DNA of 64,000 nt from a virus: IMG/VR virus record IMGVR_UViG_3300041964_000068, positions 1-64,000 of that record; one strand, given 5' to 3'. The notes beneath the pieces are model-generated. The model searched no databases and was not told the DNA's origin. It saw only the letters and a program-made list of their open reading frames with translations. Both the position numbers and the translations under genes were made by a program. Below are positions 1 to 64,000 of this stretch, one piece after another. Position 1 is the first letter of the stretch; each line of letters begins with the position of its first letter.

Positions 1-45
1 TAGCGTTGAAATTCGCTGTCCTCATTGCAACTATGTAGAGCCTTT

Positions 46-834
46 ATGAAAACAGCAATCCTCGTCCTCACCAAAATTGCAGTCGGCCTCATTATTCTTC
101 GCGCTGCCTATCGAGTTGGACTGGTAGCTGGGGTTGTCCCTGTCGCTGGTTGGATTGCTGGAGTAGGAGCGCTTCTCCTCGCACTGGATGATTTGCTCTC
201 GGTGTGGATGGCTTCAAAGGTCGAAAGGGTGAGGCAAGAGCTAAATGATCTGTGTGAGCCGCCAATGTCGGGATACATTTCAGGCAGCTTGAGGCTAGAT
301 AACACTCCTGCAACGGAATTTGCTTGCAATCAGGCTCTCGTCGTCTACGCCAAGACAGGGAAGAAACCTCAGCGCATTCCTGACGGTTGCAACGGCTGCA
401 AGCACCTGCACGGCGAAACTTACGGCGGAGAACTGCTTGTTTGCGGAATGCACCCTTACGGTGAGGAGGAGTGCGGTGATTTTGAATCGCGTGATCTCCT
501 CTCCCCTGAGTTCAAGGAGATGGCTCACAGGCTTGGCCTGTCAGAGGAGCAGATTGATCGCGAGGCTTTGAATGCTGCCGATCAACACGCGAATGAAATG
601 ATCATTCCTCCTCGATCGATTGATCACCCCTTGCCCGGATGTCTTGAACCACGTCGATTAACTTTCACAGTTAGACAGGACATGGTTGCGACTGGGCAGC
701 TTATTCGCATACGAATATTGCGTATGCGCGATGAGATTGACCCTGCTTACACGATGTTTCGAGTCATCCGAAAGAGCGTAATAATTGCTAATGTTTTCGA
801 GATAGAAGCGATCGAAGTTCTGGAGAACTCATGA
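46..834 (+). CDS. Membrane-anchored protein with cyanobacterial Cys-rich domain
   Basis: About 262 residues. The first ~60 residues hold two hydrophobic segments, so it is probably anchored in a membrane. Around residues 110-145 comes a Cys/His-rich stretch (CNGCKHLHG, then LVCGMHPYG and ECGDF) that resembles a short cysteine-rich domain common in hypothetical proteins of cyanobacteria; the four Cys and the His residues could bind a metal. ATG at 46 is preferred over the upstream TTG at 25 because it begins the hydrophobic segment. The stop overlaps the next start (ATGA), which suggests translational coupling. Function unknown. Confidence 0.6.
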   Translation: MKTAILVLTKIAVGLIILRAAYRVGLVAGVVPVAGWIAGVGALLLALDDLLSVWMASKVERVRQELNDLCEPPMSGYISGSLRLDNTPATEFACNQALVVYAKTGKKPQRIPDGCNGCKHLHGETYGGELLVCGMHPYGEEECGDFESRDLLSPEFKEMAHRLGLSEEQIDREALNAADQHANEMIIPPRSIDHPLPGCLEPRRLTFTVRQDMVATGQLIRIRILRMRDEIDPAYTMFRVIRKSVIIANVFEIEAIEVLENS

Positions 835-1088
835 GTAGAGCCGAATGGCGCAAAGCTCTCCTAGTTTTGGGCATTGCATTCTCAGTTGTCCTGGTGATTG
901 GAATTGCAAGCACGGTAGTAGGAGTGGCGACAAGATTTCAGTATCCACAGCTTACACAAACCCAGCTATTCCTGAAAGATTGGAAGCTGTACACTTGCAA
1001 GGCTGTGTCGATCTTCGCATTACTGGGATTGGCGGGATACTATGTTTGGCTGGACGCAAAACTCACTCGAAGCCGCAGAGGAAAATGA
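831..1088 (+). CDS. Small two-helix membrane protein
   Basis: 85 residues with two clear hydrophobic helices (about residues 10-32 and 58-76) and a basic C-terminus (KLTRSRRGK). Its ATG overlaps the TGA of the preceding membrane protein, so the two are probably made together. No family recognised. A minus-strand reading frame that enters its 3' end belongs to a decayed or frameshifted glycosyltransferase gene. Confidence 0.55.
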   Translation: MSRAEWRKALLVLGIAFSVVLVIGIASTVVGVATRFQYPQLTQTQLFLKDWKLYTCKAVSIFALLGLAGYYVWLDAKLTRSRRGK

Positions 1089-1119
1089 GCCGCACAGAGG
1101 GCAACTTTCTATATGCCTT

Positions 1120-1885
1120 TCATCCTGCTCGCAGCTTTTGAAGTAGCCCCAGTTAATTTTTACGTCCGGCCTGCCGTCTGATTTGATGTTGAGCTTGCAG
1201 ACTTGAGCGCCCCAAAGCTCACACATCCGCTGAGAGTTCCGCAGTTCTTCGCCATCCGTCTGATAAACACCCTGTAGCCCTCCGGCGTTGCTACCGTTTT
1301 TGGGACAGGAGAAGGCGTACTTGAAGGTTCGCAGCGTGTCATAGCCGAGAGAGAGGACTTGCAGCGTGAAATCGCGATCGAGCTTCAGATTCACCTCGTC
1401 CCGAAACTTGAGAGACTTGCAGCGCTGAGCATGAATCGCAACACAGCAGTCACAATACCGTTCATCGTATAGGGCTTTTTCTGGCTCCAGGCGAACTGCT
1501 GATACTCTAGTCCCGCCTGGGCGATGGTGTTGGAGGAGACGAAGAATTGCTCAGCCCCGACAGCGCCACGTCAAGATCAATCCGCTGCATCTTCCTGACA
1601 CCTGCTTGAAGAATCCGGTCAGGTCGTCATCCAGCATCCAGAACCACGTCAAGCGTTCTATCGCCGCGACATCAAGTATGAACTGCCGCGCATAGGCCAG
1701 CCCCCGATCGTTGTCCGGCAAGATAATTAGATGGCTTTGAGGTAGAACTTTCAGTAATCAAAATACTCTTGAGGCTCAACCACAAACCAAAATTGTTTCT
1801 TCTCCCAGTCAGGCAGGGCTTTGAGCGCCTTGAGCGTTTGCGATGACTGCGATCGGTTCTTGCTGGCGACGTAGATCGGGAGCAT
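1120..1885 (-). pseudogene. Base-J-type (JGT/GREB1-like) DNA glycosyltransferase, frameshifted
   Basis: Translating the minus strand in shifting frames gives one continuous protein-like sequence. It starts at ATG 1885 (MLPIYVASKNRSQSSQTLK) and runs 44 codons to a TGA at 1751-1753. It continues in another frame with HLIILPDNDRGLAYARQFIL and then WFWMLDDDLTGFF, where DDD is a typical metal/sugar-nucleotide site of a GT-A fold. Further shifts lead through EYQQFAWSQ, LYDERYCDCC, LKLDRDFTLQVL, FSCPKNGSN and GRPDVKINW. This motif order is what I recall of the glycosyltransferases linked to TET/JBP oxygenases. The start lies inside the 3' end of the JBP-like gene, so the two form an operon. At least four shifts are needed, most at short homopolymers. 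Either the gene is dead or the sequence has indel errors. Family assignment is from memory of motifs, not a search. Confidence 0.6.
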
Positions 1886-2840
1886 TAGCGAATTCCTTGA
1901 GGATGGAGGCTTTTACCTGATTGGCGCGGTCGATCTCGTGTGCGTCGTAAAGTGTCCCTTTCTGTCGGGAGAGCTTGGCGCGTTCCTGCTCGTAGCGAGC
2001 ATTCCCGCAACGCAGTAGGTTTTCCCGCAGGTAGAAGACGCTCGTGATCCGCTCGTGCTTGCCCCGGCCTGAGATAGCCGTATTGCCGTGAGCTTCATGG
2101 ACATCGAACAGAATCACGTCGCGAGATTCCAGCTTGACCGCAACGCGGTACTTGGGGATAACAAGATAGCCGCCGCTGATCTCGCCACCTTGCAGATAGG
2201 CCATGCAGCCGAAGCCCTCTTTCAGATCGCCCGCATCGGTATGGACGGCGGTCTGAAAGTTCTTGTTGATAGTCAAGGTGCTAAAGGCAGTATCGTGAAT
2301 CACCCACTCTGGCGAACAGGCTTCAGCGATGGCTCGCTGTACTCGGTAGCGCTCCGGGCAGTTCGCCGCGAACACTCGATCGACACAGCGGATGAACGGC
2401 TGGAGCTTGCGCCATTGTGTCGGGAAGTTGATCAGGAAGGCCGTCTCTCGCGCATAGGGATAGCGAGTGTAGCGGTCGTAGTAGCCGACGATGCCGCTAT
2501 GCACCTCAAAGTAGCCGTTGGTTTCAGGATCTATAGTCTGAGTTGTTTTGCTCAGCGTCCCGTCCCGCAGGCGACGGCGGACTTTGAACTCGTTGCCCAG
2601 TCCGGTCGAGCGGTTCTTGCTGGTCTGAATCCGGGTTTTGTGCAGCGTCATGAAAGCGTTCATGGCGATCGGTGGCGGAACCGCGCCCTTGCAAAGCTGC
2701 AAGAGTAGTTCGCCATTGGGTTTGTAAACCCGCGCCGATTCACTTACGAGTAAGTCGTAGTGAGAATCATCGAGCTTTGCCCCTAGTAGAGCTTGCACGG
2801 CTTCGTCAGGCAGGGCATGAGTGAGGCGGATTTCTTTCAT
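1809..2840 (-). CDS. TET/JBP-family 2-oxoglutarate/Fe(II) DNA base dioxygenase
   Basis: 343 residues from ATG 2840; an upstream GTG at 2882 would add 14 residues. The core shows the iron and 2OG site of the family: HTDAGD (H200, D202), DVHEAHGNT (distal H251), and HERITSVFYLREN (R264 for 2OG), with TINKNFQTAVHTD and GGYLVIPKY around them. The order and spacing match trypanosome JBP and phage TET/JBP proteins, which hydroxylate the methyl of thymine or 5-methylcytosine in DNA. It overlaps a LexA-like gene upstream and a glycosyltransferase gene downstream, so the hydroxylated base is probably a sugar acceptor. The substrate (thymine or 5mC) cannot be told from the sequence. Confidence 0.85.
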   Translation of the reverse strand: MKEIRLTHALPDEAVQALLGAKLDDSHYDLLVSESARVYKPNGELLLQLCKGAVPPPIAMNAFMTLHKTRIQTSKNRSTGLGNEFKVRRRLRDGTLSKTTQTIDPETNGYFEVHSGIVGYYDRYTRYPYARETAFLINFPTQWRKLQPFIRCVDRVFAANCPERYRVQRAIAEACSPEWVIHDTAFSTLTINKNFQTAVHTDAGDLKEGFGCMAYLQGGEISGGYLVIPKYRVAVKLESRDVILFDVHEAHGNTAISGRGKHERITSVFYLRENLLRCGNARYEQERAKLSRQKGTLYDAHEIDRANQVKASILKEFANAPDLRRQQEPIAVIANAQGAQSPA

Positions 2841-3080
2841 CGCTGGAACCACATCGCAAATTGCGGGTTTCGTTGGGGACACACCAGATCCAGCCCGCCG
2901 TTTTCAAGCGGCTGATATGGTAGACAAGATTGCTTTGCGAGGTGTTAAGCAAGTCCAGTAATTCAGCCAATGTCGGCGGGTAGCCGTACTGAGACAGGCT
3001 GGCGTGGACAACAGCGATGATCTGCTGCTGAACGCGCGGCAGGAGTTCTATTGTCCGGGAGGAGTCCGGGTGTCGGGCAT
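2806..3080 (-). pseudogene. LexA-like winged-helix DNA-binding protein, one frameshift
   Basis: From ATG 3080 the frame reads MPDTRTPP and then hits a stop. One extra C in the CCC run near 3053 would join it to LLPRVQQQIIAVV, SQYGYPPTLAELL, SQSNLVYHISRLKTAGWI. This is the LexA N-terminal winged-helix pattern, including GYPPTLAE and the HISRLKTAGWI wing. There is no peptidase domain; the frame ends at 2806 inside the start of the dioxygenase gene. A CTTA-N4-TAAG palindrome lies 16 bases before the ATG, so this is a candidate autoregulator of the modification operon. It is about 91 residues if the frameshift is an error. Confidence 0.55.
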
Positions 3081-3095
3081 AGGAAAATCTAGTAG

Positions 3096-3107
3096 CTTAA
3101 TCCTAAG
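3096..3107. promoter_or_regulatory. CTTA-N4-TAAG operator-like palindrome
   Basis: CTTAATCCTAAG lies between the ParB-like stop and the LexA-like ATG (3080). It also sits in a larger 9-bp inverted repeat (GTAGCTTAA / TTAAGCTAC, 3092-3116) that could act as a hairpin. It is one of nine non-coding copies of this 12-bp pattern in the window. Confidence 0.45.
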
Positions 3108-3113
3108 TTTAAG

Positions 3114-3935
3114 CTACTCGCGGGGAAGAATAGCCCGCTGATAGGCTTCGCGCATGACCGCGAGAATACAGTCGGTCGGGTTGCCTGTGTGATGAAGGGG
3201 ATTCAGCGCGTCAATCATGTCCATCATCTCAGGATGAGTTTCGTTCGAGAGAAAGAGGTTGAGCATTCGAGTCGAGCTTTCCGGTGGGGCGTCGAAGTCA
3301 TCCTCGCCTTCGTCCTCAGCATCACTGTTCTCGTCGCTGCCATGATTGAAGATCATCTCGCCGCTTTCAGATAGTTCCTCATAGCGCAACAGAGAAGAGA
3401 GATAGTCAGTGTCGAAGCCGATCGGCAAGGCTTCCCCGGCCTCTGCAAGCTCCTCTAGCTGGGTGGAGAACTCCGGCGAAAACAGCTTGGCGATGTCAGC
3501 GGCGGAGTAGTCCCCGCCCTGCATCGTTAAAATGTTGTGCGATAAGCCGAAATTTTCCGCCTGCCGCTCTGACAGGGCATCGACGCCGAACTTAACCGGA
3601 ACCACCCATTCACCCGTCTCGGTGACGCGCCCGATACCTCGTGGGGGTTCTTGGTCTAGCTGGCGCATTCGTACCAGTTTCAGGATCAGCGACTTGGTTC
3701 GACCGTTGCCGTAGACGAATCCGCCCTCTCCACCGTTGAGGGTAGAATCCCACTTCGCGCAGTCAGCGTAGCCGTACTCTTCAATGCTCTCGTCAAGCAG
3801 TTGCAAATCGTGAAGCTTGAGATTGTTCTCCCAAAGCTGCACATCTAAATCAAAAGCAGATAACGGGACATAGCGAATGTGAAGCACGTCGCCCGTTATC
3901 TGCTCTAGTGAAAGCGAATTTTCAAGTAGGGTCAC
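3114..3935 (-). CDS. ParB/sulfiredoxin-fold nuclease-like protein
   Basis: 273 residues. The N-terminal half has the ParB-N pattern: YVPLSAFDLD, then LKLHDLQLLDESIEEYGY, then GGFVYGNGRTKSLI, where GNGR corresponds to the ParB nucleotide/phosphate-binding motif. The middle is Asp/Glu-rich (DAEDEGEDDFD) and the C-terminus has no obvious HTH. Phage ParB-like proteins of this sort often sit beside DNA methylases and other modification genes; here it is directly upstream of the LexA-like/dioxygenase/glycosyltransferase operon. A role in DNA modification or its regulation is more likely than plasmid partition, but this is inference. Confidence 0.7.
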   Translation of the reverse strand: MTLLENSLSLEQITGDVLHIRYVPLSAFDLDVQLWENNLKLHDLQLLDESIEEYGYADCAKWDSTLNGGEGGFVYGNGRTKSLILKLVRMRQLDQEPPRGIGRVTETGEWVVPVKFGVDALSERQAENFGLSHNILTMQGGDYSAADIAKLFSPEFSTQLEELAEAGEALPIGFDTDYLSSLLRYEELSESGEMIFNHGSDENSDAEDEGEDDFDAPPESSTRMLNLFLSNETHPEMMDMIDALNPLHHTGNPTDCILAVMREAYQRAILPRE

Positions 3936-3962
3936 AGCACAGCAGGGTAGAAAACTACTCTG

Positions 3963-4238
3963 TCAAGCTATCAATCTTTGGCGTTGACGTTGGGGAGTTG
4001 CGCGAATATCGTGCAAGTGTCCCGTTGTGTCCTGCTTGATTTCTCCTGCGGCGATCGACCACTGCAAATGTACAGGCAGATTTTCGACAGGCAGCGCTGC
4101 TACAATCTTGTGCTGAACATTAGCCAGTAGCACAGCGACCTCAGTCATGGGGACATTCTTGCTCCCGCTGAGGATGCCGTTTAGCACTTTTTCAATTCTT
4201 ATCAAGCTGTCAAGATCTTCGGGAGAGTTTGTCAACAT
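3963..4238 (-). CDS. Hypothetical protein, 91 aa
   Basis: Mostly helical sequence with a basic Gln/Arg-rich tail (TPQRQRQRLIA). I do not recognise a family. It lies between the Acb2-like gene and the ParB-like gene on the same strand, and its 5' leader contains a nested 63-base inverted repeat, which suggests regulation at the RNA level. Confidence 0.5.
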   Translation of the reverse strand: MLTNSPEDLDSLIRIEKVLNGILSGSKNVPMTEVAVLLANVQHKIVAALPVENLPVHLQWSIAAGEIKQDTTGHLHDIRATPQRQRQRLIA

Positions 4239-4243
4239 GGCGC

Positions 4244-4306
4244 ACCGCCGAAATTAGTGCAGAAAATACCCTACGCATCTAGGATTAACCTAGCACTTTC
4301 GGCGGT
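4244..4306 (-). promoter_or_regulatory. Nested stem-loop in 5' leader
   Basis: A perfect 10-bp outer stem (ACCGCCGAAA at 4244-4253 with TTTCGGCGGT at 4297-4306) encloses a second stem (GTGC/GCAC) and an inner CTAGG/CCTAG hairpin. It ends six bases before the ATG of the 91-aa gene on the minus strand. It has no following U-run on that side, so a folded leader is more likely than a terminator. Confidence 0.45.
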
Positions 4307-4352
4307 TGTATGCTAGTCCCCTGGATAGATTTCCTGCCAGGAGCCAAAGCAA

Positions 4353-4381
4353 AAACCGATCGGGGTTCGTCCGATCGGTTT
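4353..4381 (-). terminator. Rho-independent terminator after the Acb2-like gene
   Basis: Perfect 11-bp stem AAACCGATCGG / CCGATCGGTTT with a 7-base loop. On the minus strand it is followed by a T-run (GGTTTTTGC). It lies 27 bases past the stop of the 62-aa gene and probably works in both directions. Confidence 0.75.
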
Positions 4382-4407
4382 TCAAGTATTACTGCTTTGA
4401 GCGTGAT

Positions 4408-4596
4408 TTAATCTAGCTTTGCTCGGACGAAACAATCTTTAGCCTCAAGTAATTTACGCATACCTGTTGATTTTTCGTCTCCGTCTGGAAGAACTTCTTC
4501 CATGAGTTGCGCTAAATCTGCAACTGGTTTACTCACTTCTTGCAAGCGCTCAGGAAGATGCTGGTAGGTGAAATACTTGTCAACGTTAGTAGGCAT
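4408..4596 (-). CDS. Acb2-like (DUF7681) anti-CBASS cyclic-nucleotide sponge
   Basis: 62 residues. The sequence has the size and pattern of the Acb2/DUF7681 family: YFTYQHLPERLQEV, then a helix with ADLAQLMEEVLPDG, then EKSTGMRKLLEAKDCFVRAKL, which corresponds to the conserved final helix with S-A-L-x-x-L-x-E-A. Family members are phage proteins that form hexamers, bind cyclic di- and trinucleotides, and so block CBASS immunity. The gene stands alone with its own terminator beside modification genes, as expected of an early counter-defence gene. Identification rests on motif resemblance only. Confidence 0.6.
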   Translation of the reverse strand: MPTNVDKYFTYQHLPERLQEVSKPVADLAQLMEEVLPDGDEKSTGMRKLLEAKDCFVRAKLD

Positions 4597-4741
4597 AGAT
4601 TTGATCTCTGTCCTTACGGTAACTTTCAGAAAAAGTAAGATCGCTCAACTTCAAGCGCTGCTCGTACACCTGTTTACTGTCGGTGCGTTGGTGTCGTGTG
4701 CCAGCAGGCAGTTGAAGCAGCGATCTTCACTCAAGCATAGC

Positions 4742-4909
4742 TCAACAGAATCGCTCTGGCCTTAGCTTGCGAGGCTTCGGTGTTTGGGGTGGAGGCTTCG
4801 GCTTTTCCTTGGGGTTGTGCTTCTCTTGAAACTCTTCGTCCCAGTCATTTAGCAAAGAGCGATCGAACTCAGATTGCGAGTCGTCGCTTGATGAGTTTTG
4901 ACTGGTCAT
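4742..4909 (-). CDS. Small charged Pro/Lys-rich protein, 55 aa
   Basis: Starts at ATG 4909 (MTSQNSSSDDSQSEFDRS) and ends with a Lys/Pro-rich tail (KEKPKPPPQTPKPRK). Its ATG overlaps the TGA of the upstream 140-aa gene (ATGA), so translation is probably coupled. An acidic first half and a basic second half suggest an unstructured binding protein. Function unknown. Confidence 0.5.
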   Translation of the reverse strand: MTSQNSSSDDSQSEFDRSLLNDWDEEFQEKHNPKEKPKPPPQTPKPRKLRPERFC

Positions 4910-5328
4910 GCAATTGTCAGTCCTGCGTCATCCAGAAACACTTCTTTCGTGCAGACCTCAGCAAAACTGCTTAAGGTTTCGGCAAACTGATGCAAAGATT
5001 CCAGTCCTTCAACGCTTAGCCCTTGACTGCCAACAGTGATTCCTTCTGAGGCTCCAACAAAGGTCACATTTTCATCTTCCCTTGAAAACGTAATCATTGT
5101 TCGACCCGCCAAAGATTGAACTAACACCGCGAAGCCAAGATATTGAGTAGAAGCACTTCGCAATCCTCTAATCTCCTTCCAGCAGTAGGTAATAGACTTC
5201 TCCATGCGTCTCATCATCACTACCGCGACATGATGATCGTGGCGCACGGCCTCTTCTAGTACGTTGGATTCGTAAAGTGCGGCGTCAATAAGCCCGCTTG
5301 TATGAAAGCGCATGATTTCTCCCATCAA
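4906..5328 (-). CDS. Hypothetical protein, 140 aa
   Basis: No recognised domain. The start may be the first or second Met, or the internal MRFHTSG. It is followed by the 55-aa gene through an ATGA overlap and preceded by the 137-aa MGEAKRRK gene 18 bases upstream, so these genes form one minus-strand transcription unit. Confidence 0.5.
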   Translation of the reverse strand: MMGEIMRFHTSGLIDAALYESNVLEEAVRHDHHVAVVMMRRMEKSITYCWKEIRGLRSASTQYLGFAVLVQSLAGRTMITFSREDENVTFVGASEGITVGSQGLSVEGLESLHQFAETLSSFAEVCTKEVFLDDAGLTIA

Positions 5329-5346
5329 TCTAAACGTCCCAAAACA

Positions 5347-5760
5347 TCAAACCGCTTTCCCCATCACCTCATGGGGCTTAATCCAGCCCGTTACTTCTCC
5401 ATCAATGTCATCCTGGCACGTAGCGAAGTCGCCAATACCTTGATTGTCGTCGGTGAATAGTCTCGCCCAGAATCGATCGGGCAGGGTGCTTGCAAGCTCA
5501 ACCAGGGGCGCGAGCATTTCTTCGCCCATTGACTTGACAAGGTTCTGTTTACTTTCGAGTAAGTCAGGCTCTTGTAAGACGCTAAAGATTAGCACTGCGT
5601 TGGCCTGCGCCCGCCTGTCGGTGTACCGCTGTTTCGCCATGCGATCGACAGAGAACGGAACGTAGGCGATTTCACCTTGCTTGTCGTAAATCTGGAGCCG
5701 GAATACTGCGGGCTGTCCGTAGGACGGATCTAGTTGTTTTCTGCGTTTTGCTTCACCCAT
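5347..5760 (-). CDS. MGEAKRRK-type conserved hypothetical protein
   Basis: 137 residues. It begins with MGEAKRRKQLDPSYG, a signature at the N-terminus of many small cyanobacterial and phage proteins of unknown function. The rest has no recognised domain. The start overlaps the end of the 162-aa membrane protein gene by 31 bases. Confidence 0.6.
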   Translation of the reverse strand: MGEAKRRKQLDPSYGQPAVFRLQIYDKQGEIAYVPFSVDRMAKQRYTDRRAQANAVLIFSVLQEPDLLESKQNLVKSMGEEMLAPLVELASTLPDRFWARLFTDDNQGIGDFATCQDDIDGEVTGWIKPHEVMGKAV

Positions 5761-6218
5761 TTTTGACTATCGATGTTTTGCGGTACTAGTTTTGTGACAG
5801 GTTCATCCGAACGAAAACGCTCAACACGCCTGTACCGATCGGGGTCAAAACGATCCAGAGCAGGGAGAAGGAAAACTTCAACCAGATTGCGATCGATGTC
5901 AATTCGACACACCTCCCAGTAATCAATGTTTTCGCGTGGAAGTAGCAAGACATCATCAATGCGTAAATCTTGACTTAGCACGGATGATTCAACGCCCTCA
6001 TTTATCAACCAGCGTACAAATTGCTCGCGTTCTTGTTCTTGAGCTTTCTTGTTCACGGTTTTTTCCTCCTGCCGAAAAGAGAAGTAGAGAAAGATTTGCC
6101 CCAAGGCAAGCAGCACTAGGACGGGCGGCGGGATTGGCATCGGGACGAGCAGCGCCATCAATCCACCCAAGCCCAGCCACACGAGCGACCAAGTGATTTG
6201 TCGTCTTGCTTGAATCAT
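5730..6218 (-). CDS. Membrane protein with cytoplasmic C-terminal domain
   Basis: 162 residues. Two hydrophobic helices (about 9-27 and 30-48, the hairpin LVPMPIPPPVLVLLALG) are followed by a charged coiled stretch and a soluble domain (residues 65-162). No family recognised. The gene follows the frameshifted DNA methylase directly, with its ATG close to or inside the methylase 3' end. Confidence 0.5.
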   Translation of the reverse strand: MIQARRQITWSLVWLGLGGLMALLVPMPIPPPVLVLLALGQIFLYFSFRQEEKTVNKKAQEQEREQFVRWLINEGVESSVLSQDLRIDDVLLLPRENIDYWEVCRIDIDRNLVEVFLLPALDRFDPDRYRRVERFRSDEPVTKLVPQNIDSQKWVKQNAENN

Positions 6219-6219
6219 A

Positions 6220-6861
6220 TGAAAAGATCACCGCTCCGATTTTTCTTCCAGGCCGAATGTCAAAGACAGAATCGTTCCGCATTCGCCCTGTTTGCGGGAT
6301 GCCGTTTTGCAGGTAGCGATGCGTCCGACGAACTGATAAACATGGTGGATGTGGCAGTCTAGCTGTGAGAAACGTCGATAGATACCAACCGCTTGAAAGT
6401 AGTCACGGGAAGTAGGAATAGCAATCGGCGTGTTCGTAGTCGCGATCGATTAGCCCTCAAAGCAGCGTTCGATAAAACTTCATCCCCAGACTGAACGGTG
6501 GATTCCCAGTAAATAAATCGAAGCGCGTTTGCTCCGCTTCAAACTGCCGAGCGAGCGAGAAGAAGTCTTCGTTGTACCAATCACAATTCGGCGCTTTTTG
6601 TGCGCCCAAGGTGCAGCGTCCGGGCTTGAGTTCGATCGCCTTGACTCGTGGATTACTCCTGGTCGGCAGAAACTTTGCAATTTGGCCTGTCCCTGCCGCT
6701 GGCTCGATGATGCGCTTGTCGGTCGGCAAAACCAGCGAGGCGATTTTGAGCGCGACAGGATCGGGCGTCTCCCAATCGTCACTCGTGAAATCGTCAAGAT
6801 CGTATCCCGAATGAGCATCGGGAACATGGTCGGGGAATAGCGAGCTTTGGGTAGCCTTCAT
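6220..6861 (-). pseudogene. N6-adenine-type DNA methyltransferase, frameshifted
   Basis: From ATG 6861 the first ~135 codons encode a clear class I DNA methyltransferase: EPAAGTGQIAKFLP (motif I, SAM binding) and FTGNPPFSLGMKF (motif IV, catalytic NPPF). The frame stops at 6457. The natural continuation is found in other frames: ERCFEG, LIDRDYEHADCYSYFP, RDYFQAVGIYRRFSQLD, HHVYQFVGRIA and SVFDIRPGRKIGAVIFSYD. At least four single-base shifts are needed (TTTT, GGG and CCC runs for three of them). The start is coupled to the DUF2811 gene by an ATGA overlap. The enzyme is probably either inactive or intact behind sequence errors. Confidence 0.65.
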
Positions 6862-7076
6862 GCCGCTTTCTTGTCTCCGTAAACAGCATTCAGGTAAATT
6901 CCACCGCACTCTTGATAGGTCTGCGGATCGTTGGTGCTGTTCATCAGGTACAGGGCAATTGCGCCTGCAAACATCTGGTTTACATCCTTGTCGGGGTGAG
7001 CGTCCAAATGTTCAGCTATTCGCGATTGCAAGGCTTCAGGTAGGTCTACTTGCAGCGAGATAAATTGTTCGTTCAT
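6858..7076 (-). CDS. DUF2811 family protein
   Basis: 72 residues. ISLQVDLPEALQSRI, HLDAHPDKDVNQMFAGAIALYLM and GGIYLNAVY match the pattern of DUF2811, a small family that I associate with cyanobacteria and their phages. The predicted fold resembles a ribbon-helix-helix-like unit, but its function is unknown. The TGA overlaps the methylase ATG. Confidence 0.65.
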   Translation of the reverse strand: MNEQFISLQVDLPEALQSRIAEHLDAHPDKDVNQMFAGAIALYLMNSTNDPQTYQECGGIYLNAVYGDKKAA

Positions 7077-7080
7077 GCGA

Positions 7081-7425
7081 CTATCCTCTGAGAATTGCTA
7101 ATACTTCGATGCAGCGCGATTCGATCGCCCGCAGTTGGGCAAACACCCCTTCGTCATTGAGATAGGTAGTGGAGTAAAGCTCGAAGCTGGCGTCCACGAC
7201 CAGGCCGGAAATATACGTCTGTGTCACCATCTCGGCCTGCCAAGTTGCCTTCGGCAGACCGAGTAATTTAGAGCCGAAACGATGCAGCCTGATTTTGGCG
7301 TTCAGACCCCGCAAATCGCGCTCAAATAGATTCGTGCCGGGGTGCTTTGACTCTTCCTTCTGGATGCCCAAGTCTTTGTAGCCCTGCCTTTCGAGTAAGC
7401 TCACGAGGTCGCGGTTCATGGTCAT
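7081..7425 (-). CDS. Hypothetical protein, 114 aa
   Basis: Starts MTMNRDLVSLLERQGYKDLG. The second Met may be the true start, but the first overlaps the upstream TGA (ATGA), in line with the other junctions of this operon. No domain recognised. Confidence 0.5.
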   Translation of the reverse strand: MTMNRDLVSLLERQGYKDLGIQKEESKHPGTNLFERDLRGLNAKIRLHRFGSKLLGLPKATWQAEMVTQTYISGLVVDASFELYSTTYLNDEGVFAQLRAIESRCIEVLAILRG

Positions 7426-7586
7426 CCTTCTTCAAGCGTTTTTATTACCGCCTTCACATCAGCAGCGGCGTCTCGATAGAGCGAACTTACAGCACTAGAA
7501 CCTTTACCTTCTTGGGCGTATCTCACCTGCATTTTTGTTAGTTGCTCGATCGCTTTGTCGATTACTCTCTGTTGCTGGGTTTTCAT
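7422..7586 (-). CDS. Small protein, 54 aa, in coupled chain
   Basis: MKTQQQRVIDKAIEQLTK... ends AVIKTLEEG. It is preceded by a strong Shine-Dalgarno sequence, AGGAGG, six bases before the ATG. Its start overlaps the stop of a 20-aa ORF and its stop overlaps the start of the 114-aa gene, both as ATGA. Helical and amphipathic; function unknown. Confidence 0.55.
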   Translation of the reverse strand: MKTQQQRVIDKAIEQLTKMQVRYAQEGKGSSAVSSLYRDAAADVKAVIKTLEEG

Positions 7587-7645
7587 CTAACCTCCTGATA
7601 AAACCATCGATCTTTTGTTCCTTTGCGTTGAGCAATTTGGTTCAT
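7583..7645 (-). CDS. Tiny ORF, 20 aa, in coupled chain
   Basis: MNQIAQRKGTKDRWFYQEVR. Both ends overlap neighbours by ATGA, and its last codons carry the AGGAGG ribosome site of the next gene. It may be a real micropeptide or only a leader that keeps ribosomes running into the next gene. Confidence 0.35.
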   Translation of the reverse strand: MNQIAQRKGTKDRWFYQEVR

Positions 7646-7746
7646 TTCCTGTATCCAAGTTCAGCTTCTCGCTTGGATACAGGCTCTCTGCCTCTTGCTT
7701 GAATTGTTCCATCTGGATATTGCTGGAAAACTTGATAAAGCTTCAT
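7642..7746 (-). CDS. Tiny ORF, 34 aa, in coupled chain
   Basis: MKLYQVFQQYPDGTIQARGR ... AELGYRK. Its ATG overlaps the TGA of the ERF gene, and its TGA overlaps the next ATG. The first half (a short strand pattern followed by a DGT turn) looks like real protein. Function unknown. Confidence 0.45.
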   Translation of the reverse strand: MKLYQVFQQYPDGTIQARGREPVSKREAELGYRK

Positions 7747-8351
7747 TGCGCTACCGCCTGATGAGTGTTTTGCTGCTTGAGATATTCAGAGAACTCTTGA
7801 AGCTGTTGATCGTTCAGTTCGTTGCGAGTAGCGACACCGTACTTTTGCTTGAGGTAGTCGCTGCCTTCCTTCACGCCCCAACCGATCGCCTTCATATGGT
7901 TGGTTGTCTGCTTCATTAGCCGTTCGCGATCGATCTTTACGACAACAGGCTTACTCGGTGGATTGCCGCTTTTACCGCTGGGCTTAGCGGCTTCAGCATC
8001 GTCGTCTTCGTCCGCTGTAACCGAGAGAGCCGCGCAGAGTGCATAGCGACGAGCGTAAGTAACTGCGGCTCCGAATTTTTGCGGGTCATCGCTCAGGATC
8101 AGAGGATACTCACTGACAATTGATTCGCCCGATTCGTGGTAAAGCAGCGTCCTTAAGACAGGCGCTCCGCTTTCGTGAAAGCCGAGAATTTGAACGATCT
8201 TGAGGCCGTTCTTGTGCAGAGCAGGCTCAACCGATTCAAGTACGCTATCCAGGGTTGCGTACTTGGACTTTAGAAAAGGATTTTGCCGATCTTTTCTGAT
8301 TGGCTCAAACTCTTGAGCGGCTTTAATCAAAGCTGTAATCAGTTCTTTCAT
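7743..8351 (-). CDS. erf: ERF-family single-strand annealing protein
   Basis: 202 residues. The N-terminal domain shows the ERF pattern: NPFLKSKYATLDSVL, then SDDPQKFGAAVTYARRYALCAALSV, then an acidic ADEDDD. ERF proteins such as P22 Erf anneal complementary single strands in phage recombination and genome circularisation. The C-terminal ~60 residues are a Lys-rich linker and a small helical domain. The start overlaps the stop of the DUF4326 gene and its stop overlaps the next tiny ORF (ATGA both times). Confidence 0.9.
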   Translation of the reverse strand: MKELITALIKAAQEFEPIRKDRQNPFLKSKYATLDSVLESVEPALHKNGLKIVQILGFHESGAPVLRTLLYHESGESIVSEYPLILSDDPQKFGAAVTYARRYALCAALSVTADEDDDAEAAKPSGKSGNPPSKPVVVKIDRERLMKQTTNHMKAIGWGVKEGSDYLKQKYGVATRNELNDQQLQEFSEYLKQQNTHQAVAQ

Positions 8352-8980
8352 ACTGTCAAAACCTCCAGTAAATAATCAGGAATTAGGGTTGGATGCACGA
8401 CAACGTTTCCTTGATTGCCGTGCTTTAAGGGGTGTTGAATAACCACCGCGCCCTCTGTGGCTACGTCATCCCAAAGCACGTTCACCATGCCTATCGGAAC
8501 ATCCCACTTGTGAGATTCAGGAGTGCCCACGACGACGCCTTTACGAGGTGGGCGATGCACGATGTAGGCGGGGTTGTAGTCCTGCTTGTCAATGCAAGAC
8601 CTGTCTACAACGCGATCATCGGCATGACGTACTTTGTCGCCTAGCTGCGGAGTTGGATGCAGCTTCGGGGTAAACCACTCGACCGCAAGCTTGATCACGT
8701 CGCCGTGACAGGGCTGCGGATGACAGAAGCAAACTAAGCGCAGCCGTTCGCGGCGATGATGCCGCTTACAGAGTTCGCACAGCGCTAGAAACGCTGCACC
8801 TTCACCCGATCGAATTTGGTCTTTCAACCACAGTCGATACTGCTCGATTGCCTCATCCCGTCCGTCATCTTTGACAGGGAAAGGATTGCCGAGCGGTGAG
8901 GGACGCCCAACGTAAACGCAATCGGGACGAGCTTCTTCGCCGTCTTTCAGTTGATAGCGATTGACGACAGTAATAGGCAT
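8348..8980 (-). CDS. DUF4326 domain protein
   Basis: 210 residues. The N-terminal half has VYVGRPSPLGNPF and LVCFCHPQPCHGDVIKLA, the two hallmarks of DUF4326, a phage-associated domain of unknown activity with conserved Cys and His residues. The C-terminal ~100 residues (HRPPRKGVVVGTPE, MVNVLWDD) resemble a small beta-barrel. It is the first gene of the ERF operon and has its own sigma70-like promoter at 9078-9106. Confidence 0.75.
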   Translation of the reverse strand: MPITVVNRYQLKDGEEARPDCVYVGRPSPLGNPFPVKDDGRDEAIEQYRLWLKDQIRSGEGAAFLALCELCKRHHRRERLRLVCFCHPQPCHGDVIKLAVEWFTPKLHPTPQLGDKVRHADDRVVDRSCIDKQDYNPAYIVHRPPRKGVVVGTPESHKWDVPIGMVNVLWDDVATEGAVVIQHPLKHGNQGNVVVHPTLIPDYLLEVLTV

Positions 8981-9077
8981 GACCGAATGACCTAAAACAC
9001 TGCAAATTAAAGCGCTTATCTTGCCGTTGAAATACGATCAGGATGAGCGTTCAAACTTGATTTAACCTCTACAAATC

Positions 9078-9106
9078 ATCTTATATCGCTTACGAATAAG
9101 CGTCAA
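9078..9106 (-). promoter_or_regulatory. Promoter with CTTA-N4-TAAG spacer operator (ERF operon)
   Basis: TTGACG, 17 bp, TAAGAT on the minus strand, about 100 bases before the DUF4326 start. The spacer begins CTTATTCGTAAG, a perfect CTTA-N4-TAAG palindrome directly after the -35 box, so a bound repressor would block RNA polymerase. Confidence 0.7.
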
Positions 9107-9246
9107 GTCGAAAGAAATTCTAGTGTTTTTCGTGATTTAGCCTATGGGCGGGCGATAATTGATAAGTCTTGCTCTATGGCGGAGTCAGCCCATTGACGGA
9201 CGCTGACCCCAAAAAAAGCCGCTAGAAACAAGACAAGTCCAAGATT

Positions 9247-9804
9247 ATGCTTAGGCAGCTATATGAATTTCTATCTCAAAGCGCTCCGGCTGTTGCTCCG
9301 ACTAGCCGTAAGGTTCCAGCCTCTACGTTCTCACGATGGGCGAATCTACCATCGGATCGACGGTCTATCGCTGCCTATCGTGGGTGGTTTGTATCGACAG
9401 AACATCTCTTACATACAATCCGATTTGTTTCCCTCGAAAAGCTCGACGGCGAACTGAGTCAGCCCTACAAAGCGCTGCCTGAGAATACACATCATCTGTA
9501 TCTCATATCCCGGCATCGACACCGCGAGAACACAAAACCTGTGATCGTGGTGTCGATGCAGTTTGGTTTTAAGGCGGGCGAGAGGAAGGGGCAGTATTGG
9601 AAGACACCCAACTGGATCGCTCAGACGTTGCTGAAGCGCCTGATTGTCGAGATCGAAACGGCTCCCGATTGCGATCAGTCGATGCTCCAAGTCGTCTCTT
9701 ATTCTCGACATGAACGCCGCACCGAGGAAAAGCTATCGCGGCTGCGTGAAGCGTTTTGGGCGTTTCATGTCGATAGAATATATCGAGAGATCTTGGAAGA
9801 ATAA
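9247..9804 (+). CDS. Hypothetical protein, 185 aa
   Basis: Basic protein with no recognised domain. Its stop overlaps the start of the RNase AS-like gene (TAATG), so the two are probably co-expressed. The region 8981-9246 upstream holds the divergent ERF promoter and a GTCAGC/GCTGAC inverted repeat. Confidence 0.55.
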   Translation: MLRQLYEFLSQSAPAVAPTSRKVPASTFSRWANLPSDRRSIAAYRGWFVSTEHLLHTIRFVSLEKLDGELSQPYKALPENTHHLYLISRHRHRENTKPVIVVSMQFGFKAGERKGQYWKTPNWIAQTLLKRLIVEIETAPDCDQSMLQVVSYSRHERRTEEKLSRLREAFWAFHVDRIYREILEE

Positions 9805-10520
9805 TGAAATACTTCATCGATCTGGAATTCATCGAGCGGGGCAGAGAGTATCCAATAGACCTCATCAGTATCGGAATCTGCTGTGAGGACGGCAGGGAAT
9901 ATTACGCCATCAACTACGATTGCGACTGGAGTAATGCAAGCAATTGGGTGAGGGAAAATGTTTTAGCCTCGCTGCCGCCGATGCCGCTGCCCGGATTCGA
10001 CAAAAGAGTTTGGGCGCAAGGTTGGAGGAATCTCGGAACAATCGCTGATGAAGTTGCAAGGTTTTGCGGATGCAGTGTTAATCATCGATTCAAAACAGTT
10101 GAGCTAGGCAAAAAGATTCGATCCAGTGACATCGAAGAGTGGGAGCGAAAACTACTCCCCGGCAGTCCAACGCCCGAATTCTGGGGCGAGTGGTGTTCCT
10201 ATGATTGGGTGGTTTTCGCGCAACTGTTTGGAACCATGATGGATCTGCCGCAGGGGTTTCCGATGCGCTGCCGTGACATCATTCAGCTTTCAGAGGATGA
10301 ACTGGGCATTCCGTCCGATCGCCTGCCCGCCAGCCTCGAAACAGATGGCAATCACAACGCTCTACTTGGGGCGAGAACCGTCAAAATGCGGTATGAGTGG
10401 CTGGAGCAATTTCGGAGAAAACACGCTTCAGCGTCAGTTGGGGAATCAAAGGCGTTTCAAGCATTTTTAGCCTCTAGAGAGGAGCTTTCCGACGCCTATC
10501 GTCGCCTTGCTGAGCAGTAA
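9804..10520 (+). CDS. RNase AS-like DEDDh 3'-5' exoribonuclease
   Basis: 238 residues. MKYFIDLEFIERGREYPIDL gives the first motif (D-L-E). Then ISIGICCEDGREYYAINYD follows, with a second Asp in SYDWVVFAQLFG and the last motif in DGNHNALLGARTVK (H and the closing basic residues). The pattern matches the 3'-5' exoribonuclease family related to mycobacterial RNase AS, which prefers adenylated RNA. Phage members occur and could act in RNA turnover. Coupled to the upstream 185-aa gene. Confidence 0.75.
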   Translation: MKYFIDLEFIERGREYPIDLISIGICCEDGREYYAINYDCDWSNASNWVRENVLASLPPMPLPGFDKRVWAQGWRNLGTIADEVARFCGCSVNHRFKTVELGKKIRSSDIEEWERKLLPGSPTPEFWGEWCSYDWVVFAQLFGTMMDLPQGFPMRCRDIIQLSEDELGIPSDRLPASLETDGNHNALLGARTVKMRYEWLEQFRRKHASASVGESKAFQAFLASREELSDAYRRLAEQ

Positions 10521-10527
10521 GCATTCG

Positions 10528-10737
10528 CTATTCTTCTAGCGGCTGATTGTCGTCAAGCTCTCTCATACGGGAGTTCGTCTCTGCTTGTTTAAGAATCAAA
10601 TCGCAGCGCTCAACTTCCTGCTCAATTACTGTGAAGTATCCAGGTTTGGGCTGCACCGCAATCAACCTGCCCGCAATTGCAATTGAGTTCAGACTTGATC
10701 TAATGTCGCTAATAGCTTGCTCGGTAAGAACTATCAC
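10528..10737 (-). CDS. Small hypothetical protein, 69 aa
   Basis: Last gene of a ten-gene minus-strand operon. MIVLTEQAISDIRSSL... ends with an acidic tail (ELDDNQPLEE). No domain recognised. Confidence 0.45.
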   Translation of the reverse strand: MIVLTEQAISDIRSSLNSIAIAGRLIAVQPKPGYFTVIEQEVERCDLILKQAETNSRMRELDDNQPLEE

Positions 10738-10746
10738 GTTATTCCC

Positions 10747-10923
10747 CTAATCCCAAAAGATCAAGCCGCTGCGAATACTCTCTACTCTAGCGAAAGTCTG
10801 CTGAGCTTTTTCTACTTTCTCGTAAGTAGCTGAACCGAACTGATAGAAGCTCCAGCTTTGCAGGCCAACGCAAATAATCACGTAGGTATAACCCAGTCTT
10901 TTCAGAGTTTTAATCGGGTTCAT
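10747..10923 (-). CDS. Small single-pass membrane protein, 58 aa
   Basis: ATG 10923 gives MNPIKTLKRLGYTYVIICVG, a basic N-terminus followed by a hydrophobic helix, then a helical tail. Longer starts at 10950 or 10941 are possible but would overlap the upstream gene further. It overlaps the end of the 71-aa membrane protein by 14 bases. Confidence 0.45.
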   Translation of the reverse strand: MNPIKTLKRLGYTYVIICVGLQSWSFYQFGSATYEKVEKAQQTFARVESIRSGLIFWD

Positions 10924-11125
10924 TTTGCTTTTCCTCGCCATAGGAAACAATCACAATAGCGGTCGTCGCCAACACAGAAAACAAGCTACCCGCTGCCCCG
11001 CCGCCAGCAGCAAATCGATCGCGCTGATCGGGTGAAGCGCTAACCGCTGCCGCCAAGAAACAGGAAAAAGCCGTTGTCAAGCTGAGGCAGCATCCAGCCC
11101 CTAATATCAATCGCAAACTGTTCAC
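10910..11125 (-). CDS. Small two-helix membrane protein, 71 aa
   Basis: GTG start with AAGGAG eight bases before it. Two hydrophobic segments (residues 5-29 and 43-61) are joined by a charged Gly/Ala-rich loop. The size and topology would fit a signal peptide plus transmembrane helix or a helical hairpin. Function unknown; part of the operon around the membrane-anchored ATPase. Confidence 0.5.
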   Translation of the reverse strand: MNSLRLILGAGCCLSLTTAFSCFLAAAVSASPDQRDRFAAGGGAAGSLFSVLATTAIVIVSYGEEKQNEPD

Positions 11126-11381
11126 AGCAATTCTCCTTGAGTGTGCGGGGTGGGAGCCGGAGCCGTGCGCCAGAATCCCACACCGAGAAACAAAACGCCG
11201 CCAACATCACAGACCAAAACATCACAAGAATCGGATCTCCTAATGTGCGTGATTGGCGTCGAGCGCGTTGGGCGTGACGATCGGCTAGCGTGTAGTACAG
11301 ACAGAGCGCATCCGGATCATTCGCACCTCGATAGTGTGATTCACCGTTCGCAGTAATCTTGATTTCAACTTCAGGCGGCAT
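11040..11381 (-). CDS. Small membrane protein, possible frameshift
   Basis: From ATG 11381 (MPPEVEIKITANGESHYRG). The first ~50 residues are soluble and then a hydrophobic helix follows (LVMFWSVMLAAFCF). The open frame continues 86 bases into the next gene. A one-base shift after the helix would instead give GVGFWRTAPAPTPHTQGELL and a stop at 11122 that overlaps the next GTG start, which fits the tight coupling of this operon better. The true C-terminus is therefore uncertain. Confidence 0.45.
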   Translation of the reverse strand: MPPEVEIKITANGESHYRGANDPDALCLYYTLADRHAQRARRQSRTLGDPILVMFWSVMLAAFCFSVWDSGARLRLPPRTLKENCCEQFAIDIRGWMLPQLDNGFFLFLGGSG

Positions 11382-13026
11382 TAGATAGCCCTCCGGTCTT
11401 TTCCTGCCAGCCCCGCCGCAGGAGGTTGTAATATTCGGGCGTGTTGCGGGAGTCAGCCTCTTTAGGCTCCTCCAGGACGCCATACTGCCAGTTGCCCTCG
11501 TGATGGGCGCACTCAGGGTGAGCGCGATGAGAGTGGTGGAGACGACAGAGGCCGAACAGATCGCGTCCCGGCACTGGGACGCGGGTAATCAGCGTGTCGC
11601 CAATCATGTAGTGAGCATGATGAGCCTGGTATGCAGGTTCCCCGCATCCGGGGTAGCAGCACAGCCCGCCCGTCGCCGCCAGGGTGAAGCTTGAGATGCT
11701 GTTCCACGACACAGGCGAGCAGTCGTAGCGATAAGCGAACTCGTCGCGCTCCCTGTCCATTTCGACCGCTACCGCATCGATCGTTTGGTGTAGCTCAGAT
11801 GTGCTGCTGTTCGCCGCCGATCGAGTGATTTCAGGTTGATGGTCGGGATAGCGCGGCAATGACACCAAACGCCACTTCCCGCGCAGGTTTGTCAATGCCA
11901 CAACGACATCAGGATCTTGATTGGACATCTCCCATTGCTGGAACTGGAGCGCGAGAGATCTACGAACTTCGGGGTTCTTGACAACAGCGTGTGCGCCTCT
12001 CAACGCCGAGTGCATTGCCTCAAGCCTGTCGCCTCGTGCTAGGACGATAATACTGATACTTTCTTGTAAGCCTTTATTGATATCGAGGTCTTGCACGAAG
12101 GCGGTATGGGCTGTAATCCAATCGCAGGTTAGGCGGCTTCTACCTTTGGTAATCCGCAGCTTGGTTCCGGTTGAAACCATCTGCTTGTACTTGGTTCCGG
12201 CTTGTTCGTCGTGAATTTCTGTCGCAATTAGCGAGTTGTTGTACTCGTCGTTAATTGTGATTAACGGGATTTTCCCTGTACGGGAATCCATCGCCTTGGT
12301 AATGCCCTCCATGCGGCGATAGTACTCTTCAGCGTTGCTGGGGTCGCCGGAGTGCAGATAGTCAAGCGAGGATTTTTCCAGGCCGCAGTAGGTAGAAAGC
12401 AAATTACCGTTCTCGTCGCGGTCTTCCTTGCCGTTATGCACCGCGAAATCAACCGCACCCTTCGTTATGTTGTCAGTCTTAACGATGCAGGCACGGATGA
12501 AATTACTCTTACCTGTCCCGCCCGGAGCCGCCAAGAGAATCGTGCGGCAGTTTTGGCGATCGACAGAATTGAGGGCAACCTGTTCGGCTAAGTCCTCAAC
12601 CGGGAATGAGATCGGCGCGAACGGATCGAGAACAGCGGTAGCGCCCTGTCGTGATGTTCCGTCAGCAACCGCCTGTACCGCATCTGCTGAGCGCAGGTAG
12701 GCGGGAGGAGTAGGCGCAAGCTGATTGATCCATTCTTGTTCCTCAGCCGCTCGCACGTAGCCCATGAGCGCGACTTCTTTGTCGTCTGATATGGCCTTGT
12801 AGTAGAGATATTCTGATTCCTGCTCATCCAGCTTTGAAGAAAGTGACAAGGCAGCGAGGGAAACCGCCGGAGCCGCAAAAGCACTGAGCGCCTTCGCCCA
12901 CCGGGGATAAACCCCACAGTAGGGGACAAACCACAGCCCCGCCGCCAGCGCCACGACAACAAGGGTTCCCTGGCGCTGGCTGGATAGTTCTACTCGACGT
13001 TGGGCAAGTTCTTCGAGATCAAGCAT
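11371..13026 (-). CDS. Membrane-anchored P-loop ATPase with HNH-like Cys/His C-terminus
   Basis: 551 residues from ATG 13026, which overlaps the upstream stop. Two hydrophobic helices lie at about residues 20-62. A P-loop domain follows, with Walker A APGGTGKS (167-174) and a likely Walker B IPLITINDE (about 253-261). The last ~90 residues are Cys/His-rich: CCYPGCGEPAYQAHHAHYM and LFGLCRLHHSHRAHPECAHH, which resembles an HNH/zinc module. Membrane ATPases of this shape recall FtsK/VirD4 or Zot proteins, but I cannot assign a family. It is the largest gene of a ten-gene operon with several small membrane proteins. Confidence 0.6.
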   Translation of the reverse strand: MLDLEELAQRRVELSSQRQGTLVVVALAAGLWFVPYCGVYPRWAKALSAFAAPAVSLAALSLSSKLDEQESEYLYYKAISDDKEVALMGYVRAAEEQEWINQLAPTPPAYLRSADAVQAVADGTSRQGATAVLDPFAPISFPVEDLAEQVALNSVDRQNCRTILLAAPGGTGKSNFIRACIVKTDNITKGAVDFAVHNGKEDRDENGNLLSTYCGLEKSSLDYLHSGDPSNAEEYYRRMEGITKAMDSRTGKIPLITINDEYNNSLIATEIHDEQAGTKYKQMVSTGTKLRITKGRSRLTCDWITAHTAFVQDLDINKGLQESISIIVLARGDRLEAMHSALRGAHAVVKNPEVRRSLALQFQQWEMSNQDPDVVVALTNLRGKWRLVSLPRYPDHQPEITRSAANSSTSELHQTIDAVAVEMDRERDEFAYRYDCSPVSWNSISSFTLAATGGLCCYPGCGEPAYQAHHAHYMIGDTLITRVPVPGRDLFGLCRLHHSHRAHPECAHHEGNWQYGVLEEPKEADSRNTPEYYNLLRRGWQEKTGGLSNAA

Positions 13027-13297
13027 TGCCGACGCTCCACAGTCCCGACAAGACAAACAAGGCTAGAAGGATCGCGCTGCCGACATGGACAACTTCGATA
13101 TCCAGCGCTAACCACTCGGCGGTCTTCTCGTCAAGCAGGAATCCGAAAATTCCCAAAGCCAAGATAACCGCCAGTGTCAGCACGAGAGCTAGCCCTCGCA
13201 GTTCAGGCGAAGTCTTGAGGAGCAATCCGAATAGGTTGCCGATCGTTCCTGCCACGAGGCCGATAGATGATGCCCGAAGAAACTTACCCGTTCTCAT
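13019..13297 (-). CDS. Small three-helix membrane protein, 92 aa
   Basis: Three hydrophobic segments (about residues 8-27, 33-55 and 67-90) with few charges. It directly precedes the ATPase and overlaps its start by 8 bases, so the two products may work together in a membrane complex. No family recognised. Confidence 0.5.
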   Translation of the reverse strand: MRTGKFLRASSIGLVAGTIGNLFGLLLKTSPELRGLALVLTLAVILALGIFGFLLDEKTAEWLALDIEVVHVGSAILLALFVLSGLWSVGNA

Positions 13298-13307
13298 AAA
13301 TCACACC

Positions 13308-13790
13308 CTATGCTCTGCGTAGCTGACGAAATGTGTTGGCGAATTCTCGCGAAGTGGTGACGAACGTCTCGGCATGGCTGCTTGCCGCGCCTAGCCGCTG
13401 CATTGTTCTGTGGTCTTTCAGGCCATCTTTGACCAGGGTTTCGCCGTACTTGCGGTTCTCGGTTTCCATCTCGCGATTCGTTTTTACAGCGATCGTCTGA
13501 GTTTTCTTGAAAGCTGCGAACAGCTTGGCGCGATCTTGGAGAATGCTCTGAGTCGAGTCAAGCGCCTTGATGCCGTTCTCAACGCCTATCTTGGTTTCGT
13601 GTGCGATGGCTTCTAGTCGCCCCGCTGCTGCCGCGTCGTACAAGGCAGGTTCAGCCAGAACAGAATTGATCGTGGCCTGCTGGAAATCCCAAGCTTCCGT
13701 AAAACCGGGATTACCGTGTCCCAGCATTCCTCGGTTTTGATTGGCGAGGCTATCAACGCCACGACCGCCCCACGCTCTCATAATTGACAT
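13308..13790 (-). CDS. Helical hypothetical protein, ~160 aa
   Basis: ATG 13790 (MSIMRAWGGRGVDSL) is preferred because CAGGAG lies eight bases before it; longer frames overlap the upstream membrane protein. The protein is alpha-helical, with long amphipathic stretches (FAAFKKTQTIAVKTNREMET), and resembles a secreted or structural helical-bundle protein. Function unknown. Confidence 0.5.
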   Translation of the reverse strand: MSIMRAWGGRGVDSLANQNRGMLGHGNPGFTEAWDFQQATINSVLAEPALYDAAAAGRLEAIAHETKIGVENGIKALDSTQSILQDRAKLFAAFKKTQTIAVKTNREMETENRKYGETLVKDGLKDHRTMQRLGAASSHAETFVTTSREFANTFRQLRRA

Positions 13791-14178
13791 GATTTTGCTC
13801 CTGTTGAATAGATTCAGAAATTCCCGTAACCAAACTTGCGAAGACCGACACACCCAGCACCACAACACCCGCCCGCACCGCCAAACCCTCCCATGTGATC
13901 GGAATCACCAATTCGCGGGGCAAGTTTTTAACCAGGGAGAAAATCACCTTCTCTCCCTCCACCCGCATCGTCAGCAGCGGATTTGCGGGAATGCCCGCCC
14001 GCCCTAACATCTCGACGGTCTTGAGGGAGATACGCTGAGGCAGGCTTCGCCATTGTTCCGTCAGGGTGCTGGCGGAGGTTTCGGCAACATGATCGCTCAT
14101 ACTTGCGACCTCGTTCAGCGCTTGCTCGCCCTGCCGGAGGATTGAATCGTAAACCTGCGCTTCAGCTTCTCCCGACAT
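13753..14178 (-). CDS. Single-pass membrane protein, 141 aa
   Basis: A helical N-terminal half is followed by a hydrophobic segment near residues 104-122 (AVRAGVVVLGVSVFASLV) and a short polar tail. No recognised domain. Tightly packed between the 185-aa and the ~160-aa genes of the operon. Confidence 0.5.
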   Translation of the reverse strand: MSGEAEAQVYDSILRQGEQALNEVASMSDHVAETSASTLTEQWRSLPQRISLKTVEMLGRAGIPANPLLTMRVEGEKVIFSLVKNLPRELVIPITWEGLAVRAGVVVLGVSVFASLVTGISESIQQEQNHVNYESVGRSWR

Positions 14179-14182
14179 AGCC

Positions 14183-14740
14183 CTATCCCTCTACAACGAC
14201 ACCCATACCCGTCAATGCACCTTGAAACTCGACAAGCTTCTCGTCCCAAGCTTGTTTTGCGGCGGCGGCGACACCGCTCGGCTGCGGCTGGCTGGCCTGC
14301 TGTTGTCTCGCCACTTCTTCCCAGAGGCGAGAAGAGAAAGTTTTGTTGTACTGCACGAGCGTATTCTTCAAGGAGCTTCGTACATCCTCGCCAGCCCGGA
14401 TGTACTCAACCACCTCAGCGGTTGATTGATCTTGGAGATCGAAGAAGACAGCTTTAGCCGTCGCCACCCCTGAACTCGCTTGCCCTTGCTCGACAGGCGG
14501 AGCGGCAGGCGCGGTGATATCAGCTTTCTCGGAAGTCGCGAGGTTAGCCTTCTGACTTTTTGTCAGCGATCCACCGCGCTTGGAACGAGCGGGAGCGTTT
14601 TGAGCCTTGAAATGCTCGACCAACAGATCGATCGTGTCTTTCGTGATTTCGCTGAGGTCAACGCCTGCACTTCTGATTTCTTGTTCGTTGGCTGTGACGT
14701 CCTGCTCTCGCAGGTGGTCTTGAATTTGCTTGATGTTCAT
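14183..14740 (-). CDS. Hypothetical protein, 185 aa
   Basis: MNIKQIQDHLREQDVTANEQ... The N-terminal ~50 residues look like a helical SAP- or HTH-like unit. A disordered Ala/Pro/Gln linker follows, and then a helical C-terminal domain. Its start overlaps the stop of the upstream gene (ATGA). Function unknown. Confidence 0.5.
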   Translation of the reverse strand: MNIKQIQDHLREQDVTANEQEIRSAGVDLSEITKDTIDLLVEHFKAQNAPARSKRGGSLTKSQKANLATSEKADITAPAAPPVEQGQASSGVATAKAVFFDLQDQSTAEVVEYIRAGEDVRSSLKNTLVQYNKTFSSRLWEEVARQQQASQPQPSGVAAAAKQAWDEKLVEFQGALTGMGVVVEG

Positions 14741-15273
14741 GCGGATTGCACCTGTCTGAATAGATTGCGACTTTTGGCGCGGGCGCGACCATTCTCAATC
14801 TGTCGTGCCCTGATTTGAAGGTAGTGCCGCAGCAGGGCTGTAACCTCGCTGCCAACGAACCGATCGCTACGGCTGTAACGTCCGGCTCCAAGCTGCTTCT
14901 GCACCCACGCCTTCACTGTGTTTTCTGCGGGGCGATACCCCGTTCGGCTTTCGATTACATGGGGTAACTCCTTCCCGGTACAGGAGAACGATTCGGGCAG
15001 GGTAGCTGAGGACATTGGGACAAAACCGGGGAGGAACTTCAGCGGATCGTTTCCGTGTCGCCGCAAAAAGACCTTGACAGCGAGCGGGGTTGCTTTTTGG
15101 CGCTTTCGTCGCAACGCGGCACAAGCGCAGAGTGCAATCCACTGATCCTGATCGCAGTTGTGAGCATAACGATCGATGCCGACCGCTATCCGCCACTGCT
15201 TCCAGGTTTCGTTGCAGATCGTCCCGCCGGGAACAATCGCCTTCAAGTCCTCCCTGATTTCTCGCAGTTTCAT
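14737..15273 (-). CDS. Putative DNA-binding protein heading the operon
   Basis: ATG 15273 (MKLREIREDLKAIVPGG) is preferred over a longer frame to 15351. Two MerR-like helix-turn-helix stretches can be seen: ICNETWKQWRIAVGIDRY near the N-terminus and TVKAWVQKQLGAGRYSRSDR in the second half, each followed by a basic helix. It is the first gene of the operon and faces the GTTCTAG operator cluster, so a regulatory role is likely. Confidence 0.5.
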   Translation of the reverse strand: MKLREIREDLKAIVPGGTICNETWKQWRIAVGIDRYAHNCDQDQWIALCACAALRRKRQKATPLAVKVFLRRHGNDPLKFLPGFVPMSSATLPESFSCTGKELPHVIESRTGYRPAENTVKAWVQKQLGAGRYSRSDRFVGSEVTALLRHYLQIRARQIENGRARAKSRNLFRQVQSA

Positions 15274-15362
15274 CAGCCCCACCCTTAAACCAACTTCAAT
15301 GTAACTTACATCTAAATTAGTTCTACCACGCAAAACAGCAGATCGCAACAAACTGCGAAAAT

Positions 15363-15461
15363 GTTCTAGTCGAAAATACGAAAAACGTTGCAGTCTCTAG
15401 AACACAGGCTCGCAACTTCTAGAAAAGCTGCGAAAAAATGTTCTAGGCGAAAAGCTAGAAC
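15363..15461. promoter_or_regulatory. GTTCTAG/CTAGAAC operator cluster
   Basis: Four perfect sites: GTTCTAG at 15363-15369 and 15440-15446, CTAGAAC at 15397-15403 and 15455-15461. Two partial copies lie nearby (15319 and 15416). Two of the sites share the longer context TGCGAAAA...ATGTTCTAG. The cluster fills the gap between two divergent operons, which is the classic position for a switch region bound by a dimeric repressor. Confidence 0.6.
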
Positions 15462-15550
15462 ACTGCGAACTGTGGGGATTTCGGGCATTTAGAGGATTGA
15501 AAAGCAGTTTTTTGCGGTAAAAATGGTAAGAACACATTGTTTTTAAGGGC

Positions 15551-15958
15551 ATGGCGAAACAAATGCTTTTCTCTCCCTCTCCGGGAGAACGGCGACTTAT
15601 CTCCCTGCTGGCGAAAGGCTGGCAGCGATCGGAGGCGGACATCTGCCTTGACGCCTTTCGCCGGGGATTTAAGCCAGTCGCAGAAGATTTCGAGCTTTTC
15701 TGCAAGCTCGATCAGGTTTCGCCTGCCCTGTATGATTCGCTTGCCCAGGCTATTGCCCTGAACTGGGACGCCTTGACAGGGAGCCGCATTTCGCCGGAAA
15801 GATTAATCGCGCTCAAATCAGGCGAAACCCCAACAGAGCTAGAGCAGGTAAGGCTGGCACTCGCCCTGAACTTACCCGAAAGCGCGATCGAAAAGTTAGT
15901 CGCACCCGAAACCCATGACACTACCCTTGCTACAACTCCCTCAGCTACTTCCGAGTAA
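15551..15958 (+). CDS. Putative XRE-like HTH regulator, 135 aa
   Basis: The C-terminal half (RISPERLIALKSGETPTELE, then QVRLALALNLPESAI) has the helix pattern of a Cro/C1-type HTH: a turn with LKSGETP and an LALALNLP closing helix. The N-terminus is helical and unassigned. It is divergent from the ATPase operon across the GTTCTAG cluster and overlaps the next gene by 44 bases. Candidate repressor for that cluster. Confidence 0.5.
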   Translation: MAKQMLFSPSPGERRLISLLAKGWQRSEADICLDAFRRGFKPVAEDFELFCKLDQVSPALYDSLAQAIALNWDALTGSRISPERLIALKSGETPTELEQVRLALALNLPESAIEKLVAPETHDTTLATTPSATSE

Positions 15959-16640
15959 GTGGCGAGCGGTTCCACAGGCCAACGCCATTCGCTTGATTTC
16001 TCCCAGCCGCGACGAAGCCGTGCGCTTTTACGAAGGCTCGAAGAATCAGCTAAAAGCTGCCGCCGATCGCATTCCCGCCAATATTGAAATTTGGGCAGAT
16101 ACCAGCAATCGCGCGATTCGGGTGATCCGTGCCTCGCAATCACCGCCGTCACAGCCGGAAGAGTCCGCGCCCGCTCAGCCTGTCGTCAACAGCTACGCAC
16201 CGAGCGTCATTCGCCCGGATGCAGGCTATGAAGCGGTGATGGATTTTATCGCCGGGAAAAGACAGGAAGGGCTAATCTGCACGGTCACGAGCATGAACAC
16301 TGACAGGTGCTTGCAGGTGAATGACCTTCAGGTGATCGAACGGGGCGGCGGCTGGACGGTTGAGGATTGGGTTGGCTTGAATTTTCTGCACTTGTGGCGG
16401 GATTCGTTTAAGCCGGGGAACCGCAACTACTACGGCGAGCTAATCCAAACGCTGCTCAGACGTGAACCCTTCGACTTCCTCTACCGCATCCGGCGACCGA
16501 GCGGAGCGATGGGGGAGTATCTGAGCCGTTATTTTTTGGTGGAGAGGTTCGGCGGCGTTCCGGTTCGTATCGCTGTTTCCAGCCCCGCTGACGTGCGAAT
16601 CGTGGAAGACGCACCCAACGGTAGCGAGGTTGTCACATAA
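15915..16640 (+). CDS. Hypothetical protein with possible PAS-like domain, 241 aa
   Basis: The N-terminal ~55 residues (ISPSRDEAVRFYEGSKNQLK) are followed by a Pro/Ser linker and a domain from about residue 105. That domain has the strand/helix rhythm of a PAS fold: EGLICTVTSMNTDRCLQVND, and later RRPSGAMGEYLSRYFLVERF. The assignment is weak. It overlaps the upstream HTH gene and is followed by a terminator, so the two form a short regulator operon. Confidence 0.45.
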   Translation: MTLPLLQLPQLLPSKWRAVPQANAIRLISPSRDEAVRFYEGSKNQLKAAADRIPANIEIWADTSNRAIRVIRASQSPPSQPEESAPAQPVVNSYAPSVIRPDAGYEAVMDFIAGKRQEGLICTVTSMNTDRCLQVNDLQVIERGGGWTVEDWVGLNFLHLWRDSFKPGNRNYYGELIQTLLRREPFDFLYRIRRPSGAMGEYLSRYFLVERFGGVPVRIAVSSPADVRIVEDAPNGSEVVT

Positions 16641-16642
16641 AA

Positions 16643-16666
16643 AAGCGCCCCTTGATTGGGACGCTT
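16643..16666. terminator. Bidirectional terminator
   Basis: Stem AAGCGCCC / GGGACGCTT with a short loop, directly after the plus-strand stop at 16640. An A-run on its left side lets it act as a T-run terminator for the minus-strand operon that ends at 16688. Confidence 0.6.
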
Positions 16667-16687
16667 GCTGTAGGGATCCAAGATAAC

Positions 16688-16948
16688 TTAAGTCGCTTCA
16701 CCTCGCAGGGCGGCGGCAAAATACCCCATCAATGCGTAATCCTCAACGGTGTCATAGTCATCTTCTGGGTCGAACTCTTCGGGGTCGCCGTTGTATTCGT
16801 GATATCTCCGCATCAAGTCACGGCGCTCTTGCGGGTCAGGTAGTAGCTCAGCCAGATCGAAATCATTGCAGTTGCAATTGGCGACTCTATCAAAGGCCAG
16901 GTCAAGAAGACTGGCGATTACCTTTGCTTGCTGCTCGTTAAGTTGCAT
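16688..16948 (-). CDS. Acidic hypothetical protein, 86 aa
   Basis: ATG 16948 (MQLNEQQAKVIASLLDLAFD) is taken as start. The C-terminal half is very acidic (GDPEEFDPEDDYDTVED). An acidic, DNA-mimic-like composition is noted, but there is no further evidence. Last gene of the small-gene operon that begins near 20773. Confidence 0.45.
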   Translation of the reverse strand: MQLNEQQAKVIASLLDLAFDRVANCNCNDFDLAELLPDPQERRDLMRRYHEYNGDPEEFDPEDDYDTVEDYALMGYFAAALRGEAT

Positions 16949-16991
16949 GGTAGTTCTCAGTAGAAAAAAACAATTTCTTGATATTTGGTGT

Positions 16992-17276
16992 TTACCCAAG
17001 CTTTGCGTTGCTATATTTACTCAGAATTTCAGCGTGTTCAGAATTAGTAGGCTCTACGTGAATCTCTACGTCAAACCGCTCTAGATCGCTGGTACTCCAA
17101 GCTCTACCCGTCACAACCCAAAGAGTTTCAATGTACTCAGAGCCGTCGAAGATATAAATAGACACCATATCCCCTACGCTAGGTAGCCCCGCCAACTGAA
17201 CTACACCCTCTCGTCCGCTTTGGTCTACATCTGCGCTACTAACACCCGGAGCCTTGAACCAAAAGATAGTTTTCAC
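16992..17276 (-). CDS. Hypothetical protein, 94 aa
   Basis: GTG 17276 (MKTIFWFKAPGVSSAD) with a GGGAAA ribosome site is preferred; longer frames start inside the promoter-like sequence 17317-17345. Beta-rich sequence (VSIYIFDGSEYIETLWVV), no family recognised. Confidence 0.45.
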   Translation of the reverse strand: MKTIFWFKAPGVSSADVDQSGREGVVQLAGLPSVGDMVSIYIFDGSEYIETLWVVTGRAWSTSDLERFDVEIHVEPTNSEHAEILSKYSNAKLG

Positions 17277-17316
17277 TTGTTTCCCGTTTTTAACTTGATT
17301 CTTACTTGACACTTTC

Positions 17317-17345
17317 AGCTCAAGAAACTTACGCGAAAGTGTCAA
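17317..17345 (-). promoter_or_regulatory. Promoter-like site with spacer operator
   Basis: TTGACA, then CTTTCGCGTAAG in the spacer, with a weak -10 (TGAGCT) at 17 bp. A second -35 on the plus strand makes a 12-bp inverted repeat (CTTGACACTTTC / GAAAGTGTCAAG), so the site is symmetric and could bind a repressor or drive divergent transcription. Confidence 0.5.
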
Positions 17346-17362
17346 GTAATTTCAGCGAGACT

Positions 17363-17593
17363 CTACAGCTTATCCTCAGCCTCAGCCGCATTGATTAGCT
17401 GAAGCTGCTTTTCTGCTTCTCGGTCAATGTAGGTTATCTCTTCAAGCCAAACTTCAGCCATCATCGCATCGCCGTCTTCAACGGCTTGATTATGCCGTTC
17501 AACGGCTTCATCTCGTTCCTGCTGAAACTCCTCCATTTCTCGAAAAACATTGGTGTACTCGTATCTCCGATCGGCAACAGCTTGTAGTGCCAT
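17363..17593 (-). CDS. Acidic coiled-coil protein, 76 aa
   Basis: MALQAVADRRYEYTNVFREM... is almost wholly helical and acidic, with heptad-like spacing. No family recognised. Confidence 0.45.
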   Translation of the reverse strand: MALQAVADRRYEYTNVFREMEEFQQERDEAVERHNQAVEDGDAMMAEVWLEEITYIDREAEKQLQLINAAEAEDKL

Positions 17594-17647
17594 AACTCCC
17601 CCTAGAACTTACCTGAAAGTACAATCAGCACCATCTTCGCTCTGAGG

Positions 17648-17941
17648 TTACGCGTCCCCCGTCCCCTGAGTGCTGGTAGGCGGCGGCGTCTGCGGCGGGT
17701 AGTAGGGCTTTGTCGCCTCCCGCTGCTCCGGGTCTGACGTAATAATGCACTCCGGCGCTCCGGTCGGTCGTGGGGTGGGACATCTCCGCAGGCCACGACC
17801 GCTGGCACGGTGAGGCGGCTTGGTGGTCGAGGTGACAACCGGATCGCTCGTTCCCTGCGTTTGTGCTATCGCCGCGAGGTCAGGCGCACTCATGAGCAGC
17901 GGAAAGCAAACTAGACCAGCGATGCCGAGGCGGGTTAGCAT
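17648..17941 (-). CDS. Secreted Pro-rich small protein, 97 aa
   Basis: ATG 17941 with AGGAG eight bases before it. Residues 1-27 form a signal peptide (MLTRLGIAGLVCFPLLMSAPDL). The mature part is Pro/Thr-rich with two Cys (RRCPTPRPTGAPECIITSD), so it may be exported and disulfide-bonded. Function unknown. Confidence 0.5.
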   Translation of the reverse strand: MLTRLGIAGLVCFPLLMSAPDLAAIAQTQGTSDPVVTSTTKPPHRASGRGLRRCPTPRPTGAPECIITSDPEQREATKPYYPPQTPPPTSTQGTGDA

Positions 17942-18043
17942 GAAGATTCTCCTATGGGTTATGGGGAAAGACGGGTGCTGTTTGCAATGGAAGGCGGCAG
18001 CACTCGTTTTAATGTTGCAAAGGCGATCAGGAAATAACTTGCT

Positions 18044-18304
18044 TTACCAGGCGTCTTCCTCCTTGCCTGTTATGACCTCGCCAATATGCAAACCTTCTGC
18101 GCGATCGATTTGGTAGTTGTGTTCACCATACTGATGAGCGATCGTCACCCTTTTATTAGCGGCCTTAGACGTGAAATCTTCGCCGTCTGAGTTTGCGCTG
18201 TCATCACCCAGAATCACAACAGGTTCGCCATTGTTGACGGCGCTATTAAGCGCTTCGCTGTCAGCGTCAGACATTCCGCCGATGTTAATGCTGTACTTGG
18301 TCAT
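18044..18304 (-). CDS. Hypothetical protein, 86 aa
   Basis: MTKYSINIGGMSDADSEALN... acidic, with a basic patch near residue 50 (KAANKRVTIAHQYGEHNYQID). ATG preceded by AAAGGAG. No family recognised. Confidence 0.45.
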   Translation of the reverse strand: MTKYSINIGGMSDADSEALNSAVNNGEPVVILGDDSANSDGEDFTSKAANKRVTIAHQYGEHNYQIDRAEGLHIGEVITGKEEDAW

Positions 18305-18402
18305 GATTTCTCCTTTGATGAAAGTTTGCGTCCCCCGACCTGGCGCTGTGGGGTATGGCGCGGGATTGCTTTAAGCGTCTTCGCCATAGCGAGCGATGAT
18401 TG

Positions 18403-18633
18403 CTAGTTGGGCAAAAAAAGAGGGTTTTGCGCGAGTACAGCAGCATCAAAGACGACTGTTTTCTGCTGTTCAATCTTGACAAGTTGACTCTTAAGAGCCT
18501 CAACAACCAATCGATCTGAAGGTTCTATCTCGTCAAGAAGGGCTGCAATTTTTTGCGCTTTCGACTCAAGCGCTCTTGTCATTTGATCTGCTGTGATAGA
18601 ACCTAGCGTTTCAAGATTGTAGTTGTAAGACAT
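18403..18633 (-). CDS. Helical hypothetical protein, 76 aa
   Basis: MSYNYNLETLGSITADQMTR... is mostly coiled-coil-like (ALLDEIEPSDRLVVEALKSQ). No family recognised. One of a run of small unknown genes. Confidence 0.4.
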   Translation of the reverse strand: MSYNYNLETLGSITADQMTRALESKAQKIAALLDEIEPSDRLVVEALKSQLVKIEQQKTVVFDAAVLAQNPLFLPN

Positions 18634-18653
18634 TTGAAATATTCAAAATAGAT

Positions 18654-18878
18654 CTATCGCTTATTGTCTAGTGGAAGTTTCTTAGAGTAGATTCCTTCGT
18701 CTTCAAGAATTTCCTTGAGATCTTGAAGACCAATTTCAAGCTCAAATCCTTTACTTGGCACGTCGATCTTTAGTGCAGATTTTTCACCTTTTATGACAGT
18801 AACGATCCCTTCACAAGCGCCAAAGTTTGAGTCAGTACGAACGAAAAGATCTTGAACTACAAACTGTTTCTTCGCCAT
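18654..18878 (-). CDS. Hypothetical protein, 74 aa
   Basis: ATG 18878 (MAKKQFVVQDLFVRTDSNFG) is chosen; the longer frame to 19016 lies inside the upstream gene. A beta-rich small domain (GIVTVIKGEKSALKIDVPS) followed by an acidic helix. No family recognised. Confidence 0.45.
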   Translation of the reverse strand: MAKKQFVVQDLFVRTDSNFGACEGIVTVIKGEKSALKIDVPSKGFELEIGLQDLKEILEDEGIYSKKLPLDNKR

Positions 18879-18883
18879 GAATT

Positions 18884-19470
18884 TTACTCCTGCAACATAT
18901 CTAGAGGTTTGGCTGCTCGCAATTTGTTGAAAGCGTCCATCAGGCAGACGAGCAGGTTTTCGGTACGCACATTCGTAGCGTCGAAACGAAAACCGAAAGC
19001 CCTGACATGCCAGCACTGATCTTGAAAGTGAATCCGCACTGGATAGCCGTTTACCTGGAATTTCACCAGAAGGTTGTTGTCGGAATTCTTTTCAAACTCC
19101 ATCATTAATCCGGTACGCAGATTTGCAGGAATGGCTTCATCAAACGTCTTTCGCTGCATAGCGAGATAAACTTCTACCATCGCTGCTTTGCGCTGATCTT
19201 CCTCTCTGACGTATGTGTTGCTCGCCAGATCGAAATCACCTTCTTGTCCCGGAGGCACATCAGCTAACGAATTCAGCCGTCCGTCTTGACTGATCAGCCG
19301 CGCCTTACCTGAGCGCAACAAGTCTTCGATGATTTTGTTGGAGATTCCCTCTTGAATGGCGGTGAGCTAGCGCCGCCGCCACAGATGATATTGAGGTAGG
19401 ACTCTAAATCATCTGCATCTGTCACCACACCCAGGCAGGCGTCAACAAATTTGCGATAGGGGTTAGTCAT
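18884..19470 (-). pseudogene. Hypothetical protein, ~195 aa, one frameshift
   Basis: ATG 19470 gives MTNPYRKFVDACLGVVTDAD and runs to LNIICGGGA. The downstream frame (AIQEGISNKIIEDLLRSGKA onwards to 18884) is open and has no good start of its own. A single shift near 19370, in a GGCGGCGG repeat, joins them into one ~195-aa protein. Function unknown. The start overlaps the stop of the 66-aa gene. Confidence 0.45.
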
Positions 19471-19663
19471 CGTTTTCTTCCTCGTCCAGTTTTCTGCTGT
19501 CGTTAATACCGTGACGAACCCCGCACTTAAACGACTTTCGGTAGTCGGCTCTCTGGCTTTCGGGTAAGTCGGACTCTCGAAAAACTCGCTCACCGTGGCC
19601 TGTTGAAAGTCCGTGCTGATACCCCAACAATTCAGGCCGATCGGTGATAATTCGCTTTGTCAC
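19463..19663 (-). CDS. Hypothetical protein, 66 aa
   Basis: GTG start with AAGGAG seven to eight bases upstream. MTKRIITDRPELLGYQHGLS... ends DSRKLDEEENDD. Charged, no family recognised. Overlaps the next start by 8 bases. Confidence 0.45.
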   Translation of the reverse strand: MTKRIITDRPELLGYQHGLSTGHGERVFRESDLPESQRADYRKSFKCGVRHGINDSRKLDEEENDD

Positions 19664-19721
19664 ACCCCTACTCCTTTCAAGTAAGTGAATCAGGGGCGAT
19701 ATTCTCGCCCCAACCGCATAC

Positions 19722-20773
19722 CTACACCTGCCGCTCTAGCTGCTTGGCGGACGCTTCGAGCGCTTCCAGCATCACACCCTCGTCTTGCGCGAGTAGCTTG
19801 ATCACAGCCCGGAGAGTGTCACCGCTCGCACCGTCAAGCAGCCGCTTCACCTGGGCGGGCAGCACTTTTTCATCCTTGAGCGAAGCGGCAAGCGCCGACT
19901 CGATCGTTTCTTGCGCCTTCTCCCTCCGCTCTTTCAATTGGGCGCTCACTTCGGGGTTGGCCTGAGCTTGCTCTGTAATTCCTTATGCTTAAGCTGCTTG
20001 GCGAGAGTGCTTGTCGCTTTTTGTCCGCTCGCCTTAGCCGTATTTGCCAGAGTGATGACGCGGGTCAGTCGCTTTTTGGAAGCCTTTACAGGGTTGGAGT
20101 TTTTCCCGCTGCTCCTCTTTGATGATCTCGATCGCCACACCCGCAGCAACCTCGCCGTTCTTGACGATTTCTTGCGCTTCGGGCAGCAGGTTCGGCAGGT
20201 TGAGGAGTTCCCCGATCGCCTCAGCGCTGATGCCGAGGATTCCCGGCAAATCCTCTTTCCGTGCCCCCAAACTCAGCATCCGCTGAACATTCAGCGCCTT
20301 CTCCATTTTGCTGTAGTCTTTGCGGCCTGAGTTCTCAACCCATGGCGAAACACAAAATCGAGCGGGTTGCCGCCTTTTTCCAAGTCTGTCGGCGCTTCGA
20401 GGATATTCGCGCCGAATACCTTGATCGCGATGTTGGCGGCGGTTGTACGGCGGTTGCCCGCTGTCACTGTGAACGTCTCAGCTTCGCCGTCCCAGTAGCC
20501 TCGTAGCGGCTCCTGAATGCCAAAGCGAGTTACTGAGTTCACAAGCCAGCGCATTGATTTGTCATCGTCGGGGCTAGCCTGATCTAAAATCCGCTCAATC
20601 TCAAGCTTGTCTTCTTCTGTCAGTTCGTAGCCGGGATCGCAAACGCGCTGCGCCCACTCTAGCGGGAAGTCCCCGAAGTCTTTACGATCGTTTTCTGGGT
20701 TGAGACGGAGTAGTGAAATTGCTGCCCAACCACCAGAACGCTTACGGGTAAGAGAGTGTGCTTCAAATTTCAT
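19722..20773 (-). pseudogene. ParB-like partition/DNA-binding protein, frameshifted
   Basis: Four frames add up to one ~350-aa protein. Part 1 (from ATG 20773) has a ParB-N domain: LNPENDRKDFGDFPLEWAQR, then RFGIQEPLRGYWDG and VTAGNRRTTAANIA, where GNRRTTAA is the ParB motif. Part 2 (DYSKMEKALNVQRMLSLG, ISAEAIGELLNLPNLLPEA) is the ParB HTH domain. Parts 3 and 4 (LTRVITLANTAKASGQK; SAQLKERREKAQETI) form the helical C-terminus. Shifts fall at a GGG run near 20340, a CCC run near 20095 and near 19965. It is the first gene of the operon and follows promoter 20815-20843. It could serve partition of a plasmid prophage, but no ParA is visible. Confidence 0.6.
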
Positions 20774-20814
20774 CTTCTTGCTCCTGCTAACTTGTTTTAT
20801 CCCCTACGCTTTTA

Positions 20815-20843
20815 AGCTTAGGTGACTTACGAAAAAGTGTCAA
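20815..20843 (-). promoter_or_regulatory. Promoter with spacer operator (ParB-like operon)
   Basis: TTGACA, 17 bp, TAAGCT on the minus strand, about 42 bases before the ParB-like ATG. The spacer begins CTTTTTCGTAAG, one mismatch from CTTA-N4-TAAG, placed exactly as in the other promoters of this family. Confidence 0.65.
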
Positions 20844-20894
20844 GAGTATTTCAAAAAATCTTCTATACTGAGAGGCGCAACAAGAGGAGTAGCT

Positions 20895-21092
20895 ATGGAT
20901 ATCAACGAAGTAAGGCAGCGGAAACTCGCTTTGGAGCAATCAATTAAAGCGGCAATTCTTCAGTTTGAGGACGAAACTGGAGGCGCGGTAGATCAGGTCT
21001 TCATCTACCGAGAAAACATCACGAGCTTCCTGAGAACTGGTAATACCGCTTCAACGCTATGCGAAGTCGGAGTAAGCGTAAGGATAGAGTAG
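20895..21092 (+). CDS. Small hypothetical protein, 65 aa
   Basis: ATG preceded by AGAGGAG. MDINEVRQRKLALEQSIKAA... is a helical N-terminus followed by two strands (EVGVSVRIE at the C-terminus). Divergent from the ParB-like operon. No family recognised. Confidence 0.5.
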   Translation: MDINEVRQRKLALEQSIKAAILQFEDETGGAVDQVFIYRENITSFLRTGNTASTLCEVGVSVRIE

Positions 21093-21138
21093 CCCTGTAG
21101 CTACACGAATTTCTGACTTTTCCGTAAGCCGCCCTCAG

Positions 21139-21150
21139 CTTAAGCGTAAG
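21139..21150. promoter_or_regulatory. CTTA-N4-TAAG operator-like palindrome
   Basis: CTTAAGCGTAAG ends seven bases before the start codon of the tail glycosidase-like gene (21158) and overlaps its ribosome site region. Confidence 0.4.
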
Positions 21151-21157
21151 TTGGGAG

Positions 21158-24100
21158 ATGGCCCAACCTCCTATTCTCGTCCTTACCCCGGCCTGGAGCC
21201 TCCAGGAAAAGCACAAGACCGAAAACTACGCGACCCCGCTCGGAGATGGCTACGCTCAGCGGGCGATCGGCGGCATGAGTTCGGCCTTGGTTGAATGGGA
21301 GGTGAGCCGAACGGGACTCACCGAGGCGCAAGTAAATGCGCTGTTTGCTGAGCTTGAACTATACACAGGAGTTACAGGCTTCCAATGGCGTCCCGACCCC
21401 ACGATCGGCTATCAGGTCTATACCTGCGAGCGGTGGAACAAGACACCGATGGGCGGAATGTATGGCAAATTAGCGCCACGTTTACCGAAGACGTTTCAGG
21501 CCAGTGTGTTGCCGCTCTTGACGAACTCGACACAACTGAGGTGACAGCTGGCTGAGCGCGGCGAATACCTGGATGGCGACCTTCTCGCGCAACACTCAGC
21601 CGATGATCGCCAACACGGTAGCAGGCAAGCCCTACTTACTTGTCAATGCCTTTCACGATGTTCTTGGGCGCGGGCGGTTACTTTCCCGCATCCGCAGGGA
21701 CGACTGAGGGGCAGTTCTTGATGATCCGCGCCTGTCTCGCGGTCTTCGCCAGACCGGAGTACAGGCTTGGCGGCAACGCGCGATTGACATGGCGGAACCG
21801 CTTGAACCTGTACTCTATCGCGGCGTCACCGTCCCTACAAACACGAATACCGTCTGGTTGCCGCACTGGGTTTTTAACGTCAAGTCCAGCTTTACCGCCA
21901 AGGGTAAGGTCAACGCTGACCGCTGGCCTATGGATACTTTGACGTGCTAGTGAGCTTTACTAATGGCGTCGGGCAAATCTCTACAGGCTCTCCCAACGAT
22001 GGGGACAGCTCAGTGATGTTTTTTCGGTCTACGCCACAGGTGCAAAACTACTCTGGCAAAACGTCTACGCTCCGGTTGTTTTCGGCACGAGCTACGCGAT
22101 CGAGTACTGGGTTGCAAACTTCATGCTGGCGGGGCAGAACTACCGCATCTACCCCACGACAGCGGCTAGTAACGGCACACCCCCAATTCCAACGAACGAA
22201 GCCGCAGGCACAATCAAGCTGACGACAAGCTTTACAGGACAGCTAAAAACTTGCTATGCCGCCTACACCGGGGGGACGATCGGCGTCAATCAGGTTTTCG
22301 ATCCTACCCAATGTGGAGAAGCTTGCTAACGGGAGAAATCAACAGCGCTACTGACGTGCATTGGTGGGCGTGGGAAGCTTACGAACTCCTGTACACCTAT
22401 ACCGGGAACGAGAAGTGGAAGCGAGCGGCTGACACCACGAAGTACAGCACGGTAATTACCTCGGTCGTCGAGAATCCGACGCACTGGTACAAGCAGGAAA
22501 ACAATCCTGATCCGTTCGCCTATCCCGGAACGCAAGTTGTTCAAGCGAACAACACGAACGGCTACACCGCCAGCCGTGTAACCAGCGGCACGTTTCTAAA
22601 TTTCATTCAGCTTGCCGTCAACGCTGCACCCAACGGGACATTTCCGAGTATCGAGGTGCAGAAATTTCGCGGTGCAGGCCAAGATCGAAGAGAACGTTAC
22701 CGTGTCGGCGCAGGCGGGACGATCGATCGCCGGACTCATTGAGGCCGCGCTTTCAACTTCCACAGATCCCTTTGACCTCACCAAAACCTATACGGCAAAT
22801 TGGGCAATCACCGCCAACGCCATCAACACCCGAACTTTTCTACCTGGGGAATTTATTCTCTGGAGTACAAGCTATTTGGTTTGGTATCCGACGATTGCGG
22901 AAACACCAATTTACACCTACTCAGGCGGTGGGGGTACAGCGTCCGGCATTTTCTACGGACATTCAGACGTGCCCGAAGATGGCCTAAATTATCGACCTGT
23001 TATTGCTCAGCTAGCCCTAAATGCGGGTTCAGGCGGCTTTGCAGTGCGGGCTTAGTCCTAATCGGCAAAGCAATTCGTAGACCTCCCTACCTACACTATC
23101 GGTTTAAACGGTACGGCGGTTTTGCGGATCACGGACGCTAGCGGATTCAAATGGGATTGCACCCTTGCTCAAACTTCGTCAAACGCCAAACACAGGCGGA
23201 TGGACGAAGCGACAATTTTCAGTGGGGAGACTTCAACTTTTCAAGCACAAACAGCGGCACGATCCCGGTTCACCCGACAATCAAGGAGCAATTACCGCGA
23301 TCGAAGTTAATGGGATTGCAGGACAAGGGCAATGCACTTTCGGGATTTACTGGGCTGCGAAAACGCCAGAAAAGAGCCGGAAAGACTACCGTTTCCTTGC
23401 GTTGTTTACAAGGGAGCGCTTGTCTCTCGCGCTAAAACAAGCCACAACTTTTTTGTAGGGAATTTCCGGCCTGTTGGCAGCACTTCAGACGCCTTACTGT
23501 ATAATCCCGGCGTCTGTGCCGTTTACCGTAAACATTGTCAACAACATCGTAGATGCGTGGCGCGGAATTCCCTACGTAGGATATCAAGACCCAATCTGGT
23601 ATGACTGGGGCTATCCCGATCGCGGCGATCAAGTGCTGGAATTTCTCGCGGCCTCACAAGCTGCCTACACCCTTTCGACCGGAGTCGTGGGTGGATTTGC
23701 CCCTGCTTTTTAGCTGGGGATACTGGGATGCTTCCGACTATCTCGCCAACGGCCTCAATCAGTTTGGCTGGGCGGGCGCTGATCCGAACACCAGTTGGGG
23801 ACAGTATGGCTATCGACCGCTGGAAGCGACGGCGAAGACTTGGTATAAAAATCCTCGCAACACTAAAGCGCGAGAGATTGTGATGCGGTTTCTGAGCATG
23901 ATGGATTCGCATTACATTCGCAACAACACGAATATGCCGTTCACAGATTTCAAGCCCGCTGCTCCGCCTTTTGTCGGCTATCACGATCCGGCAGCTTCAG
24001 CCCTAATCGGGCGGGCGGCGATCTACGCCAATCTTGCGGGCGGCAGTCCGGCTGTCACCTATCGGGTACTCACCCGCACCTATCGACACCTCAAATCTCA

Positions 24101-24279
24101 GTACGTCAGTAGCGGCACGATGGCGGGAACCTGGAGCGCTGGGCAGCCCACATTCAGCAGCGGCGGAACACCTATCGCGAATGGTTTGGATTCTGGCAGG
24201 GGAGATTTTAGAATTCTTGGCGCTGCTGCTGTCCAAGCGAAATGAGCTAACTCTGCCGCCCTGTGGAACTTTAATCTAA
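21158..24279 (+). pseudogene. gpM-like tail domain fused to alpha/alpha-toroid glycosidase-like protein, many frameshifts
   Basis: The first ~125 codons form a lambda gpM-like minor tail domain: TPLGDGYAQRAIGGMS, VEWEVSRTGLTEAQVNALFA, TGFQWRPDP, YTCERWNKTPMGG. Downstream, conserved-looking protein continues in shifting frames to 24279: WVFNVKSSFTAKGKVNAD, DVHWWAWEAYELLYTYTGN, KWKRAADTTKYSTVI, WGYPDRGDQVLEFLAASQA, SWGYWDASDYLANGLNQFG, REIVMRFLSMMDSHY. The Trp/Tyr-rich helical pairs recall six-hairpin glycosidases, so the protein may be a ~1000-aa tail-bound sugar-cleaving protein. It is on the opposite strand to the other tail genes. At least eight shifts make it a pseudogene or a poorly sequenced gene. 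Confidence 0.55.
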
Positions 24280-24282
24280 GTG

Positions 24283-24313
24283 AAAACGCCAGCCCCGAAG
24301 AGACTGGCGTTTT
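24283..24313. terminator. Bidirectional rho-independent terminator
   Basis: Perfect 10-bp stem AAAACGCCAG / CTGGCGTTTT with an 11-base loop. It separates the plus-strand glycosidase-like gene from the convergent tail-fibre gene. The ~165 bases between it and the fibre stop at 24478 show no gene. Confidence 0.75.
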
Positions 24314-24477
24314 CTGGATCGACCCGTAGCTGTGCGTTTAGCGGAGGGTATGGTGTCAGGGGTCAGAATTGCACTGACTGATTTTCAGGGTATGAACCTG
24401 CTGAGCCGCTGTTGCTCCATCCCTGCAAGTAATATCAATGCTACATCAAGCAATCAAAAAGTGTCAAACCCTAAAGC

Positions 24478-25775
24478 TCATCCCGTTAAGACTTGCAATT
24501 TGGCTGCGGGTGTAGTTCCACCTGCGAAAAACTGCACATCTCCTGTACTGGCAACAATAATCACAGGATCAGATCCAGTCATTTGAAAAGCATCACAAGC
24601 GAATCGAAGGTTGGCACTAGGTCTAAACCCAGTCGGTAAGTTTGTAATCACCATTCCTGCCGTATAAGTCCCTGTGCGAGTTACTGATCCTCGTAGTAGA
24701 ACTTCATTGAGAAATTTGGTGTACTCGCAGTTCTGAGTAGCCCCGCCTAAGTTAGCAAAGCTGTTTGAAAAGTGAACGATGTCCAGACAGGAGCGCCGTT
24801 CGTATCTTCAAGCTGCCAGAATCCCCCCAGGTTGTATAAACGTCGCCGAACTGATGTAGAACCGATCGCCAGTGTGCCCTGAAGGGAAATGCCGTTGCCG
24901 TCGAACAAAGTGATCGTGTGTGAGCCGTTGTTTTGAATTGTGACGCGCTGACCGTTTGAACCTGTGCCGATTTGCGGGTTTGAGGTGAGCGTGATGGCGG
25001 CGGCGGACGTGACTGGACAGATCTGACTGGCGACACTCGCAGTAATTGCAATCGTGCTGGTAGCGGTAATCGCCTGCGAGGAATTGACGAGCGGGGGCGC
25101 TGCTGCCTCCCGCTGCGGGCTTGACGGCTCCAAGCATTATGATCCTCCCCAAAGTAGCTGTAGCGTGGTGTTGGTGCGGCAGAGGCGCGAATCCGGATCG
25201 CTTGGGCGAAGAAATCGCGCAAGTCAAACGCCAGGATCACCTTTCCGGTCGTGGCGGCAAGCAGGGTCGGATCAACGTTTGAGCCGTTTGTGTCACCACT
25301 CAAGCGCAAAATCGAGTTAGCGAAGGCGCGGTTTAAAATGCGTTCCGGTGTTCAAATGAATCTGCATATCGCTGTCTGCATGAGCGCGAGTCGCGATTTC
25401 AAGACCTGTGAGCGGGTTGCCTCCGGTGTTGTTGATTTGAATCCGAAAGCGGGTAAAACCCTCGGTGACGATCGTCTGCCCAGCGCTAGCCGTCAACGCC
25501 ACGCCCCCCGTCACCGTCAATGTCGCGGTTGTGCGTAGGTCGCGTTGGCAATAGTATTAACCGCTAGCCGCCCCGAAACCAGATTCGCAGGGAGCCTGTT
25601 CTCGGTATCAACCAAGTTGCGTTATCGTTACGAGGTTGGTGTTGACGGTATCGAGCTTGGCGTTTGCGCCGGGGTCAATTCTGATGAAATCATCCCCAGC
25701 GCCGCCATTGTCCTCGACTCGCGTTGAGCGCGGCGTGTTGACTCCATCGATATACGGTCGTGTAACAATTGCCAT
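24478..25775 (-). pseudogene. Tail fibre-like protein, frameshifted
   Basis: ATG 25775 gives MAIVTRPYIDGVNTPRSTRV. Later pieces in other frames read VDTENRLPANLVSGRLAVNT, GQTIVTEGFTRFRIQINNTG, DLRDFFAQAIRIRASAAPTP, GQRVTIQNNGSHTITLFDG, FWQLEDTNGAPVWTSF and finally VLLRGSVTRTGTYTAGMVIT, NLPTGFRPSANLRFACDAFQ. The last block, with VTRTGTYTAGMVITNLPTGF, is a common C-terminal module of phage fibre and appendage proteins. The gene follows J directly, the usual place for a side-fibre or fibre gene. About 430 residues if the shifts are errors. Confidence 0.55.
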
Positions 25776-25790
25776 AATTTCAACCTATGC

Positions 25791-27263
25791 CTAAATCAAT
25801 ACAAGTGCCTGTGAACGAGTCAAATTCAGGCTTCCGTTCGCCGCCGTCACGACAGGAGAACTCACCCGCCAATCTGATATCTTGCCGTTGAGGTCGATCG
25901 CCGCCACGCGAATAAAATAAGTACCCTGGCTGACACCTTCAAAGCGCGTTTCATAGCTCCCCTTAATCACCGTGCGCGTATCCTGCCAGGTGATTCCGTC
26001 GCGAGAGTATTCCACGTACACGGCTTTAATCAAAGCGGCAGTCGCGGCGTTCAGCGTCCAGCCCGCCACGAGGGGTGTAATCGATCGTCGTATTCCTATC
26101 ACCGCAATAGCGCCAGCCGTCACAGCAGCAGGCGGCGTGACAACGGTGGGGATTGAGAATCGCGTCGGCGCGGCCTCAACTTCGACCTGGCTTTCGATCG
26201 CGGCGTACTTGCTGGGGTTGTACTCGATCGCGTTAATTTCAACCCGCGTCGGATCTCCGGCCTTGGGTGCAACGCTCACCACGCGAAAGGTCTGAGGCTG
26301 CACATTAGGGTCACGGACAATCCAGTTGGACTCCGCGAGCGGAACTTCCGAGAAAGCTGCTGTAACAGCAATTACGCTGGCGACACCTGTCCCTGAAATC
26401 GTGCGGGTTTGCAGCGCACCGGACGGCAGCATAACCGTGATCGTGAAACCCGCGCCAACCACGACCGGAGAATCGAGGGTGACAGTCGTAGCGGTGGCGG
26501 CGGCAATCAAACCGCCGTAGCGAATATTGGCAAATTCATCGTCTGCAACTTGAATCACCTCGCCGGGGCGGCAGTAAGCGGCGAAGCTACGAGCGGTAAA
26601 CGAAACACTGCGAGTTTCATAACGGCTCGAATACAGCGCCCAGCGCCCTACCCGAATTGCCAGCGCCCGCGACGTACAGCCGAAGGCGGCGATTTCGATT
26701 TCGCGAATGCCGTACTTGTTAATCCCAACAACATCCTCAACCGTCTCAACCGCTCGCTGGTACTCGTCTTCGGGGTCGTTCCAGGTCACACGCGCAACCG
26801 TGTGACGAGCGCGAATCGCCGTGCTGGAGTAGGTAAACCTGCCTGAAATATCCGCCTGGGTGAACTGCCGCACCGGAGTAGCGGGGCGATCTTGCCAGAA
26901 TTTAACAATCCCGCCGCTCCAGTACGGCTTCATGTGGCAAGCGCTGCAAAATGCGTTAATCACCTCCCACGCTTTTTCTCCCGACTGCAACTGCGTGTTA
27001 CAGCTATACCGCCGTTCGCTATAGCCAAGTCCAGTGGGGAGCATCTGATTGTTGTAGACCGAGCATTCGTACAAGTTCCATTTATCAATCAGCGAATCCT
27101 CGATCGAGCGCCCCAGGCCGTAGCGATTATTCGTGAGCAGATCAAATAAATGCCACACCGGATCGGCGCAGGCTTTCGAGGGAACGTAAAACGTGCCGTT
27201 CCAGGCTCCCGAAAAGTTCAGCCCGCGATCGGCGGCAACGGTGGCGTTAGAGGGAATCCGCAC
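25791..27263 (-). CDS. Tail tip attachment protein J-like, C-terminal part
   Basis: 490 residues of the lambda gpJ/host-specificity family. It includes RIPSNATVAADRGLNFSGAW, then WHLFDLLTNNRYGLGRSIED, the Cys/Trp-rich EKAWEVINAFCSACHMKPYW, the barrel core and a C-terminal fibronectin-III-like part (WTLNAATAALIKAVYVEYSR). The frame begins in the middle of the gene; the N-terminal part is in the overlapping frame 27218-28470, with a single shift near 27460. J sits at the tail tip and binds the host receptor. Confidence 0.75.
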   Translation of the reverse strand: MRIPSNATVAADRGLNFSGAWNGTFYVPSKACADPVWHLFDLLTNNRYGLGRSIEDSLIDKWNLYECSVYNNQMLPTGLGYSERRYSCNTQLQSGEKAWEVINAFCSACHMKPYWSGGIVKFWQDRPATPVRQFTQADISGRFTYSSTAIRARHTVARVTWNDPEDEYQRAVETVEDVVGINKYGIREIEIAAFGCTSRALAIRVGRWALYSSRYETRSVSFTARSFAAYCRPGEVIQVADDEFANIRYGGLIAAATATTVTLDSPVVVGAGFTITVMLPSGALQTRTISGTGVASVIAVTAAFSEVPLAESNWIVRDPNVQPQTFRVVSVAPKAGDPTRVEINAIEYNPSKYAAIESQVEVEAAPTRFSIPTVVTPPAAVTAGAIAVIGIRRSITPLVAGWTLNAATAALIKAVYVEYSRDGITWQDTRTVIKGSYETRFEGVSQGTYFIRVAAIDLNGKISDWRVSSPVVTAANGSLNLTRSQALVLI

Positions 27264-28470
27264 TCGCCGCCCCGCAATCTTGTACTGTCGCTGCGGGATA
27301 GAGGAGAACTGCTCAGGCTGAAAATCAAGCAGGACGTAGGCGGTGTAGGGATAGTTGAGCTTGTTTTGGATGACCTCGGTGTAGCTTGACCACTGGAGTT
27401 TTTGGACTTTTTTCTGTGAGGTTGAGTCGCTAGAAATCTTGGTGATCCTGACCTGAACGTATCAACCGTGCCGCCTTGGTTGTTCACCTTGAAGGCGTAC
27501 TCAAGCTCGGTGGGGCTGGAGAATTTGCCTTGCAGGTTTTTCTGATAGCGCGTCTGCCAAGCCGCTCCGCCCTGCTTCACCTCAATGCGGTACTCGATAT
27601 CCGTGCCCGAAACGTCGCCATCGTCTTCATATTTGACAAGCGTTACCGCAATCCGCACCCGGATCAGGTCAAGCTCGCTATTAACGATCGATCGGGTTGT
27701 TGCGCCCAGTGAGTTTTTCACCTCGACGTTGACGCTTGTTTCTGAGGCGATTTCTTCGCCATCGCCTGCAATAATGCTTTGCCCCGGCGAACCCCGGCGC
27801 AATTTGTACTTGAAGCCCTTAAAGTTGAGCGAACCGTCTGCGTTTTGTACCGGGGTCTTATCGAGCAAGATACCTTTACGAGCGCCAACTAGCCCCTCAA
27901 TCTGCCCCTCAGAAATTGCCTCAAGCACATAGGCTCTACTGGTCGATCGGCCTGTGTCGTCGGCCTCTTGCGGCGATCCAGCGCTCTTGCCGCCGCCCAT
28001 GTTGCTAACGCGAATACCGTGTTCGCCTACTAGGTAGGTGTGAGTGTATGCAACCGTGATGTTGTAGACCGTCTCGGTGCTGCGATAGCGCCACCCTAAG
28101 AGCTTGCGGGCAAGATTCGCGCCATCATAAAGCAGATCTCCCGGCGACAGCTTTCCGACTTCCTCGAAAGCTGTCTCACCGCCTAAGTAGCCTGCGACAA
28201 ACCAGTGATTCGGCGTGGCGGGAATCATCCCGCCCTCATAGTCGTACTCCCAGACACCGTGCCCTTCGTGGATATGGGTTTCGGTAACGTAGGAGCTAAC
28301 CACGTTGCCGCGCTTGTCAAAGCAGTAAACGTAATCTCCGACATCTAGCTCGCAAATTGGCCTCAAGCCGAGCGGCGTCTGCACACAGACATCCGCCGGA
28401 AAGCAGCCGCCGAAGCTGCCGGAAAGAAGGGGAGGGCGTTCTCGGTCTTCGCAGGGTTAGCTGTCTTCAT
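27218..28470 (-). CDS. Tail tip protein J-like, N-terminal part with embedded Hint domain
   Basis: ATG 28470 (MKTANPAKTENA) needs one shift near 28425 to reach GSFGG and then a Hint domain (28001-28405). After it the J N-terminus follows: STSRAYVLEAISEGQIEGLV, GSLNFKGFKYKLRRGSPGQS, SVNVEVKNSLGATTRS, DLIRVRIAVTLVKYEDDGD, EYAFKVNNQGGTVDTF. Another shift near 27460 leads into the C-terminal part. So J here is ~890 residues, ~135 of them the Hint insertion. Longest open piece is 27218-28384. Confidence 0.7.
28001..28405 (-). other. Hint (intein-like/BIL) domain inside J
   Basis: About 135 residues. Block A: Cys at the start (CFPADVCVQTPLGLRPICEL, then DVGDYVYCFD). Block B: ATPNHWFV with T-x-x-H. 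Block F: VYNITVAYTHTYLVGEHG. It ends IRVSN followed by Met-Gly-Gly-Gly. The penultimate His of true inteins is replaced by Ser and there is no Cys/Ser/Thr at +1. Full splicing is therefore unlikely; autocleavage, as in BIL or pretoxin-Hint domains, is more likely. No homing endonuclease is embedded. Confidence 0.7.
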
Positions 28471-28484
28471 CAGACTTACCCCGT

Positions 28485-28496
28485 CTTAAGCTTAAG
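28485..28496. promoter_or_regulatory. CTTA-N4-TAAG operator-like palindrome between J and HNH
   Basis: CTTAAGCTTAAG lies between the divergent J (ATG 28470) and HNH (ATG 28575) genes, just before a possible -10 for the HNH gene (ATAAAAT at 28500). A CCCCG/CGGGG hairpin follows in the HNH leader. Confidence 0.4.
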
Positions 28497-28574
28497 CTTG
28501 ATAAAATAGAGACGAAAACACCCCGCGATGCTGGACACATCCGGGGAACGGAACGCCTAACAGGAGTAGGGTTC

Positions 28575-29247
28575 ATGAATATTCTACCGATTTCTGTCGA
28601 AGAGTTTTCGATTGCAGAAATTGAGCGGTTTTGGGATAAGGTCGATCGCAGCGCGGGTGATGATGGTTGCTGGCTGTGGACGGGTAGACTTGACAGAGGT
28701 GGATACGGCTCGGTCTGGCGAGGCAGGAAAAAAAGAGCTACACCTGCACACAAATTTTCATTCACATCTTTGCGCGGAGAAGTCCCAAAAGATCTGCAAG
28801 TTCTGCATCGCTGCGATGTAAGGAATTGCGTCAATCCAAAACATCTTTTCTTGGGGACAATTGCCGACAACATGGCTGACAAAACAGCGAAAGGTCGGCA
28901 GTTGAAAGGAGAGAAGATTAAAGCTTCAAAATTAACTGAGGCTTGATGTTTTGCAAATCAAAGAATCAATGGTTTCTGTTTGTCCGAGCGAGCTAGCAAA
29001 GCGGTTCAACGTAGCTCCAAGAACCATTCGAGACATCCTCAATGGACTCACCTGGAAGCACGTTGGCGAAGACACGAAAGGCGTCGAGCGATTCAGGCTT
29101 AGGAAAAGACTGTCAGACGACGAAGTGCGGCAGCTTAGAACACTTGCCAAGCAGACTTCAACCAAAGCAGCGGCAATTGCATACGGAATTCCGTATATTT
29201 CTGCGTGGCAAATCGTGATCGGGAAAAACAGAAAGAATGTCATCTAG
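28575..29247 (+). pseudogene. HNH homing endonuclease, one frameshift, opposite strand to tail genes
   Basis: ATG 28575 after AGGAGTAGGG. First part: FWDKVDRSAGDDGCWLWTG, then HKFSFTSLRGEVPKDLQVLH, RCDVRNCVNPKHLFLGT and NMADKTAKGRQLKGE, the HNH_3 pattern with H-x..N-x..H. After a one-base shift near 28945 the DNA-binding tail follows: LQIKESMVSV, SELAKRFNVAPRTIRDILNG. It lies between J and I on the opposite strand and its 3' end overlaps the I-like stop by 4 bases. This is a typical free-standing homing endonuclease of phage. ~223 residues if repaired. Confidence 0.75.
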
Positions 29248-29871
29248 CCGTCCTCGTCCAGACTTTCGTCGTCCACCAGCCATGAACGGATTGAAGCGCT
29301 GAGGACTTGTGAACCCACGAGCATCCCGTCATCGAAAACGCCGGATTTGTAGCCGCAGCCTCCGTAGACCAGAGGAAGCCTGCCACCTTGGGCGGTCGTA
29401 TTTTGACCACCATTGAATATGAGGCTGGGCTTCTTCTCGTCGTCGTTTGGATTGGGCGCGGCAGGCTGATTAAACAGCCCCAGGATGCCTGAGAGCGCCA
29501 TCGTTCCGCCAACCAGGGCAAGAGTCGAAGACGAAAGGCCGAGAATCCCCACACCCGCCAAACCCAGACCCAGTAAAGCCGACGCCGAGAATAATCTTGC
29601 CGAAGTTCCCCGCCCCCATCAGCACAGGAGCAATGGTGATCGACTGCTGTCCGGTGGGGTAGTGAAGATGCTTCTCCTCAATATTCCAGTCCCCGACATA
29701 CACCTCATAGGCGTAGCCCCGCTCGTGCGATCGAGCCAGATGCGAGCGAAAGGCGGGGAAGTTCGCCTCCATGCAGGACACGGCCTCACGTACCGAGTTC
29801 ACATCCGCCACAAGCTCGCCCACAAACAAATCGGCTAGCTCGTCTTTGAGAATGATTTTCGTTTTCGGCAC
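29244..29871 (-). pseudogene. Tail assembly protein I-like, one frameshift
   Basis: ATG 29871 gives MPKTKIILKDELADLFVGEL ... SITIAPVLMGAGNFGKIILG. A shift at a GGG run near 29560 continues with LAGVGILGLSSSTLALVGGT, PSLIFNGGQNTTAQGGRLPL and VYGGCGYKSGVFDDGMLVGS, ending at 29244. The order (N-terminal ubiquitin-like part, hydrophobic middle, GG-N-x-x-GG-x-x-P-L-V-Y-G) is that of lambda gpI. It overlaps the stop of K by one base and acts in tail-tip assembly. Confidence 0.7.
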
Positions 29872-30677
29872 TACATCAACTCCTTCCAGCGCAACCGCTG
29901 CACCGTGACATCACGCCAATACGCCCCATAGACCCGCTTTTCAGAAACTCGTGGCGGCTGGAGATGGTGAAGGATTTCGGGCTTGTGAATATCGGTGATG
30001 ATGCCGCAGTGATGCGCGACTTCCCCTTCCATCGTCATCAACACCAGATCATGCTGCTGTAGCGGCGAATCGAGATCGACCGGAACAAACCCGATCGAGG
30101 GCATCGCCTCAGTAAACCGATCCCAGCTTCCCGTTATCTGCTCTCCCGGCGTTGGGGCGCGATCGAAGTCGGGCAAGTCCAGCCCCAACATTCCCCGGTA
30201 GTAATACAGCGCCACCGTCCAGCAATCCGACCGTCCCCACACCCAAGGCCAGCCGAGATAGAACTCCACGACTTGAGGCGTTCCGCTCCGTTCTTGCAGC
30301 GGGAAAGGGTTGAGGCTTGCCGGATCGAAGTAGTCCCAGGTTTTATCTGTGGCGTGAAACAGCAGGTAGGGTAGCTTTGAGCGCTTGCTCTGCCGGATAT
30401 CCTCGAAGCTGAGATAGCCGGGATGATCGTCGGCAAAATGGCTGTGATAGAGCGCTAAGATTTCGTACTTTTCCGAAAGCTGATCGAAATACTTGCGATC
30501 GATCACGAATCCGGCCTTTGGGTCAGGCGCAAGATTATCAGACTCCAGGACATCTATCGCGTCTGTTTCACGGTCGCGCCCAATCATGCCGCAGACTTCT
30601 TGATCTGGGAAGATCTCAGCGTGGGTTTGAATGCGAACTAAAACCGTCTCATCAAACGGGGGAAGTAAATCAGGCAC
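29871..30677 (-). CDS. Tail assembly protein K-like: JAB/MPN protease plus NlpC/P60
   Basis: 268 residues. N-terminal JAB/MPN domain: Glu in EVCGMIG and the metal motif LYHSHFADDHPGYLSFED (H-x-H...D). C-terminal NlpC/P60 peptidase: Cys in WVWGRSDCWTVALYYYRGML and His in EVAHHCGIITD. This two-domain layout is that of lambda gpK, which helps build the tail tip and can cleave peptidoglycan on entry. It lies between the HNH gene and I. Confidence 0.85.
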   Translation of the reverse strand: MPDLLPPFDETVLVRIQTHAEIFPDQEVCGMIGRDRETDAIDVLESDNLAPDPKAGFVIDRKYFDQLSEKYEILALYHSHFADDHPGYLSFEDIRQSKRSKLPYLLFHATDKTWDYFDPASLNPFPLQERSGTPQVVEFYLGWPWVWGRSDCWTVALYYYRGMLGLDLPDFDRAPTPGEQITGSWDRFTEAMPSIGFVPVDLDSPLQQHDLVLMTMEGEVAHHCGIITDIHKPEILHHLQPPRVSEKRVYGAYWRDVTVQRLRWKELM

Positions 30678-30762
30678 GGCGACTTAAGCTTAGGCGTAAT
30701 TCCTACGAGCTTAGCTGCCAGATCTACCGCAAGGGTGAGAATGATGGAAAATCGCGTTGGGC

Positions 30763-31578
30763 TTATCTCGAATCGCTTTCCACATAGGGAGTAAAACGAT
30801 TGTTCTTTGCCATGTTTTCTTTCGCTGTCAGGATTTGCAGATTTTCAGGAACGTGCAAACCTTGCACCAGTGGATGAATTAGCGGAATGATGTGATCTAC
30901 TTCGTGCTTGATTCCCGTCTCTTCCGTAAGCTGAGCCGCTTTTTGGTAGACAGCTTCGATCGCCTTGAAGTCAGCCCAGGCCGGAGTTGCTTGCAGCTTG
31001 GCAGCGCGGCGCTTGTTTGCCCACGCCAGCACTTTTACTTTGTTCTGCCGTTTGTAGCGACGATTGTCTTCGCCGTGACAGGACTTGCACCACGAAGAAA
31101 GGCCGGAACTTCCAGCTACAAACGCTTTGAAGTGGGACGAGTCAAGCATTTGCTTGCATCTTGTGCAAATCTTCTGCTCAACCAAAGTTTTGGCCGGATC
31201 AAGTTTAAGCTTTTCGTATCGGGCTTTTTTCTGCTTTGAAGCGCAGCTTTTACATTGAGATTCCCTACCGCAAGGTTCCTTTTTGCTTCGGTAGAAAGAC
31301 TCCATCGGCAAAATAACGCTGCATTTCGAGCAGGGCTTTTCAGTAGGCGGAGTATATGGAATCGGGGGATTTAGCTCAAGTTCTTTCTTGCGCCTTTCTC
31401 TCTTCGTCTGTACGTTGATCTGTATCAGGCAAGATTTGCATTTGGAGCCATGCCGTCTCCCGCGAAATGTGTAATAGTCGCCTTCCGGTTTGGGAACAGA
31501 GCAAACAGTGCAGACGATCGTTTTATCGCTAGAAGGTTTCTCGCAGTCAAGGCCGAGTGAAAGCTGTACAATATTCAT
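30763..31578 (-). CDS. HNH endonuclease with tandem zinc ribbons
   Basis: 271 residues. Three CxxC pairs form zinc-ribbon-like units: CTVCSVPKPEGDYY / CKSC, CSKCSVILPMESFY / CKSC, CTRCKQMLDSSHF / CKSC. The C-terminus is an HNH nuclease: KHEVDHIIPLIHPLVQGLHV, PENLQILTAKENMAKNN. Such proteins are common mobile endonucleases of phages. It is inserted between K and L on the tail-gene strand, and its leader holds a strong hairpin at 31610-31639. Confidence 0.8.
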   Translation of the reverse strand: MNIVQLSLGLDCEKPSSDKTIVCTVCSVPKPEGDYYTFRGRRHGSKCKSCLIQINVQTKRERRKKELELNPPIPYTPPTEKPCSKCSVILPMESFYRSKKEPCGRESQCKSCASKQKKARYEKLKLDPAKTLVEQKICTRCKQMLDSSHFKAFVAGSSGLSSWCKSCHGEDNRRYKRQNKVKVLAWANKRRAAKLQATPAWADFKAIEAVYQKAAQLTEETGIKHEVDHIIPLIHPLVQGLHVPENLQILTAKENMAKNNRFTPYVESDSR

Positions 31579-31609
31579 GGCTGAACCTACTGATACTAGG
31601 CTTGGCGTC

Positions 31610-31639
31610 GAACCCTTGAGATTGGCCTCTCAAGGGTTC
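31610..31639. terminator. Strong stem-loop between L and the HNH gene
   Basis: Perfect 11-bp stem GAACCCTTGAG / CTCAAGGGTTC with an 8-base loop, 32 bases before the HNH ATG on the minus strand. It has no long T-run. It may terminate or weaken tail transcription, or restrain HNH expression, as leader hairpins do for some phage homing endonucleases. Confidence 0.5.
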
Positions 31640-31685
31640 ATTCGTGCTTATTGTAACATAAGCCATACGTAATTGTTAAGAAATG

Positions 31686-32347
31686 TCAAAAACGGCGAAG
31701 GCCGGGCATACCGCCAAACGGAAGCACCGCATTCCTGCCAAAACGCTTCGTGCAGGCGGTGAGGGTCTTGGCGCACACATCCTGAGCCGGATCAAGGGTG
31801 CGCCGATTGTCGATCGTGTATCTTGCCGCCCCTGAGTAAGAACACTCAGCCCCGCGATAAATCCAAGGGCAATTCGGTAGGGCGTGTCGTGCGGGAACTG
31901 ACTCCTCCACGAAATCAATCGGCGCGGCAAGTTCAAACTCGATCGCCTGTCCGGGAATCTCCTGAGTCCGCTGAGAGACAGTAAAGCTGTCCATCGCCTT
32001 GATCGCGGTTGGATCAGCGGTGGGCTGTCCGTCGAGGTATCGCTTGAGGGTAGAGCGCAAGGTGAGCTTCGCGCCCTCAATCCCGCCGTAGAAGTAGACA
32101 AGGCCGGAGATAATTTTGCTCGTGTCTCCTACCGTCAGCCGAGGCCGGGGCAACGAACCTTCCCCGGTGTACTGCAAGCCTTCAATACCGCACTCGATCG
32201 GAATATAGGAGACACCGCCGAAGCTGACGCCCAGGTTATTGCAGAAACTAAACGTCTCGTAGGGCGATGCGGGGTTATACCGGATAACTCAAACAGGATA
32301 ATCTCAGCATCATGCGCGAGAGATTGCAGATCGGCAATAATCGGCAT
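31686..32347 (-). pseudogene. Minor tail protein L-like, one frameshift
   Basis: ATG 32347 gives MPIIADLQSLAHDAEIILFE. A shift near 32275 joins it to ETFSFCNNLGVSFGG and then the long open part from 32177: LYTGEG-type start, LTVGDTSKIISGLVYFYGG, EIPGQAIEFELAAPIDF, and the Cys cluster NCPWIYRGAECSY / DVCAKTLTACTKRFG, ending LPFGGMPGLRRF. The four Cys match the iron-sulfur ligands known in lambda gpL. Acts in tail tip assembly. Confidence 0.7.
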
Positions 32348-32349
32348 GA

Positions 32350-32685
32350 CTAACCTACCCCCAGGCGAAACACCTGCTCAAACTTGGCCTGAAAGCTCCA
32401 GCCGTTCACGCCCAGCCATGTCCAATTCCAGCTTTCACAGATATAAGCCACGGCTGAACCCTGCACCGTGAACGGCTCGATTCCTTTTCGCGCTTGCAAG
32501 AAAGCTTCAACTGTGGCGCGATCGGTAACGTTGACCGCGACATCCCAAGCCTGCGAAACCGAGTTAATCCCGTCCCGCGCTCTGCCCTCAACGCCACCTT
32601 TGCCAATTTTGTTGCGAAAGTTGGCGGCGGTGAAGCTGATTGAGTTCCCCCAGGTTGGCATCAAAGGAATTACGGGCAAAGGCAT
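32350..32685 (-). CDS. Minor tail protein M-like
   Basis: About 111 residues from ATG 32685 (MPLPVIPLMPTWGNSISFTA); an upstream start at 32724 is possible. It has NFRNKIGKGGVEGRARDGIN, AWDVAVNVTDRATVEAFLQA and ICESWNWTWLGVNGWSFQAK, the pattern of the lambda gpM family. A second gpM-like domain begins the gene at 21158. It lies directly upstream of L, in the same order as in lambda (M-L-K-I-J). Confidence 0.75.
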   Translation of the reverse strand: MPLPVIPLMPTWGNSISFTAANFRNKIGKGGVEGRARDGINSVSQAWDVAVNVTDRATVEAFLQARKGIEPFTVQGSAVAYICESWNWTWLGVNGWSFQAKFEQVFRLGVG

Positions 32686-32757
32686 GAGTTCGGGTTGACT
32701 TGCGCTTAAGCTGAAGCTAAGCAAAGTCTAGTATCCTGCGGCAGAAGGAAGGACGGA

Positions 32758-33138
32758 ATGACGGAAAATCGTGAGCAGGAGCAAATTCGGGTACTCGAAG
32801 AGAGACTTGGGGAACTAGAAAGAATCACCCTAGAAGATCGAGAAGCAAGGTTTCAGGGCATCGAGCGCAACCTGCGAACGGTTCAGCGGCAGGAGCGGCG
32901 ACAACAAGGCTTACTCCTGAGCTTGGCGGTGGCGACACTGGTCGGGCTGGCGGGGATGAAATATCAGGACGGCAAGTTCTCCTGGTTGTTGGACACAGAA
33001 AAAACGCGAGAGCTAGTTGAGCTTCTCGCGCCAATTGTTTCTACGTTAGGCGTGGGGGCGGGTTTGACGATGGCGGTTCGATCGACCAAAGACCCGAAGC
33101 CTTCAGCACCCGAACCCGCCGAAGACCCAGAAGCCTAA
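32758..33138 (+). CDS. Holin-like coiled-coil membrane protein, 126 aa
   Basis: The N-terminal half is a charged coiled coil (EQIRVLEERLGELERITLED). Two hydrophobic helices follow (about 51-66 and 89-107). This size and layout fit a phage holin or spanin-like protein, but no family is recognised. Plus strand, divergent from M. A possible promoter (TTGACT-17-TAAGCA, 32695-32723) with a CTTAAGCTGAAG spacer lies upstream. Confidence 0.5.
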   Translation: MTENREQEQIRVLEERLGELERITLEDREARFQGIERNLRTVQRQERRQQGLLLSLAVATLVGLAGMKYQDGKFSWLLDTEKTRELVELLAPIVSTLGVGAGLTMAVRSTKDPKPSAPEPAEDPEA

Positions 33139-33443
33139 ACCGACATCTTGGCGGGAGATGCCGGGACAACCTTCCACCCCTGCTTGAAAAGATACTGATA
33201 GGCGGCGTACCCCAAAGAATGCGATGCCAGGTTGTCAGTCTGCGGGATCACTCCGGTCTTGGCAATCAGATCAATTTGCAGCGCAGATCTTTCATTGACT
33301 CCCTGCTTCTCCGCTTCCACCGCTCCGGGATGCGTCCAAAACGGCTCCCATTCGTAGGCAGGATCTAGTCGCCAGTGCAGAATCTTGCGCGAGTCGGTGT
33401 TTTCGTATCCCTTCAACGGCTTCCAGCAAAGTTGTCCAGGCAT
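33135..33443 (-). CDS. Hypothetical protein, 102 aa
   Basis: MPGQLCWKPLKGYENTDSRK... with several Trp residues. ATG preceded by TTAGGAGAAAG, which is part of the palindrome CCTAAGCTTAGG. Convergent with the holin-like gene. No family recognised. Confidence 0.5.
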   Translation of the reverse strand: MPGQLCWKPLKGYENTDSRKILHWRLDPAYEWEPFWTHPGAVEAEKQGVNERSALQIDLIAKTGVIPQTDNLASHSLGYAAYQYLFKQGWKVVPASPAKMSV

Positions 33444-33494
33444 ACTTTCTCCTAAGCTTAGGTTTAGGCCAACAGCGAATAAAAAAAACGGGGT

Positions 33495-33761
33495 CTAGAA
33501 TTCGTCTTCAGGTGTGGTTTCCGGCTCCCAGACTTCCAGTAGCTTGCAACCTTGAAACCGAGCGTTGGCAAGCTCTTGAATCTGCTCTACCCAGCTTTCG
33601 CGATCAACAAGTAGCCGGATCTTGATCTGATGGGCGTCGTCTTTGTGTTGCAGCTTAGCATACACAATTCGGGTCAACTCGTCAGGAATCCCCTCGGTGC
33701 TGGGGTGAACAAAGATGATTTGGTGATAGCGGCAGTCGAACGTCTTGATTGCTGTAAACAT
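33495..33761 (-). CDS. Hypothetical protein, 88 aa
   Basis: MFTAIKTFDCRYHQIIFVHP... alternating strands and one helix. No family recognised. Minus strand, in line with the replication genes upstream. Confidence 0.45.
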   Translation of the reverse strand: MFTAIKTFDCRYHQIIFVHPSTEGIPDELTRIVYAKLQHKDDAHQIKIRLLVDRESWVEQIQELANARFQGCKLLEVWEPETTPEDEF

Positions 33762-33792
33762 TTGGTGTTCAAATCCTACTGTTGATGTTGCG

Positions 33793-34152
33793 TTACAAAG
33801 AATCTGGAGCTAGCTCAATCTCTTCCGATGCTTCAGCTAGCTCCTCAATCAAAATCGAAATCCAAACTAGGGGATCTAAATTCTGAGGCATACCAAACCT
33901 TACATCCTGCCTAATCCGTTCTTGCTTGATCTCCTGTTCAATCTCAAGATTTACGTCCACCTCAGACCGCCCCTGCGAAAGCCGAAGATCAGTCAGCGCG
34001 GCGATTGCAGATGCCGCTACCTGAATCAATTCTGTTTCGTAGTTTGCCGAAGTTTGCCGCTGGTAGTGCAAATTCAAGTCCGGGGAATCTCGCACTTCTC
34101 TAGCAGCTTGTCCTAACTCTGAGAGTTGCTTGCTCAATTCTTCAATCTCCAT
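33793..34152 (-). CDS. MazG-like NTP pyrophosphohydrolase domain protein
   Basis: 119 residues. The C-terminal half (QERIRQDVRFGMPQNLDPLV, WISILIEELAEASEEIEL) matches a motif frequent in phage MazG-like proteins: E-R-x-R-Q-D-x-x-x-G, H/D-P-x-x-W, then I-L-x-E-E-x-x-E. Such enzymes hydrolyse NTPs or (p)ppGpp. Its ATG overlaps the stop of the RusA gene. Confidence 0.6.
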   Translation of the reverse strand: MEIEELSKQLSELGQAAREVRDSPDLNLHYQRQTSANYETELIQVAASAIAALTDLRLSQGRSEVDVNLEIEQEIKQERIRQDVRFGMPQNLDPLVWISILIEELAEASEEIELAPDSL

Positions 34153-34519
34153 CAGACCTCCAAGAAAATATCAATGTACTGAGCTTCTTTTGTCGGCGCT
34201 TTTTCCCAAGCCGATTCGATGTGCTGAATTACGGTCAGGTTGTCATCGCGCATAATCCCGGCCTTGACCATTGCATCCTCAACCGCTTTGAACAAATTGG
34301 AGAGGTCATAGCGCCTGTCCCACCCGTAGAACTGCATTGAGAGCTTCTTGATCCACTGAAGGGTTTCTTTCCAGTCCAGGCCGCTCCGCATTCTTGAGCA
34401 GCTTGTCTTTTCCAGTTTCGATAGGCGGGCTTGTAGTAGGCCACGCCCCGGCTCACCTGCGCCCGCTGGCAGGGATAAGGAGGTAGATGCAACCGGATGT
34501 GAATGCGATCGTCAGGCAT
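34152..34519 (-). pseudogene. rusA: RusA-like Holliday junction resolvase, frameshifted
   Basis: The N-terminal frame from 34519 reads IHIRLHLPPYPCQRAQVSRG and YYKPAYRNWKRQAAQ, the RusA start. The C-terminal frame, ending at 34152, reads LSMQFYGWDRRYDLSNLFKA, VEDAMVKAGIMRDDNLTV, with the catalytic Asp pattern D-L-x-N and D-D. At least one shift around 34390-34350 is needed. RusA cleaves Holliday junctions; it sits between the MazG-like gene and small genes upstream of DnaB. Confidence 0.7.
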
Positions 34520-34750
34520 TTAGTTTGAACGGGATCTCTCTGCAATGATTTGCTTGGCGTAGATAAGAGCCTCAATCTTGCGATTAAGCTCGATGCGCTG
34601 CTTTTTCAAGGCTTCAATTTCAGCATCCAGCACACTATCAGCACTTAAAACAGATTCGATCGAGTTTTCAACTTCCTCGAAAGCTTCAGTGTCAGAATCA
34701 TCAGAAGCAGATTTTTTGATGACGGGTTTATTGATTTCTATTCCAGCCAT
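34520..34750 (-). CDS. Coiled-coil hypothetical protein, 76 aa
   Basis: ATG 34750 (MAGIEINKPVIKKSASDDSD) is chosen; it overlaps the upstream stop by 13 bases. The acidic middle (FEEVENSIESVLSADSVLDA) leads into a coiled coil (EIEALKKQRIELNRKIEAL). No family recognised. Confidence 0.45.
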   Translation of the reverse strand: MAGIEINKPVIKKSASDDSDTEAFEEVENSIESVLSADSVLDAEIEALKKQRIELNRKIEALIYAKQIIAERSRSN

Positions 34751-35286
34751 CGCAAAAATAGCCGTGTGATGTGTCGCCTTGATTCTGATCTCATTATTAG
34801 ATCTCCAGCGATATCTTTGCTTCCTAGCAGCAAAAACACAATCGCTTGAGGAGGCCAAAGCGCAACAACCGAGGTTCGCTGAACTTCAAGATGCTCTGAG
34901 ATTCTTTTGAGATGATCCTTGTCTGTGATTAACTCTACGCCCAGCTTTTCAAAATAGTCTCTCAAAAAAGTCTGATAGCTAGACACCCACTTCCGATCGA
35001 GACTGAACACGGTAGCAAGTAGCCCAGGAGTAGTGCAAGGCCGACCTTTGTGAACGATCGTCTTGAGGCCATCACCGCCCACCGCCCGCAGGATATGACG
35101 GGCATACGCAGTTGATTCCTCGTCCATACGAGCCAACTTTACCAGCTTGCCGTTTGGAGGCAGATCGCTATTCATTTGAGGCTGAGAAGATTCTTGAATA
35201 GTGATCTGCCGCCCGTTGCCGTTTGTTGTTTTCTCTTCTGGCTTCAAGAGACTGGAGAGAGACTGCAAGCCTTTGTAGTTGCTCAT
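34738..35286 (-). CDS. Hypothetical protein, 182 aa
   Basis: No family recognised. It contains LVKLARMDEESTAYARHILR, GDGLKTIVHKGRPCTTPGLL and a hydrophobic IVFLLLG stretch near the end. The start lies inside the 153-aa gene by 119 bases, an unusually long overlap, so either start could be further downstream. Confidence 0.45.
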   Translation of the reverse strand: MSNYKGLQSLSSLLKPEEKTTNGNGRQITIQESSQPQMNSDLPPNGKLVKLARMDEESTAYARHILRAVGGDGLKTIVHKGRPCTTPGLLATVFSLDRKWVSSYQTFLRDYFEKLGVELITDKDHLKRISEHLEVQRTSVVALWPPQAIVFLLLGSKDIAGDLIMRSESRRHITRLFLRWLE

Positions 35287-35629
35287 AATTTAATTCTGTG
35301 AATGGTGTTTTTTGCTTCTTGACCCACTTTATGATCGACTCGTGCTTCCAACTCATTCCCAACAAAAGCAGCATCGAATTAACGATAACCCGCTGATTTT
35401 GAGTAGCCAGCGGCAAGCTTTCCCAACGCGATTCAAGAGTATCGTGCAACTCTTGAAGTTGCTCATCCTCGAACAAGCTCAAGCTTTCAGGAAAGTTTTT
35501 GCTACGACAAAGAGACTGGAAGAAAATATCTTCTTGCGTCACTCCGAAACAGGTCATGTAGATCTGAATCTCGGCAAGCAAATTGATATTTTGTTGAGCT
35601 TTGTTGGAAGCTTTGACTGTGAGTGTCAT
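35168..35629 (-). CDS. Hypothetical protein, 153 aa
   Basis: MTLTVKASNKAQQNINLLAE... helical, with a hydrophobic helix (NSMLLLLGM) and a basic C-terminus (RRENNKRQRAADHY). The ATG follows a strong promoter (TTGACA-17-TAGGTT, 35636-35664) by only about six bases, so the mRNA may be nearly leaderless. Confidence 0.45.
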   Translation of the reverse strand: MTLTVKASNKAQQNINLLAEIQIYMTCFGVTQEDIFFQSLCRSKNFPESLSLFEDEQLQELHDTLESRWESLPLATQNQRVIVNSMLLLLGMSWKHESIIKWVKKQKTPFTELNYEQLQRLAVSLQSLEARRENNKRQRAADHYSRIFSASNE

Positions 35630-35635
35630 GATGTA

Positions 35636-35664
35636 AACCTAGCGAAACTACTTGATTTTGTCAA
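35636..35664 (-). promoter_or_regulatory. Sigma70-like promoter
   Basis: TTGACA, 17 bp, TAGGTT on the minus strand, ending six bases before the ATG at 35629. A CTTAGGAGTAAG palindrome (35683-35694), which fits CTTA-N4-TAAG, lies 19 bases upstream of the -35 box. Confidence 0.6.
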
Positions 35665-35682
35665 GACAAATCTAGAGACAAG

Positions 35683-35694
35683 CTTAGGAGTAAG
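35683..35694. promoter_or_regulatory. CTTA-N4-TAAG operator-like palindrome
   Basis: CTTAGGAGTAAG lies between the dnaB stop (35705) and the promoter of the 153-aa gene. Confidence 0.4.
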
Positions 35695-35704
35695 CTGCTA
35701 AAGG

Positions 35705-37222
35705 TTAAAAATCTTCATCGTCTTCAAACAGAGCAGCGTTAATCTCCTCGTCAGACAGCGGTAGCGGGGCTGTGTCTTCTTCTCCCAATACCGTCACCTC
35801 GACAGGAACAGTAATCTCCTCTACCAGTGCGGGCGCAGGCTGAGGACGCGATTGCAGTCGATCGCTCCACTCTGGGCGAGAGCTTTGAGCGAGGTTCCTG
35901 AACCTGCCAAACTGCGGCTCAAACAGTAAGCGTACGGTTCCGGTTTCGCCTGAGCGGTTCTTGAGGTTGATCAGTTCGGCAATGCCGCGATCGGTCGTCT
36001 CAGGGTTGTAGTATTCATCTCGGTACAGCGCCCAAATGTGATGAGCGTCTTCTTCCACCAGTCCAGACTGTCTGCCGTCAGACATCAGCGGACGCTTGTC
36101 GTTGCGTGTTTCAACGTTACGGTTAAGCTGCTGAAGCAGGATGACATGAATTTTGAGTTCACGAGCCAGCGCTACCAAGCCTTTCGTGATCTTGCCTGAA
36201 TCCCTGGTCGGGTCATCAGAGGACTGGAGCATATACTGCAAGTGATCGATGATCAGCACGCTCAAGCCGTTCTCTTCACGCGCCAACTTACGAGCCTTGG
36301 CACGGATGATTTCGATCGTTGAGAACCTATCCGTCACATACAGCGGCAAGCTGGTAATGCGATCGAGGGAAACTAAGATGCGCTCCAGTTCGGGGGGCGG
36401 TACGTTGCCGGATTCGATTTGCTTCGAGTTGATCTGAGCTTCGGTAGAAACCAGTCGGGTGAAGATATCTTCTTCTGGCATCTCCAGCGAGAAGAATGCG
36501 GCTGTCTTTCTCGAAAGTCGAGCGGCGTTCTTCAAGATGTTGAGCGCCAATGCGGTTTTGCCTTGTCCCGGTCGTCCCATCAAAATCGTCAGGCGTCCCG
36601 ACATCAAGCCATTCGTCATGGCGTCCAGGTCGTAGAAGTCGGTCGGTGTTGCCGCAACACTCTCACCGTTAATTCTCTCTTCAAGCTGTGCATACCAGCG
36701 GGTTGCCAATCCCCCGATCATCTCGTCTTCGGCAGCTTCTTGCTGAGTGCAAAGCTGATGCACTTTTGCGTCAGCCAAGTTGAGCGCTTCCTCCAGGTCA
36801 TCGGCCTGATAGCCCAGTTGCACCAATTCGTTGCCGACGCGAATCATCTCTCGGAATCGGAAAAGTTTGGCGATAATTTTGGCGTGGAGGTCAACGTTGA
36901 CCGTACTGAGACAGCGCTCGTGCAGCATTGCAAGCTTTGATCGCCCGCCGACGCGATCCAGTTTCCCGATCGCTTCTAGATGCCTGGAGGCAGTGATCAA
37001 GTCGATCACCTCATCCCGGCTATACATGCCCAAGAGTTCGCGATAGATCTCCTGATGGGCACTGATGTAAAAGTGCTGCGGCTGCAGCACTTCGACCACG
37101 CGATCGAAGCAGTCCGACTGAAATAACAGCGCACCCAGAACGCTTTCCTCAGCCTCGATGTTTTGCGGTGGCAGGCGTTCTTCGGTAGCTCGTGAAAATG
37201 GAACAACAGCAGCGGAGTTCAT
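35705..37222 (-). CDS. dnaB: Replicative DNA helicase DnaB
   Basis: 505 residues. Hallmarks of the DnaB family: LPPQNIEAEESVLGALL at the N-terminus, Walker A GRPGQGKT (216-223), FFSLEMPEEDIFTRLVSTE, Walker B LIIDHLQYM and the C-terminal QQLNRNVETRNDKRPLMSD with the arginine-finger region. It unwinds the fork during element replication. It lies 85 bases downstream of the O-like initiator gene, the same pair of functions as phage O/helicase modules. The extra C-terminal ~60 residues are acidic. Confidence 0.95.
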   Translation of the reverse strand: MNSAAVVPFSRATEERLPPQNIEAEESVLGALLFQSDCFDRVVEVLQPQHFYISAHQEIYRELLGMYSRDEVIDLITASRHLEAIGKLDRVGGRSKLAMLHERCLSTVNVDLHAKIIAKLFRFREMIRVGNELVQLGYQADDLEEALNLADAKVHQLCTQQEAAEDEMIGGLATRWYAQLEERINGESVAATPTDFYDLDAMTNGLMSGRLTILMGRPGQGKTALALNILKNAARLSRKTAAFFSLEMPEEDIFTRLVSTEAQINSKQIESGNVPPPELERILVSLDRITSLPLYVTDRFSTIEIIRAKARKLAREENGLSVLIIDHLQYMLQSSDDPTRDSGKITKGLVALARELKIHVILLQQLNRNVETRNDKRPLMSDGRQSGLVEEDAHHIWALYRDEYYNPETTDRGIAELINLKNRSGETGTVRLLFEPQFGRFRNLAQSSRPEWSDRLQSRPQPAPALVEEITVPVEVTVLGEEDTAPLPLSDEEINAALFEDDEDF

Positions 37223-37252
37223 GTGAGAGGTCGAAGTAACGGAACTGATCTC

Positions 37253-37281
37253 GTCTTAATCGTAATCCGAAAAAATGTCAA
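37253..37281 (-). promoter_or_regulatory. dnaB promoter
   Basis: TTGACA, 17 bp, TAAGAC on the minus strand, about 30 bases before the dnaB ATG. The spacer (TTTTTTCGGATTACGAT) only loosely resembles the CTTA-N4-TAAG operator, so this promoter may escape that control. Confidence 0.55.
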
Positions 37282-37307
37282 GACTAAATCAAGATGGCGG
37301 CGGTCGG

Positions 37308-38543
37308 TTATTTCTTCGGGGCGAACTTAGCTCTAAAATCCTTTCCAAACGACGCTAGCCGTTGTTTCGTCTCTTCCGACACGACACGCTCCGCAGGCGG
37401 CTCAGCGGGCGATTCTGACGGGGTAGGGGCGATGGCTTGAGCGGCGAGGCGTTGTTGAGTCTCAGCGGCCTTACGCTTAAGCTCAAGACCTCTATCCCAA
37501 CGAAGTTCGATCGCTCTCCAGTCGTGCTTATTGATGTACCCGCCAATGCTGTTTTTCGCGTCACCTTCTTCGTGGGGAAGGTTGTACTTCTTCAGATGCT
37601 CAATCTGAGCTTTCACTACCCAAGGATCAAAGTCGTTTCGCTTCTGACCCACCCAAACTTGACCGTACCCCGCCGCTACCAAGTCTGGGTAAGGATGACC
37701 GGGAGTTGATGTTCTCGTCTTAAACCTGTCCTCGAATCGAGCCGCAGAACTGTAGCGAGAATCGTAACTTGTAGTCGGAGTGACTTCGTTTTTCGCCGCC
37801 GCGCCCTTTTGATCACCACAGACAGCCTTTGAACTTGACACGAGAGGAGGTGTTTGTGTGTTGTCGGGTGGGGGAGTATCTTTCGCATTCGGTTCCGGTG
37901 GCTGTTGTTCTGGCTGTTCCAGTTCGGTTGGAGAAAACGGCTGTTCGCTTCTTTCTTTCTTTATTGGAGAACCTTCAGAATGGAGAACCTTAAGAGGGAG
38001 TACCTTTGGGTTATCCCCGTTAACCCCCCCGGTTATCCCCGTTAACCCCCCCCGGTTATCCCCGTTAACCGTCTCAGTGTCGATCGGAGGGTTATCCCCG
38101 TTAACCCCCCCGGTTATCCCCGTTAACCGCTTCTTCCGTTCCTTGCCAGGATTGCCTTTACGAACGTTGCAGTTTTCGAGCGGAGTTTCGGGTTTATTCC
38201 AGCCTGACTCGGTTAGGTGATAGATGTTGACGTGATTCGTGCCGTCTTCTCTCTTGCGAGTTTCTTTGTAAATCAGCCCAAAAGCGATTAGCTCATTAAT
38301 CGCTGCAATCGCCTTGGCCTTGAGCGAAGCCGCAGAGGAGTTCGGGTAGGAACCTCTGAAGCACTGCTCGCCAATGCTGGCGTAGCTGGGGAAAGCGGTG
38401 TTGTTTGTTCCGGCTCTCCTCGCCAGATGCCCGTAGACCCGGAACGCTTCGATCGTCAAATTCAGATCGTCAATATCTGACTTGAGGAAAATGGGAACCT
38501 TGCGCGATTCCTGAAGGCGATCGTTCCCGTTTTGCTCTGACAT
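37308..38543 (-). CDS. O-like replication initiator (winged helix) with internal iterons
   Basis: 411 residues. Residues ~15-110 look like a winged-helix replication domain: KSDIDDLNLTIEAFRVYGHL, AFPSYASIGEQCF, AIAAINELIAFGLIYKETRK. Residues ~140-190 are low-complexity and encoded by five iterons (38009-38128). The C-terminal third holds a helical domain (FDPWVVKAQIEHLKKYNLPH, then AIELRWDRGLELKRKAAETQ), as in DnaD/O-type helicase recruiters. It lies directly upstream of dnaB. The lambda O gene has the same plan: DNA-binding N-terminus, origin inside the gene, helicase-contacting C-terminus. Start codon follows ACAGGAGT. Confidence 0.7.
   Translation of the reverse strand: MSEQNGNDRLQESRKVPIFLKSDIDDLNLTIEAFRVYGHLARRAGTNNTAFPSYASIGEQCFRGSYPNSSAASLKAKAIAAINELIAFGLIYKETRKREDGTNHVNIYHLTESGWNKPETPLENCNVRKGNPGKERKKRLTGITGGVNGDNPPIDTETVNGDNRGGLTGITGGVNGDNPKVLPLKVLHSEGSPIKKERSEQPFSPTELEQPEQQPPEPNAKDTPPPDNTQTPPLVSSSKAVCGDQKGAAAKNEVTPTTSYDSRYSSAARFEDRFKTRTSTPGHPYPDLVAAGYGQVWVGQKRNDFDPWVVKAQIEHLKKYNLPHEEGDAKNSIGGYINKHDWRAIELRWDRGLELKRKAAETQQRLAAQAIAPTPSESPAEPPAERVVSEETKQRLASFGKDFRAKFAPKK
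38009..38128. repeat. Five 17-bp iterons, probable replication origin
   Basis: Five perfect copies of GGTTATCCCCGTTAACC start at 38009, 38031, 38054, 38090 and 38112, so the usual spacing is 22-23 bp (two helical turns), with one 36-bp gap. Each copy is an imperfect palindrome (GGTTA...TAACC). Three are read as VNGDN and two as LTGIT in the initiator gene: the frame changes but the DNA stays identical. Pyrimidine- and AT-rich DNA (37948-37975) lies next to them and could be the unwinding element. Confidence 0.8.
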
Positions 38544-38559
38544 GATTTACTCCTGTTAA

Positions 38560-38571
38560 CTTACTCGTAAG
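38560..38571. promoter_or_regulatory. CTTA-N4-TAAG operator-like palindrome before initiator gene
   Basis: CTTACTCGTAAG lies directly before the ribosome site (ACAGGAGT) of the O-like gene, so a bound protein would hinder its expression. Confidence 0.5.
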
Positions 38572-38629
38572 CTGAACAACGCTCGAAAGACTTCTTTTCT
38601 TGCTTGCGCCTAGACAGATTAAGCGCTAA

Positions 38630-38800
38630 AATAAACGAATCGGAGGCACCACACGCTTCAACAACCAGGCGAGTAGCTTAATTGCTCAGATGCCTTGATT
38701 GCTCGGAGGTGCTGGACTTCTGGGATTGGTGGTAGTTGACTTGCTTTGTAAAAAGGGCGTCGTGACTGTGAGAGGTCAAACAACGGCGCTCTTTTTGTTT
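38630..38800 (+). ncRNA. Candidate non-coding RNA with its own terminator
   Basis: The stretch 38572-38893 has no convincing gene. A possible -10 (TAAAAT at about 38628) is followed by ~120 bases with paired segments (GGAGGCACC with GGAGGTGCT; repeated ATTGCTC) and then a terminator at 38752-38796. It lies between the replication module and the recombinase. No known RNA family recognised; tRNA features are absent. Confidence 0.3.
38752..38796 (+). terminator. Rho-independent terminator
   Basis: Stem AAAGGGCGTCGT / AACGGCGCTCTTT (imperfect), loop of about 18 bases, followed by TTTTTG. It would end plus-strand transcription from the 38.6-kb region; no ORF precedes it. Confidence 0.6.
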
Positions 38801-38893
38801 GGCTGTTTTCGCGCTTACCTGTCTTTCGAGCTACCCTGATTCTACCCGACAGATTAAGATTAAGCTAGTCGTCACGGAATGCTTAATTTTGAC

Positions 38894-39073
38894 ATGGGAA
38901 AACGCAAAACTCCTATTGCAGCCCTGATTGAAACTGCCGATAATTTCGATCGCTACGGCACGAGCTACCCAGATCAAGAAGCGATCCGCAACAGGCGAAG
39001 ACACGAAAAGCAGAGCAGAGATGCAGGGCTAGACTCGGAACTCGATCGAGATCACCTGCCCATCGCGAATTAA
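38894..39073 (+). CDS. Small hypothetical protein, 59 aa
   Basis: ATG 38894 (MGKRKTPIAALIETADNFDR). Basic and helical; its last 45 bases overlap the 3' end of the convergent recombinase gene. It may be a small accessory protein of the recombinase, but this is only a guess from position. Confidence 0.4.
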   Translation: MGKRKTPIAALIETADNFDRYGTSYPDQEAIRNRRRHEKQSRDAGLDSELDRDHLPIAN

Positions 39074-40426
39074 GATTTTTGAGATATACAGCCGAAAGGC
39101 CATTTGCAAATCGGTGGGGCTAAGCTGCTTCCAGTACTCTTCTTTCCGCCCCACCCGAATCAGCATTTCCCGCAATTCAGTATTTTCGGGTATCGCTTGA
39201 GTCTTCTTGATTTGAGTGCGTAGCTGGGTAATCTTGCGGGCAAATAGCCCGTCCTCATCGCCCATCTGCGCGATCATGTTTTGGAGGCTGGCGATGTGCT
39301 GCTCCAAGAGTAGCTTTTCGGGGTTCACGTACTCCGCACTGTTGAGGGCGAGAGCGTAATCCGCTAGCTCGATCGACTTTTCACAAAGCTGGCGGATGAC
39401 CTCTGCTTCAACTTCGGGCAGTTTAATCCCCTTGGCGTCACGCTGATAGCAAGGAAAGCTCTCGATCAAGCTTTGCTGTGTGCGGCAGTAGGCGTAAAAA
39501 TAGTGCTTCCCTTTGTATGTACTTCTTGCGAGGGTCATGCGATAGCCGCACCTCTCGCAAATCAGCAGGCTCCGCAGCGGATAGACCACGTTCTGATCGG
39601 CCTTACTGGTTTGGCGGTTCGTGCCCAAAGAAAGCGCGATTTGCTTCTGCTGCGCGTCACTCAGCAGCTTTTCGTCCGAATGAGTGTGGTAGATAATCTC
39701 TCGCCACTGCGCGGCCTTGTTCTTGTAGCTCAGCCGCCCGTAGGGAGTGTGCCCACACAGGACGGGTGAAAGTACCCACCGTGTCAACCCCGCAGGCGTC
39801 CAGCGCTTACCAAGCTCCCTGTCAATAACGCGACAAGCCTCGGTCGCATTTCGGGTTTCTTGCAAAATCTCGATCGTCCGAATCGCATCATCGAGCGTGT
39901 CAGGGTTGCGGCGATACTGATTTTCTATCCGCACATATCCCCAAGGAATCGAGGCGTTCGCGTGTTTCTGATAGCGGGCATATTCGACGCTTGCTCGAAT
40001 GCGCTGAGATAGCTCCCGCGATTCTCCCTCGCTGCGAACGCTGGCGTTGGCGAACTCGCTCCAATCATTCGGGTTGCGAAAGTCGAACGGTCGGCCTTTC
40101 CTGAGTTCGTATAGCTCTATCCCGGTGCGCTCGAATAGCTTCGCCAGCCAGCCGTTCATTTGCAGATCTCGCGAGATCCGGTCAACCCGCAGGATATACA
40201 GGCGATCGATTTGGTTGGCCTCGATCAGTGCTAAGAGCTTCTGAAATTCGGGACGATCGTCCTCGCGTCCCGACTGGATATCGATAAATAGCAGATCATC
40301 ATCCGGCTCAAACCCGTCAGCCACTACCGCCCGCTCCAGTAGAAAAAGCTGCCGAGTTAGGGCATCCTTATCCTTAGCCTGCTCTTTCTTGCTGACTCGC
40401 CCATATCTGGCTACGCGCTTTCTCAT
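39029..40426 (-). CDS. Large serine recombinase, XisF-like
   Basis: 465 residues. Serine-recombinase catalytic domain: RVARYGRVSKKEQ (catalytic Ser12), LFIDIQSGREDDRPEFQKLL, DRLYILRVDRISRDLQMNG. It is followed by the recombinase domain (SIPWGYVRIENQYRRNPDTL), a zinc ribbon (LLICERCGYRM ... YCRTQQ) and a coiled coil. The whole resembles cyanobacterial XisF, which excises the fdxN element during heterocyst development, and phage serine integrases. It probably integrates and excises this element. No att core could be seen. Confidence 0.85.
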   Translation of the reverse strand: MRKRVARYGRVSKKEQAKDKDALTRQLFLLERAVVADGFEPDDDLLFIDIQSGREDDRPEFQKLLALIEANQIDRLYILRVDRISRDLQMNGWLAKLFERTGIELYELRKGRPFDFRNPNDWSEFANASVRSEGESRELSQRIRASVEYARYQKHANASIPWGYVRIENQYRRNPDTLDDAIRTIEILQETRNATEACRVIDRELGKRWTPAGLTRWVLSPVLCGHTPYGRLSYKNKAAQWREIIYHTHSDEKLLSDAQQKQIALSLGTNRQTSKADQNVVYPLRSLLICERCGYRMTLARSTYKGKHYFYAYCRTQQSLIESFPCYQRDAKGIKLPEVEAEVIRQLCEKSIELADYALALNSAEYVNPEKLLLEQHIASLQNMIAQMGDEDGLFARKITQLRTQIKKTQAIPENTELREMLIRVGRKEEYWKQLSPTDLQMAFRLYISKILIRDGQVISIEFRV

Positions 40427-40503
40427 AAGCTGTAAGCGGAACGGCTCTAGTATTTTATGCTAATTGAGCTTCCCAAGGCCGGGTATCACTACTCAGAAAA
40501 AAT

Positions 40504-40519
40504 AGTGCAAATTTGTACT
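40504..40519. promoter_or_regulatory. 16-bp palindromic operator between recombinase and regulator
   Basis: AGTGCAAATTTGTACT is a near-perfect palindrome (one mismatched pair). It lies inside a wider TACTCAG/CTGAGTA inverted repeat (40493-40525) in the gap between the divergent recombinase and HTH-protein genes. Likely the control site of the integration switch. Confidence 0.55.
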
Positions 40520-40532
40520 GAGTAAACTAAGA

Positions 40533-41525
40533 TTGGCTTATATTTTCCCAGTTCAGCAAATGACTTCTCTGCTCTCCACCACTAAAATGCCTGCATCAAG
40601 GCCGAGCAACGTCACTCGATCGCCCGCGCCTGCTCCTTATAGGCTGACCGTCTATCGCATCGTCGAACTTCTCTGTGACCCTACGAATCGCGACCAGCTA
40701 TACAAAGATCACAAAACCAATACTCGCTATAGAGTTGGGTCGATGACCCGCCTCGCGGATCTCTCAGGCGTAGCTAAGAGCGCCTTCGAGCATCTGTTTC
40801 GGAGAAGAGAAGAAGGCGTATGGGTCGAGTTGAACCGCCGTACCCTGATCCGATTGACCGCGTTTGTCAACGAGCTTGACCCCCCGCTCGTTGATCCCCT
40901 TGACCCGGAACGCCGTCCGATTCGCTTCGATCCGATCGAAGTAGACGGCGAACTTTACGCAGGGTGGGAACGGCTCTCGCATCTTCACGCGGAACTGGCT
41001 CCGCCCGAAGAAACGCTGTTGCCCGATCGCCTGCAAAAAAAGCCCGCCGCATCGACGGAAGCCGAGTCGTTTCTGTCACAGTTCCCGCTGTCCCCACAGG
41101 AGCGATCTCGCGTTCTCGATTTTATCCGCCAACAATCTTCGCCCGCTCAACCTGTCCAGAGTGCATCTCAGCCCATCTTAGAGCGAGTTCCTAGCCGGGA
41201 GGATGCAATGCGTTTAAGTAAACTATCCTCGCTGGTTATTCAGCACATGGACTCTGAGCAGACCGTCTCTGTTGAGGACTATGTTGCGAAACTCCTCAAC
41301 GAACGAGGCCATTCGACGCCGCAAGAGAAAAAAACGATAATTTCTGGCCTTGAAGATATTCTTTTCAAAAATAAACTCCCCCAAAAAAGCCCGCTCTTAA
41401 CCTTAAGCCTGCTAGCTGAATTCTTATCAACCGCAGAAGGTGAGCCGTTCGGGGGAGATGTGGATTCGTTGCTAGCGTATTGCGATCTGCCCACTCAGGT
41501 CAGACACTCAAACAACCACGCTTAG
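40533..41525 (+). CDS. Putative HTH regulator, 330 aa
   Basis: The start may be 40533 or ATG 40560 (MTSLLSTTKMPASRPSNVTR). Residues ~65-115 look like a Cro/C1-type HTH: GSMTRLADLSGVAKSAFEHL, FRRREEGVWVELNRRTLIRL. The rest is helical, with a linker rich in Ser/Pro/Gln. Divergent from the recombinase across a palindromic operator, so it may be the repressor that controls integration. No peptidase domain is seen. Confidence 0.5.
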   Translation: MAYIFPVQQMTSLLSTTKMPASRPSNVTRSPAPAPYRLTVYRIVELLCDPTNRDQLYKDHKTNTRYRVGSMTRLADLSGVAKSAFEHLFRRREEGVWVELNRRTLIRLTAFVNELDPPLVDPLDPERRPIRFDPIEVDGELYAGWERLSHLHAELAPPEETLLPDRLQKKPAASTEAESFLSQFPLSPQERSRVLDFIRQQSSPAQPVQSASQPILERVPSREDAMRLSKLSSLVIQHMDSEQTVSVEDYVAKLLNERGHSTPQEKKTIISGLEDILFKNKLPQKSPLLTLSLLAEFLSTAEGEPFGGDVDSLLAYCDLPTQVRHSNNHA

Positions 41526-42232
41526 ACCATCGCTCTTGGGGGTGCAACCAGCTTGACAAGTCGCCAAAGCTCGCCGCAAAACGACACAAGGCGAGCTTCG
41601 ACCTGTCGCTCGCACATCACCCCATCGCTGACCCGCCTCGCTTTGTAATTGATTCGTGCCAGTTTCCCTTGAGCGTCTAAGATCGCCCCGGAAAATCGGC
41701 AGAGTTCATCACTTGGAAAGTAGATCCCGTTATTGGTGACGGAGATCATTTCCTGTTTGCAAACTCCCGACGACATTTCAATGCCGTCTGAGAACAAGTA
41801 GGGACGATTGTCCCGCATCCGGGTGAAGCTCCCGCTAAGGCCAAATTCAGAAGTATGTCGTCTCAGTTCCGCAAGAACTTGCTCCTCGGAAGTGACTTCA
41901 ACAAAGCTTGTGAGCGGCATTTTTAGACCTCTTAACTCAAGATTAAGCGGCAGGACTAGTACTCTGTCACCGTACACTAGCCGTACCTTCTTAATCTTGG
42001 GATAAAAATCCCCAAGATTGCAAGGGCTGGACGCACTTAAGCGATCGTCTTGTTCAAATAAATAAAAATCGCGATTCATTGCGTATAAATGTTCACGCGA
42101 GCGAGCATTTACGATCAGTGTCTCGTCAAATATACTGAGATCGGCTCCTGCGAGTAACCTCTGTAAATCTCTGCTCAAAGATTGCCTTAAAAAGCTGGCT
42201 TCGAGCTTGCGGCGGAACTGTAAATTTTTCAT
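41522..42232 (-). CDS. Hypothetical protein, 236 aa
   Basis: ATG 42232 (MKNLQFRRKLEASFLRQSLS) is chosen over an upstream frame to 42268. Mixed alpha/beta sequence with SIFDETLIVNARSREHLYAM and VRLVYGDRVLVLPLNLELRG. No family recognised. Its 3' end overlaps the convergent regulator gene by 4 bases. Confidence 0.45.
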   Translation of the reverse strand: MKNLQFRRKLEASFLRQSLSRDLQRLLAGADLSIFDETLIVNARSREHLYAMNRDFYLFEQDDRLSASSPCNLGDFYPKIKKVRLVYGDRVLVLPLNLELRGLKMPLTSFVEVTSEEQVLAELRRHTSEFGLSGSFTRMRDNRPYLFSDGIEMSSGVCKQEMISVTNNGIYFPSDELCRFSGAILDAQGKLARINYKARRVSDGVMCERQVEARLVSFCGELWRLVKLVAPPRAMV

Positions 42233-42327
42233 GCGAAGCGAAAGGTAAAATTCCCGAACCCGAATCAAGTGTAAGCACGGAGAGGCACAAGGGGAAACAC
42301 TTCCCCGATTATAGGTGCAACTCTTAA

Positions 42328-42954
42328 TCAGTTTCGGCTAAATCCTAAAGTTTTAGTCCGCTCTGCCTTCGGGTAGATGACAGGGCTTAACAGCGGCTTC
42401 TTCTGTTGCTGCTTACGCTTTCTCTCTTCATATTGCGCCTGAATACGAAGCTGGGCTTCATAAAAGTTTAGAAGCTCCTCCGTCCTTTTACGGATATAAC
42501 CAATGTCGGCATCGAACTTAGCTGTCAGCACTTGGCCTTGGTCGATCATCTCAAGGATCTGTTTGGCAAGTGTCGCCATCTCCTGAAAATTATTGATCCG
42601 CTTCGGCCTAAGCCCCAGCAGCGCCTTGTCTAGATGTAAGGCGGGAAGGTGTTTGATGCCGAAATCATAGCTGCCGTCCGATCGACGATAGCGAATCACT
42701 TCCCCACATCCAACCATCTGCTCCAAGCGGGTAATCTTTCGTTCCGCTACCTCAACCCCTTCAGGCGGCTTGCCCAAGTAAAGCCAGAGGTGATCGATCC
42801 TCCTTGGCTTGTGTTTGTCGTGTAGGTGTGTAAATGGCTGGATCGCCACGTTCTCAAACAGGAAACGGGTCTGCCCGTTCTCCTGCTCCCACCACGTCTC
42901 AACAAATCCTTTGTACTGGACTTTGAAGCCCAACCAGTCTTCTAGGGGTCGCAT
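42328..42954 (-). CDS. Hypothetical protein, 208 aa
   Basis: The N-terminal ~110 residues look like a beta-barrel (FKVQYKGFVETWWEQENGQT, FENVAIQPFTHLHDKHKPRR, IDHLWLYLG). The C-terminus is a long basic coiled coil (AQYEERKRKQQQKKPLL). This could be a nucleic-acid-binding protein. Expression may come from the symmetric promoter at 42987-43012. Confidence 0.5.
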   Translation of the reverse strand: MRPLEDWLGFKVQYKGFVETWWEQENGQTRFLFENVAIQPFTHLHDKHKPRRIDHLWLYLGKPPEGVEVAERKITRLEQMVGCGEVIRYRRSDGSYDFGIKHLPALHLDKALLGLRPKRINNFQEMATLAKQILEMIDQGQVLTAKFDADIGYIRKRTEELLNFYEAQLRIQAQYEERKRKQQQKKPLLSPVIYPKAERTKTLGFSRN

Positions 42955-42986
42955 ATATTGTTACCTCAACTAACTTAAGCTTATTC

Positions 42987-43012
42987 TTGACGTAATCACC
43001 TAAAAACGTCAA
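42987..43012. promoter_or_regulatory. Symmetric divergent -35 palindrome
   Basis: TTGACG and CGTCAA face each other 14 bases apart, so each strand has a TTGACG box with CAAGAA or CAAGAT at 17 bp. Only one direction could fire at a time. ATCAAGATTAG direct repeats follow at 43018-43040. Confidence 0.45.
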
Positions 43013-43050
43013 GATGAAATCAAGATTAGATCAAGATTAGATACAAAAAA

Positions 43051-43070
43051 CGCCCCAGGGCAAAGGGGCG
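43051..43070. terminator. Short GC hairpin terminator
   Basis: CGCCCC / GGGGCG with an 8-base loop, preceded by an A-run (T-run on the minus strand). It would stop minus-strand transcription coming from 43.1 kb. Confidence 0.5.
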
Positions 43071-43108
43071 AGAAAGTGTAGTCGCAGGTCTAATCTATCA
43101 CACAGTAG

Positions 43109-43120
43109 CTTACGCCTAAG
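43109..43120. promoter_or_regulatory. CTTA-N4-TAAG operator-like palindrome
   Basis: CTTACGCCTAAG (extended to GCTTACGCCTAAGC) ends just before AGGAGG of the 180-aa gene at 43140. Confidence 0.5.
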
Positions 43121-43139
43121 CTCAGGAGGAAAAACCGTC

Positions 43140-43682
43140 ATGCCCAAGTCAATCACAAGCGGATCGAAGGAAAGAACCCCCGGTCAGCAAGCCAATATCA
43201 CCGGAGCTTGGTTCGCCGCTGAGGTGGCGAGATTTATTGAAGGGTGCGGATTCCAGGCTGAAGTCGCCTATCAGACGGAGATGCGCCGACGCGACAATAA
43301 GCGCATCGTCCTGTCAGTGTTTATCCGCCCTTGCCCGCTATTCCCGTCCGGGCTGGGCATTGATGCTACCGATCAGCAGGGCGCAGGCAGCGGAGCCGAC
43401 AAAATTCATGGCAAGGTCTACCACATCTGTACGGGGTGGACTTGTCCCGGCGTCATGATTATTGAGGGCGACAACCGCGACATTACCCCTGCTCGACAGT
43501 GGGCAAAAGAACGGGTCGGAGACGATTGGCTCAACCCCAAACATGGGGACAGCAAAAATCTTCTGGGTGTGTTCACGCTGAAGGAATTCAAGCTCTGGCT
43601 GATAGACGCCAAGACTTCCGAGAAAGTCAAACCTGCGGTGTTTGAACCGGAATTCGCATACGAACAGGCAACACTTCTTTAG
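43140..43682 (+). CDS. Putative PD-(D/E)XK-like nuclease, 180 aa
   Basis: Start preceded by AGGAGG. The region IDATDQQGAGSGADKIHGKV, YHICTGWTCPGVMIIEGDN and ARQWAKERVGDDWL resembles restriction-endonuclease-fold proteins in which an acidic strand is followed by Q-x-x-G-S-x-x-x-K. The usual E-x-K reads D-x-T-D here, so activity is doubtful. First gene of the plus-strand accessory cluster. Confidence 0.4.
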   Translation: MPKSITSGSKERTPGQQANITGAWFAAEVARFIEGCGFQAEVAYQTEMRRRDNKRIVLSVFIRPCPLFPSGLGIDATDQQGAGSGADKIHGKVYHICTGWTCPGVMIIEGDNRDITPARQWAKERVGDDWLNPKHGDSKNLLGVFTLKEFKLWLIDAKTSEKVKPAVFEPEFAYEQATLL

Positions 43683-43712
43683 CCGATTTACTCACAGCTA
43701 CTTAAGGAAAAG

Positions 43713-43949
43713 ATGATGACTACTCAAGATAGATTTGACGAATTCAAGCAGCTAATCACGTCAGACATCCGTAATTCTGACGCCCCGCAGTCCGACTTAC
43801 TTCGCTCGTTCTTGCTGTTCGGGCTTTTGTTTGAAAAAGGAACTTCGCAAGAACTAGCCGAAGCTAAAGCCTTGATCTCCCAGAACGCCAATCGGTTGCT
43901 ATGCGTGGAGCCATCAAGCACCGCTGAAGAGAGCTTTCGAGAAGGCTGA
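43713..43949 (+). CDS. Hypothetical protein, 78 aa
   Basis: MMTTQDRFDEFKQLITSDIR... helical (LAEAKALISQNANRLL). Start at the first or second Met, with AAGGAAA upstream. No family recognised. Confidence 0.45.
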   Translation: MMTTQDRFDEFKQLITSDIRNSDAPQSDLLRSFLLFGLLFEKGTSQELAEAKALISQNANRLLCVEPSSTAEESFREG

Positions 43950-44005
43950 AAGCAAGTTATGAGCGGAAAAACAATTCCCCTCTCTCAACTCTGGGAGCCA
44001 GATTA

Positions 44006-44176
44006 ATGAAGCATCCGATCGAAATAGAACTGGCTTGGCAAGTCCGACCATTCCCGAAACTTTTCCCCAATCTTGGCTATGAAGGTGAGCCGTTCTTGGG
44101 ATACCGAGAAATCTACTATGACGGCAAGCACCGTATGTTTGGTTTTTGGTGGCTCTCTATTCACTGGTACATATAA
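44006..44176 (+). CDS. Small hypothetical protein, 56 aa
   Basis: MKHPIEIELAWQVRPFPKLF... rich in aromatics, ends FGFWWLSIHWYI. The RNA ligase gene starts 3 bases after its stop. Reading frame is clean and the composition looks like real protein. Function unknown. Confidence 0.5.
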   Translation: MKHPIEIELAWQVRPFPKLFPNLGYEGEPFLGYREIYYDGKHRMFGFWWLSIHWYI

Positions 44177-44178
44177 AC

Positions 44179-44811
44179 ATGGCTGAAAATTCAATGAGCG
44201 AATACCACAAGATTCAAAGTGTTTTCAAGCGCGACCCTGCAACGAGAAACAAGCGGTTTGTGATGTGGGATTATTCCCTGCCCGAATTTGAGTATCTTGC
44301 TCACAACCCTTGGGTGGGAACTGAAAAGGTTGACGGGACAAACGTTCGCATTTCCAAGAGCGGTATCTACGGCAAGACTGATAACGCACAAATTCATCAA
44401 GGGCTGATTCCTCACCTAATCGATGTTAAGGATCGGGTCATCCGGTCAGAGTTGCCGGATGACACTATTTTGTACGGTGAAGGGTACGGAGCAAAGATTC
44501 AGTCAGGCGGTCAATACCTACCTGACAGACAGGCGTTTGTTTTGTTTGACGCCAACATTTCTGGGAATTTTCAGCCGCGATCGAGCGTTCTAGATATTTC
44601 GATAAAGCTAGATCTTCCCGTCTGCCCAATCCTTGAAACAATGACGCTAGTAGAGTGGGTGGCGGCGATCGAGGCGGGTAAGTTTCGCGAGTCGATTTTG
44701 CATCCTGGCGCGAAAAACGAAGGGGTTGTTTTGCGTCCTGCAACAGAATTAAGAACTCGTGACGGGCATCGCGTTATCACCAAGCTCAAGTTCAAAGATT
44801 TTGGCTTGTAA
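44179..44811 (+). CDS. RNA ligase (Rnl2/T4 RnlB-like family)
   Basis: 210 residues from ATG 44179; ATG 44194 is also possible. Nucleotidyltransferase motifs: I, EKVDGTNVRI with Lys50 as the AMP acceptor; III/IIIa, DTILYGEGYGAKIQ and AFVLFDANI; IV, NEGVVLRP; V, HRVITKLKFKDF. The protein is compact and lacks a large C-terminal domain. Phage RNA ligases repair tRNAs cut by host suicide nucleases. No kinase/phosphatase partner is visible nearby. The stop overlaps the next start (TAATG). Confidence 0.8.
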   Translation: MAENSMSEYHKIQSVFKRDPATRNKRFVMWDYSLPEFEYLAHNPWVGTEKVDGTNVRISKSGIYGKTDNAQIHQGLIPHLIDVKDRVIRSELPDDTILYGEGYGAKIQSGGQYLPDRQAFVLFDANISGNFQPRSSVLDISIKLDLPVCPILETMTLVEWVAAIEAGKFRESILHPGAKNEGVVLRPATELRTRDGHRVITKLKFKDFGL

Positions 44812-45044
44812 TGAAATACACAATCATCCAGCACGACTATAACTACAGCAACAAACCGCCTTACACTAGAGAGTTTTTCTGCACAGGGCATTACTTTGTC
44901 TTCGCGGGTAACGCTGTACTCGCATTTTGCTTTTTCACTCCTAAAGCCTGGAAAAGCATTGGCATAAAAACCGAATGGTTAAACAAAAACAAAACAGCAT
45001 GGGGACTCAATTTGTTTTGGGTTCAAATGTCTTGGATGTCTTGA
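44811..45044 (+). CDS. Hypothetical protein, 77 aa
   Basis: MKYTIIQHDYNYSNKPPYTR... rich in aromatic residues, with a hydrophobic centre (HYFVFAGNAVLAFCFF) that could be a membrane helix. Coupled to the RNA ligase gene. No family recognised. Confidence 0.45.
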   Translation: MKYTIIQHDYNYSNKPPYTREFFCTGHYFVFAGNAVLAFCFFTPKAWKSIGIKTEWLNKNKTAWGLNLFWVQMSWMS

Positions 45045-45054
45045 GGACAAAATA

Positions 45055-45936
45055 ATGGGTAAGGATTCAAAGATCGCTTGGACAACGCACACTTTTAACG
45101 CCTGGTACGGTTGCGACGAAGTATCCCCGGCCTGCGATAACTGCTACGCTCGGCTGTTGATGGATGAACGCTATCACAGAGTCAAGTGGGGTAAAGGTCA
45201 ACCAAGAATTAGAACCAGTGAAAAATACTGGAAACAGCCCTACCAGTGGGACACTGAGGCCAAAGCTCAAGGCGTCCGGCATCGTGTGTTCTCGCTGTCG
45301 CTGGGAGACTGGCTGGACGACGAGGTTCCAATCGAGTGGCTAGCCAGTCTCCTTGCTGTTGTCTTCATGACACCTCATCTTGACTGGCTACTGCTTACCA
45401 AGCGAATCGAAGACTTTGAAAGCCGGATGTACCAAGTTGTTCGCACGATAGAAGAAGGCACTCCGGCCTGGGTTCTGGCTGAGGACTGGAGGAACGGCCT
45501 TCCGCCGCAAAATGTGTGGCTAGGGGTGACAGTTGAGAATCAAGAGATGGCTGACAAGCGTATTCCTTTACTCGCGAATGCTCCTGCCAAAATCCGCTTT
45601 TTAAGCTGTGAACCGCTGCTAGAGGGAATCGACCTGAGTAAATTCTTTAACATTTACTCCAGCGGTGAAGGCACGAACAGCTACGCCTCAGATCAGCCCT
45701 TCGATCAGGTCATTTTTGGCGGAGAGAGCGGCAGCAATGCTCGACCATTCGATCTAAGTGCAACGCGAAAGATGATCCAGCAATGCAACTCAGCGGGTAT
45801 CGCAGTCTTTGTTAAGCAACTTGGGCGGCGACCTGTCGAGAATGGGGTGACGCTAAAGCTGAGCGATCGAGAGGGCAAGAACATTGAAGAGTTCCCCGCC
45901 GATCTCCAAATTCGTGCGTTTCCTGATCGCGGCTAA
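45055..45936 (+). CDS. Phage Gp37/Gp68 family protein (DUF5131)
   Basis: 293 residues. It begins KIAWTTHTFNAWYGCDEVSP and ACDNCYARLLM, with three Cys spaced C-x(6)-C-x2-C as in this radical-SAM-like phage/plasmid family. RVFSLSLGDWLDDEVPIEWL, DWLLLTKRIEDF, NVWLGVTVENQEMADKRIPL, FLSCEPLLEGIDLS and FGGESGSNARPF are all typical. Its reaction is not established. It lies after the RNA ligase pair on the same strand. Confidence 0.85.
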   Translation: MGKDSKIAWTTHTFNAWYGCDEVSPACDNCYARLLMDERYHRVKWGKGQPRIRTSEKYWKQPYQWDTEAKAQGVRHRVFSLSLGDWLDDEVPIEWLASLLAVVFMTPHLDWLLLTKRIEDFESRMYQVVRTIEEGTPAWVLAEDWRNGLPPQNVWLGVTVENQEMADKRIPLLANAPAKIRFLSCEPLLEGIDLSKFFNIYSSGEGTNSYASDQPFDQVIFGGESGSNARPFDLSATRKMIQQCNSAGIAVFVKQLGRRPVENGVTLKLSDREGKNIEEFPADLQIRAFPDRG

Positions 45937-45948
45937 ACAATCGCTTAA

Positions 45949-45975
45949 GCTTAAGCAGACCTATTCTGCTTAAGC
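45949..45975. terminator. Perfect stem-loop containing a CTTA-N4-TAAG site
   Basis: Stem GCTTAAGCAGA / TCTGCTTAAGC (11 bp) with a 5-base loop, ending two bases before ATG 45978. An overlapping CTTAAGCTTAAG site lies at 45944-45955. It may end the Gp37/68 transcript or cover the next ribosome site. Confidence 0.5.
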
Positions 45976-45977
45976 CG

Positions 45978-46235
45978 ATGACGATTACCGCGACTAAAAT
46001 CCCCCTACGCCCCGGTCAACCGATCGGGCAAAGAACAGACAAGCTTGCGGCGTCTTGGGCGACAACAGCTTACCTACTGTTTGACCAACAAGCCGCTTGT
46101 TGGTATGTGGTGCTGAATAGCAAGGTTCTCTCGGTTCACAACAACGAGACGGCAGGTAAAACCGCGCATAAGAAACTTGTCACCGCTCTGAACGCCCAAC
46201 TACAGACGGTGATTCAATCCTTGATTAAGACTTGA
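45978..46235 (+). CDS. Hypothetical protein, 85 aa
   Basis: MTITATKIPLRPGQPIGQRT... contains WATTAYLLFDQQAACWYVVL, a beta-hairpin-like stretch. The -35 box of the next promoter overlaps its stop codon. No family recognised. Confidence 0.45.
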   Translation: MTITATKIPLRPGQPIGQRTDKLAASWATTAYLLFDQQAACWYVVLNSKVLSVHNNETAGKTAHKKLVTALNAQLQTVIQSLIKT

Positions 46236-46260
46236 CGCTTCCCCGTAAGTCGGATACGAT
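46232..46260 (+). promoter_or_regulatory. Promoter with spacer operator (AAA+ gene)
   Basis: TTGACG, 17 bp, TACGAT. The spacer begins CTTCCCCGTAAG, one mismatch from CTTA-N4-TAAG. The start codon of the AAA+ gene lies 36 bases downstream. Confidence 0.7.
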
Positions 46261-46295
46261 CAAAAGCGTAGGTAGTTAATCAAGCGAGTCACACG

Positions 46296-48272
46296 ATGCT
46301 TTCACCTTTCGCCAAGATCACTACGGCCTTCCGTGCTTCACAGTCTGCCTGTTCTTTATCGTTACCCAAACGCTGCATGAGCGTTGAAGCCTTGGACGCG
46401 GTTTATCGTAATGTCGCTACGCCCCTCGGCATGGAGATGATCGTGTTCGATCGTGAGCGCGGCCTGCGCTGCGTCAGCTTCCCGGTCGGGCAAGACGGAA
46501 CGAGCTTAGACCCGAATAAAGGCGTGGTGTTTAATTCCCACGTCCGGCTAGGGGTAGTCGTAGGCGAAGAGTTTCACCCGCTTGTGCCTTGCAAGCTTTA
46601 CTCCGAGTCGAACTTTGCAAGCATCCCGACCGGAATGCTTAACGCAGGTGAAACACAACAGATTCGCATGATGGACGGAACGACCTTCACCGATCGCCAG
46701 GGTGTGACATGGTGTGAGCTTGACTCAAATCGCTGGGTAGCCGAAACCGTTCCCTTACCCCGATTCGCTGATCCGATGGTCGAAGTGTGGAACTGGATGC
46801 GAACCTATCTCTCTCCGGCAACAGGCGGGCGGGTGTTATTCGTTTTGAACGGAATCCACCCATACCTTGAAGGGCAGTTTGGCGATAGCGATTTCGGGCA
46901 GGTTATCAAGCAAGGTCTGCTCAACGTAGCAGAAGACCTGAAGCTTTCACATAAGCGCGTTCTGATCTTAGGTGAGCAAGTCACACTCGATCGCAGCTTT
47001 AACGGAATGGTTGAATCGGCCTCACTCTCACTGCCTTCTGTGCGGGAGTTCGCTACGCGCCTGCCGCTAATCTTGAAAGATTTGAATTCCAGCTTTGAGC
47101 AAGCGCGACTGCGTAAAGAGTTTGAAGGCAAGCATGAGGAAGCTCTTGCTCTGACGCTCAAGGTTTCTCTCACACCCGAACAGGAGTTGACCTTGTGCCA
47201 CAAGGCCAGTGGCCTCAGCTTGGAAGAATTCGCCTATGTAATTCGGTTAGACGCTACTTCGCGTTACCGCATTGACGAGCAAACAATCAGCTTAATCGAG
47301 CAGAAACAGCTTGAGAGCTTCCGCGCCAACAAGCTTGACGTGATTGACCTGTCAGGTGAAGACGTTCCGGCTGGACTGGAATCTTTCAAGCAATGGGTTG
47401 CAGATCGCAAAGATCTCTTCTGGGCTTCGGTTGCCGAAGATCGCGATCCTGATGAGATGGACATTCCCGCGCCGAAAGGCTGTCTACTCCTGGGGCTTCC
47501 CGGCACAGGTAAAAGCGCGATGTCGAAGGGACTCGCCCTACTTTGGGGACTGCCTCTCGTGCGGCTGAACCTTCCGGCAATGAAAGATAGTTTCGTAGGC
47601 CAAACCACGAAAAATATCCGCGCGGCACTGGATGCGGTTGAAGGTGGTGGTACGCCGAAGATTTTGTGGGTTGACGAAATCGACAAGGCCGCTGCCGGAG
47701 CCGCCTCCGACTATCAGGGCGATAGCGGTACAAGCAAGGAGTTAATAGGGGAGTTCCTGACCTGGATGCAGGAGAAGCAATCGCCTGTCTTTGTGATAAT
47801 GACGGCGAACGATATCTCTAAGCTCGAAGCCGCCCACCCGGAACTGTTTAGAGCCGGACGCCTTGACGCAACCTTCTTTGTTGATCTGCCGAACGCCACC
47901 GAGCGCGAAGCGATTTTGAGTCTCTACCTGTCAAAGCAAGGCTGCAAGCTCAGCGAAAAAGACATGGCGACGTTGGTGGCGAAGACGGAGACATTCGTCG
48001 GCTCTGAAATCGAGCAGCTAGTTAAGGACGCGATGATCGTCGCCGCTCGGAACGGTCGCCGCAAAAAAGGTGAGCTGCACCTGGGCGATCTGCTCCTCGC
48101 TCGCGAAACCATTCGCCCGATCGCCGCCAAGATGGGCGTCAAAGTTGCCGAGCTACAGAGTTGGGCGAGAGACAACGCAATCAGCGCCTCTCTGCCTGAT
48201 GTTTCTTTGCCTGCGAAACAGAGCAGCCGTCAACCTGTCGCCGTTACCGAACCGGACAACCTGCTGCTGTAG
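46296..48272 (+). CDS. Ycf46-like AAA+ ATPase
   Basis: 658 residues; the start could also be ATG 46377 (MSVEALDAVYRN). AAA+ core: Walker A LLGLPGTGKS (about 398-407), Walker B KILWVDEIDKA (about 449-459), sensor-1 VFVIMTANDISKL, arginine finger in PELFRAGRLDATF. The N-terminal ~330 residues contain the divergent P-loop-like half seen in Ycf46 proteins (GRVLFVLNGIHPYL). Ycf46 is conserved in cyanobacteria and plastids. Partners Ycf35/DUF1257 and DUF2997 are encoded at 52.1-52.8 kb behind the same type of promoter. Confidence 0.8.
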   Translation: MLSPFAKITTAFRASQSACSLSLPKRCMSVEALDAVYRNVATPLGMEMIVFDRERGLRCVSFPVGQDGTSLDPNKGVVFNSHVRLGVVVGEEFHPLVPCKLYSESNFASIPTGMLNAGETQQIRMMDGTTFTDRQGVTWCELDSNRWVAETVPLPRFADPMVEVWNWMRTYLSPATGGRVLFVLNGIHPYLEGQFGDSDFGQVIKQGLLNVAEDLKLSHKRVLILGEQVTLDRSFNGMVESASLSLPSVREFATRLPLILKDLNSSFEQARLRKEFEGKHEEALALTLKVSLTPEQELTLCHKASGLSLEEFAYVIRLDATSRYRIDEQTISLIEQKQLESFRANKLDVIDLSGEDVPAGLESFKQWVADRKDLFWASVAEDRDPDEMDIPAPKGCLLLGLPGTGKSAMSKGLALLWGLPLVRLNLPAMKDSFVGQTTKNIRAALDAVEGGGTPKILWVDEIDKAAAGAASDYQGDSGTSKELIGEFLTWMQEKQSPVFVIMTANDISKLEAAHPELFRAGRLDATFFVDLPNATEREAILSLYLSKQGCKLSEKDMATLVAKTETFVGSEIEQLVKDAMIVAARNGRRKKGELHLGDLLLARETIRPIAAKMGVKVAELQSWARDNAISASLPDVSLPAKQSSRQPVAVTEPDNLLL

Positions 48273-48336
48273 GTCGAGCGTGTCGGGCAGGGTGCATCTA
48301 CTTGAAACTCACATCATTATCAGGAGATAAAAAAAC

Positions 48337-48798
48337 ATGGCTTTTCCTACCTGCCCTCACTGCGGTAAAAACGATACTCGTGTTATTCAAAGTGTCAGGC
48401 TTGAAGGCTGGCGTCGATTCAAATGTCGGAGCCAAGGCTGTCTAAAGTCTTTCAAGCGAGCGTGGGAATTGGACGGCGATCTAAAAGGCAATAGCAGACT
48501 TGCCCTGACACCAAGACCCGCTAATGCAAAATCTCGCATGAACCAAATTACGGCGTTCCCTAAAGCGCCTCGTTCAGACGGCGATGAGGTGCAGCCAGTT
48601 CGCGATCGAATTATTTTCGCCTTCCAGCACCAGACTAATTTAACGATGGATCAAATCAAGAAAGCTGTTCCCGCTACCTACAAAGTATTCGATCAAGCTT
48701 TTGAGCAACTTCTACGCGAGGGTGAAATCAGCCTAGCCAATAAAGGGTTTCCAAAACTTTACCGCTGCAACAATATTCAGTCGCGAAAGTCGAGCTAG
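48337..48798 (+). CDS. Zinc-ribbon protein with winged-helix-like C-terminus, 153 aa
   Basis: N-terminal zinc ribbon: FPTCPHCGKNDTRVIQSVRL, RRFKCRSQGCLKSF, like the first ribbon of transposase/IS1-type proteins. C-terminal ~60 residues (RDRIIFAFQHQTNLTMDQIK, FDQAFEQLLREGEISLANKG) fit a winged helix. Start preceded by AGGAGATAA. Likely DNA- or RNA-binding regulator. Confidence 0.55.
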   Translation: MAFPTCPHCGKNDTRVIQSVRLEGWRRFKCRSQGCLKSFKRAWELDGDLKGNSRLALTPRPANAKSRMNQITAFPKAPRSDGDEVQPVRDRIIFAFQHQTNLTMDQIKKAVPATYKVFDQAFEQLLREGEISLANKGFPKLYRCNNIQSRKSS

Positions 48799-48800
48799 AT

Positions 48801-49241
48801 ATGGCGCTAGAAATTCGCTCAGCTATACGATTCTTGATCCGAGATCTTGTCAAAGCAGACGGAAGGTTTCGCCGTATTCAGCAATGGCTACCTTGCTACT
48901 GCTTTCCTCGACTTGTCGCCTTGATCTGGCTAATTCCCGAAGTCCAGTATTTCCTCGTTGATGAACTGCTGGAAAAGTTTCTCGGCCTGTCTCGCCGCCT
49001 GATCCTGGAAAGCGATGAAACGGTGGGAGATGAGTTTCAAGCACGGCTCGATCGCACGTTCTCGCAATTAATGCAATTGACGACTAACTTGCGACTGCGA
49101 GAGCAAAAGCCCAGCGTCATCTATGCGGGTGCGGAGCCGTTGTTTATATGGCTTTCAGAACCGCACCCCGAATTCTACCACTACGAACTTTATCATGTTA
49201 TGGTGAAAGTGTTGGGGATGAATCAAGTAGAGGACTCATGA
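48801..49241 (+). CDS. Hypothetical protein, 146 aa
   Basis: MALEIRSAIRFLIRDLVKAD... basic and helical, with hydrophobic stretches (PRLVALIWLIP) but no clear membrane topology. Its stop overlaps the next start (ATGA). No family recognised. Confidence 0.45.
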   Translation: MALEIRSAIRFLIRDLVKADGRFRRIQQWLPCYCFPRLVALIWLIPEVQYFLVDELLEKFLGLSRRLILESDETVGDEFQARLDRTFSQLMQLTTNLRLREQKPSVIYAGAEPLFIWLSEPHPEFYHYELYHVMVKVLGMNQVEDS

Positions 49242-49822
49242 GCAGCATTAAAAAATGGGGCGGAACAAGGGTCGCCTCTCCGGGCAAAGCGTTAGGCCGT
49301 CCACCGATCGGCGGGCGTGAAATCTGCGTCAGGATCATGCCTTGGCTAATCATGGCATTTAGCTTGAAACAGAAAGATCGCCGCAAACCGGATGCTGCAC
49401 GAATTAAAGAAGCACTGTTCAAAGCAGTCTTGTTCGTCAAGTCCAACCCCGACGACCCGATCGCCAAACTTCAGCCCAGCCGCACGCCCTACGGGGCAAA
49501 GCAAAAAGGTTGGCATCCGAGCGTGACGATGACAAATATCTGGTTCGCCCCGCATTTACTTGCCGCGCTGGAGTCGGTTCGGCAAAGTTTTGAGGACGGC
49601 GAGAAAGAGGATGACTCCCACTTGATTAGACGGTTGTTGACTGTTGCCGCCGCGCTCGAAGGAGCGGTAGAAGGTAGCGATCCTCTACCGGAGTTCTCAC
49701 AGTACGCGAACGCCGCCCCGGACGACAATGGTGAGGGAGTGGATGATCCGGAGGACGTGAAAATCCTCCAGCGGCGTCACGTCAAGCACAGCACCACCCC
49801 TCGCCAACACCGCCGACAGTAA
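49238..49822 (+). CDS. Hypothetical protein, 194 aa
   Basis: ATG 49238 (MSSIKKWGGTRVASPGKALG), coupled by ATGA. Basic N-terminus with GRPPIGGREICVRIMPWLIM, an acidic C-terminal stretch (DDNGEGVDDPEDVK) and a basic tail. Followed by a strong terminator. No family recognised. Confidence 0.45.
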   Translation: MSSIKKWGGTRVASPGKALGRPPIGGREICVRIMPWLIMAFSLKQKDRRKPDAARIKEALFKAVLFVKSNPDDPIAKLQPSRTPYGAKQKGWHPSVTMTNIWFAPHLLAALESVRQSFEDGEKEDDSHLIRRLLTVAAALEGAVEGSDPLPEFSQYANAAPDDNGEGVDDPEDVKILQRRHVKHSTTPRQHRRQ

Positions 49823-49850
49823 CGCCCCACAAGTTTCTCTCCTGCTGCGT

Positions 49851-49870
49851 CCCCCTACGAAACTAGGGGG
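49851..49870 (+). terminator. Rho-independent terminator
   Basis: Perfect 7-bp stem CCCCCTA / TAGGGGG, followed by ATTTTTTTAT. It ends the operon that stops at 49822. The next promoter (-35 at 49880) begins inside its T-run. Confidence 0.8.
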
Positions 49871-49879
49871 ATTTTTTTA

Positions 49880-49908
49880 TTGACGCTTTCGCGTAAGCTA
49901 GTGTAATA
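49880..49908 (+). promoter_or_regulatory. Promoter with spacer operator (450-aa gene)
   Basis: TTGACG, then CTTTCGCGTAAG in the spacer, with TAATAT at 18 bp (GTAATA at 17 bp). The operator core is one mismatch from CTTA-N4-TAAG. The GTG start lies at 49943 after AAGGAGA. Confidence 0.7.
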
Positions 49909-49942
49909 TGTAAAGTATAAATCAAGTTGAAGGAGAACAGCG

Positions 49943-51295
49943 GTGGCTAAGCTCGACATGGCGGACGTGGTAACACTGGCAAGCGCAGAGGGAACGGGGC
50001 TAAGCAAAAAACTCAGCACGGTACTGGTTGAGACGACGATTAGCATCAGGGTAGGCTTCGGCGCAATCAAGCTGCCGAGCAGCGACTTGAAGGGAAGCGA
50101 ATACCTGTCAAAGGTGTACGCCGCAAATGGTGTAAAGTCCAACGATTCGATTCAAATCTACGAAGCTCAAGGCATCGACCCCGAAAGCGGTAAGGTTGTC
50201 ACTTTAAGCCCAGCCTGGGCAAAGAACAAGCTCACCGCAAGCGCCCAAGAAATACAAGAAGCCTATTCAATCGGCGGCAAGCTCTACTCGCAAGAAGACT
50301 TTCCTAAAGTCAATCAACAGATCGAGCAGATGATCGAGCGGTCTGAGCGGCTACTTGAAACCCTGCTTCTCCCTGTGAACTGGAATGCCGCTGAAGCGAC
50401 TTATCAAGAGAAGGTATCGAACATTTTTGCCGCACTAGCTCAGGAGTCGGCACTGGAGCGCGATCGACTCATCACCGCTGATCCACTTTGCGCGGATGAG
50501 GCGCACAGAGCGCATGAGGAGCGGCTTGAGGGCTACGACCGTAAGCGCTGTCGGATGCTCAACAAGTTCCCCACGCCCGAAGAGTTCCGCAAGAAATTTA
50601 AGGTGTCCAACAGCGAACCGATTGTGCGCGGTTCTGTGATTGGCGCGGTTTCTCAAAGTGCTGACGCCGTAAAACACTTGGCGGAAATTGAAACCGCTCA
50701 AGGTGATTTAGCCTTTGCTCGTGCAGTTTCAGAGGCGCGAAATCGGGCGCTGGAAGATTTCAAGCAGGCGACACAGGAGCGCATCGAAACCCTGCACGAT
50801 GAGTTCAGCGAACATATCCTCAATGCCCTGAAATCACTAGATGGCCTGGGCGCGAAAGAAATTTCCAACAAGGCCAAGAACGCCCTCGACTTTCAGCTAA
50901 CCCGCTGCGAAGCGATTCTCAACCTGCTTGCCGGACTATCACAGTTTGAACCTGACCTGACCAAGCCGCAAACCGATTCGCAAACGGCGATCGAAGCGAT
51001 GGCAGGAATTCAGGACTTGACGAGCAAGCTGCGGCAGGGCTTCGAGGACTCCAGTAACTCTCGTGAACAATGTCAGGCTCAACTGCAAGCCTTCCGCCGC
51101 AGCCTCGCCCAAACGATAAATGTCATCCATCAGGGAGAAGGAACACAAGCTCTGGCGGAATGGTGCTTACTTGATCAGGGTGAAGCGCCGATCGTCGCCT
51201 CTGCCGCTCCTGCTCAAGAGGTTCTGATTGATACGCAGACCTCTAACCCCACGCCCGCTGCAACGCCTTCTAGCGCCGTTGAACTCCTGATCTAG
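49943..51295 (+). CDS. Long coiled-coil protein, 450 aa
   Basis: GTG start after AAGGAGA. The N-terminal ~110 residues are mixed (TTISIRVGFGAIKLPSSDLK); residues 120-400 are largely helical (QIEQMIERSERLLETLLLPV, EARNRALEDFKQATQERIET). The Ala/Pro/Thr-rich tail looks flexible. It lies between the AAA+ gene and the Ycf35/DUF2997 genes and uses the same promoter type, so it may be an AAA+ partner, as DUF3150-type proteins are. Family not certain. Confidence 0.5.
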   Translation: MAKLDMADVVTLASAEGTGLSKKLSTVLVETTISIRVGFGAIKLPSSDLKGSEYLSKVYAANGVKSNDSIQIYEAQGIDPESGKVVTLSPAWAKNKLTASAQEIQEAYSIGGKLYSQEDFPKVNQQIEQMIERSERLLETLLLPVNWNAAEATYQEKVSNIFAALAQESALERDRLITADPLCADEAHRAHEERLEGYDRKRCRMLNKFPTPEEFRKKFKVSNSEPIVRGSVIGAVSQSADAVKHLAEIETAQGDLAFARAVSEARNRALEDFKQATQERIETLHDEFSEHILNALKSLDGLGAKEISNKAKNALDFQLTRCEAILNLLAGLSQFEPDLTKPQTDSQTAIEAMAGIQDLTSKLRQGFEDSSNSREQCQAQLQAFRRSLAQTINVIHQGEGTQALAEWCLLDQGEAPIVASAAPAQEVLIDTQTSNPTPAATPSSAVELLI

Positions 51296-51304
51296 ATTCT
51301 TAAA

Positions 51305-51347
51305 AAAATACGAGGGCGATCGAATCAACCGATCGCCCTCGTATTTT
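51305..51347. terminator. Very strong bidirectional terminator
   Basis: Perfect 18-bp stem (AAAATACGAGGGCGATCG with its complement at 51330-51347), 7-base loop. It separates the 450-aa gene from the convergent coiled-coil gene. The stem contains the CGATCG core common in cyanobacterial genomes. Confidence 0.85.
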
Positions 51348-51360
51348 CACCAAGTAGTTT

Positions 51361-51960
51361 TTAGGTGCTTTGGTTGTATATCTGTAGCTGCCTGAATCTT
51401 TCTCGAATCGCTTCGACCACAGTTTTCGCCATATCTGCATCGTACTTGTCTAACATTTGTCTTCCAAACAAGCCGTCTTCTTCTTTCAATAACTGCACGA
51501 AAATCTCTTTAGCTCTTGACCGCGCATCATTAGCTTCAAGTTCGCGCAGGAGAAAAACAATCAGGTACTCTAATGCGTTGATTTCTCTGTTTCTAGATTT
51601 AATCTCCTGGTTTTTCCGCTTCAGCTTCTCATTGAGTTCAATGATGGTATATCCACGAGACTCTTCCTTTTTGGCTCTGAGTTCTTCCTCCCTGGCTTTA
51701 GCTTGTTGTGTGCGCTTCAACCCTTCCAAATAAACAATATTGCGCTCAATTCGAGATCTGGATTCAGCCTCTTTATTGACTTTATATACAGCGTCATCTG
51801 TTTCAATGCCCACCTTACGATTATTTCTAAGCTCACCAAGTCTTGCTTTGATTACTTCGTCCTTGATAGCAAGATCGGCTTGAGCTTGAAATACTTCGGC
51901 GTCTGAGGCATGAGAGTAATAGACTCGACGTTCTTCAATCCAGTCAGCTAAGTTTTTCAT
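51361..51960 (-). CDS. Coiled-coil hypothetical protein, 199 aa
   Basis: Almost entirely charged helix (RIERNIVYLEGLKRTQQAKA, REEELRAKKEESRGYTIIEL, NEKLKRKNQEIKSRNREINA). It is the only minus-strand gene between 43 and 55 kb and shows higher AT content than its neighbours, which may point to a separate origin. No family recognised. Confidence 0.5.
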   Translation of the reverse strand: MKNLADWIEERRVYYSHASDAEVFQAQADLAIKDEVIKARLGELRNNRKVGIETDDAVYKVNKEAESRSRIERNIVYLEGLKRTQQAKAREEELRAKKEESRGYTIIELNEKLKRKNQEIKSRNREINALEYLIVFLLRELEANDARSRAKEIFVQLLKEEDGLFGRQMLDKYDADMAKTVVEAIRERFRQLQIYNQST

Positions 51961-52038
51961 TGTGTGTGCTTTTTCGGTCGTTGCAGCACTGGGACTTGTA
52001 CTGCTGAAACCAAGTCTAACACTATTTTCTTATCCGGC

Positions 52039-52067
52039 TTGACACTTATCTGTAAGTCGCTTAAGAT
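52039..52067 (+). promoter_or_regulatory. Promoter with perfect CTTA-N4-TAAG spacer operator (Ycf35 operon)
   Basis: TTGACA, 17 bp, TAAGAT. The spacer begins CTTATCTGTAAG. This is the best consensus copy of the promoter family on the plus strand. Confidence 0.75.
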
Positions 52068-52100
52068 AATGTGTAGGTAGTAAATCAAGTGAGGTTTCTG

Positions 52101-52553
52101 ATGTCACACTTCGCAAAAGTCAAGCTAAAGGCTTCTCTCGAATTGGTTCGCTCCACGCTTAACGCGATGGGATTGAGCTACACAGAGCATCCGCAAGGTA
52201 AACAGATGGCTTTTAACCCTGCCTGGGGCGAGCAAATTCACATCGCTCACCTCATTATTGACCGCGAATCTCTGAGAAGTCGATCGGGTGGGGACTACTA
52301 CCCCTCAATGGATGTGGGCTTTGTCAAGAACGAAGACAACACATATTCACCAGTGCTAGACGAGTACGTTCTGCGGGGTCATAACCAGAACTTCGGTCAG
52401 CAGTTCGCCCTCAAGTACACAGAGCTAGCCGCTGAGCAGCAAGGCTATACCGTAGTGCGTGATTCAGCGGGCAATCCTGTATTTCGAGAAGGCAAGAACG
52501 GTGAAAGAACGCTGTCAATCCAGCCCGCCAAGCGAGCCGTAGTGCGCCGATAG
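52101..52553 (+). CDS. DUF1257/Ycf35-like protein
   Basis: 150 residues from ATG 52101 (MSHFAKVKLKASLELVRSTL). The start MSHF, the Asp/Gly-rich middle (VGFVKNEDNTYSPVLDEY) and the end FGQQFALKYTELAAEQQGYT match DUF1257 (Ycf35), a family conserved in cyanobacteria, plastids and some phages. Function unknown. It is followed by a DUF2997 gene and shares a promoter type with the Ycf46-like gene; these families are often neighbours. Confidence 0.75.
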   Translation: MSHFAKVKLKASLELVRSTLNAMGLSYTEHPQGKQMAFNPAWGEQIHIAHLIIDRESLRSRSGGDYYPSMDVGFVKNEDNTYSPVLDEYVLRGHNQNFGQQFALKYTELAAEQQGYTVVRDSAGNPVFREGKNGERTLSIQPAKRAVVRR

Positions 52554-52610
52554 GTTCTCAGTTCCGCTGTCAATTCAAGAAAACATCTCATTTACGCCAA
52601 GGAAAACATC

Positions 52611-52817
52611 ATGTCAGAGCCAGTAATCGAAATCACGGTCGGGAAAAATGGGGAAATTGTAGTTGACCCGATCGGCTTTCAGGGTAGCGAGTGCGACAAG
52701 GCGACCGCTCCTCTGTACGAGGTGTTGGGTGACATCTCAGACCGGGAAAACAAGCCTGAATATTTCTCGATTGATCCCAACAATCGCAGTTCCGCTCAGG
52801 CTCGAATTCGCGCATAG
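52611..52817 (+). CDS. DUF2997-like protein
   Basis: 68 residues. EITVGKNGEIVVDPIGFQGSE, then KATAPLYEVLGDISDRENKP and EYF, match the DUF2997 pattern (two strands, G-F-x-G-x-x-C, a helix ending in L-G). DUF2997 genes commonly stand next to DUF1257 and AAA+ genes. ATG preceded by AAGGAAA. Confidence 0.7.
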   Translation: MSEPVIEITVGKNGEIVVDPIGFQGSECDKATAPLYEVLGDISDRENKPEYFSIDPNNRSSAQARIRA

Positions 52818-52883
52818 GTTCGATGTAATGGGCGGCTGTTGAAGTCGCCCGCAAAACAATCTCAAGCGAAATACTAACGTTCA

Positions 52884-53711
52884 ATGCAGGCGGTCATGCA
52901 AACACTTACAACTCCCAAATCTACGGCGCTTCCGTTCACAGAATCATTTGCATTTCAGCATAACGAGCTAATTGAATTTGACGCCGCCAGCTTTCAAGCT
53001 TGGGTTGACGAGATGCTACCTCAAGCTGCAAATCTCAAGCCCTGCACTGGCGACAATCCTGACGTAAGCGGTGGCACTGTCGAGCTAGGAAATTTCAAGC
53101 TCATGCGGCGAACACTGCCAAAGACTTTTATGCAAACGCATAGCTCTCTTGGCGGTTTTTTCCCAAGTCGCCTCAAGAAGCCAATTGAGCGGCGAAGCAC
53201 TCTCAAGATTTATCAGGGCGCAAAAGCTGGACAAGTGCAGTTTAGCGACGATGTTCATATTCCTGTCTTGGCGCAACCTCAAGGTGACAGGTGGAAGGTC
53301 TGGATGAGCCTCACGCCGATGGAGATTGCAACCTGTCGCGGCGGTGTTAGGAAGGCTTTCGGTCGTGTACTGCTTGGTGGTCTAGGTCTGGGGTGGATGG
53401 CTCAACGAATTGCCGAACGAAAGCAGGTTGAGCGAGTGACGATCGTCGAGAGCAATCTTGATGTTCTTCAGTTCTTTGGTCAGCCGCTTGTTGAGAAGTT
53501 TGGCGCAAATCGCGTTCAACTTGTTCACGCTGATGTCTGGAAGTATATTGCCGATCGTAATTACGACTGCTACGACAGCTACATCATGGATGTTTGGAGC
53601 AGCTACGGGCAGGCCGAGTATTACCCGCCTTTCTGCGATCTCAAGGCGGAGTGCCAGAAGGCGGGTAAGAGAGTTTGGGGCTGGGGCGACGTTAAACACC
53701 TACCGGAGTAA
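52884..53711 (+). CDS. Class I methyltransferase-like protein (spermidine-synthase fold)
   Basis: 275 residues; ATG 52884 or 52896. SAM-binding Rossmann pattern in the C-terminal half: RVLLGGLGLGWMAQRIAERK (motif I), VTIVESNLDVLQFF (motif II with acidic residue), VQLVHADVWKYI. The N-terminal ~110 residues are unassigned. The closest overall layout is spermidine-synthase-like methyltransferases. Substrate unknown. Confidence 0.6.
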   Translation: MQAVMQTLTTPKSTALPFTESFAFQHNELIEFDAASFQAWVDEMLPQAANLKPCTGDNPDVSGGTVELGNFKLMRRTLPKTFMQTHSSLGGFFPSRLKKPIERRSTLKIYQGAKAGQVQFSDDVHIPVLAQPQGDRWKVWMSLTPMEIATCRGGVRKAFGRVLLGGLGLGWMAQRIAERKQVERVTIVESNLDVLQFFGQPLVEKFGANRVQLVHADVWKYIADRNYDCYDSYIMDVWSSYGQAEYYPPFCDLKAECQKAGKRVWGWGDVKHLPE

Positions 53712-53755
53712 AAATCATGCTGACAGGAAACCATGAAAAAATACCAGAGGGCTAA

Positions 53756-54154
53756 ATGATTCCCAAGCATTTAATTTCTAATCGCTGTCCTATTTGCAAA
53801 ACACCCAAGTTTGGAAGCTCATCTCATCGTTGCCCACCCGTCTTCTACGTCTTGCTTCGGTTCAAGGGAGAGAATGAATTCTTGAACGAGCCGGGGAAGG
53901 TTTACGCCCTCAATCCCGAAGAAGCGCTAGAGCGATTTGTCAAGCAGTTTGACAATGACACTGACTACCAAATTGCTTCAGACAATGAGTTTTTAGATGG
54001 GTTTGTTTTTACCGAGCGCACCTATAACGAAGCGCAAGAAACCGAGGAAGAAATCAACTGGCTGCAAGTGCCTCATGAATTCTTCGAGGTTGAAGGCTGC
54101 ATGGTTTCTGATTACGTAATTACCCAAAAGCAGGTGAGTAATGCCCAGCCGTAA
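53756..54154 (+). CDS. Hypothetical protein with N-terminal zinc finger, 132 aa
   Basis: CPICKTPKFGSSSHRCPP gives a Cys/His cluster near residues 11-25. A small alpha/beta domain follows (FLNEPGKVYALNPEEALERF) as in phage-encoded ligand-binding folds. The next gene starts inside its 3' end. Confidence 0.45.
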   Translation: MIPKHLISNRCPICKTPKFGSSSHRCPPVFYVLLRFKGENEFLNEPGKVYALNPEEALERFVKQFDNDTDYQIASDNEFLDGFVFTERTYNEAQETEEEINWLQVPHEFFEVEGCMVSDYVITQKQVSNAQP

Positions 54155-54443
54155 GCGCGATCTCTCAAAGATGCCCATTCAACCCTCTCCCTGCCGCACC
54201 TGCCCGTTCGAGGGAGAGGAGCCGATCCAACTGGAGCCGGAATCGTTAGCCCGCTATTACAAAAACTTAATAACGTTCCAATCAAGCCATCTTTGCCACA
54301 GCGCCAATAACAACAAAATCTGTCGCGGTGGGCGCAATATTCAGCTACGAATTATGTGCCGTAAAAACATAATCGAAGCGCCGACAGATGAAGCTTTCAC
54401 GAAAGCTATGAATGAATGCAAGGGAGATCAAGACAGTGAGTGA
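54141..54443 (+). CDS. Cys-rich protein, DUF6283-like, 100 aa
   Basis: SPCRTCPFEGEEPIQL, then SHLCHSANNNKICRGG and LRIMCRKN. The C-x-x-C-P-F motif and the H-x-C-H cluster fit small phage/plasmid proteins of the DUF6283 type, probably metal-binding. Overlaps both neighbours. Confidence 0.5.
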   Translation: MPSRKRDLSKMPIQPSPCRTCPFEGEEPIQLEPESLARYYKNLITFQSSHLCHSANNNKICRGGRNIQLRIMCRKNIIEAPTDEAFTKAMNECKGDQDSE

Positions 54444-54978
54444 CATCGAACCAGTACCGCCGTTTGTGTATGAGCCGATCGATCTGCCTGAAGCCGTTCT
54501 CAGAATCTTGCAGATGGCGCAGACAGGCGTTTATCGTCCCGATATTATTGACGCCTTGCGCCCGTACTGCTCGAAGCGCGATATCCTTCGGGCAATTCGC
54601 CTCGCCAAAGAGTTCGGCCTGGTTAATATTAGGCAACGTGCCGAAGTCTCGCAGCAGCACGGCTCGTACTATCGGCTTGAGGTTTTCTATATGCCGACTT
54701 ACGAGGAAGTAAAAATCCACTTGCAAATGATGGGCGAAATTCCTCGCAAAGCGTTTAGTGTCCAGAGAGGGGCGCTCACTCCAGAAGAATTCCAGGACTG
54801 GGGTAAATTGGGACGCCGATCGATTGAAGATTACTATCCGCTGCTGCTGGGAACGGCTGGGATTGTCGCCGGGTTTATCTTCGCATTAACCTCGTTGACG
54901 GCGCTCTATTTCATTTCCATCGGTGTCGCTGCCGCCTCGTTCAGTATCTATTTCTTCCAGACAAGGAGAGGGCGATGA
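54412..54978 (+). CDS. Membrane protein with winged-helix-like N-terminus, 188 aa
   Basis: ATG 54412 or, closer to the neighbour's stop, GTG 54436. Residues ~25-80 look like a winged helix (LPEAVLRILQMAQTGVYRPD, KRDILRAIRLAKEFGLVNIR). Residues ~143-182 form two membrane helices (PLLLGTAGIVAGFIFALTSL). A membrane-tethered regulator is possible. Confidence 0.5.
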   Translation: MNAREIKTVSDIEPVPPFVYEPIDLPEAVLRILQMAQTGVYRPDIIDALRPYCSKRDILRAIRLAKEFGLVNIRQRAEVSQQHGSYYRLEVFYMPTYEEVKIHLQMMGEIPRKAFSVQRGALTPEEFQDWGKLGRRSIEDYYPLLLGTAGIVAGFIFALTSLTALYFISIGVAAASFSIYFFQTRRGR

Positions 54979-55145
54979 GGTTAATCTCTTTTGCTGCTTC
55001 AGCTTACGCCTGCGGGGTTGTCGCGAAAATGTGCTGGAACGCAGACACGAATTCAGCTAACGCTCAGCTTGCTTGGGCAACCTCAGCAATTGTTGTGCTT
55101 TTGATGATGATTCTTTTGGTTGTTACTGACGAGCCTAAAAAATAA
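54975..55145 (+). CDS. Small membrane protein, 56 aa
   Basis: MRLISFAASAYACGVVAKMC... with a second hydrophobic helix (AIVVLLMMILLVV). Starts by ATGA overlap with the preceding membrane protein. Two helices, so a holin-like or regulatory micropeptide is possible. Function unknown. Confidence 0.5.
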   Translation: MRLISFAASAYACGVVAKMCWNADTNSANAQLAWATSAIVVLLMMILLVVTDEPKK

Positions 55146-55157
55146 GAAAAAGCAATA

Positions 55158-55478
55158 ATGAATGTTGAAGTCACGCCACGCGAAGAACTCATTATTCTCG
55201 CGCTCTACGATAAAGAACTCTACGGCCTGGAAATCTCAAAGGCCATAGAACAAGCTAGCAACGAAAAGCTTCGGATGAGCGTTGGCACACTGTACCCTCT
55301 CCTACACTCCCTTGAAGACAAAGGACTTATCAAGCCCCGATGGGGTGATGAAGGCCGGGGAGAGCGGAAAGGCGCGAGGCGTTGCTACTACAAGCTCACA
55401 GCTAGCGGCGTGGCTACCTTCGAGGCTATTCAATCCTTCCGAGCTAATCTCGTCAATTGGCAGCCAGGCGTTAGTTAG
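55158..55478 (+). CDS. PadR-family transcriptional regulator
   Basis: 106 residues. LIILALYDKELYGLEISKAI, SVGTLYPLLHSLEDKGLIKP and the wing CYYKLTASGVATFEA are diagnostic of PadR winged-helix repressors. It has only a short C-terminal dimerisation part. Convergent with the tape-measure gene; the stop codons overlap. It may be a second regulator of this element. Confidence 0.85.
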   Translation: MNVEVTPREELIILALYDKELYGLEISKAIEQASNEKLRMSVGTLYPLLHSLEDKGLIKPRWGDEGRGERKGARRCYYKLTASGVATFEAIQSFRANLVNWQPGVS

Positions 55479-57547
55479 CTCCTCGACAACGAACCGCCGG
55501 GGCGCTTCTCCTTCTGAATGGTGGCCTGAATCTGCGATTCCATGATTTGTCTGAAGGCCGGGATATCGACACTGGATTCTTCGCCGCTGACGTTGACGGT
55601 GACGGGCACGTTGACATCGCCGCCCCGCTTGCCGCCCGCCGCCATGCCGCTCGTTTGAATGCGAGGAGCGCTCATGCCCACTGTGCCGCCGGACTTGAAG
55701 TTTAGTACATCGTCCATCCCCAATTCGCGGTAGCGCCGTGCCTGAGCAACCGTTAGAACCTCCTCCCCCGGCGTCAAGGCAGCGAGAACCGCATTGTTCC
55801 CTTCTCGCTGCAACGCCTCGCTAATTGCGCCGTAGCCCTTGCGATAGCTGGAGTGATTGAGCGCATCCACTTCGCCGCCTTCAGCAAACCCGCCAATCAG
55901 CGAAGCCCCGATATTCAAAATCGTTCCCGCCAATCCTCCACCCAGGCCGCCACCGCCGCCGCCAACCGCCGCGCCCGCCGCCTGCTGTCCCGCGCCGAAG
56001 ATGCCGCTCAGAACTCCGCCGATCCCGCCGCCGCCCGCCGCTTGTTGCCCCGGCAGGCCACCGCCGCCGCCAAACAGATCCTTCAGCAAGGCGTTGACGG
56101 CAAGCTGAGCGAGTTGCGAGAGGATATTCGAGATTAGATCCTTGAACGCTTCACCCGCCGACTTGGAGCCTGTGAGGATGTCATTAAAGAACTGCCCTAG
56201 CGATTCCTGTCCGATCGTCTCAAGCGTCTCCCCCAAGTCTTTGAATTGACTGTCGATGTTCTCCAGGTTCAGGGCATTCAGGGTTTCGGCTTCGGATCGA
56301 AGTGCTGCAATTTGCTCAGCCGAAAACTGTGTCGATTCTTCGAGCGCGTCAATGCCCGACATCTGCCGCCCGAATCGCTCGTTCTCCTGCTCAAACGCAT
56401 ACTGCTCTCGCACCTGCGCTGCGCCGAAGGTGTCCCGATTGTTTTCGAGATAGGTTGCCGAAGCCTCAACTGTGTCTTGCTGAAGCGTATCCTCAAGCTG
56501 TTGCCGTACTTGCTCTAGTCCGGTTTGAGCGATCCGGATTTCGATATCGCGCTGCTGAGTGAGAGCGTCAAGCTGATCGGATAAGTGCGTGGCTTCTTGT
56601 TGGGCTAAAGTTAGCTGCTCCGGGTTGAGGTTCAATCCCTGCCCGTCGATCGCCTCCATGTTGTCGCGGATTCGCTTAAGCTGCTCCTCCAGCGGGCGCA
56701 TTTGCTCAGCGTAACGATCTCCGATGCCCATGATGTCGCCACGAGTCTGAATCACCTGCACCCCAATTTCATTGCCTTCGAGTCCGGCTTGCGCGGCTCG
56801 CTCTTGCAGCATCAGGGCTGCACTTTGGCGTAAGCTCTCCGCTCGTTGAAGTGCCTGCTGCTGTGCATAGGCTTCGGTAGCGATGTCATTCTGACGGTCA
56901 AACAAGGTTTGCGCGTCGTTGAGTACACCCTGGAAGCGGTTTAGCTCGGTCTGGGTGTTGTTGATGAAGCTGTCTAGACCGGGAATAGCCGACAGCATCT
57001 CGGTCGCTTGCGCCTCGATCGTCGCCGGATCAACGCCAAGCTGAGCGGCCTGAGTGCGGAAGTCCTGTACCTGCGTCAGGATTTCGTTCTTCGCTGCTTC
57101 TGCTGCGGTAATGGCTTCTTGGGCATCGCGAACACTACGAATCAGGTCGCGGTTTTGGTCTTGGAACTGCCGCTCGCGCTGAACGCCTGCCCGGATGAAC
57201 TCGGCTGACTGAGTATCGCCCAGCATCTCCAGCGATATATCTTCCTGAGCGCGTTCGTAGTTGAGCGCTTCGTCCTGCATCTCTTCCGCCGATCGCCGCA
57301 GTGATGTCATGCGATCCTGCACCATGCGGCGAAGGTTGGCGCTACTGGCACTGTTTTGAGCCGCTAGCCGCTGATCGTAGGACTCAAGCTGATCTGTAAG
57401 GGCTTGAGAAGCGACACCTAAACCTTGGTTGACCTGTGTCTGTCCGAAGCGCAACCCCTGATTAACGCCAGGAGCGCCGGGGTACTGAGTCTGAGAGGCC
57501 AAGGCCGTAGTCGCGGCAGCATTTCCGGTGACGCCGCTATCCCGCAA
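55475..57547 (-). CDS. Tape measure protein, C-terminal part
   Basis: 690 residues of coiled coil (EEMQDEALNYERAQEDISLE, QQEATHLSDQLDALTQQRDI). A Gly/Ala-rich hydrophobic tail (GGVLSGIFGAGQQ, GTILNIGASLIGGFAEGGEV) and TPGEEVLTVAQARRY follow, typical of the C-terminus of phage tape measures. It is the last of three frames of one gene. A shift near 57620-57660 links RDSNGTTVRNAAPKFQSGDH to the preceding lysozyme-like part. Confidence 0.8.
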   Translation of the reverse strand: MRDSGVTGNAAATTALASQTQYPGAPGVNQGLRFGQTQVNQGLGVASQALTDQLESYDQRLAAQNSASSANLRRMVQDRMTSLRRSAEEMQDEALNYERAQEDISLEMLGDTQSAEFIRAGVQRERQFQDQNRDLIRSVRDAQEAITAAEAAKNEILTQVQDFRTQAAQLGVDPATIEAQATEMLSAIPGLDSFINNTQTELNRFQGVLNDAQTLFDRQNDIATEAYAQQQALQRAESLRQSAALMLQERAAQAGLEGNEIGVQVIQTRGDIMGIGDRYAEQMRPLEEQLKRIRDNMEAIDGQGLNLNPEQLTLAQQEATHLSDQLDALTQQRDIEIRIAQTGLEQVRQQLEDTLQQDTVEASATYLENNRDTFGAAQVREQYAFEQENERFGRQMSGIDALEESTQFSAEQIAALRSEAETLNALNLENIDSQFKDLGETLETIGQESLGQFFNDILTGSKSAGEAFKDLISNILSQLAQLAVNALLKDLFGGGGGLPGQQAAGGGGIGGVLSGIFGAGQQAAGAAVGGGGGGLGGGLAGTILNIGASLIGGFAEGGEVDALNHSSYRKGYGAISEALQREGNNAVLAALTPGEEVLTVAQARRYRELGMDDVLNFKSGGTVGMSAPRIQTSGMAAGGKRGGDVNVPVTVNVSGEESSVDIPAFRQIMESQIQATIQKEKRPGGSLSRS

Positions 57548-59289
57548 GAACTGTTGCGCCCGTTCGTAATGATCGCCCGATTGAAATTTGGGTGCAGCAT
57601 TGCGTACCGTAGTACCGTTGGAGTCTCTTCTGTTCCAGTAACGCTCTGAGCGTTGCCCGCTAGCACCGCTGAGTAGGCGTGTCGGATGTCGTGTTGTCCG
57701 GGTTGGAATCCTCGATCTTGCAGGTAGCGCTCAATCGCGGGCATTTGCTCTGCGATTGACTGATTCCGGCGAATGCCGTAGCGCTGCTGATTGTCCGGCG
57801 AAAACTGAATCAAGCCTTGGTAATCGTTGCCGTCACCGCCCATTACGTTCGGGTTGAATGATCCGCCCGACTCCCAACTCATCAAAGCGGCAAACTGATC
57901 GACAGGTAAGCCAAGGCGCTGAGCAGCCCCCGCCATCGCTGCGGCTCCGGCAGGGTCAGACCGCACTCGTTCGGCGCGGCTGAGTGTCCCGCCGCGAGGC
58001 ACGTAGCGCTGTCCTGTTGGTTGAGGCGCGGCTTGAGCGGGTCTAGCAGCTTGCGCGGGAGCAGGCGCAGGCGCAGGTGCAGGAGCTTGCTGAATCGCCT
58101 GATTGAAATTAGGCGCTCCTCTTGCCAGTTCTCGTGCGGTTCGATCGCGCATTCCCAGCGCGGCACGGTTTGTTCTACGGCTATCCGGTGCAAAGAAATC
58201 CAGCGAAACGTGCGCCCCGGTTGTCGATCCGGTTCGCCCCTGCGTACCCAACACCGTGCCGACACCGACTTGTTGACCCACCTGCACGGCAACCCGATCG
58301 AGGTGAGCGTAGAGCATATCAACAAACTCCCCCGTCACCTCATCACGAGCGCGTACAATCACCTGATTGCCGTAGCCTCTGCGTCCGGTGTTGCGGCCTC
58401 CCCGCCCCATATTGTTTTCCCAGTTCTGATCCGTCACGGTGCGAACCACCGTACCCGCCGCCACCGCGCCGAACTCTGCTCCCCTCCTGCCGTCTGCTAC
58501 CACATAATCGAGGCCAGGTTCACCGCTTGCGTCCACTGCTGACGTGACGTGAATCCCCTCAAAGCGGGTCGTTCGCCCTGCCGCCGCCGCTGCGCCCGCT
58601 AGAGGAGCGCCCGTTGCTGGCTGTAAACCGCTGAGAAGCTGTTGCGCCTGCATTGCGGTGTCCGCAAACTGATTGTTCGCCGCGAGGCGATTGCGCTGTG
58701 CTTCAAGCAGGTTCTTCAGCGGCTCAAATAGCTGCTCGACGAGTTCGGTCATGCCGGAAACAAACTCGCCAAAGTATTTATTACCGATTCCGGTAAGGTT
58801 CGTGCTGAGCCTTGTTCGCGCCTGCATCATGACGCGATCGAGGTCGGATTCCTTGATCGACATCGCCACGTCTTGAGCGTTGCGTTCAATGCCCCGGTAG
58901 AAGTCGGCTACCTGAGTCGAGACTTCTTTAAGCTGCTGCTGAGCGTCTACTTGAGCTTGGGCGATTTCACCTTGCAGCGAGGTTACATCAATTTGGCGCT
59001 GAGAAAGCTGCTCCTGAATGTCAGCCGCAATCAAAAGCTGATCCTTCAGATCTCCGTCCGGCCTTGCGGGGTCGTTGGCGTAGGCGCGAATTTGTGCGGC
59101 TCCCGTCCCCGGCGCAATCTCAGCCGTCCTGAGTGCGTTTTGCAGTTCAGCGTTCAGCAGTTGATTTTGCAGCCGCGAAATCTCTTGCTGACTAGCTTGA
59201 ATCTGTGCGTTCAAGCGTTCCTGATTCGCTCGGTTCTGACGGTCGCCTGCCTGTACTGTGTTCAGTCCTCCAGCCGCTTGCTGTTGCAA
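57418..59289 (-). CDS. Tape measure protein, middle part with M23 and lysozyme-like domains
   Basis: 623 residues. An M23 (LytM) peptidase-like domain: GNQVIVRARDEVTGEFVDML, YAHLDRVAVQVGQQVGVGTV, GSTTGAHVSLDFF with H-x-H-like metal residues (YAHLD ... AHVSLD). A transglycosylase-like domain follows (AALMSWESGGSFNPNVMGGD, YQGLIQFSPDNQQRYGI, with Glu in WESGG). These would open the cell wall during DNA injection. It continues the upstream frame via a shift at an AAA run near 59355. Confidence 0.8.
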   Translation of the reverse strand: MQQQAAGGLNTVQAGDRQNRANQERLNAQIQASQQEISRLQNQLLNAELQNALRTAEIAPGTGAAQIRAYANDPARPDGDLKDQLLIAADIQEQLSQRQIDVTSLQGEIAQAQVDAQQQLKEVSTQVADFYRGIERNAQDVAMSIKESDLDRVMMQARTRLSTNLTGIGNKYFGEFVSGMTELVEQLFEPLKNLLEAQRNRLAANNQFADTAMQAQQLLSGLQPATGAPLAGAAAAAGRTTRFEGIHVTSAVDASGEPGLDYVVADGRRGAEFGAVAAGTVVRTVTDQNWENNMGRGGRNTGRRGYGNQVIVRARDEVTGEFVDMLYAHLDRVAVQVGQQVGVGTVLGTQGRTGSTTGAHVSLDFFAPDSRRTNRAALGMRDRTARELARGAPNFNQAIQQAPAPAPAPAPAQAARPAQAAPQPTGQRYVPRGGTLSRAERVRSDPAGAAAMAGAAQRLGLPVDQFAALMSWESGGSFNPNVMGGDGNDYQGLIQFSPDNQQRYGIRRNQSIAEQMPAIERYLQDRGFQPGQHDIRHAYSAVLAGNAQSVTGTEETPTVLRYAMLHPNFNRAIITNGRNSSCGIAASPEMLPRLRPWPLRLSTPALLALIRGCASDRHRSTKV

Positions 59290-62200
59290 GATTTCGGTTT
59301 GGTTGGCGGCGGCTTCTTGCTGTAGGCGAGTGTTCGTGTCAGCGGTAACCGCTTTATTTGTTCGTACTCTTGAGTGAGCCGCTGAACGCTTGTAACCGAC
59401 TGCTGAATCAGCTTGTTTAGGTTCGCCTGTCCTTCCTCAGACGCACCGATCAGATTGTTGACCTGTTCAAGCTGCCGAATTAACGCCTCTTTGTTCTCTG
59501 CGTTCTCAGGCGTATCGAATGCCCCTGAACCCAGATCGGCCTCAAGCTGGTCACGAATTTGTTTGAAGCTTTCCAGGTTGGCGGAAACAAGCGCCTGCAC
59601 TTCCGCGATCGGACGGCTCGCCGTTTCTCGCGCCTGCACCAGATCGTTGCGCTGAGCTTCAAGCTGTCGGCGCATATCGGTATCAGCGGGCGATAGCGCT
59701 TGTCGCTGAAGCGAATTCTGGCGTAGTTGAGCATCAATGCGATTAAGGTCTTGGATTTGAGTACCGCCGCGCCCGCCCGCGCCCAGCATCCCGTAAAGAC
59801 GGCTGAGGGATTCGTTTCCGCCTGTAATCGCGTTGCCCGACTGAATGATCCGATCTTCGGCTTGTTTCTGCGCGTAGGTTCTCAGAGGAGTTTGCAGCCT
59901 TCGCTCTCCCTCTCCGAGTACCCCTATCCGGCGCAGCCCCGCATCCGCCAATCCACCGAGCGGATCTGACTGAATTCCGCGCTCAATCATACGCGACAAC
60001 CCCGCCCCGGCCTCGTCACCCAGCAGCGCCTTGAAGATCCCGCCCGCTGCTGTTTCCTCCATCATCGAAGGAGCTTTGATCGAAGCTAGCGCGTCTTTCG
60101 CGTCAGTGAGTGACTTGACAAAGCGGTTCGTTTGCTCGGTGCTTTCGCCAACGCTTTCTTTGTAGCGATCGAGGCGTCCATTAATATCAGTCGCCGCCTG
60201 TCCAATTGCGCCGGAAGAATCAGAAATCCCGGTCTTGAATATATGGAACAGGTTGAAGATGGCGGTGATGACAGCGAATTCCAGCGCGACCCGCTTCAGC
60301 ATCGTCAGCAGTCGGCCTAGAATTGCCGGAATCTTTGCAAACGCCGCTCCTACCAGTTCGGCAACTGCCGGAATCCCCATCAACATCCCGATTAGCTGAG
60401 CGAAGCCCTTGACCATGTTGCGAACAATCGCAAAGGTGAGCAGCCCCAATGCCTGGTTGAGGATGTCGGCGTTCTCTCTCACGACCGACATTGCTTCCGC
60501 CATCGCATTAAAGCCCAGGTTGCGAACAGGGAGCGCTAAATCCCCGATCGATTCCTGCAACAGCAAAATTTCGTTGTTAAGGCGATTGGTTGCAGACTGA
60601 GCCGTATTCGCTGACCCCGCTAATCCTACCGAGGTTTCCGCCGAAAGCTGCTGTGCGAAGCGAGGAATGAACTCCTCTGCTGTCACCTCGCCGCTTTCGA
60701 CCCGCTTCGAGAATTCTTGAGGAGACATCCCGTAGGATCTTGCCGCAACCCCGATCGACGAAGGCAGCGCTTCAGCGAGTTGTCCGCGCAATTCTTCGAG
60801 GCTTAGCTGTGACTTGTCGATCATCTGCTGAAGCGCAACATAAGCATTTTGCTGTCGCTCAGGAGAGACGCCATAAACAGCAGAAGCTTGGTTGACGGCT
60901 CCGAAAAGCTGTCGAATCGATTCTCCTTCGAGGCTAGTTCCTTGCGCTGACGCACCTAGACCCGCGAAACCCTGCAAGTTGGTTTCGATATTGGTTCCCA
61001 GGTCAGTAGATTGATTTTTGACAAGCGCGATATTTTGAGCGGCTTCGGCGCTGGAGCTACTGGTGAATTTGATCGCCTGTTCCATGCTCTCAAACCGCAT
61101 CGCCACTTCCATCGAAGCGGTGATGAACTGATCGAGCAACATCAAAATCGGCTTCAGGACAAGCTCGAAGGAGACAAATCCAACCGCCAAGTTTGTAATC
61201 AGGCGCGTGTTCTTGAGGATGCCGTCTGCGATTCCGGCGAACGCCCGCCCAACCTTGGGCGCAAACGTCGCCATCTCTTTCATCGCATCGAGTGAATCCA
61301 GCATGAACGAGATGCTGCCGCCGATGATCGGGATATTTTCTAGCGGATGCTGAGTGCTGACCTCGAATTCTTGGAACTCACCCAGGTCTTTGCCGAGTTC
61401 TTTCAGGCGAGACTGAAAAGCTTTCGCGTAAGTAGAAGCTTGTTCCTTCGCCGCCTGCATAATATTTTGCGGGGACAAGCTTTGAATAAGCTGTTTCGCG
61501 CCTGCAAACATACTTGCTCGCGGCGGCGAAGCCATCTTCTCATTGTTAAACGGCTCCAGCCCCGCCCCTTCAAATTCTTGGGGGGAGACGGGATGATTAC
61601 TGGTTCGCCGCTGTCCCAAGAACCCAAAGAAACGCTCATGAAAGTCAGGCCGACCCAGATACTCCGACAGCTTGTGATTTTGGCCTGCGCCCGACAGCAT
61701 TTGCAAGGCGGGATCGGGTCTACCAAACTTGCGTACCATTGGGGCGAGCAAGTCCCCTTCTCCCAAGAAAGCTCGAAACTTCTCAGGATCGCTCCCCATC
61801 AGGCCGAAGGTTGGAGTCCCAATTCCAACCGCCTTCGACTCTACCCCCATATGTTGAAGAATTTGCTGAGACTCGCGAGCGACATATCCCCCGGCACTGT
61901 AGCCCGCAAAATTAACCGGGAGTCCGGTCTGTCGATGTCTCGCAAGACCAACGGCGGCAGCTTCGATCGCGTCGGGGTTGAACGCCTCTAGAACGTTGTG
62001 CCTGAACGCTTTGCCGATTACTTCTGCGATGAATTTCCGCTTTTTCGCGAATGAAACGCTCGTGTCAGTGGCGACATTCTCGATATGTTCGATCAAGAAG
62101 TCAGTTCCCGCCAGCTTGCCGATGCGCTCCGCGACCGACTTTCCGGTTTTCCCGCGCTGCCCTGCGAATCCGCCGGAAACCACCATGATCGACTTCGCTT

Positions 62201-63977
62201 GACTGGAGTAATCCCCCATTTGCTTGCCAAGCTCGTTCGCCCGCTTCATCACCATCTCAGCAGATTTCTTTAGCTGAGCCTGCTGCCGTGCCTTCAGCGC
62301 CTCGATCGGAGACATCATCTTGACGATGTTTTGCAGCCCCGATGAAATGCTGCTGTAGGCGGAAGCAACCGAGCGTTGAGCGGCCTTGGCGGAATTGGCG
62401 ATCAGTTCCGCTCCCAACATTCGCGGATCAATTGCGCCCGCCTCGTCGCCATTCAATCCGCCTGGTTTTCTTCTCGCCGCCAGCATTCCGATGAAGCGCT
62501 GCTTGAACGAAGCATTCCCGCGCAGTGATTGCTCTTGCTGGTAGATTCGCTCTGTGACAGCGCGAGGCTGATTTTCCGGCTTCGGGGAAGTCCACTCTCG
62601 CTTAAGCGAGTTCTCAATTTTGGTGAATTGACCTTTTGCAGCACGAGCAATCGGAGCCTCAAGCCCCTGCTCGATCGCAATTTCGAGCATTGCCCGCCCT
62701 TCGGCAATGCCTTCGATAATTTCTTTGCCGACCGCTTCCGCCTCTCCGGTGAGGCCGTCTGCAATTAACGACTTGAGTCGATCGACCTTGCCTTTAATCT
62801 GCCCGCTACGTTCTCGAACGATGCGGCGAAGCGATTCGGCGTCAGGGTTGGCTGAGGCAGGCGCGAGTCCTGGTGTTTGAGCCTGTAGCCTCGTGAGCCT
62901 TTGCGATTCCCGATAGGCCGCTTCCGCCTCGGTGATTTGCTTCTTGGGGATGACGGGCGCGGCGGTGGCTGGCGAGGTGGGGGGAGTGGGGGGTTTCTCG
63001 ATTGACTCGATCGAGACGGGCATTGCCCCAGGTACACCAAATACTGACTGCAAATTAGCCAGCAGTTGATTTTTAACGATCTTGTAAACTCGCTCTTGAT
63101 CGGCGTCAGTGAATCCAATCGTTTTCTCGCCTTCACCCGCATACTTCGCCCCGAACGGCTCCAGTACACCCTCGACCGCCGACCCGCCCAGCGTCGTATT
63201 GACAGCGGCAAGGTACTGATATTGTTGTGGGTGAAAAGGAATGGCGGAGTTGTCGAACTGCGGGGCAACCCCAAAGATTTTTTGCAGACTCGCATGAGCC
63301 TTGTCGATCTTGGCGATGTCGATTCGATCTGATCCCTGCAAAGCATCAACGATGTCTTGCATGATCTGCTTGAACGCCTTGCCTTCTTCTAGGGCTTTGC
63401 CCTTAATGCGCTTACTGACCTCGAATTCTGAAGCGGCATATTCTAGATCGGCCTTCTCCTGAGATTCCCCGTAGGTTTTTCTCAGCTTGCCGTCCTCTGT
63501 GACAAAGGCATACTTCCCGGCCTGTAACTCTGATTGTGCCTGAGTATCCCCCTTCAATACGCCCAGCGTTCGCGTCACTGATTCAAACTGCCCGTACATA
63601 TCGGCGTACATCTTGAACGCCGCAGTACCTTCCTTGCCTTGAAACTCTTTCGCAACCGGAGAGGTATGAGTCCCCAGGAATTTGACCAACTCAGCCTGAG
63701 TACCCGGATCAGCCATGAACTGACCCAGGTGATGCGCGACACCTGCGCCGGGGATTACTGCTGTGTTGCGGCTGGGAGCGAGCAATCCAGTCAGGGCGTC
63801 AGCGCCCAGCGGTAGCTGCTTCAGCGACTCGTCAAGAATTTTTAGCTGGGCTTTGCTGAGCTTTGAGCGATCGATATGCTTCGTTCCGAACGAAGCCATG
63901 TACATCGGATCTTGATCGCCCACGAACGCCTGAAAGTTTTTAGCGCTGGCGGTCTGGGTTAGCCCGTACAGCCCCAA
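59262..63977 (-). CDS. Tape measure protein, N-terminal part with alpha/beta-hydrolase-like insert
   Basis: 1571 residues; the frame nears the window edge, so the true start may lie outside. At about residue 690 a serine-hydrolase nucleophile motif appears (VNFAGYSAGGYVARESQQIL) within a Rossmann-like stretch (SIMVVSGGFAGQRG). The tape-measure N-domain follows at about 960-1150 (MRFESMEQAIKFTSSSSAEA, LSLEELRGQLAEALPSSIGV, AARSYGMSPQEFSKRVESGE). Membrane helices and coiled coils follow. Together with the two downstream frames it gives a tape measure of at least 2830 residues. Confidence 0.85.
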   Translation of the reverse strand: MGLYGLTQTASAKNFQAFVGDQDPMYMASFGTKHIDRSKLSKAQLKILDESLKQLPLGADALTGLLAPSRNTAVIPGAGVAHHLGQFMADPGTQAELVKFLGTHTSPVAKEFQGKEGTAAFKMYADMYGQFESVTRTLGVLKGDTQAQSELQAGKYAFVTEDGKLRKTYGESQEKADLEYAASEFEVSKRIKGKALEEGKAFKQIMQDIVDALQGSDRIDIAKIDKAHASLQKIFGVAPQFDNSAIPFHPQQYQYLAAVNTTLGGSAVEGVLEPFGAKYAGEGEKTIGFTDADQERVYKIVKNQLLANLQSVFGVPGAMPVSIESIEKPPTPPTSPATAAPVIPKKQITEAEAAYRESQRLTRLQAQTPGLAPASANPDAESLRRIVRERSGQIKGKVDRLKSLIADGLTGEAEAVGKEIIEGIAEGRAMLEIAIEQGLEAPIARAAKGQFTKIENSLKREWTSPKPENQPRAVTERIYQQEQSLRGNASFKQRFIGMLAARRKPGGLNGDEAGAIDPRMLGAELIANSAKAAQRSVASAYSSISSGLQNIVKMMSPIEALKARQQAQLKKSAEMVMKRANELGKQMGDYSSQAKSIMVVSGGFAGQRGKTGKSVAERIGKLAGTDFLIEHIENVATDTSVSFAKKRKFIAEVIGKAFRHNVLEAFNPDAIEAAAVGLARHRQTGLPVNFAGYSAGGYVARESQQILQHMGVESKAVGIGTPTFGLMGSDPEKFRAFLGEGDLLAPMVRKFGRPDPALQMLSGAGQNHKLSEYLGRPDFHERFFGFLGQRRTSNHPVSPQEFEGAGLEPFNNEKMASPPRASMFAGAKQLIQSLSPQNIMQAAKEQASTYAKAFQSRLKELGKDLGEFQEFEVSTQHPLENIPIIGGSISFMLDSLDAMKEMATFAPKVGRAFAGIADGILKNTRLITNLAVGFVSFELVLKPILMLLDQFITASMEVAMRFESMEQAIKFTSSSSAEAAQNIALVKNQSTDLGTNIETNLQGFAGLGASAQGTSLEGESIRQLFGAVNQASAVYGVSPERQQNAYVALQQMIDKSQLSLEELRGQLAEALPSSIGVAARSYGMSPQEFSKRVESGEVTAEEFIPRFAQQLSAETSVGLAGSANTAQSATNRLNNEILLLQESIGDLALPVRNLGFNAMAEAMSVVRENADILNQALGLLTFAIVRNMVKGFAQLIGMLMGIPAVAELVGAAFAKIPAILGRLLTMLKRVALEFAVITAIFNLFHIFKTGISDSSGAIGQAATDINGRLDRYKESVGESTEQTNRFVKSLTDAKDALASIKAPSMMEETAAGGIFKALLGDEAGAGLSRMIERGIQSDPLGGLADAGLRRIGVLGEGERRLQTPLRTYAQKQAEDRIIQSGNAITGGNESLSRLYGMLGAGGRGGTQIQDLNRIDAQLRQNSLQRQALSPADTDMRRQLEAQRNDLVQARETASRPIAEVQALVSANLESFKQIRDQLEADLGSGAFDTPENAENKEALIRQLEQVNNLIGASEEGQANLNKLIQQSVTSVQRLTQEYEQIKRLPLTRTLAYSKKPPPTKPKSCNSKRLED

Positions 63978-64000
63978 TGTCGCGCCGAATCCCTTCGTGT

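Follow-up and report, generated by a model that had tools for sequence, protein, structure and literature searches.

The window (the whole stretch of 64,000 nucleotides of viral DNA analysed here) probably carries a DNA-hypermodification cassette of a tailed phage, of the kind that combines a ParB-like protein, a TET dioxygenase and a tailoring enzyme, a judgement that covers the identity of the locus jointly with the mechanism that we propose for it as a whole. On the minus strand, the genes follow one another in the order ParB-like protein (3114-3935), LexA-type winged helix (approximately 3048-2806), TET/JBP dioxygenase (2840-1809) and glycosyltransferase (approximately 1885-1137); this operon order, like the domains, active-site residues and partner statistics given below, was read directly from sequence, profile or model. 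The cassette type is already known, and the window adds a further, probably cyanobacterial, example with an extra winged helix and a sequence-damaged glycosyltransferase gene. A preliminary description of this DNA had taken the dioxygenase and the glycosyltransferase for a DNA-hypermodification pair, which is supported by their matches to the Pfam profiles Tet_JBP and TAGT (TET-Associated Glycosyltransferase), the only Pfam domains found in the two genes apart from a sub-threshold Glycos_transf_2.

The dioxygenase gene is intact (1809-2840, minus strand; 343 amino acids) and starts at the ATG at 2840, the longest open reading frame at this position being 1809-2882. Its protein matched Tet_JBP (PF12851) with 83.1 bits against a curated cut-off of 34.9, and a scan of the DNA of the record gave 85.4 bits (E 1.1e-25) at the same gene. 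Alignment places the HxD iron ligands at H200-T-D202 (codons 2243-2235), the distal iron ligand at H251 (2088-2090; matched to 'elHatT' of TET2) and the 2-oxoglutarate-binding arginine at R264 (2049-2051; matched to RISLVFY of TET2), bearing out the earlier account of a complete dioxygenase with an HTD motif, a distal histidine and a 2-oxoglutarate arginine. None of these four residues varies across 85 relatives of the same type or 6 actinophage TETs, and one gapped row is the sole exception among 65 TETs linked to C5-methyltransferases. Using Foldseek with an AlphaFold2 model of the protein (pLDDT 88), we found that the best PDB matches were CcTet, NgTET1, CMD1 and TET2, all ahead of FTO, with no JBP dioxygenase structure among the structural matches listed; sequence searches for solved TET/JBP relatives returned nothing useful in one alignment (A1) and TET2 alone, weakly, in another (A4). 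Both profile and structure model place the oxygenase inside rather than outside the TET/JBP family, with a modelled double-stranded beta-helix fold closest to that of the TETs, and its predicted activity is the oxidation of the 5-methyl group of a pyrimidine in DNA. Pfam detected no JBP-specific J-DNA-binding or SNF2 domain in the protein. Residue 272 (window 2027-2025), which aligns with H1904 of TET2, is Arg in 85 of 85 ParB-type TETs, Asp in 61 of 65 of the C5-methyltransferase type and Leu in 5 of 6 actinophage TETs, making this position a candidate for base selectivity that is suggestive, and not decisive, as to the base.

The glycosyltransferase (1137-1885, minus strand) is a TAGT of the GT-A type with a DDD motif. 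As described earlier, its ATG (1885) sits 77 nt inside the dioxygenase gene and the motifs LPDNDRGLAYAR (approximately 1721-1686) and FWMLDDD (approximately 1643-1623) are present; the single reading frame that had been claimed did not hold up, as the gene does not form one intact open reading frame and instead changes frame about four times between roughly 1755 and 1440, so that it occupies three frames, with the start codon and the motifs in different ones and the 3' frame open down to 1020. When read through these breaks, the gene scored 76.7 bits against the TAGT profile PF20691, covering positions 2-200 of the 205 in the model, compared with 29 bits for the best single frame (cut-off 27.5). 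The glycosyltransferase had been called base-J-type, with matches expected to TET_JBP and to GREB1/JGT; the former was found, but the GREB1 profile gave no match and PF20691 took its place, and we therefore rejected the JGT/GREB1 assignment in favour of TAGT.

Three intact TAGTs, from the related loci L016 and L005 and from the phage P12024L, gave tblastn matches that alternate between the frames of the damaged stretch, which is 42-49% identical to them, keeps the DDD motif and the invariant columns, and contains no in-frame stop within the matched pieces. No near-identical intact copy of the gene was found, nor was any plasmid DNA match. Sequencing error is the simplest and most likely cause of the breaks, because frameshift-like junctions occur contig-wide (a codon-model scan detected them elsewhere too, including two in the tape-measure gene and one or more in the tail-tip gene) and because the final 4 kb of the record (78.5 kb in all) resemble noise, suggesting a noisy assembly; the living phage therefore probably has an intact glycosyltransferase. 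That the gene is instead a genuine pseudogene, either in a phage that goes no further than hydroxylating its DNA or in a cassette undergoing decay, appears distinctly unlikely: its frame changes, roughly four within about 0.75 kb, are locally denser than those elsewhere, and the neighbouring winged-helix gene is broken as well, but the conserved motif, columns and stop-free homologous frames described above argue against decay, as do the similar breaks in genes that the phage needs (tape measure and tail tip) and the resemblance of the record's end to read noise. The frameshift-like junctions lie at window 55475-63977, 25791-28384 and 1137-1885, with the tape measure in three frames and the tail-tip J-like gene in two. 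At approximately 74.5-78.5 kb of the record (L008 11000-15015), the DNA has an extreme AT and GC skew and a junk-like appearance resembling low-quality read sequence.

Upstream of the dioxygenase, on the same strand and separated from it by the one winged-helix gene, lies a gene for a ParB-like protein of 273 amino acids (3114-3935), with an N-terminal part of the ParB-CTPase type (GNGRT) and, at the C-terminal end, a conserved module (TRMLNLFLSNETHPEMMDMIDALN...GNPTDCILAVMREA). Pfam returned no match above threshold for this protein and PHROG 620 (ParB-like) matched it weakly (E 7.5e-4), while our own HMM of TET-adjacent ParBs, which was seeded with that very protein, matched with E 4e-44; its structure model resembles the ParB/Noc/PadC folds (best E 8e-3). 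In an alignment of TET-partner ParBs (A5), the N-terminal part is of the ParB type and contains G-(H/N)-x-R, and nearly all of the members also share a C-terminal module, (V/I)(R/K)M(V/I)QLF(L/F)... (window approximately 3120-3260), which is possibly a part for docking to or contacting the TET, or for dimerisation. The ParB-like gene reported earlier is thus real and belongs to the family of TET partners. Between it and the dioxygenase, the 'LexA-like gene' of the preliminary description (2806-3048, minus strand) does encode a LexA-type winged-helix DNA-binding domain (Pfam LexA_DNA_bind, 34.5 bits by read-through); the likeness to LexA stops there, as no peptidase domain was found in this gene and its 5' end is frame-broken. 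No such gene was seen in the L016 or L005 cassettes, and the control role suggested for it earlier is a putative one.

To place the cassette among its relatives, we scanned IMG/VR with the window TET by alignment and obtained at least 538 confirmed relatives. The closest TET relative among the matches listed, L016, carries an intact ParB-TET-TAGT cassette, its TET being 47-53% identical to that of the window depending on the alignment (47% by tblastn) and its glycosyltransferase 48%; L005 also carries ParB-TET-TAGT, and in L050 (944-2647) TET and TAGT are fused in one open reading frame of 568 amino acids (84 and 105 bits). The arrangement is not a chance one, because hundreds of phages show this order of genes, and it looks like a module swapped between unrelated phages, since beyond the cassette the L016 contig has next to nothing in common with the window. 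The gene that follows ParB-TET varies (L030, L084 and L071), and may be a TAGT, an FkbM methyltransferase, a class-II glutamine amidotransferase, an unclassified methyltransferase-like protein or a P-loop protein, which suggests several base decorations. We rejected a C5-type assignment for the methyltransferase-like gene that follows the TET in 9 relatives (L071), which had no Pfam or PHROG match and no PC motif by eye. Among prokaryote genomes, TETs were found at only 7 loci, all of them in MAGs and none cyanobacterial.

A ParB-family gene was found directly upstream of the TET in 78 of the 81 window-type loci with room for one, in line with the earlier proposal that the ParB is part of the system, and a C5-methyltransferase in none of 86. 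In the Melnitz-type sister clade, a C5-methyltransferase lies directly upstream in 62/63 loci and a ParB in none. After dereplication at 70% identity, a ParB was upstream in 22/24 window-type loci compared with 0/9 of the Melnitz type (Fisher p 1.4e-6), and a C5-methyltransferase was present in 0/24 compared with 9/9, the two sets having been drawn from different seeds, such that intermediate types may exist. Whole-record scans with PF00145 detected no C5-methyltransferase in any of 42 viral records or in the phages HTVC112P and P12024L, with positive results in 10/14 control genomes. In a TET tree in which the L016 and T4-like rows are gappy and long branches meet where actinophage and C5-methyltransferase-linked TETs join, the latter form one clade (100/99) with the window TET outside it, grouping with L016 (96/79) among the ParB-linked TETs. 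This division by partner gene is apparently new, at least to us, though earlier TET studies may already state such a rule.

Several genes outside the cassette bear on the host. The window recombinase is XisF-like with its best match in Trichormus, the AAA ATPase has its best matches mainly in Nostoc and other cyanobacterial plasmids, and DnaB is closest to that of the Planktothrix phage PaV-LD (37%); these matches make a cyanobacterial host likely, as had been thought, and the XisF-like recombinase suggests a temperate lifestyle. Tail proteins L, J and NlpC/P60 are present and indicate a lambda-like siphophage. The XisF-like serine recombinase is encoded at 39029-40426 (minus strand), an RNA ligase at 44146-44811 (plus strand) and a DUF5131 protein at 45055-45936 (plus strand). 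The opening stretch of the tail-tip J-like open reading frame (FNIII-A_GpJ; 27218-28384, minus strand) resembles a Hint/intein sequence, GLRPICELDVGDYVYC...HTYLVGEHGIRVSN, and is a possible intein; Pfam gave no intein match in this frame at E 1e-3.

We propose that the TET would act on the phage's own DNA, during or after replication, by hydroxylating the 5-methyl group of a pyrimidine, and that the TAGT would then attach a sugar, taken from a nucleotide sugar of the host, to the hydroxymethyl group so formed. The ParB, in its putative role, would probably load the TET on DNA or position it there, and the resulting bulky base may shield virion DNA and so, by analogy with known systems, allow the phage to evade host nucleases. 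In this scheme, substrate, sugar, ParB role and protection are all predictions. TET/JBP-like enzymes are diverse, and their target could conceivably be host DNA or RNA, or some other molecule, with no self-modification; we regard this as very improbable, since the cassette adjoins terminase genes in L003-L005, HTVC112P and actinophages, and actinophage cassettes adjoin ADDT (amino-acid:DNA transferase) and DNA-kinase genes, both fitting modification of the phage's own DNA.

Within the self-modification scheme, the modified base would most likely be thymine, which already carries a 5-methyl group, giving a glycosylated 5-hydroxymethyl-uracil resembling base J; we hold this choice, which draws on association with other cassettes, to be reasonably probable. 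It is favoured because the phage has no recognisable enzyme for making 5-methylcytosine and ParB-partnered TETs consistently lack one, and because homologous ParB-TET cassettes adjoin thymidine-type tailoring genes. The 78.5-kb record contains no C5-methyltransferase (PF00145), though it may be incomplete and one could lie outside it, and no match to the thymidylate-synthase-type dCMP/dUMP hydroxymethylase (PF00303) of T4/SPO1-type pathways; a gene at 6457-6909 (minus strand) with an adenine-methyltransferase-like NPPF motif had no Pfam match at E 0.05. Actinophage ParBs that lie beside Tet-like proteins are homologous to the window partner family (E 5e-14 to 2e-28), and these pairs adjoin one of two sets of genes, ADDT with a P-loop '5hmU DNA kinase' or TAGT with a PIG-L deacetylase; one such cluster, in Tonitrus, is described as a thymine (thymidine) hypermodification system (PMC11955845). 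The analogy with actinophages may nevertheless fail for the choice of base, because ParB-type TETs have Arg, and those of actinophages Leu, at the position of TET2 H1904. P-loop kinases (with a weak Pfam match) also adjoin C5-methyltransferase-linked TETs.

The same cassette could instead act on cytosine, with the TET converting host-made 5-methylcytosine to 5hmC and the TAGT glycosylating it, a reading that we consider rather unlikely but that several observations favour. According to the accounts of Burke et al. 2021 given in PMC11404850 and PMC12730594, the phage TETs with published activity oxidise 5mC to 5hmC, and a C5-methyltransferase, a TET and glycosyltransferases are often found together in phages. 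The TAGT does not fix the base, because one in T6-like phages is held to add a second glucose to glucosyl-hydroxymethylcytosine (PMC13390438), an activity that is itself compatible with cytosine. In predicted fold, the protein comes closest to 5mC TETs, though with no JBP dioxygenase among the structures listed for comparison, and a host could supply 5-methylcytosine; protection would, however, then depend on the host. Against cytosine also stand the lack of a C5-methyltransferase in the record, in the 86 same-type loci and in the 42 whole viral records, and the separate clade formed by TETs that do have one.

Extending the thymine reading, ParB-partnered phage TETs in general may be thymine-specific and delivered by a ParB-type clamp through its C-terminal module, such that glycosylated 5-hydroxymethyl-uracil would be present in this virus and in hundreds of similar ones, a proposal that is possible, though doubtful. 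Were it true, an equivalent of base J would exist outside euglenozoans, sugar-bearing thymine would be common among phages, and ParB would represent a targeting factor, so far unexplored, for an enzyme that modifies DNA. Phage TETs divide, without overlap in the loci sampled, into a ParB-paired group and a C5-methyltransferase-paired clade, and the partner gene would then predict the pyrimidine that is modified; under such a rule, sequence alone could tell for hundreds of uncultured phages whether thymine or cytosine is the modified base. We consider this partner rule the most useful result, as it opens the question of the substrate to direct testing in cultured phages.

Sugar-bearing thymine is known in trypanosomes as base J. 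The kinetoplastid system (JBP1/JBP2 and JGT) resembles that proposed for the window in hydroxylating and then glycosylating a pyrimidine methyl group and in the Tet_JBP profile, but the window dioxygenase has no J-binding or SNF2 domain and the glycosyltransferase is a TAGT rather than JGT/GREB1, so that the base-J analogy is reasonable as chemistry and not as family membership. Cassettes of the Melnitz type, C5MT-TET(-GT), likewise have a central TET with possible glycosyltransferases downstream (Burke et al. 2021, as summarised in PMC12730594); they differ in that the gene directly before the TET is a C5-methyltransferase (62/63) and never a ParB, and in their separate TET clade.

Among cultured phages, the Nonlabens phage P12024L, whose genome is complete, has an adjacent TET (31%, tblastn) and TAGT (42%) in gp26-gp27, but no ParB directly upstream, the next gene being annotated as a methyltransferase. 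The cyanobacterial Synechococcus phage S-CBWM1 has an adjacent TET and TAGT (gp8-gp9) with sugar-nucleotide genes nearby; it is unlike the window in being a 139-kb phage with a longer TET on a distant branch and no adjacent ParB. Given this cultured cyanophage, and as the pair is common, the earlier statement that the arrangement was undescribed in a cyanobacterial element was too strong. In Tonitrus and Wooper, a ParB of the window partner family adjoins a Tet-like protein, whereas the tailoring enzymes are not a TAGT but ADDT (annotated aGPT-PPlase2) together with a 5hmU DNA kinase, and the TETs are on a distant branch from that of the window. The Arthrobacter phage Altadena (gp60-gp64) encodes a ParB, a Tet-like protein and a TAGT in the same gene order as the window, together with a PIG-L (GlcNAc-type) deacetylase. 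Compared with L016, L005 and Altadena, the window has a LexA-type winged helix between ParB and TET, its glycosyltransferase gene is frame-broken, and its host is probably cyanobacterial.

Follow-up and report, generated by a model that had tools for sequence, protein, structure and literature searches.

A predicted tailed-phage replication origin inside the gene for its initiator

Introduction

What are five identical copies of a short DNA sequence doing inside the gene for a phage replication initiator? The question is raised by a stretch of 64,000 nt, here called the window, which forms the first part of the 78,514-bp virus record IMGVR_UViG_3300041964_000068. The record encodes a serine integrase (Pfam, PHROG) and a J-like tail tip gene, and therefore belongs to a tailed, probably temperate phage. 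The initial annotation of the window had taken the copies for the iterons of a lambda-type internal origin. We put at roughly 85% the probability that the locus is a tailed-phage replication origin embedded in the gene that encodes the initiator, where iteron binding, melting and DnaB loading would take place.

Results

Five iterons in the initiator gene

A 17-bp dyad repeat, GGTTAACGGGGATAACC on the coding strand and GGTTATCCCCGTTAACC on the given strand, is present in five exact copies at 38009-38128. Numbered in the direction of the gene, all on the minus strand, they are iteron 1 (38112..38128), iteron 2 (38090..38106), iteron 3 (38054..38070), iteron 4 (38031..38047) and iteron 5 (38009..38025), the last of which adjoins the putative unwinding element. 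Their starts, at nt 416, 438, 474, 497 and 519 of the gene, fall into two frames; in ascending window coordinates the steps between copies are 22, 23, 36 and 22. The initial annotation was exact in these respects: the copies are perfect, with 22-23-bp steps and one 36-bp gap, and two of them are read as LTGIT, the other three as VNGDN. It had mentioned neither the dyad symmetry, GGTTA...TAACC, nor the stop codon in the iteron's third frame.

No sixth iteron with up to 3 mismatches is found in the 64-kb window (0.02 expected), no further exact copy in the complete record, and no other viral contig contains the exact double iteron. None of 2000 shuffles each that keep the protein and the codon usage yielded a 10-mer, a 12-mer or a 17-mer in five copies. 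Because the copies are read in two frames, with 0/2000 synonymous shuffles reproducing them, neither codon choice nor peptide repetition can explain the iterons. Together with the lineage-specific repeats at the same place in relatives, described below, this supports the earlier view that DNA rather than peptide is under selection. GC skew, which had been proposed as a check for origin activity, has no clear turn at the iteron locus and is uninformative.

The initiator and its neighbors

The gene occupies 37308..38543 (-) in the ORF list and encodes 411 aa. Its product matches HTH_36 (PF13730) with 26.5 bits, the Pfam cut-off being 25, and this is the only Pfam match at E<=0.01; neither Phage_rep_O (lambda O) nor RepA_N (PF06970) is matched. 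In PHROG it is assigned to a 'replication initiation protein' (phrog_270, 8.8e-11) and, weakly, to the 'O-like' phrog_678 (1.2e-5). NCBIfam gave no match for the initiator, and a PDB sequence search with it gave nothing convincing. The winged-helix N-terminus of the initial annotation is confidently predicted by AlphaFold2 at about residues 22-112 (38208..38480 (-), pLDDT about 80-95) and has structural matches. The N-terminal domain of staphylococcal RepA (4pql, 4pt7) aligns over 94-95 residues with Z 8.5, a score tied with those of generic winged helices, and the best Foldseek matches include the N-terminal domain of DnaD. The following residues 114-306 (37626..38204 (-)), with pLDDT mostly <50, form a disordered linker whose coding segment holds the iterons and the putative unwinding element.

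The initiator gene ends 85 bp before a complete gene in the same direction, 35705..37222 (-), for a phage DnaB-type replicative helicase (PF03796, 5.9e-73; PF00772, 9.2e-29). The initiator gene thus lies upstream of dnaB, as had been claimed, with dnaB transcriptionally downstream on the same strand.

Several other features of the window were noted. An intein-like segment, CVQTPLGLRPICELDVGDYVYCFDKRG ... HTYLVGEHGIRVSN, was recognized by eye at 27218-28384 (-) and has no Pfam intein match; the J-like tail tip protein (PF24801, 5.3e-18) starts immediately after it, and an HNH homing-type ORF, 28575-28946 (+), adjoins it. An 11-bp tandem repeat, TCAAGATTAGA, is present 3.1 times at 43009-43042, between two divergent genes. 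The HIP1 site GCGATCGC does not occur in the 64,000 nt, where 2.85 sites are expected from shuffles; possibly the virus avoids HIP1, and its host may be found among HIP1-rich cyanobacteria.

A second repeat family next to the iterons

Directly after the last iteron lie three AAGGTNCTCC repeats (37966..38006 (-)), which are absent from the initial annotation. They follow one another at 15-16-bp steps in two frames, occur nowhere else in the window and are succeeded by an A+T-rich purine tract at 37948..37965 (-). Equivalents are present in relatives, and the stretch is a putative DNA unwinding element. Its A+T content is only mildly raised, 0.53-0.63 vs 0.47 for the gene. The AAGGTNCTCC motif was reproduced in 5 of 5000 synonymous shuffles, which is of moderate significance for a motif chosen post hoc.

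In nearly all relatives, A+T-richer repeats of 15-16 bp likewise come after the array, and the excess of A+T is clear there, with an AT content of 0.60-0.80 in the first 30 nt; they are, for instance, AAAGATTATCCAATT in Nostoc and GAAGGTTCTCCAATT in the viral locus L051. A generalized 15-mer for the element is no commoner in most genes than in their synonymous shuffles, and its conservation at the DNA level across lineages is therefore no more than suggestive. Selection on DNA is also less certain for this second family than for the iterons, because the peptides encoded there are alike in most relatives.

Every intact relative has an array of its own

Relatives were sampled from Nostoc and Deinococcus plasmids, Nostoc genomes and viral contigs, four of the latter from alignment-based scans. 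Such scans were needed to find the viral relatives: the phage collection contains no full-length relative of the initiator, and a single-sequence viral scan yielded none. When cyanobacterial genomes were surveyed with PF13730, most matches were short and covered the HTH in part, and this survey was left out. The N-terminal domain is kept in the Nostoc, Deinococcus, L028 and L029 relatives with 36-57% identity to that of the window, and in L050 and L051 with 45% (tblastn).

By its own criterion, the initial annotation would have been refuted by relatives that keep the protein and lack the repeats. The outcome is in its favor: all 23 intact relatives examined carry a repeat array right after the winged-helix domain. 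The spacing is mostly 22/23 bp, and the sequences are lineage-specific: GGTAGTGNTGGGGGAACACC in Nostoc, AGTAGTCACCAACTACC in L028, CAGTGACTCCCCAGTCACC in L029 and AGCACGCCCACCGTGC in Deinococcus L011. With the window included, the array score is above the mean of synonymous shuffles in 24 of 24 genes (20 shuffles per gene). It also exceeds the shuffle maximum in all of them except L012, and just slightly in L051; in these two the array can hardly be told apart from a repeated peptide. The Nostoc loci are closely related, so that the sample represents about ten independent lineages.

The loci without an array are all broken. The genes of L023, L026/L049 and L047 are cut short, and a deletion in L025 has taken away part of the winged helix as well. 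In L025 (Nostoc sp. FACHB-892, 3917-4822) this deletion is in frame: it removes the wing, the iterons and the unwinding element, so that the C-terminal part now follows the winged helix in a frame that stays open.

The surroundings are partly shared. In most Nostoc loci and in L051, dnaB is directly downstream; L028 and L029 have a gene for an uncharacterized protein at that position instead. In two viral relatives, L053 and L054, the gene after the initiator (5218-5949 and 4974-5615, respectively) encodes an uncharacterized phrog_10105 protein, a candidate helicase loader. A DUF5131 (phage Gp37/Gp68) gene at 45055-45936 of the window is common to the Nostoc plasmid loci L006, L008-L010, L013 and L014, where it stands just upstream of the initiator with methylase genes nearby. 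This suggests an early module common to phages and plasmids.

Alternatives to an origin

Sites of this kind could instead be operators through which the initiator represses or otherwise controls itself or dnaB, with the origin elsewhere. Dyad sites under winged-helix proteins can be operators, and many initiators autoregulate. However, a five-fold array about 400 nt into a gene, followed by a second repeat family, would be an unusual operator; a promoter-like site was looked for near the array and none was found. No better repeat array was found elsewhere in the record, and the identical layout constitutes the origin in lambda and pSK41 (PMC7466680, PMC5703833). We hold control of transcription to be an improbable sole function of the array.

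A centromere-like partition or incompatibility site without an origin would suit those relatives that reside on large Nostoc plasmids, which need such sites, and parC-type sites are iteron arrays. Yet the place of the array inside the initiator gene is kept across phages and plasmids, and no partition gene was recognized among the neighbors examined, which are dnaB, methylases and phage-type genes. Partition is thus a poor candidate.

The repeats may also have grown by slippage as a peptide repeat of the linker, the identity of the DNA being a by-product. A disordered linker tolerates repeats, and in Deinococcus L011/L012, L050 and L051 all copies are in one frame, where peptide and DNA are hard to separate. 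In the window, Nostoc, L028, L029 and L055-L057, in contrast, the copies are spread over two frames, from which different peptides result; moreover, the arrays score above synonymous shuffles and each lineage has its own repeat. Slippage is accordingly a very doubtful source of the arrays. An RNA or single-strand hairpin element is scarcely credible, as the folding energy of the region is not beyond that of shuffles (z -0.25), although a short hairpin is possible for each iteron.

Reading frame and iteron spacing

Read in its third frame, the iteron has a stop in most, not all, copies: TAA in the window, TAG in Nostoc and L028, TGA in L029. The copies are confined to the two open frames. Because one frame is closed by a stop and the spacing lies near 22.5 bp, the stop codon can explain the alternation of 22 and 23 bp, for which a coding constraint would be the best explanation. 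A pair of 22 and 23 amounts to 45 nt or 15 codons, and the window adds to this one in-frame step of 36 bp. Deinococcus, L050 and L051 use in-frame steps instead (18, 21, 24, 60).

The lengths of the Nostoc arrays are 100, 121, 124, 145 and 166, each equal to 1 mod 3. The exception is L020 (Nostoc NIES-2108) with 123, where one 22-nt unit is missing vs 145; its reading frame runs into the TAG of the iteron that follows, which leaves an initiator of 153 aa. The loss of the unit may reflect a collapse or error in the assembly.

Discussion

The pathway that we propose has three steps. The initiator would use its N-terminal winged helix to bind the five 17-bp dyad iterons, which lie in the segment coding for its disordered linker. 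The resulting nucleoprotein complex of initiator and iterons would open the adjacent A+T-richer repeats at 37948-38006, and DnaB from the next gene would then be loaded at the opened origin. An internal origin of the lambda-O/RepA_N type, run by an HTH_36 initiator, is our working hypothesis from the sequence.

In lambda, gene O contains four iterons and an A+T-rich tract, and the gene for helicase delivery is downstream (PMC7466680). By our computation the lambda iterons are 18 bp long, have dyad symmetry, are spaced by steps of 20, 24 and 23 and lie in mixed frames. The window shares with lambda ori the placement of dyad iterons inside the initiator gene and the helicase-related gene downstream, and the lambda-type internal origin of the initial annotation is supported, as regards layout, by the relatives. 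Homology to lambda O is not supported by Pfam, which recognizes HTH_36 and no lambda O in the window initiator. In addition, the next gene in the window is the DnaB helicase itself, whereas that of lambda is the P loader, and the window iterons have no sequence relationship to those of lambda and use just two open frames.

A second parallel is offered by the RepA_N initiators. In pSK41 the Rep boxes are central in rep, the origin encodes the linker, and Rep combines an N-terminal winged helix with a lineage-specific C-terminus (PMC5703833); RepA_N iterons are often semi-palindromic (PMC7145576). As in pSK41 and pTZ2162, the window initiator has an N-terminal winged helix and a lineage-specific C-terminus, with an array of putative binding sites central in its gene and a linker encoded by that array. 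Unlike them, it has no PF06970 match, dnaB is adjacent, and the carriers are a tailed phage together with Nostoc/Deinococcus elements. The window initiator is therefore lambda-like by layout and a member of neither Pfam family, Phage_rep_O or PF06970. Similarly, ORF005R of Planktothrix phage PaV-LD, annotated as 'replication-related protein', has in-gene repeats that are absent from the annotation of that record. They are placed much as in the window and are followed by an A+T-rich stretch, with DnaB two genes downstream. However, ORF005R belongs to another initiator subfamily (best phrog_4707), its repeat period is 14 bp, and its HTH_36 match is below the Pfam cut-off.

The layout of an internal origin is already known from lambda and RepA_N. 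What appears to be new is the stop in the third frame together with an unusually clear frame constraint. A wider proposal, to which we give even odds, concerns an initiator family that Pfam separates from both RepA_N and lambda O. Its self-encoded origin would obey a coding rule by which each iteron closes one frame, giving rise to frame-neutral pairs of 22+23 bp. Iteron number, and hence copy control, could then change just by pairs or in-frame units unless the initiator breaks. An initiator-iteron pair peculiar to each lineage, next to a 15-bp unwinding repeat that is better conserved, would represent a compact specificity module common to phages and plasmids.

In a paper on new Rep proteins from large plasmids of cyanobacteria, CyRepA and CyRepX are described, and iterons or helix-turn-helix initiators are not mentioned (PMC10899382). 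For a group of Nostoc plasmids and several viruses, whose replication is not described in the literature that we found, our study predicts the origin together with the initiator that belongs to it. A simple rule would tie the spacing of their iterons to the reading frame. Since initiator and site travel in one gene, recognition codes could be read off from such genes.
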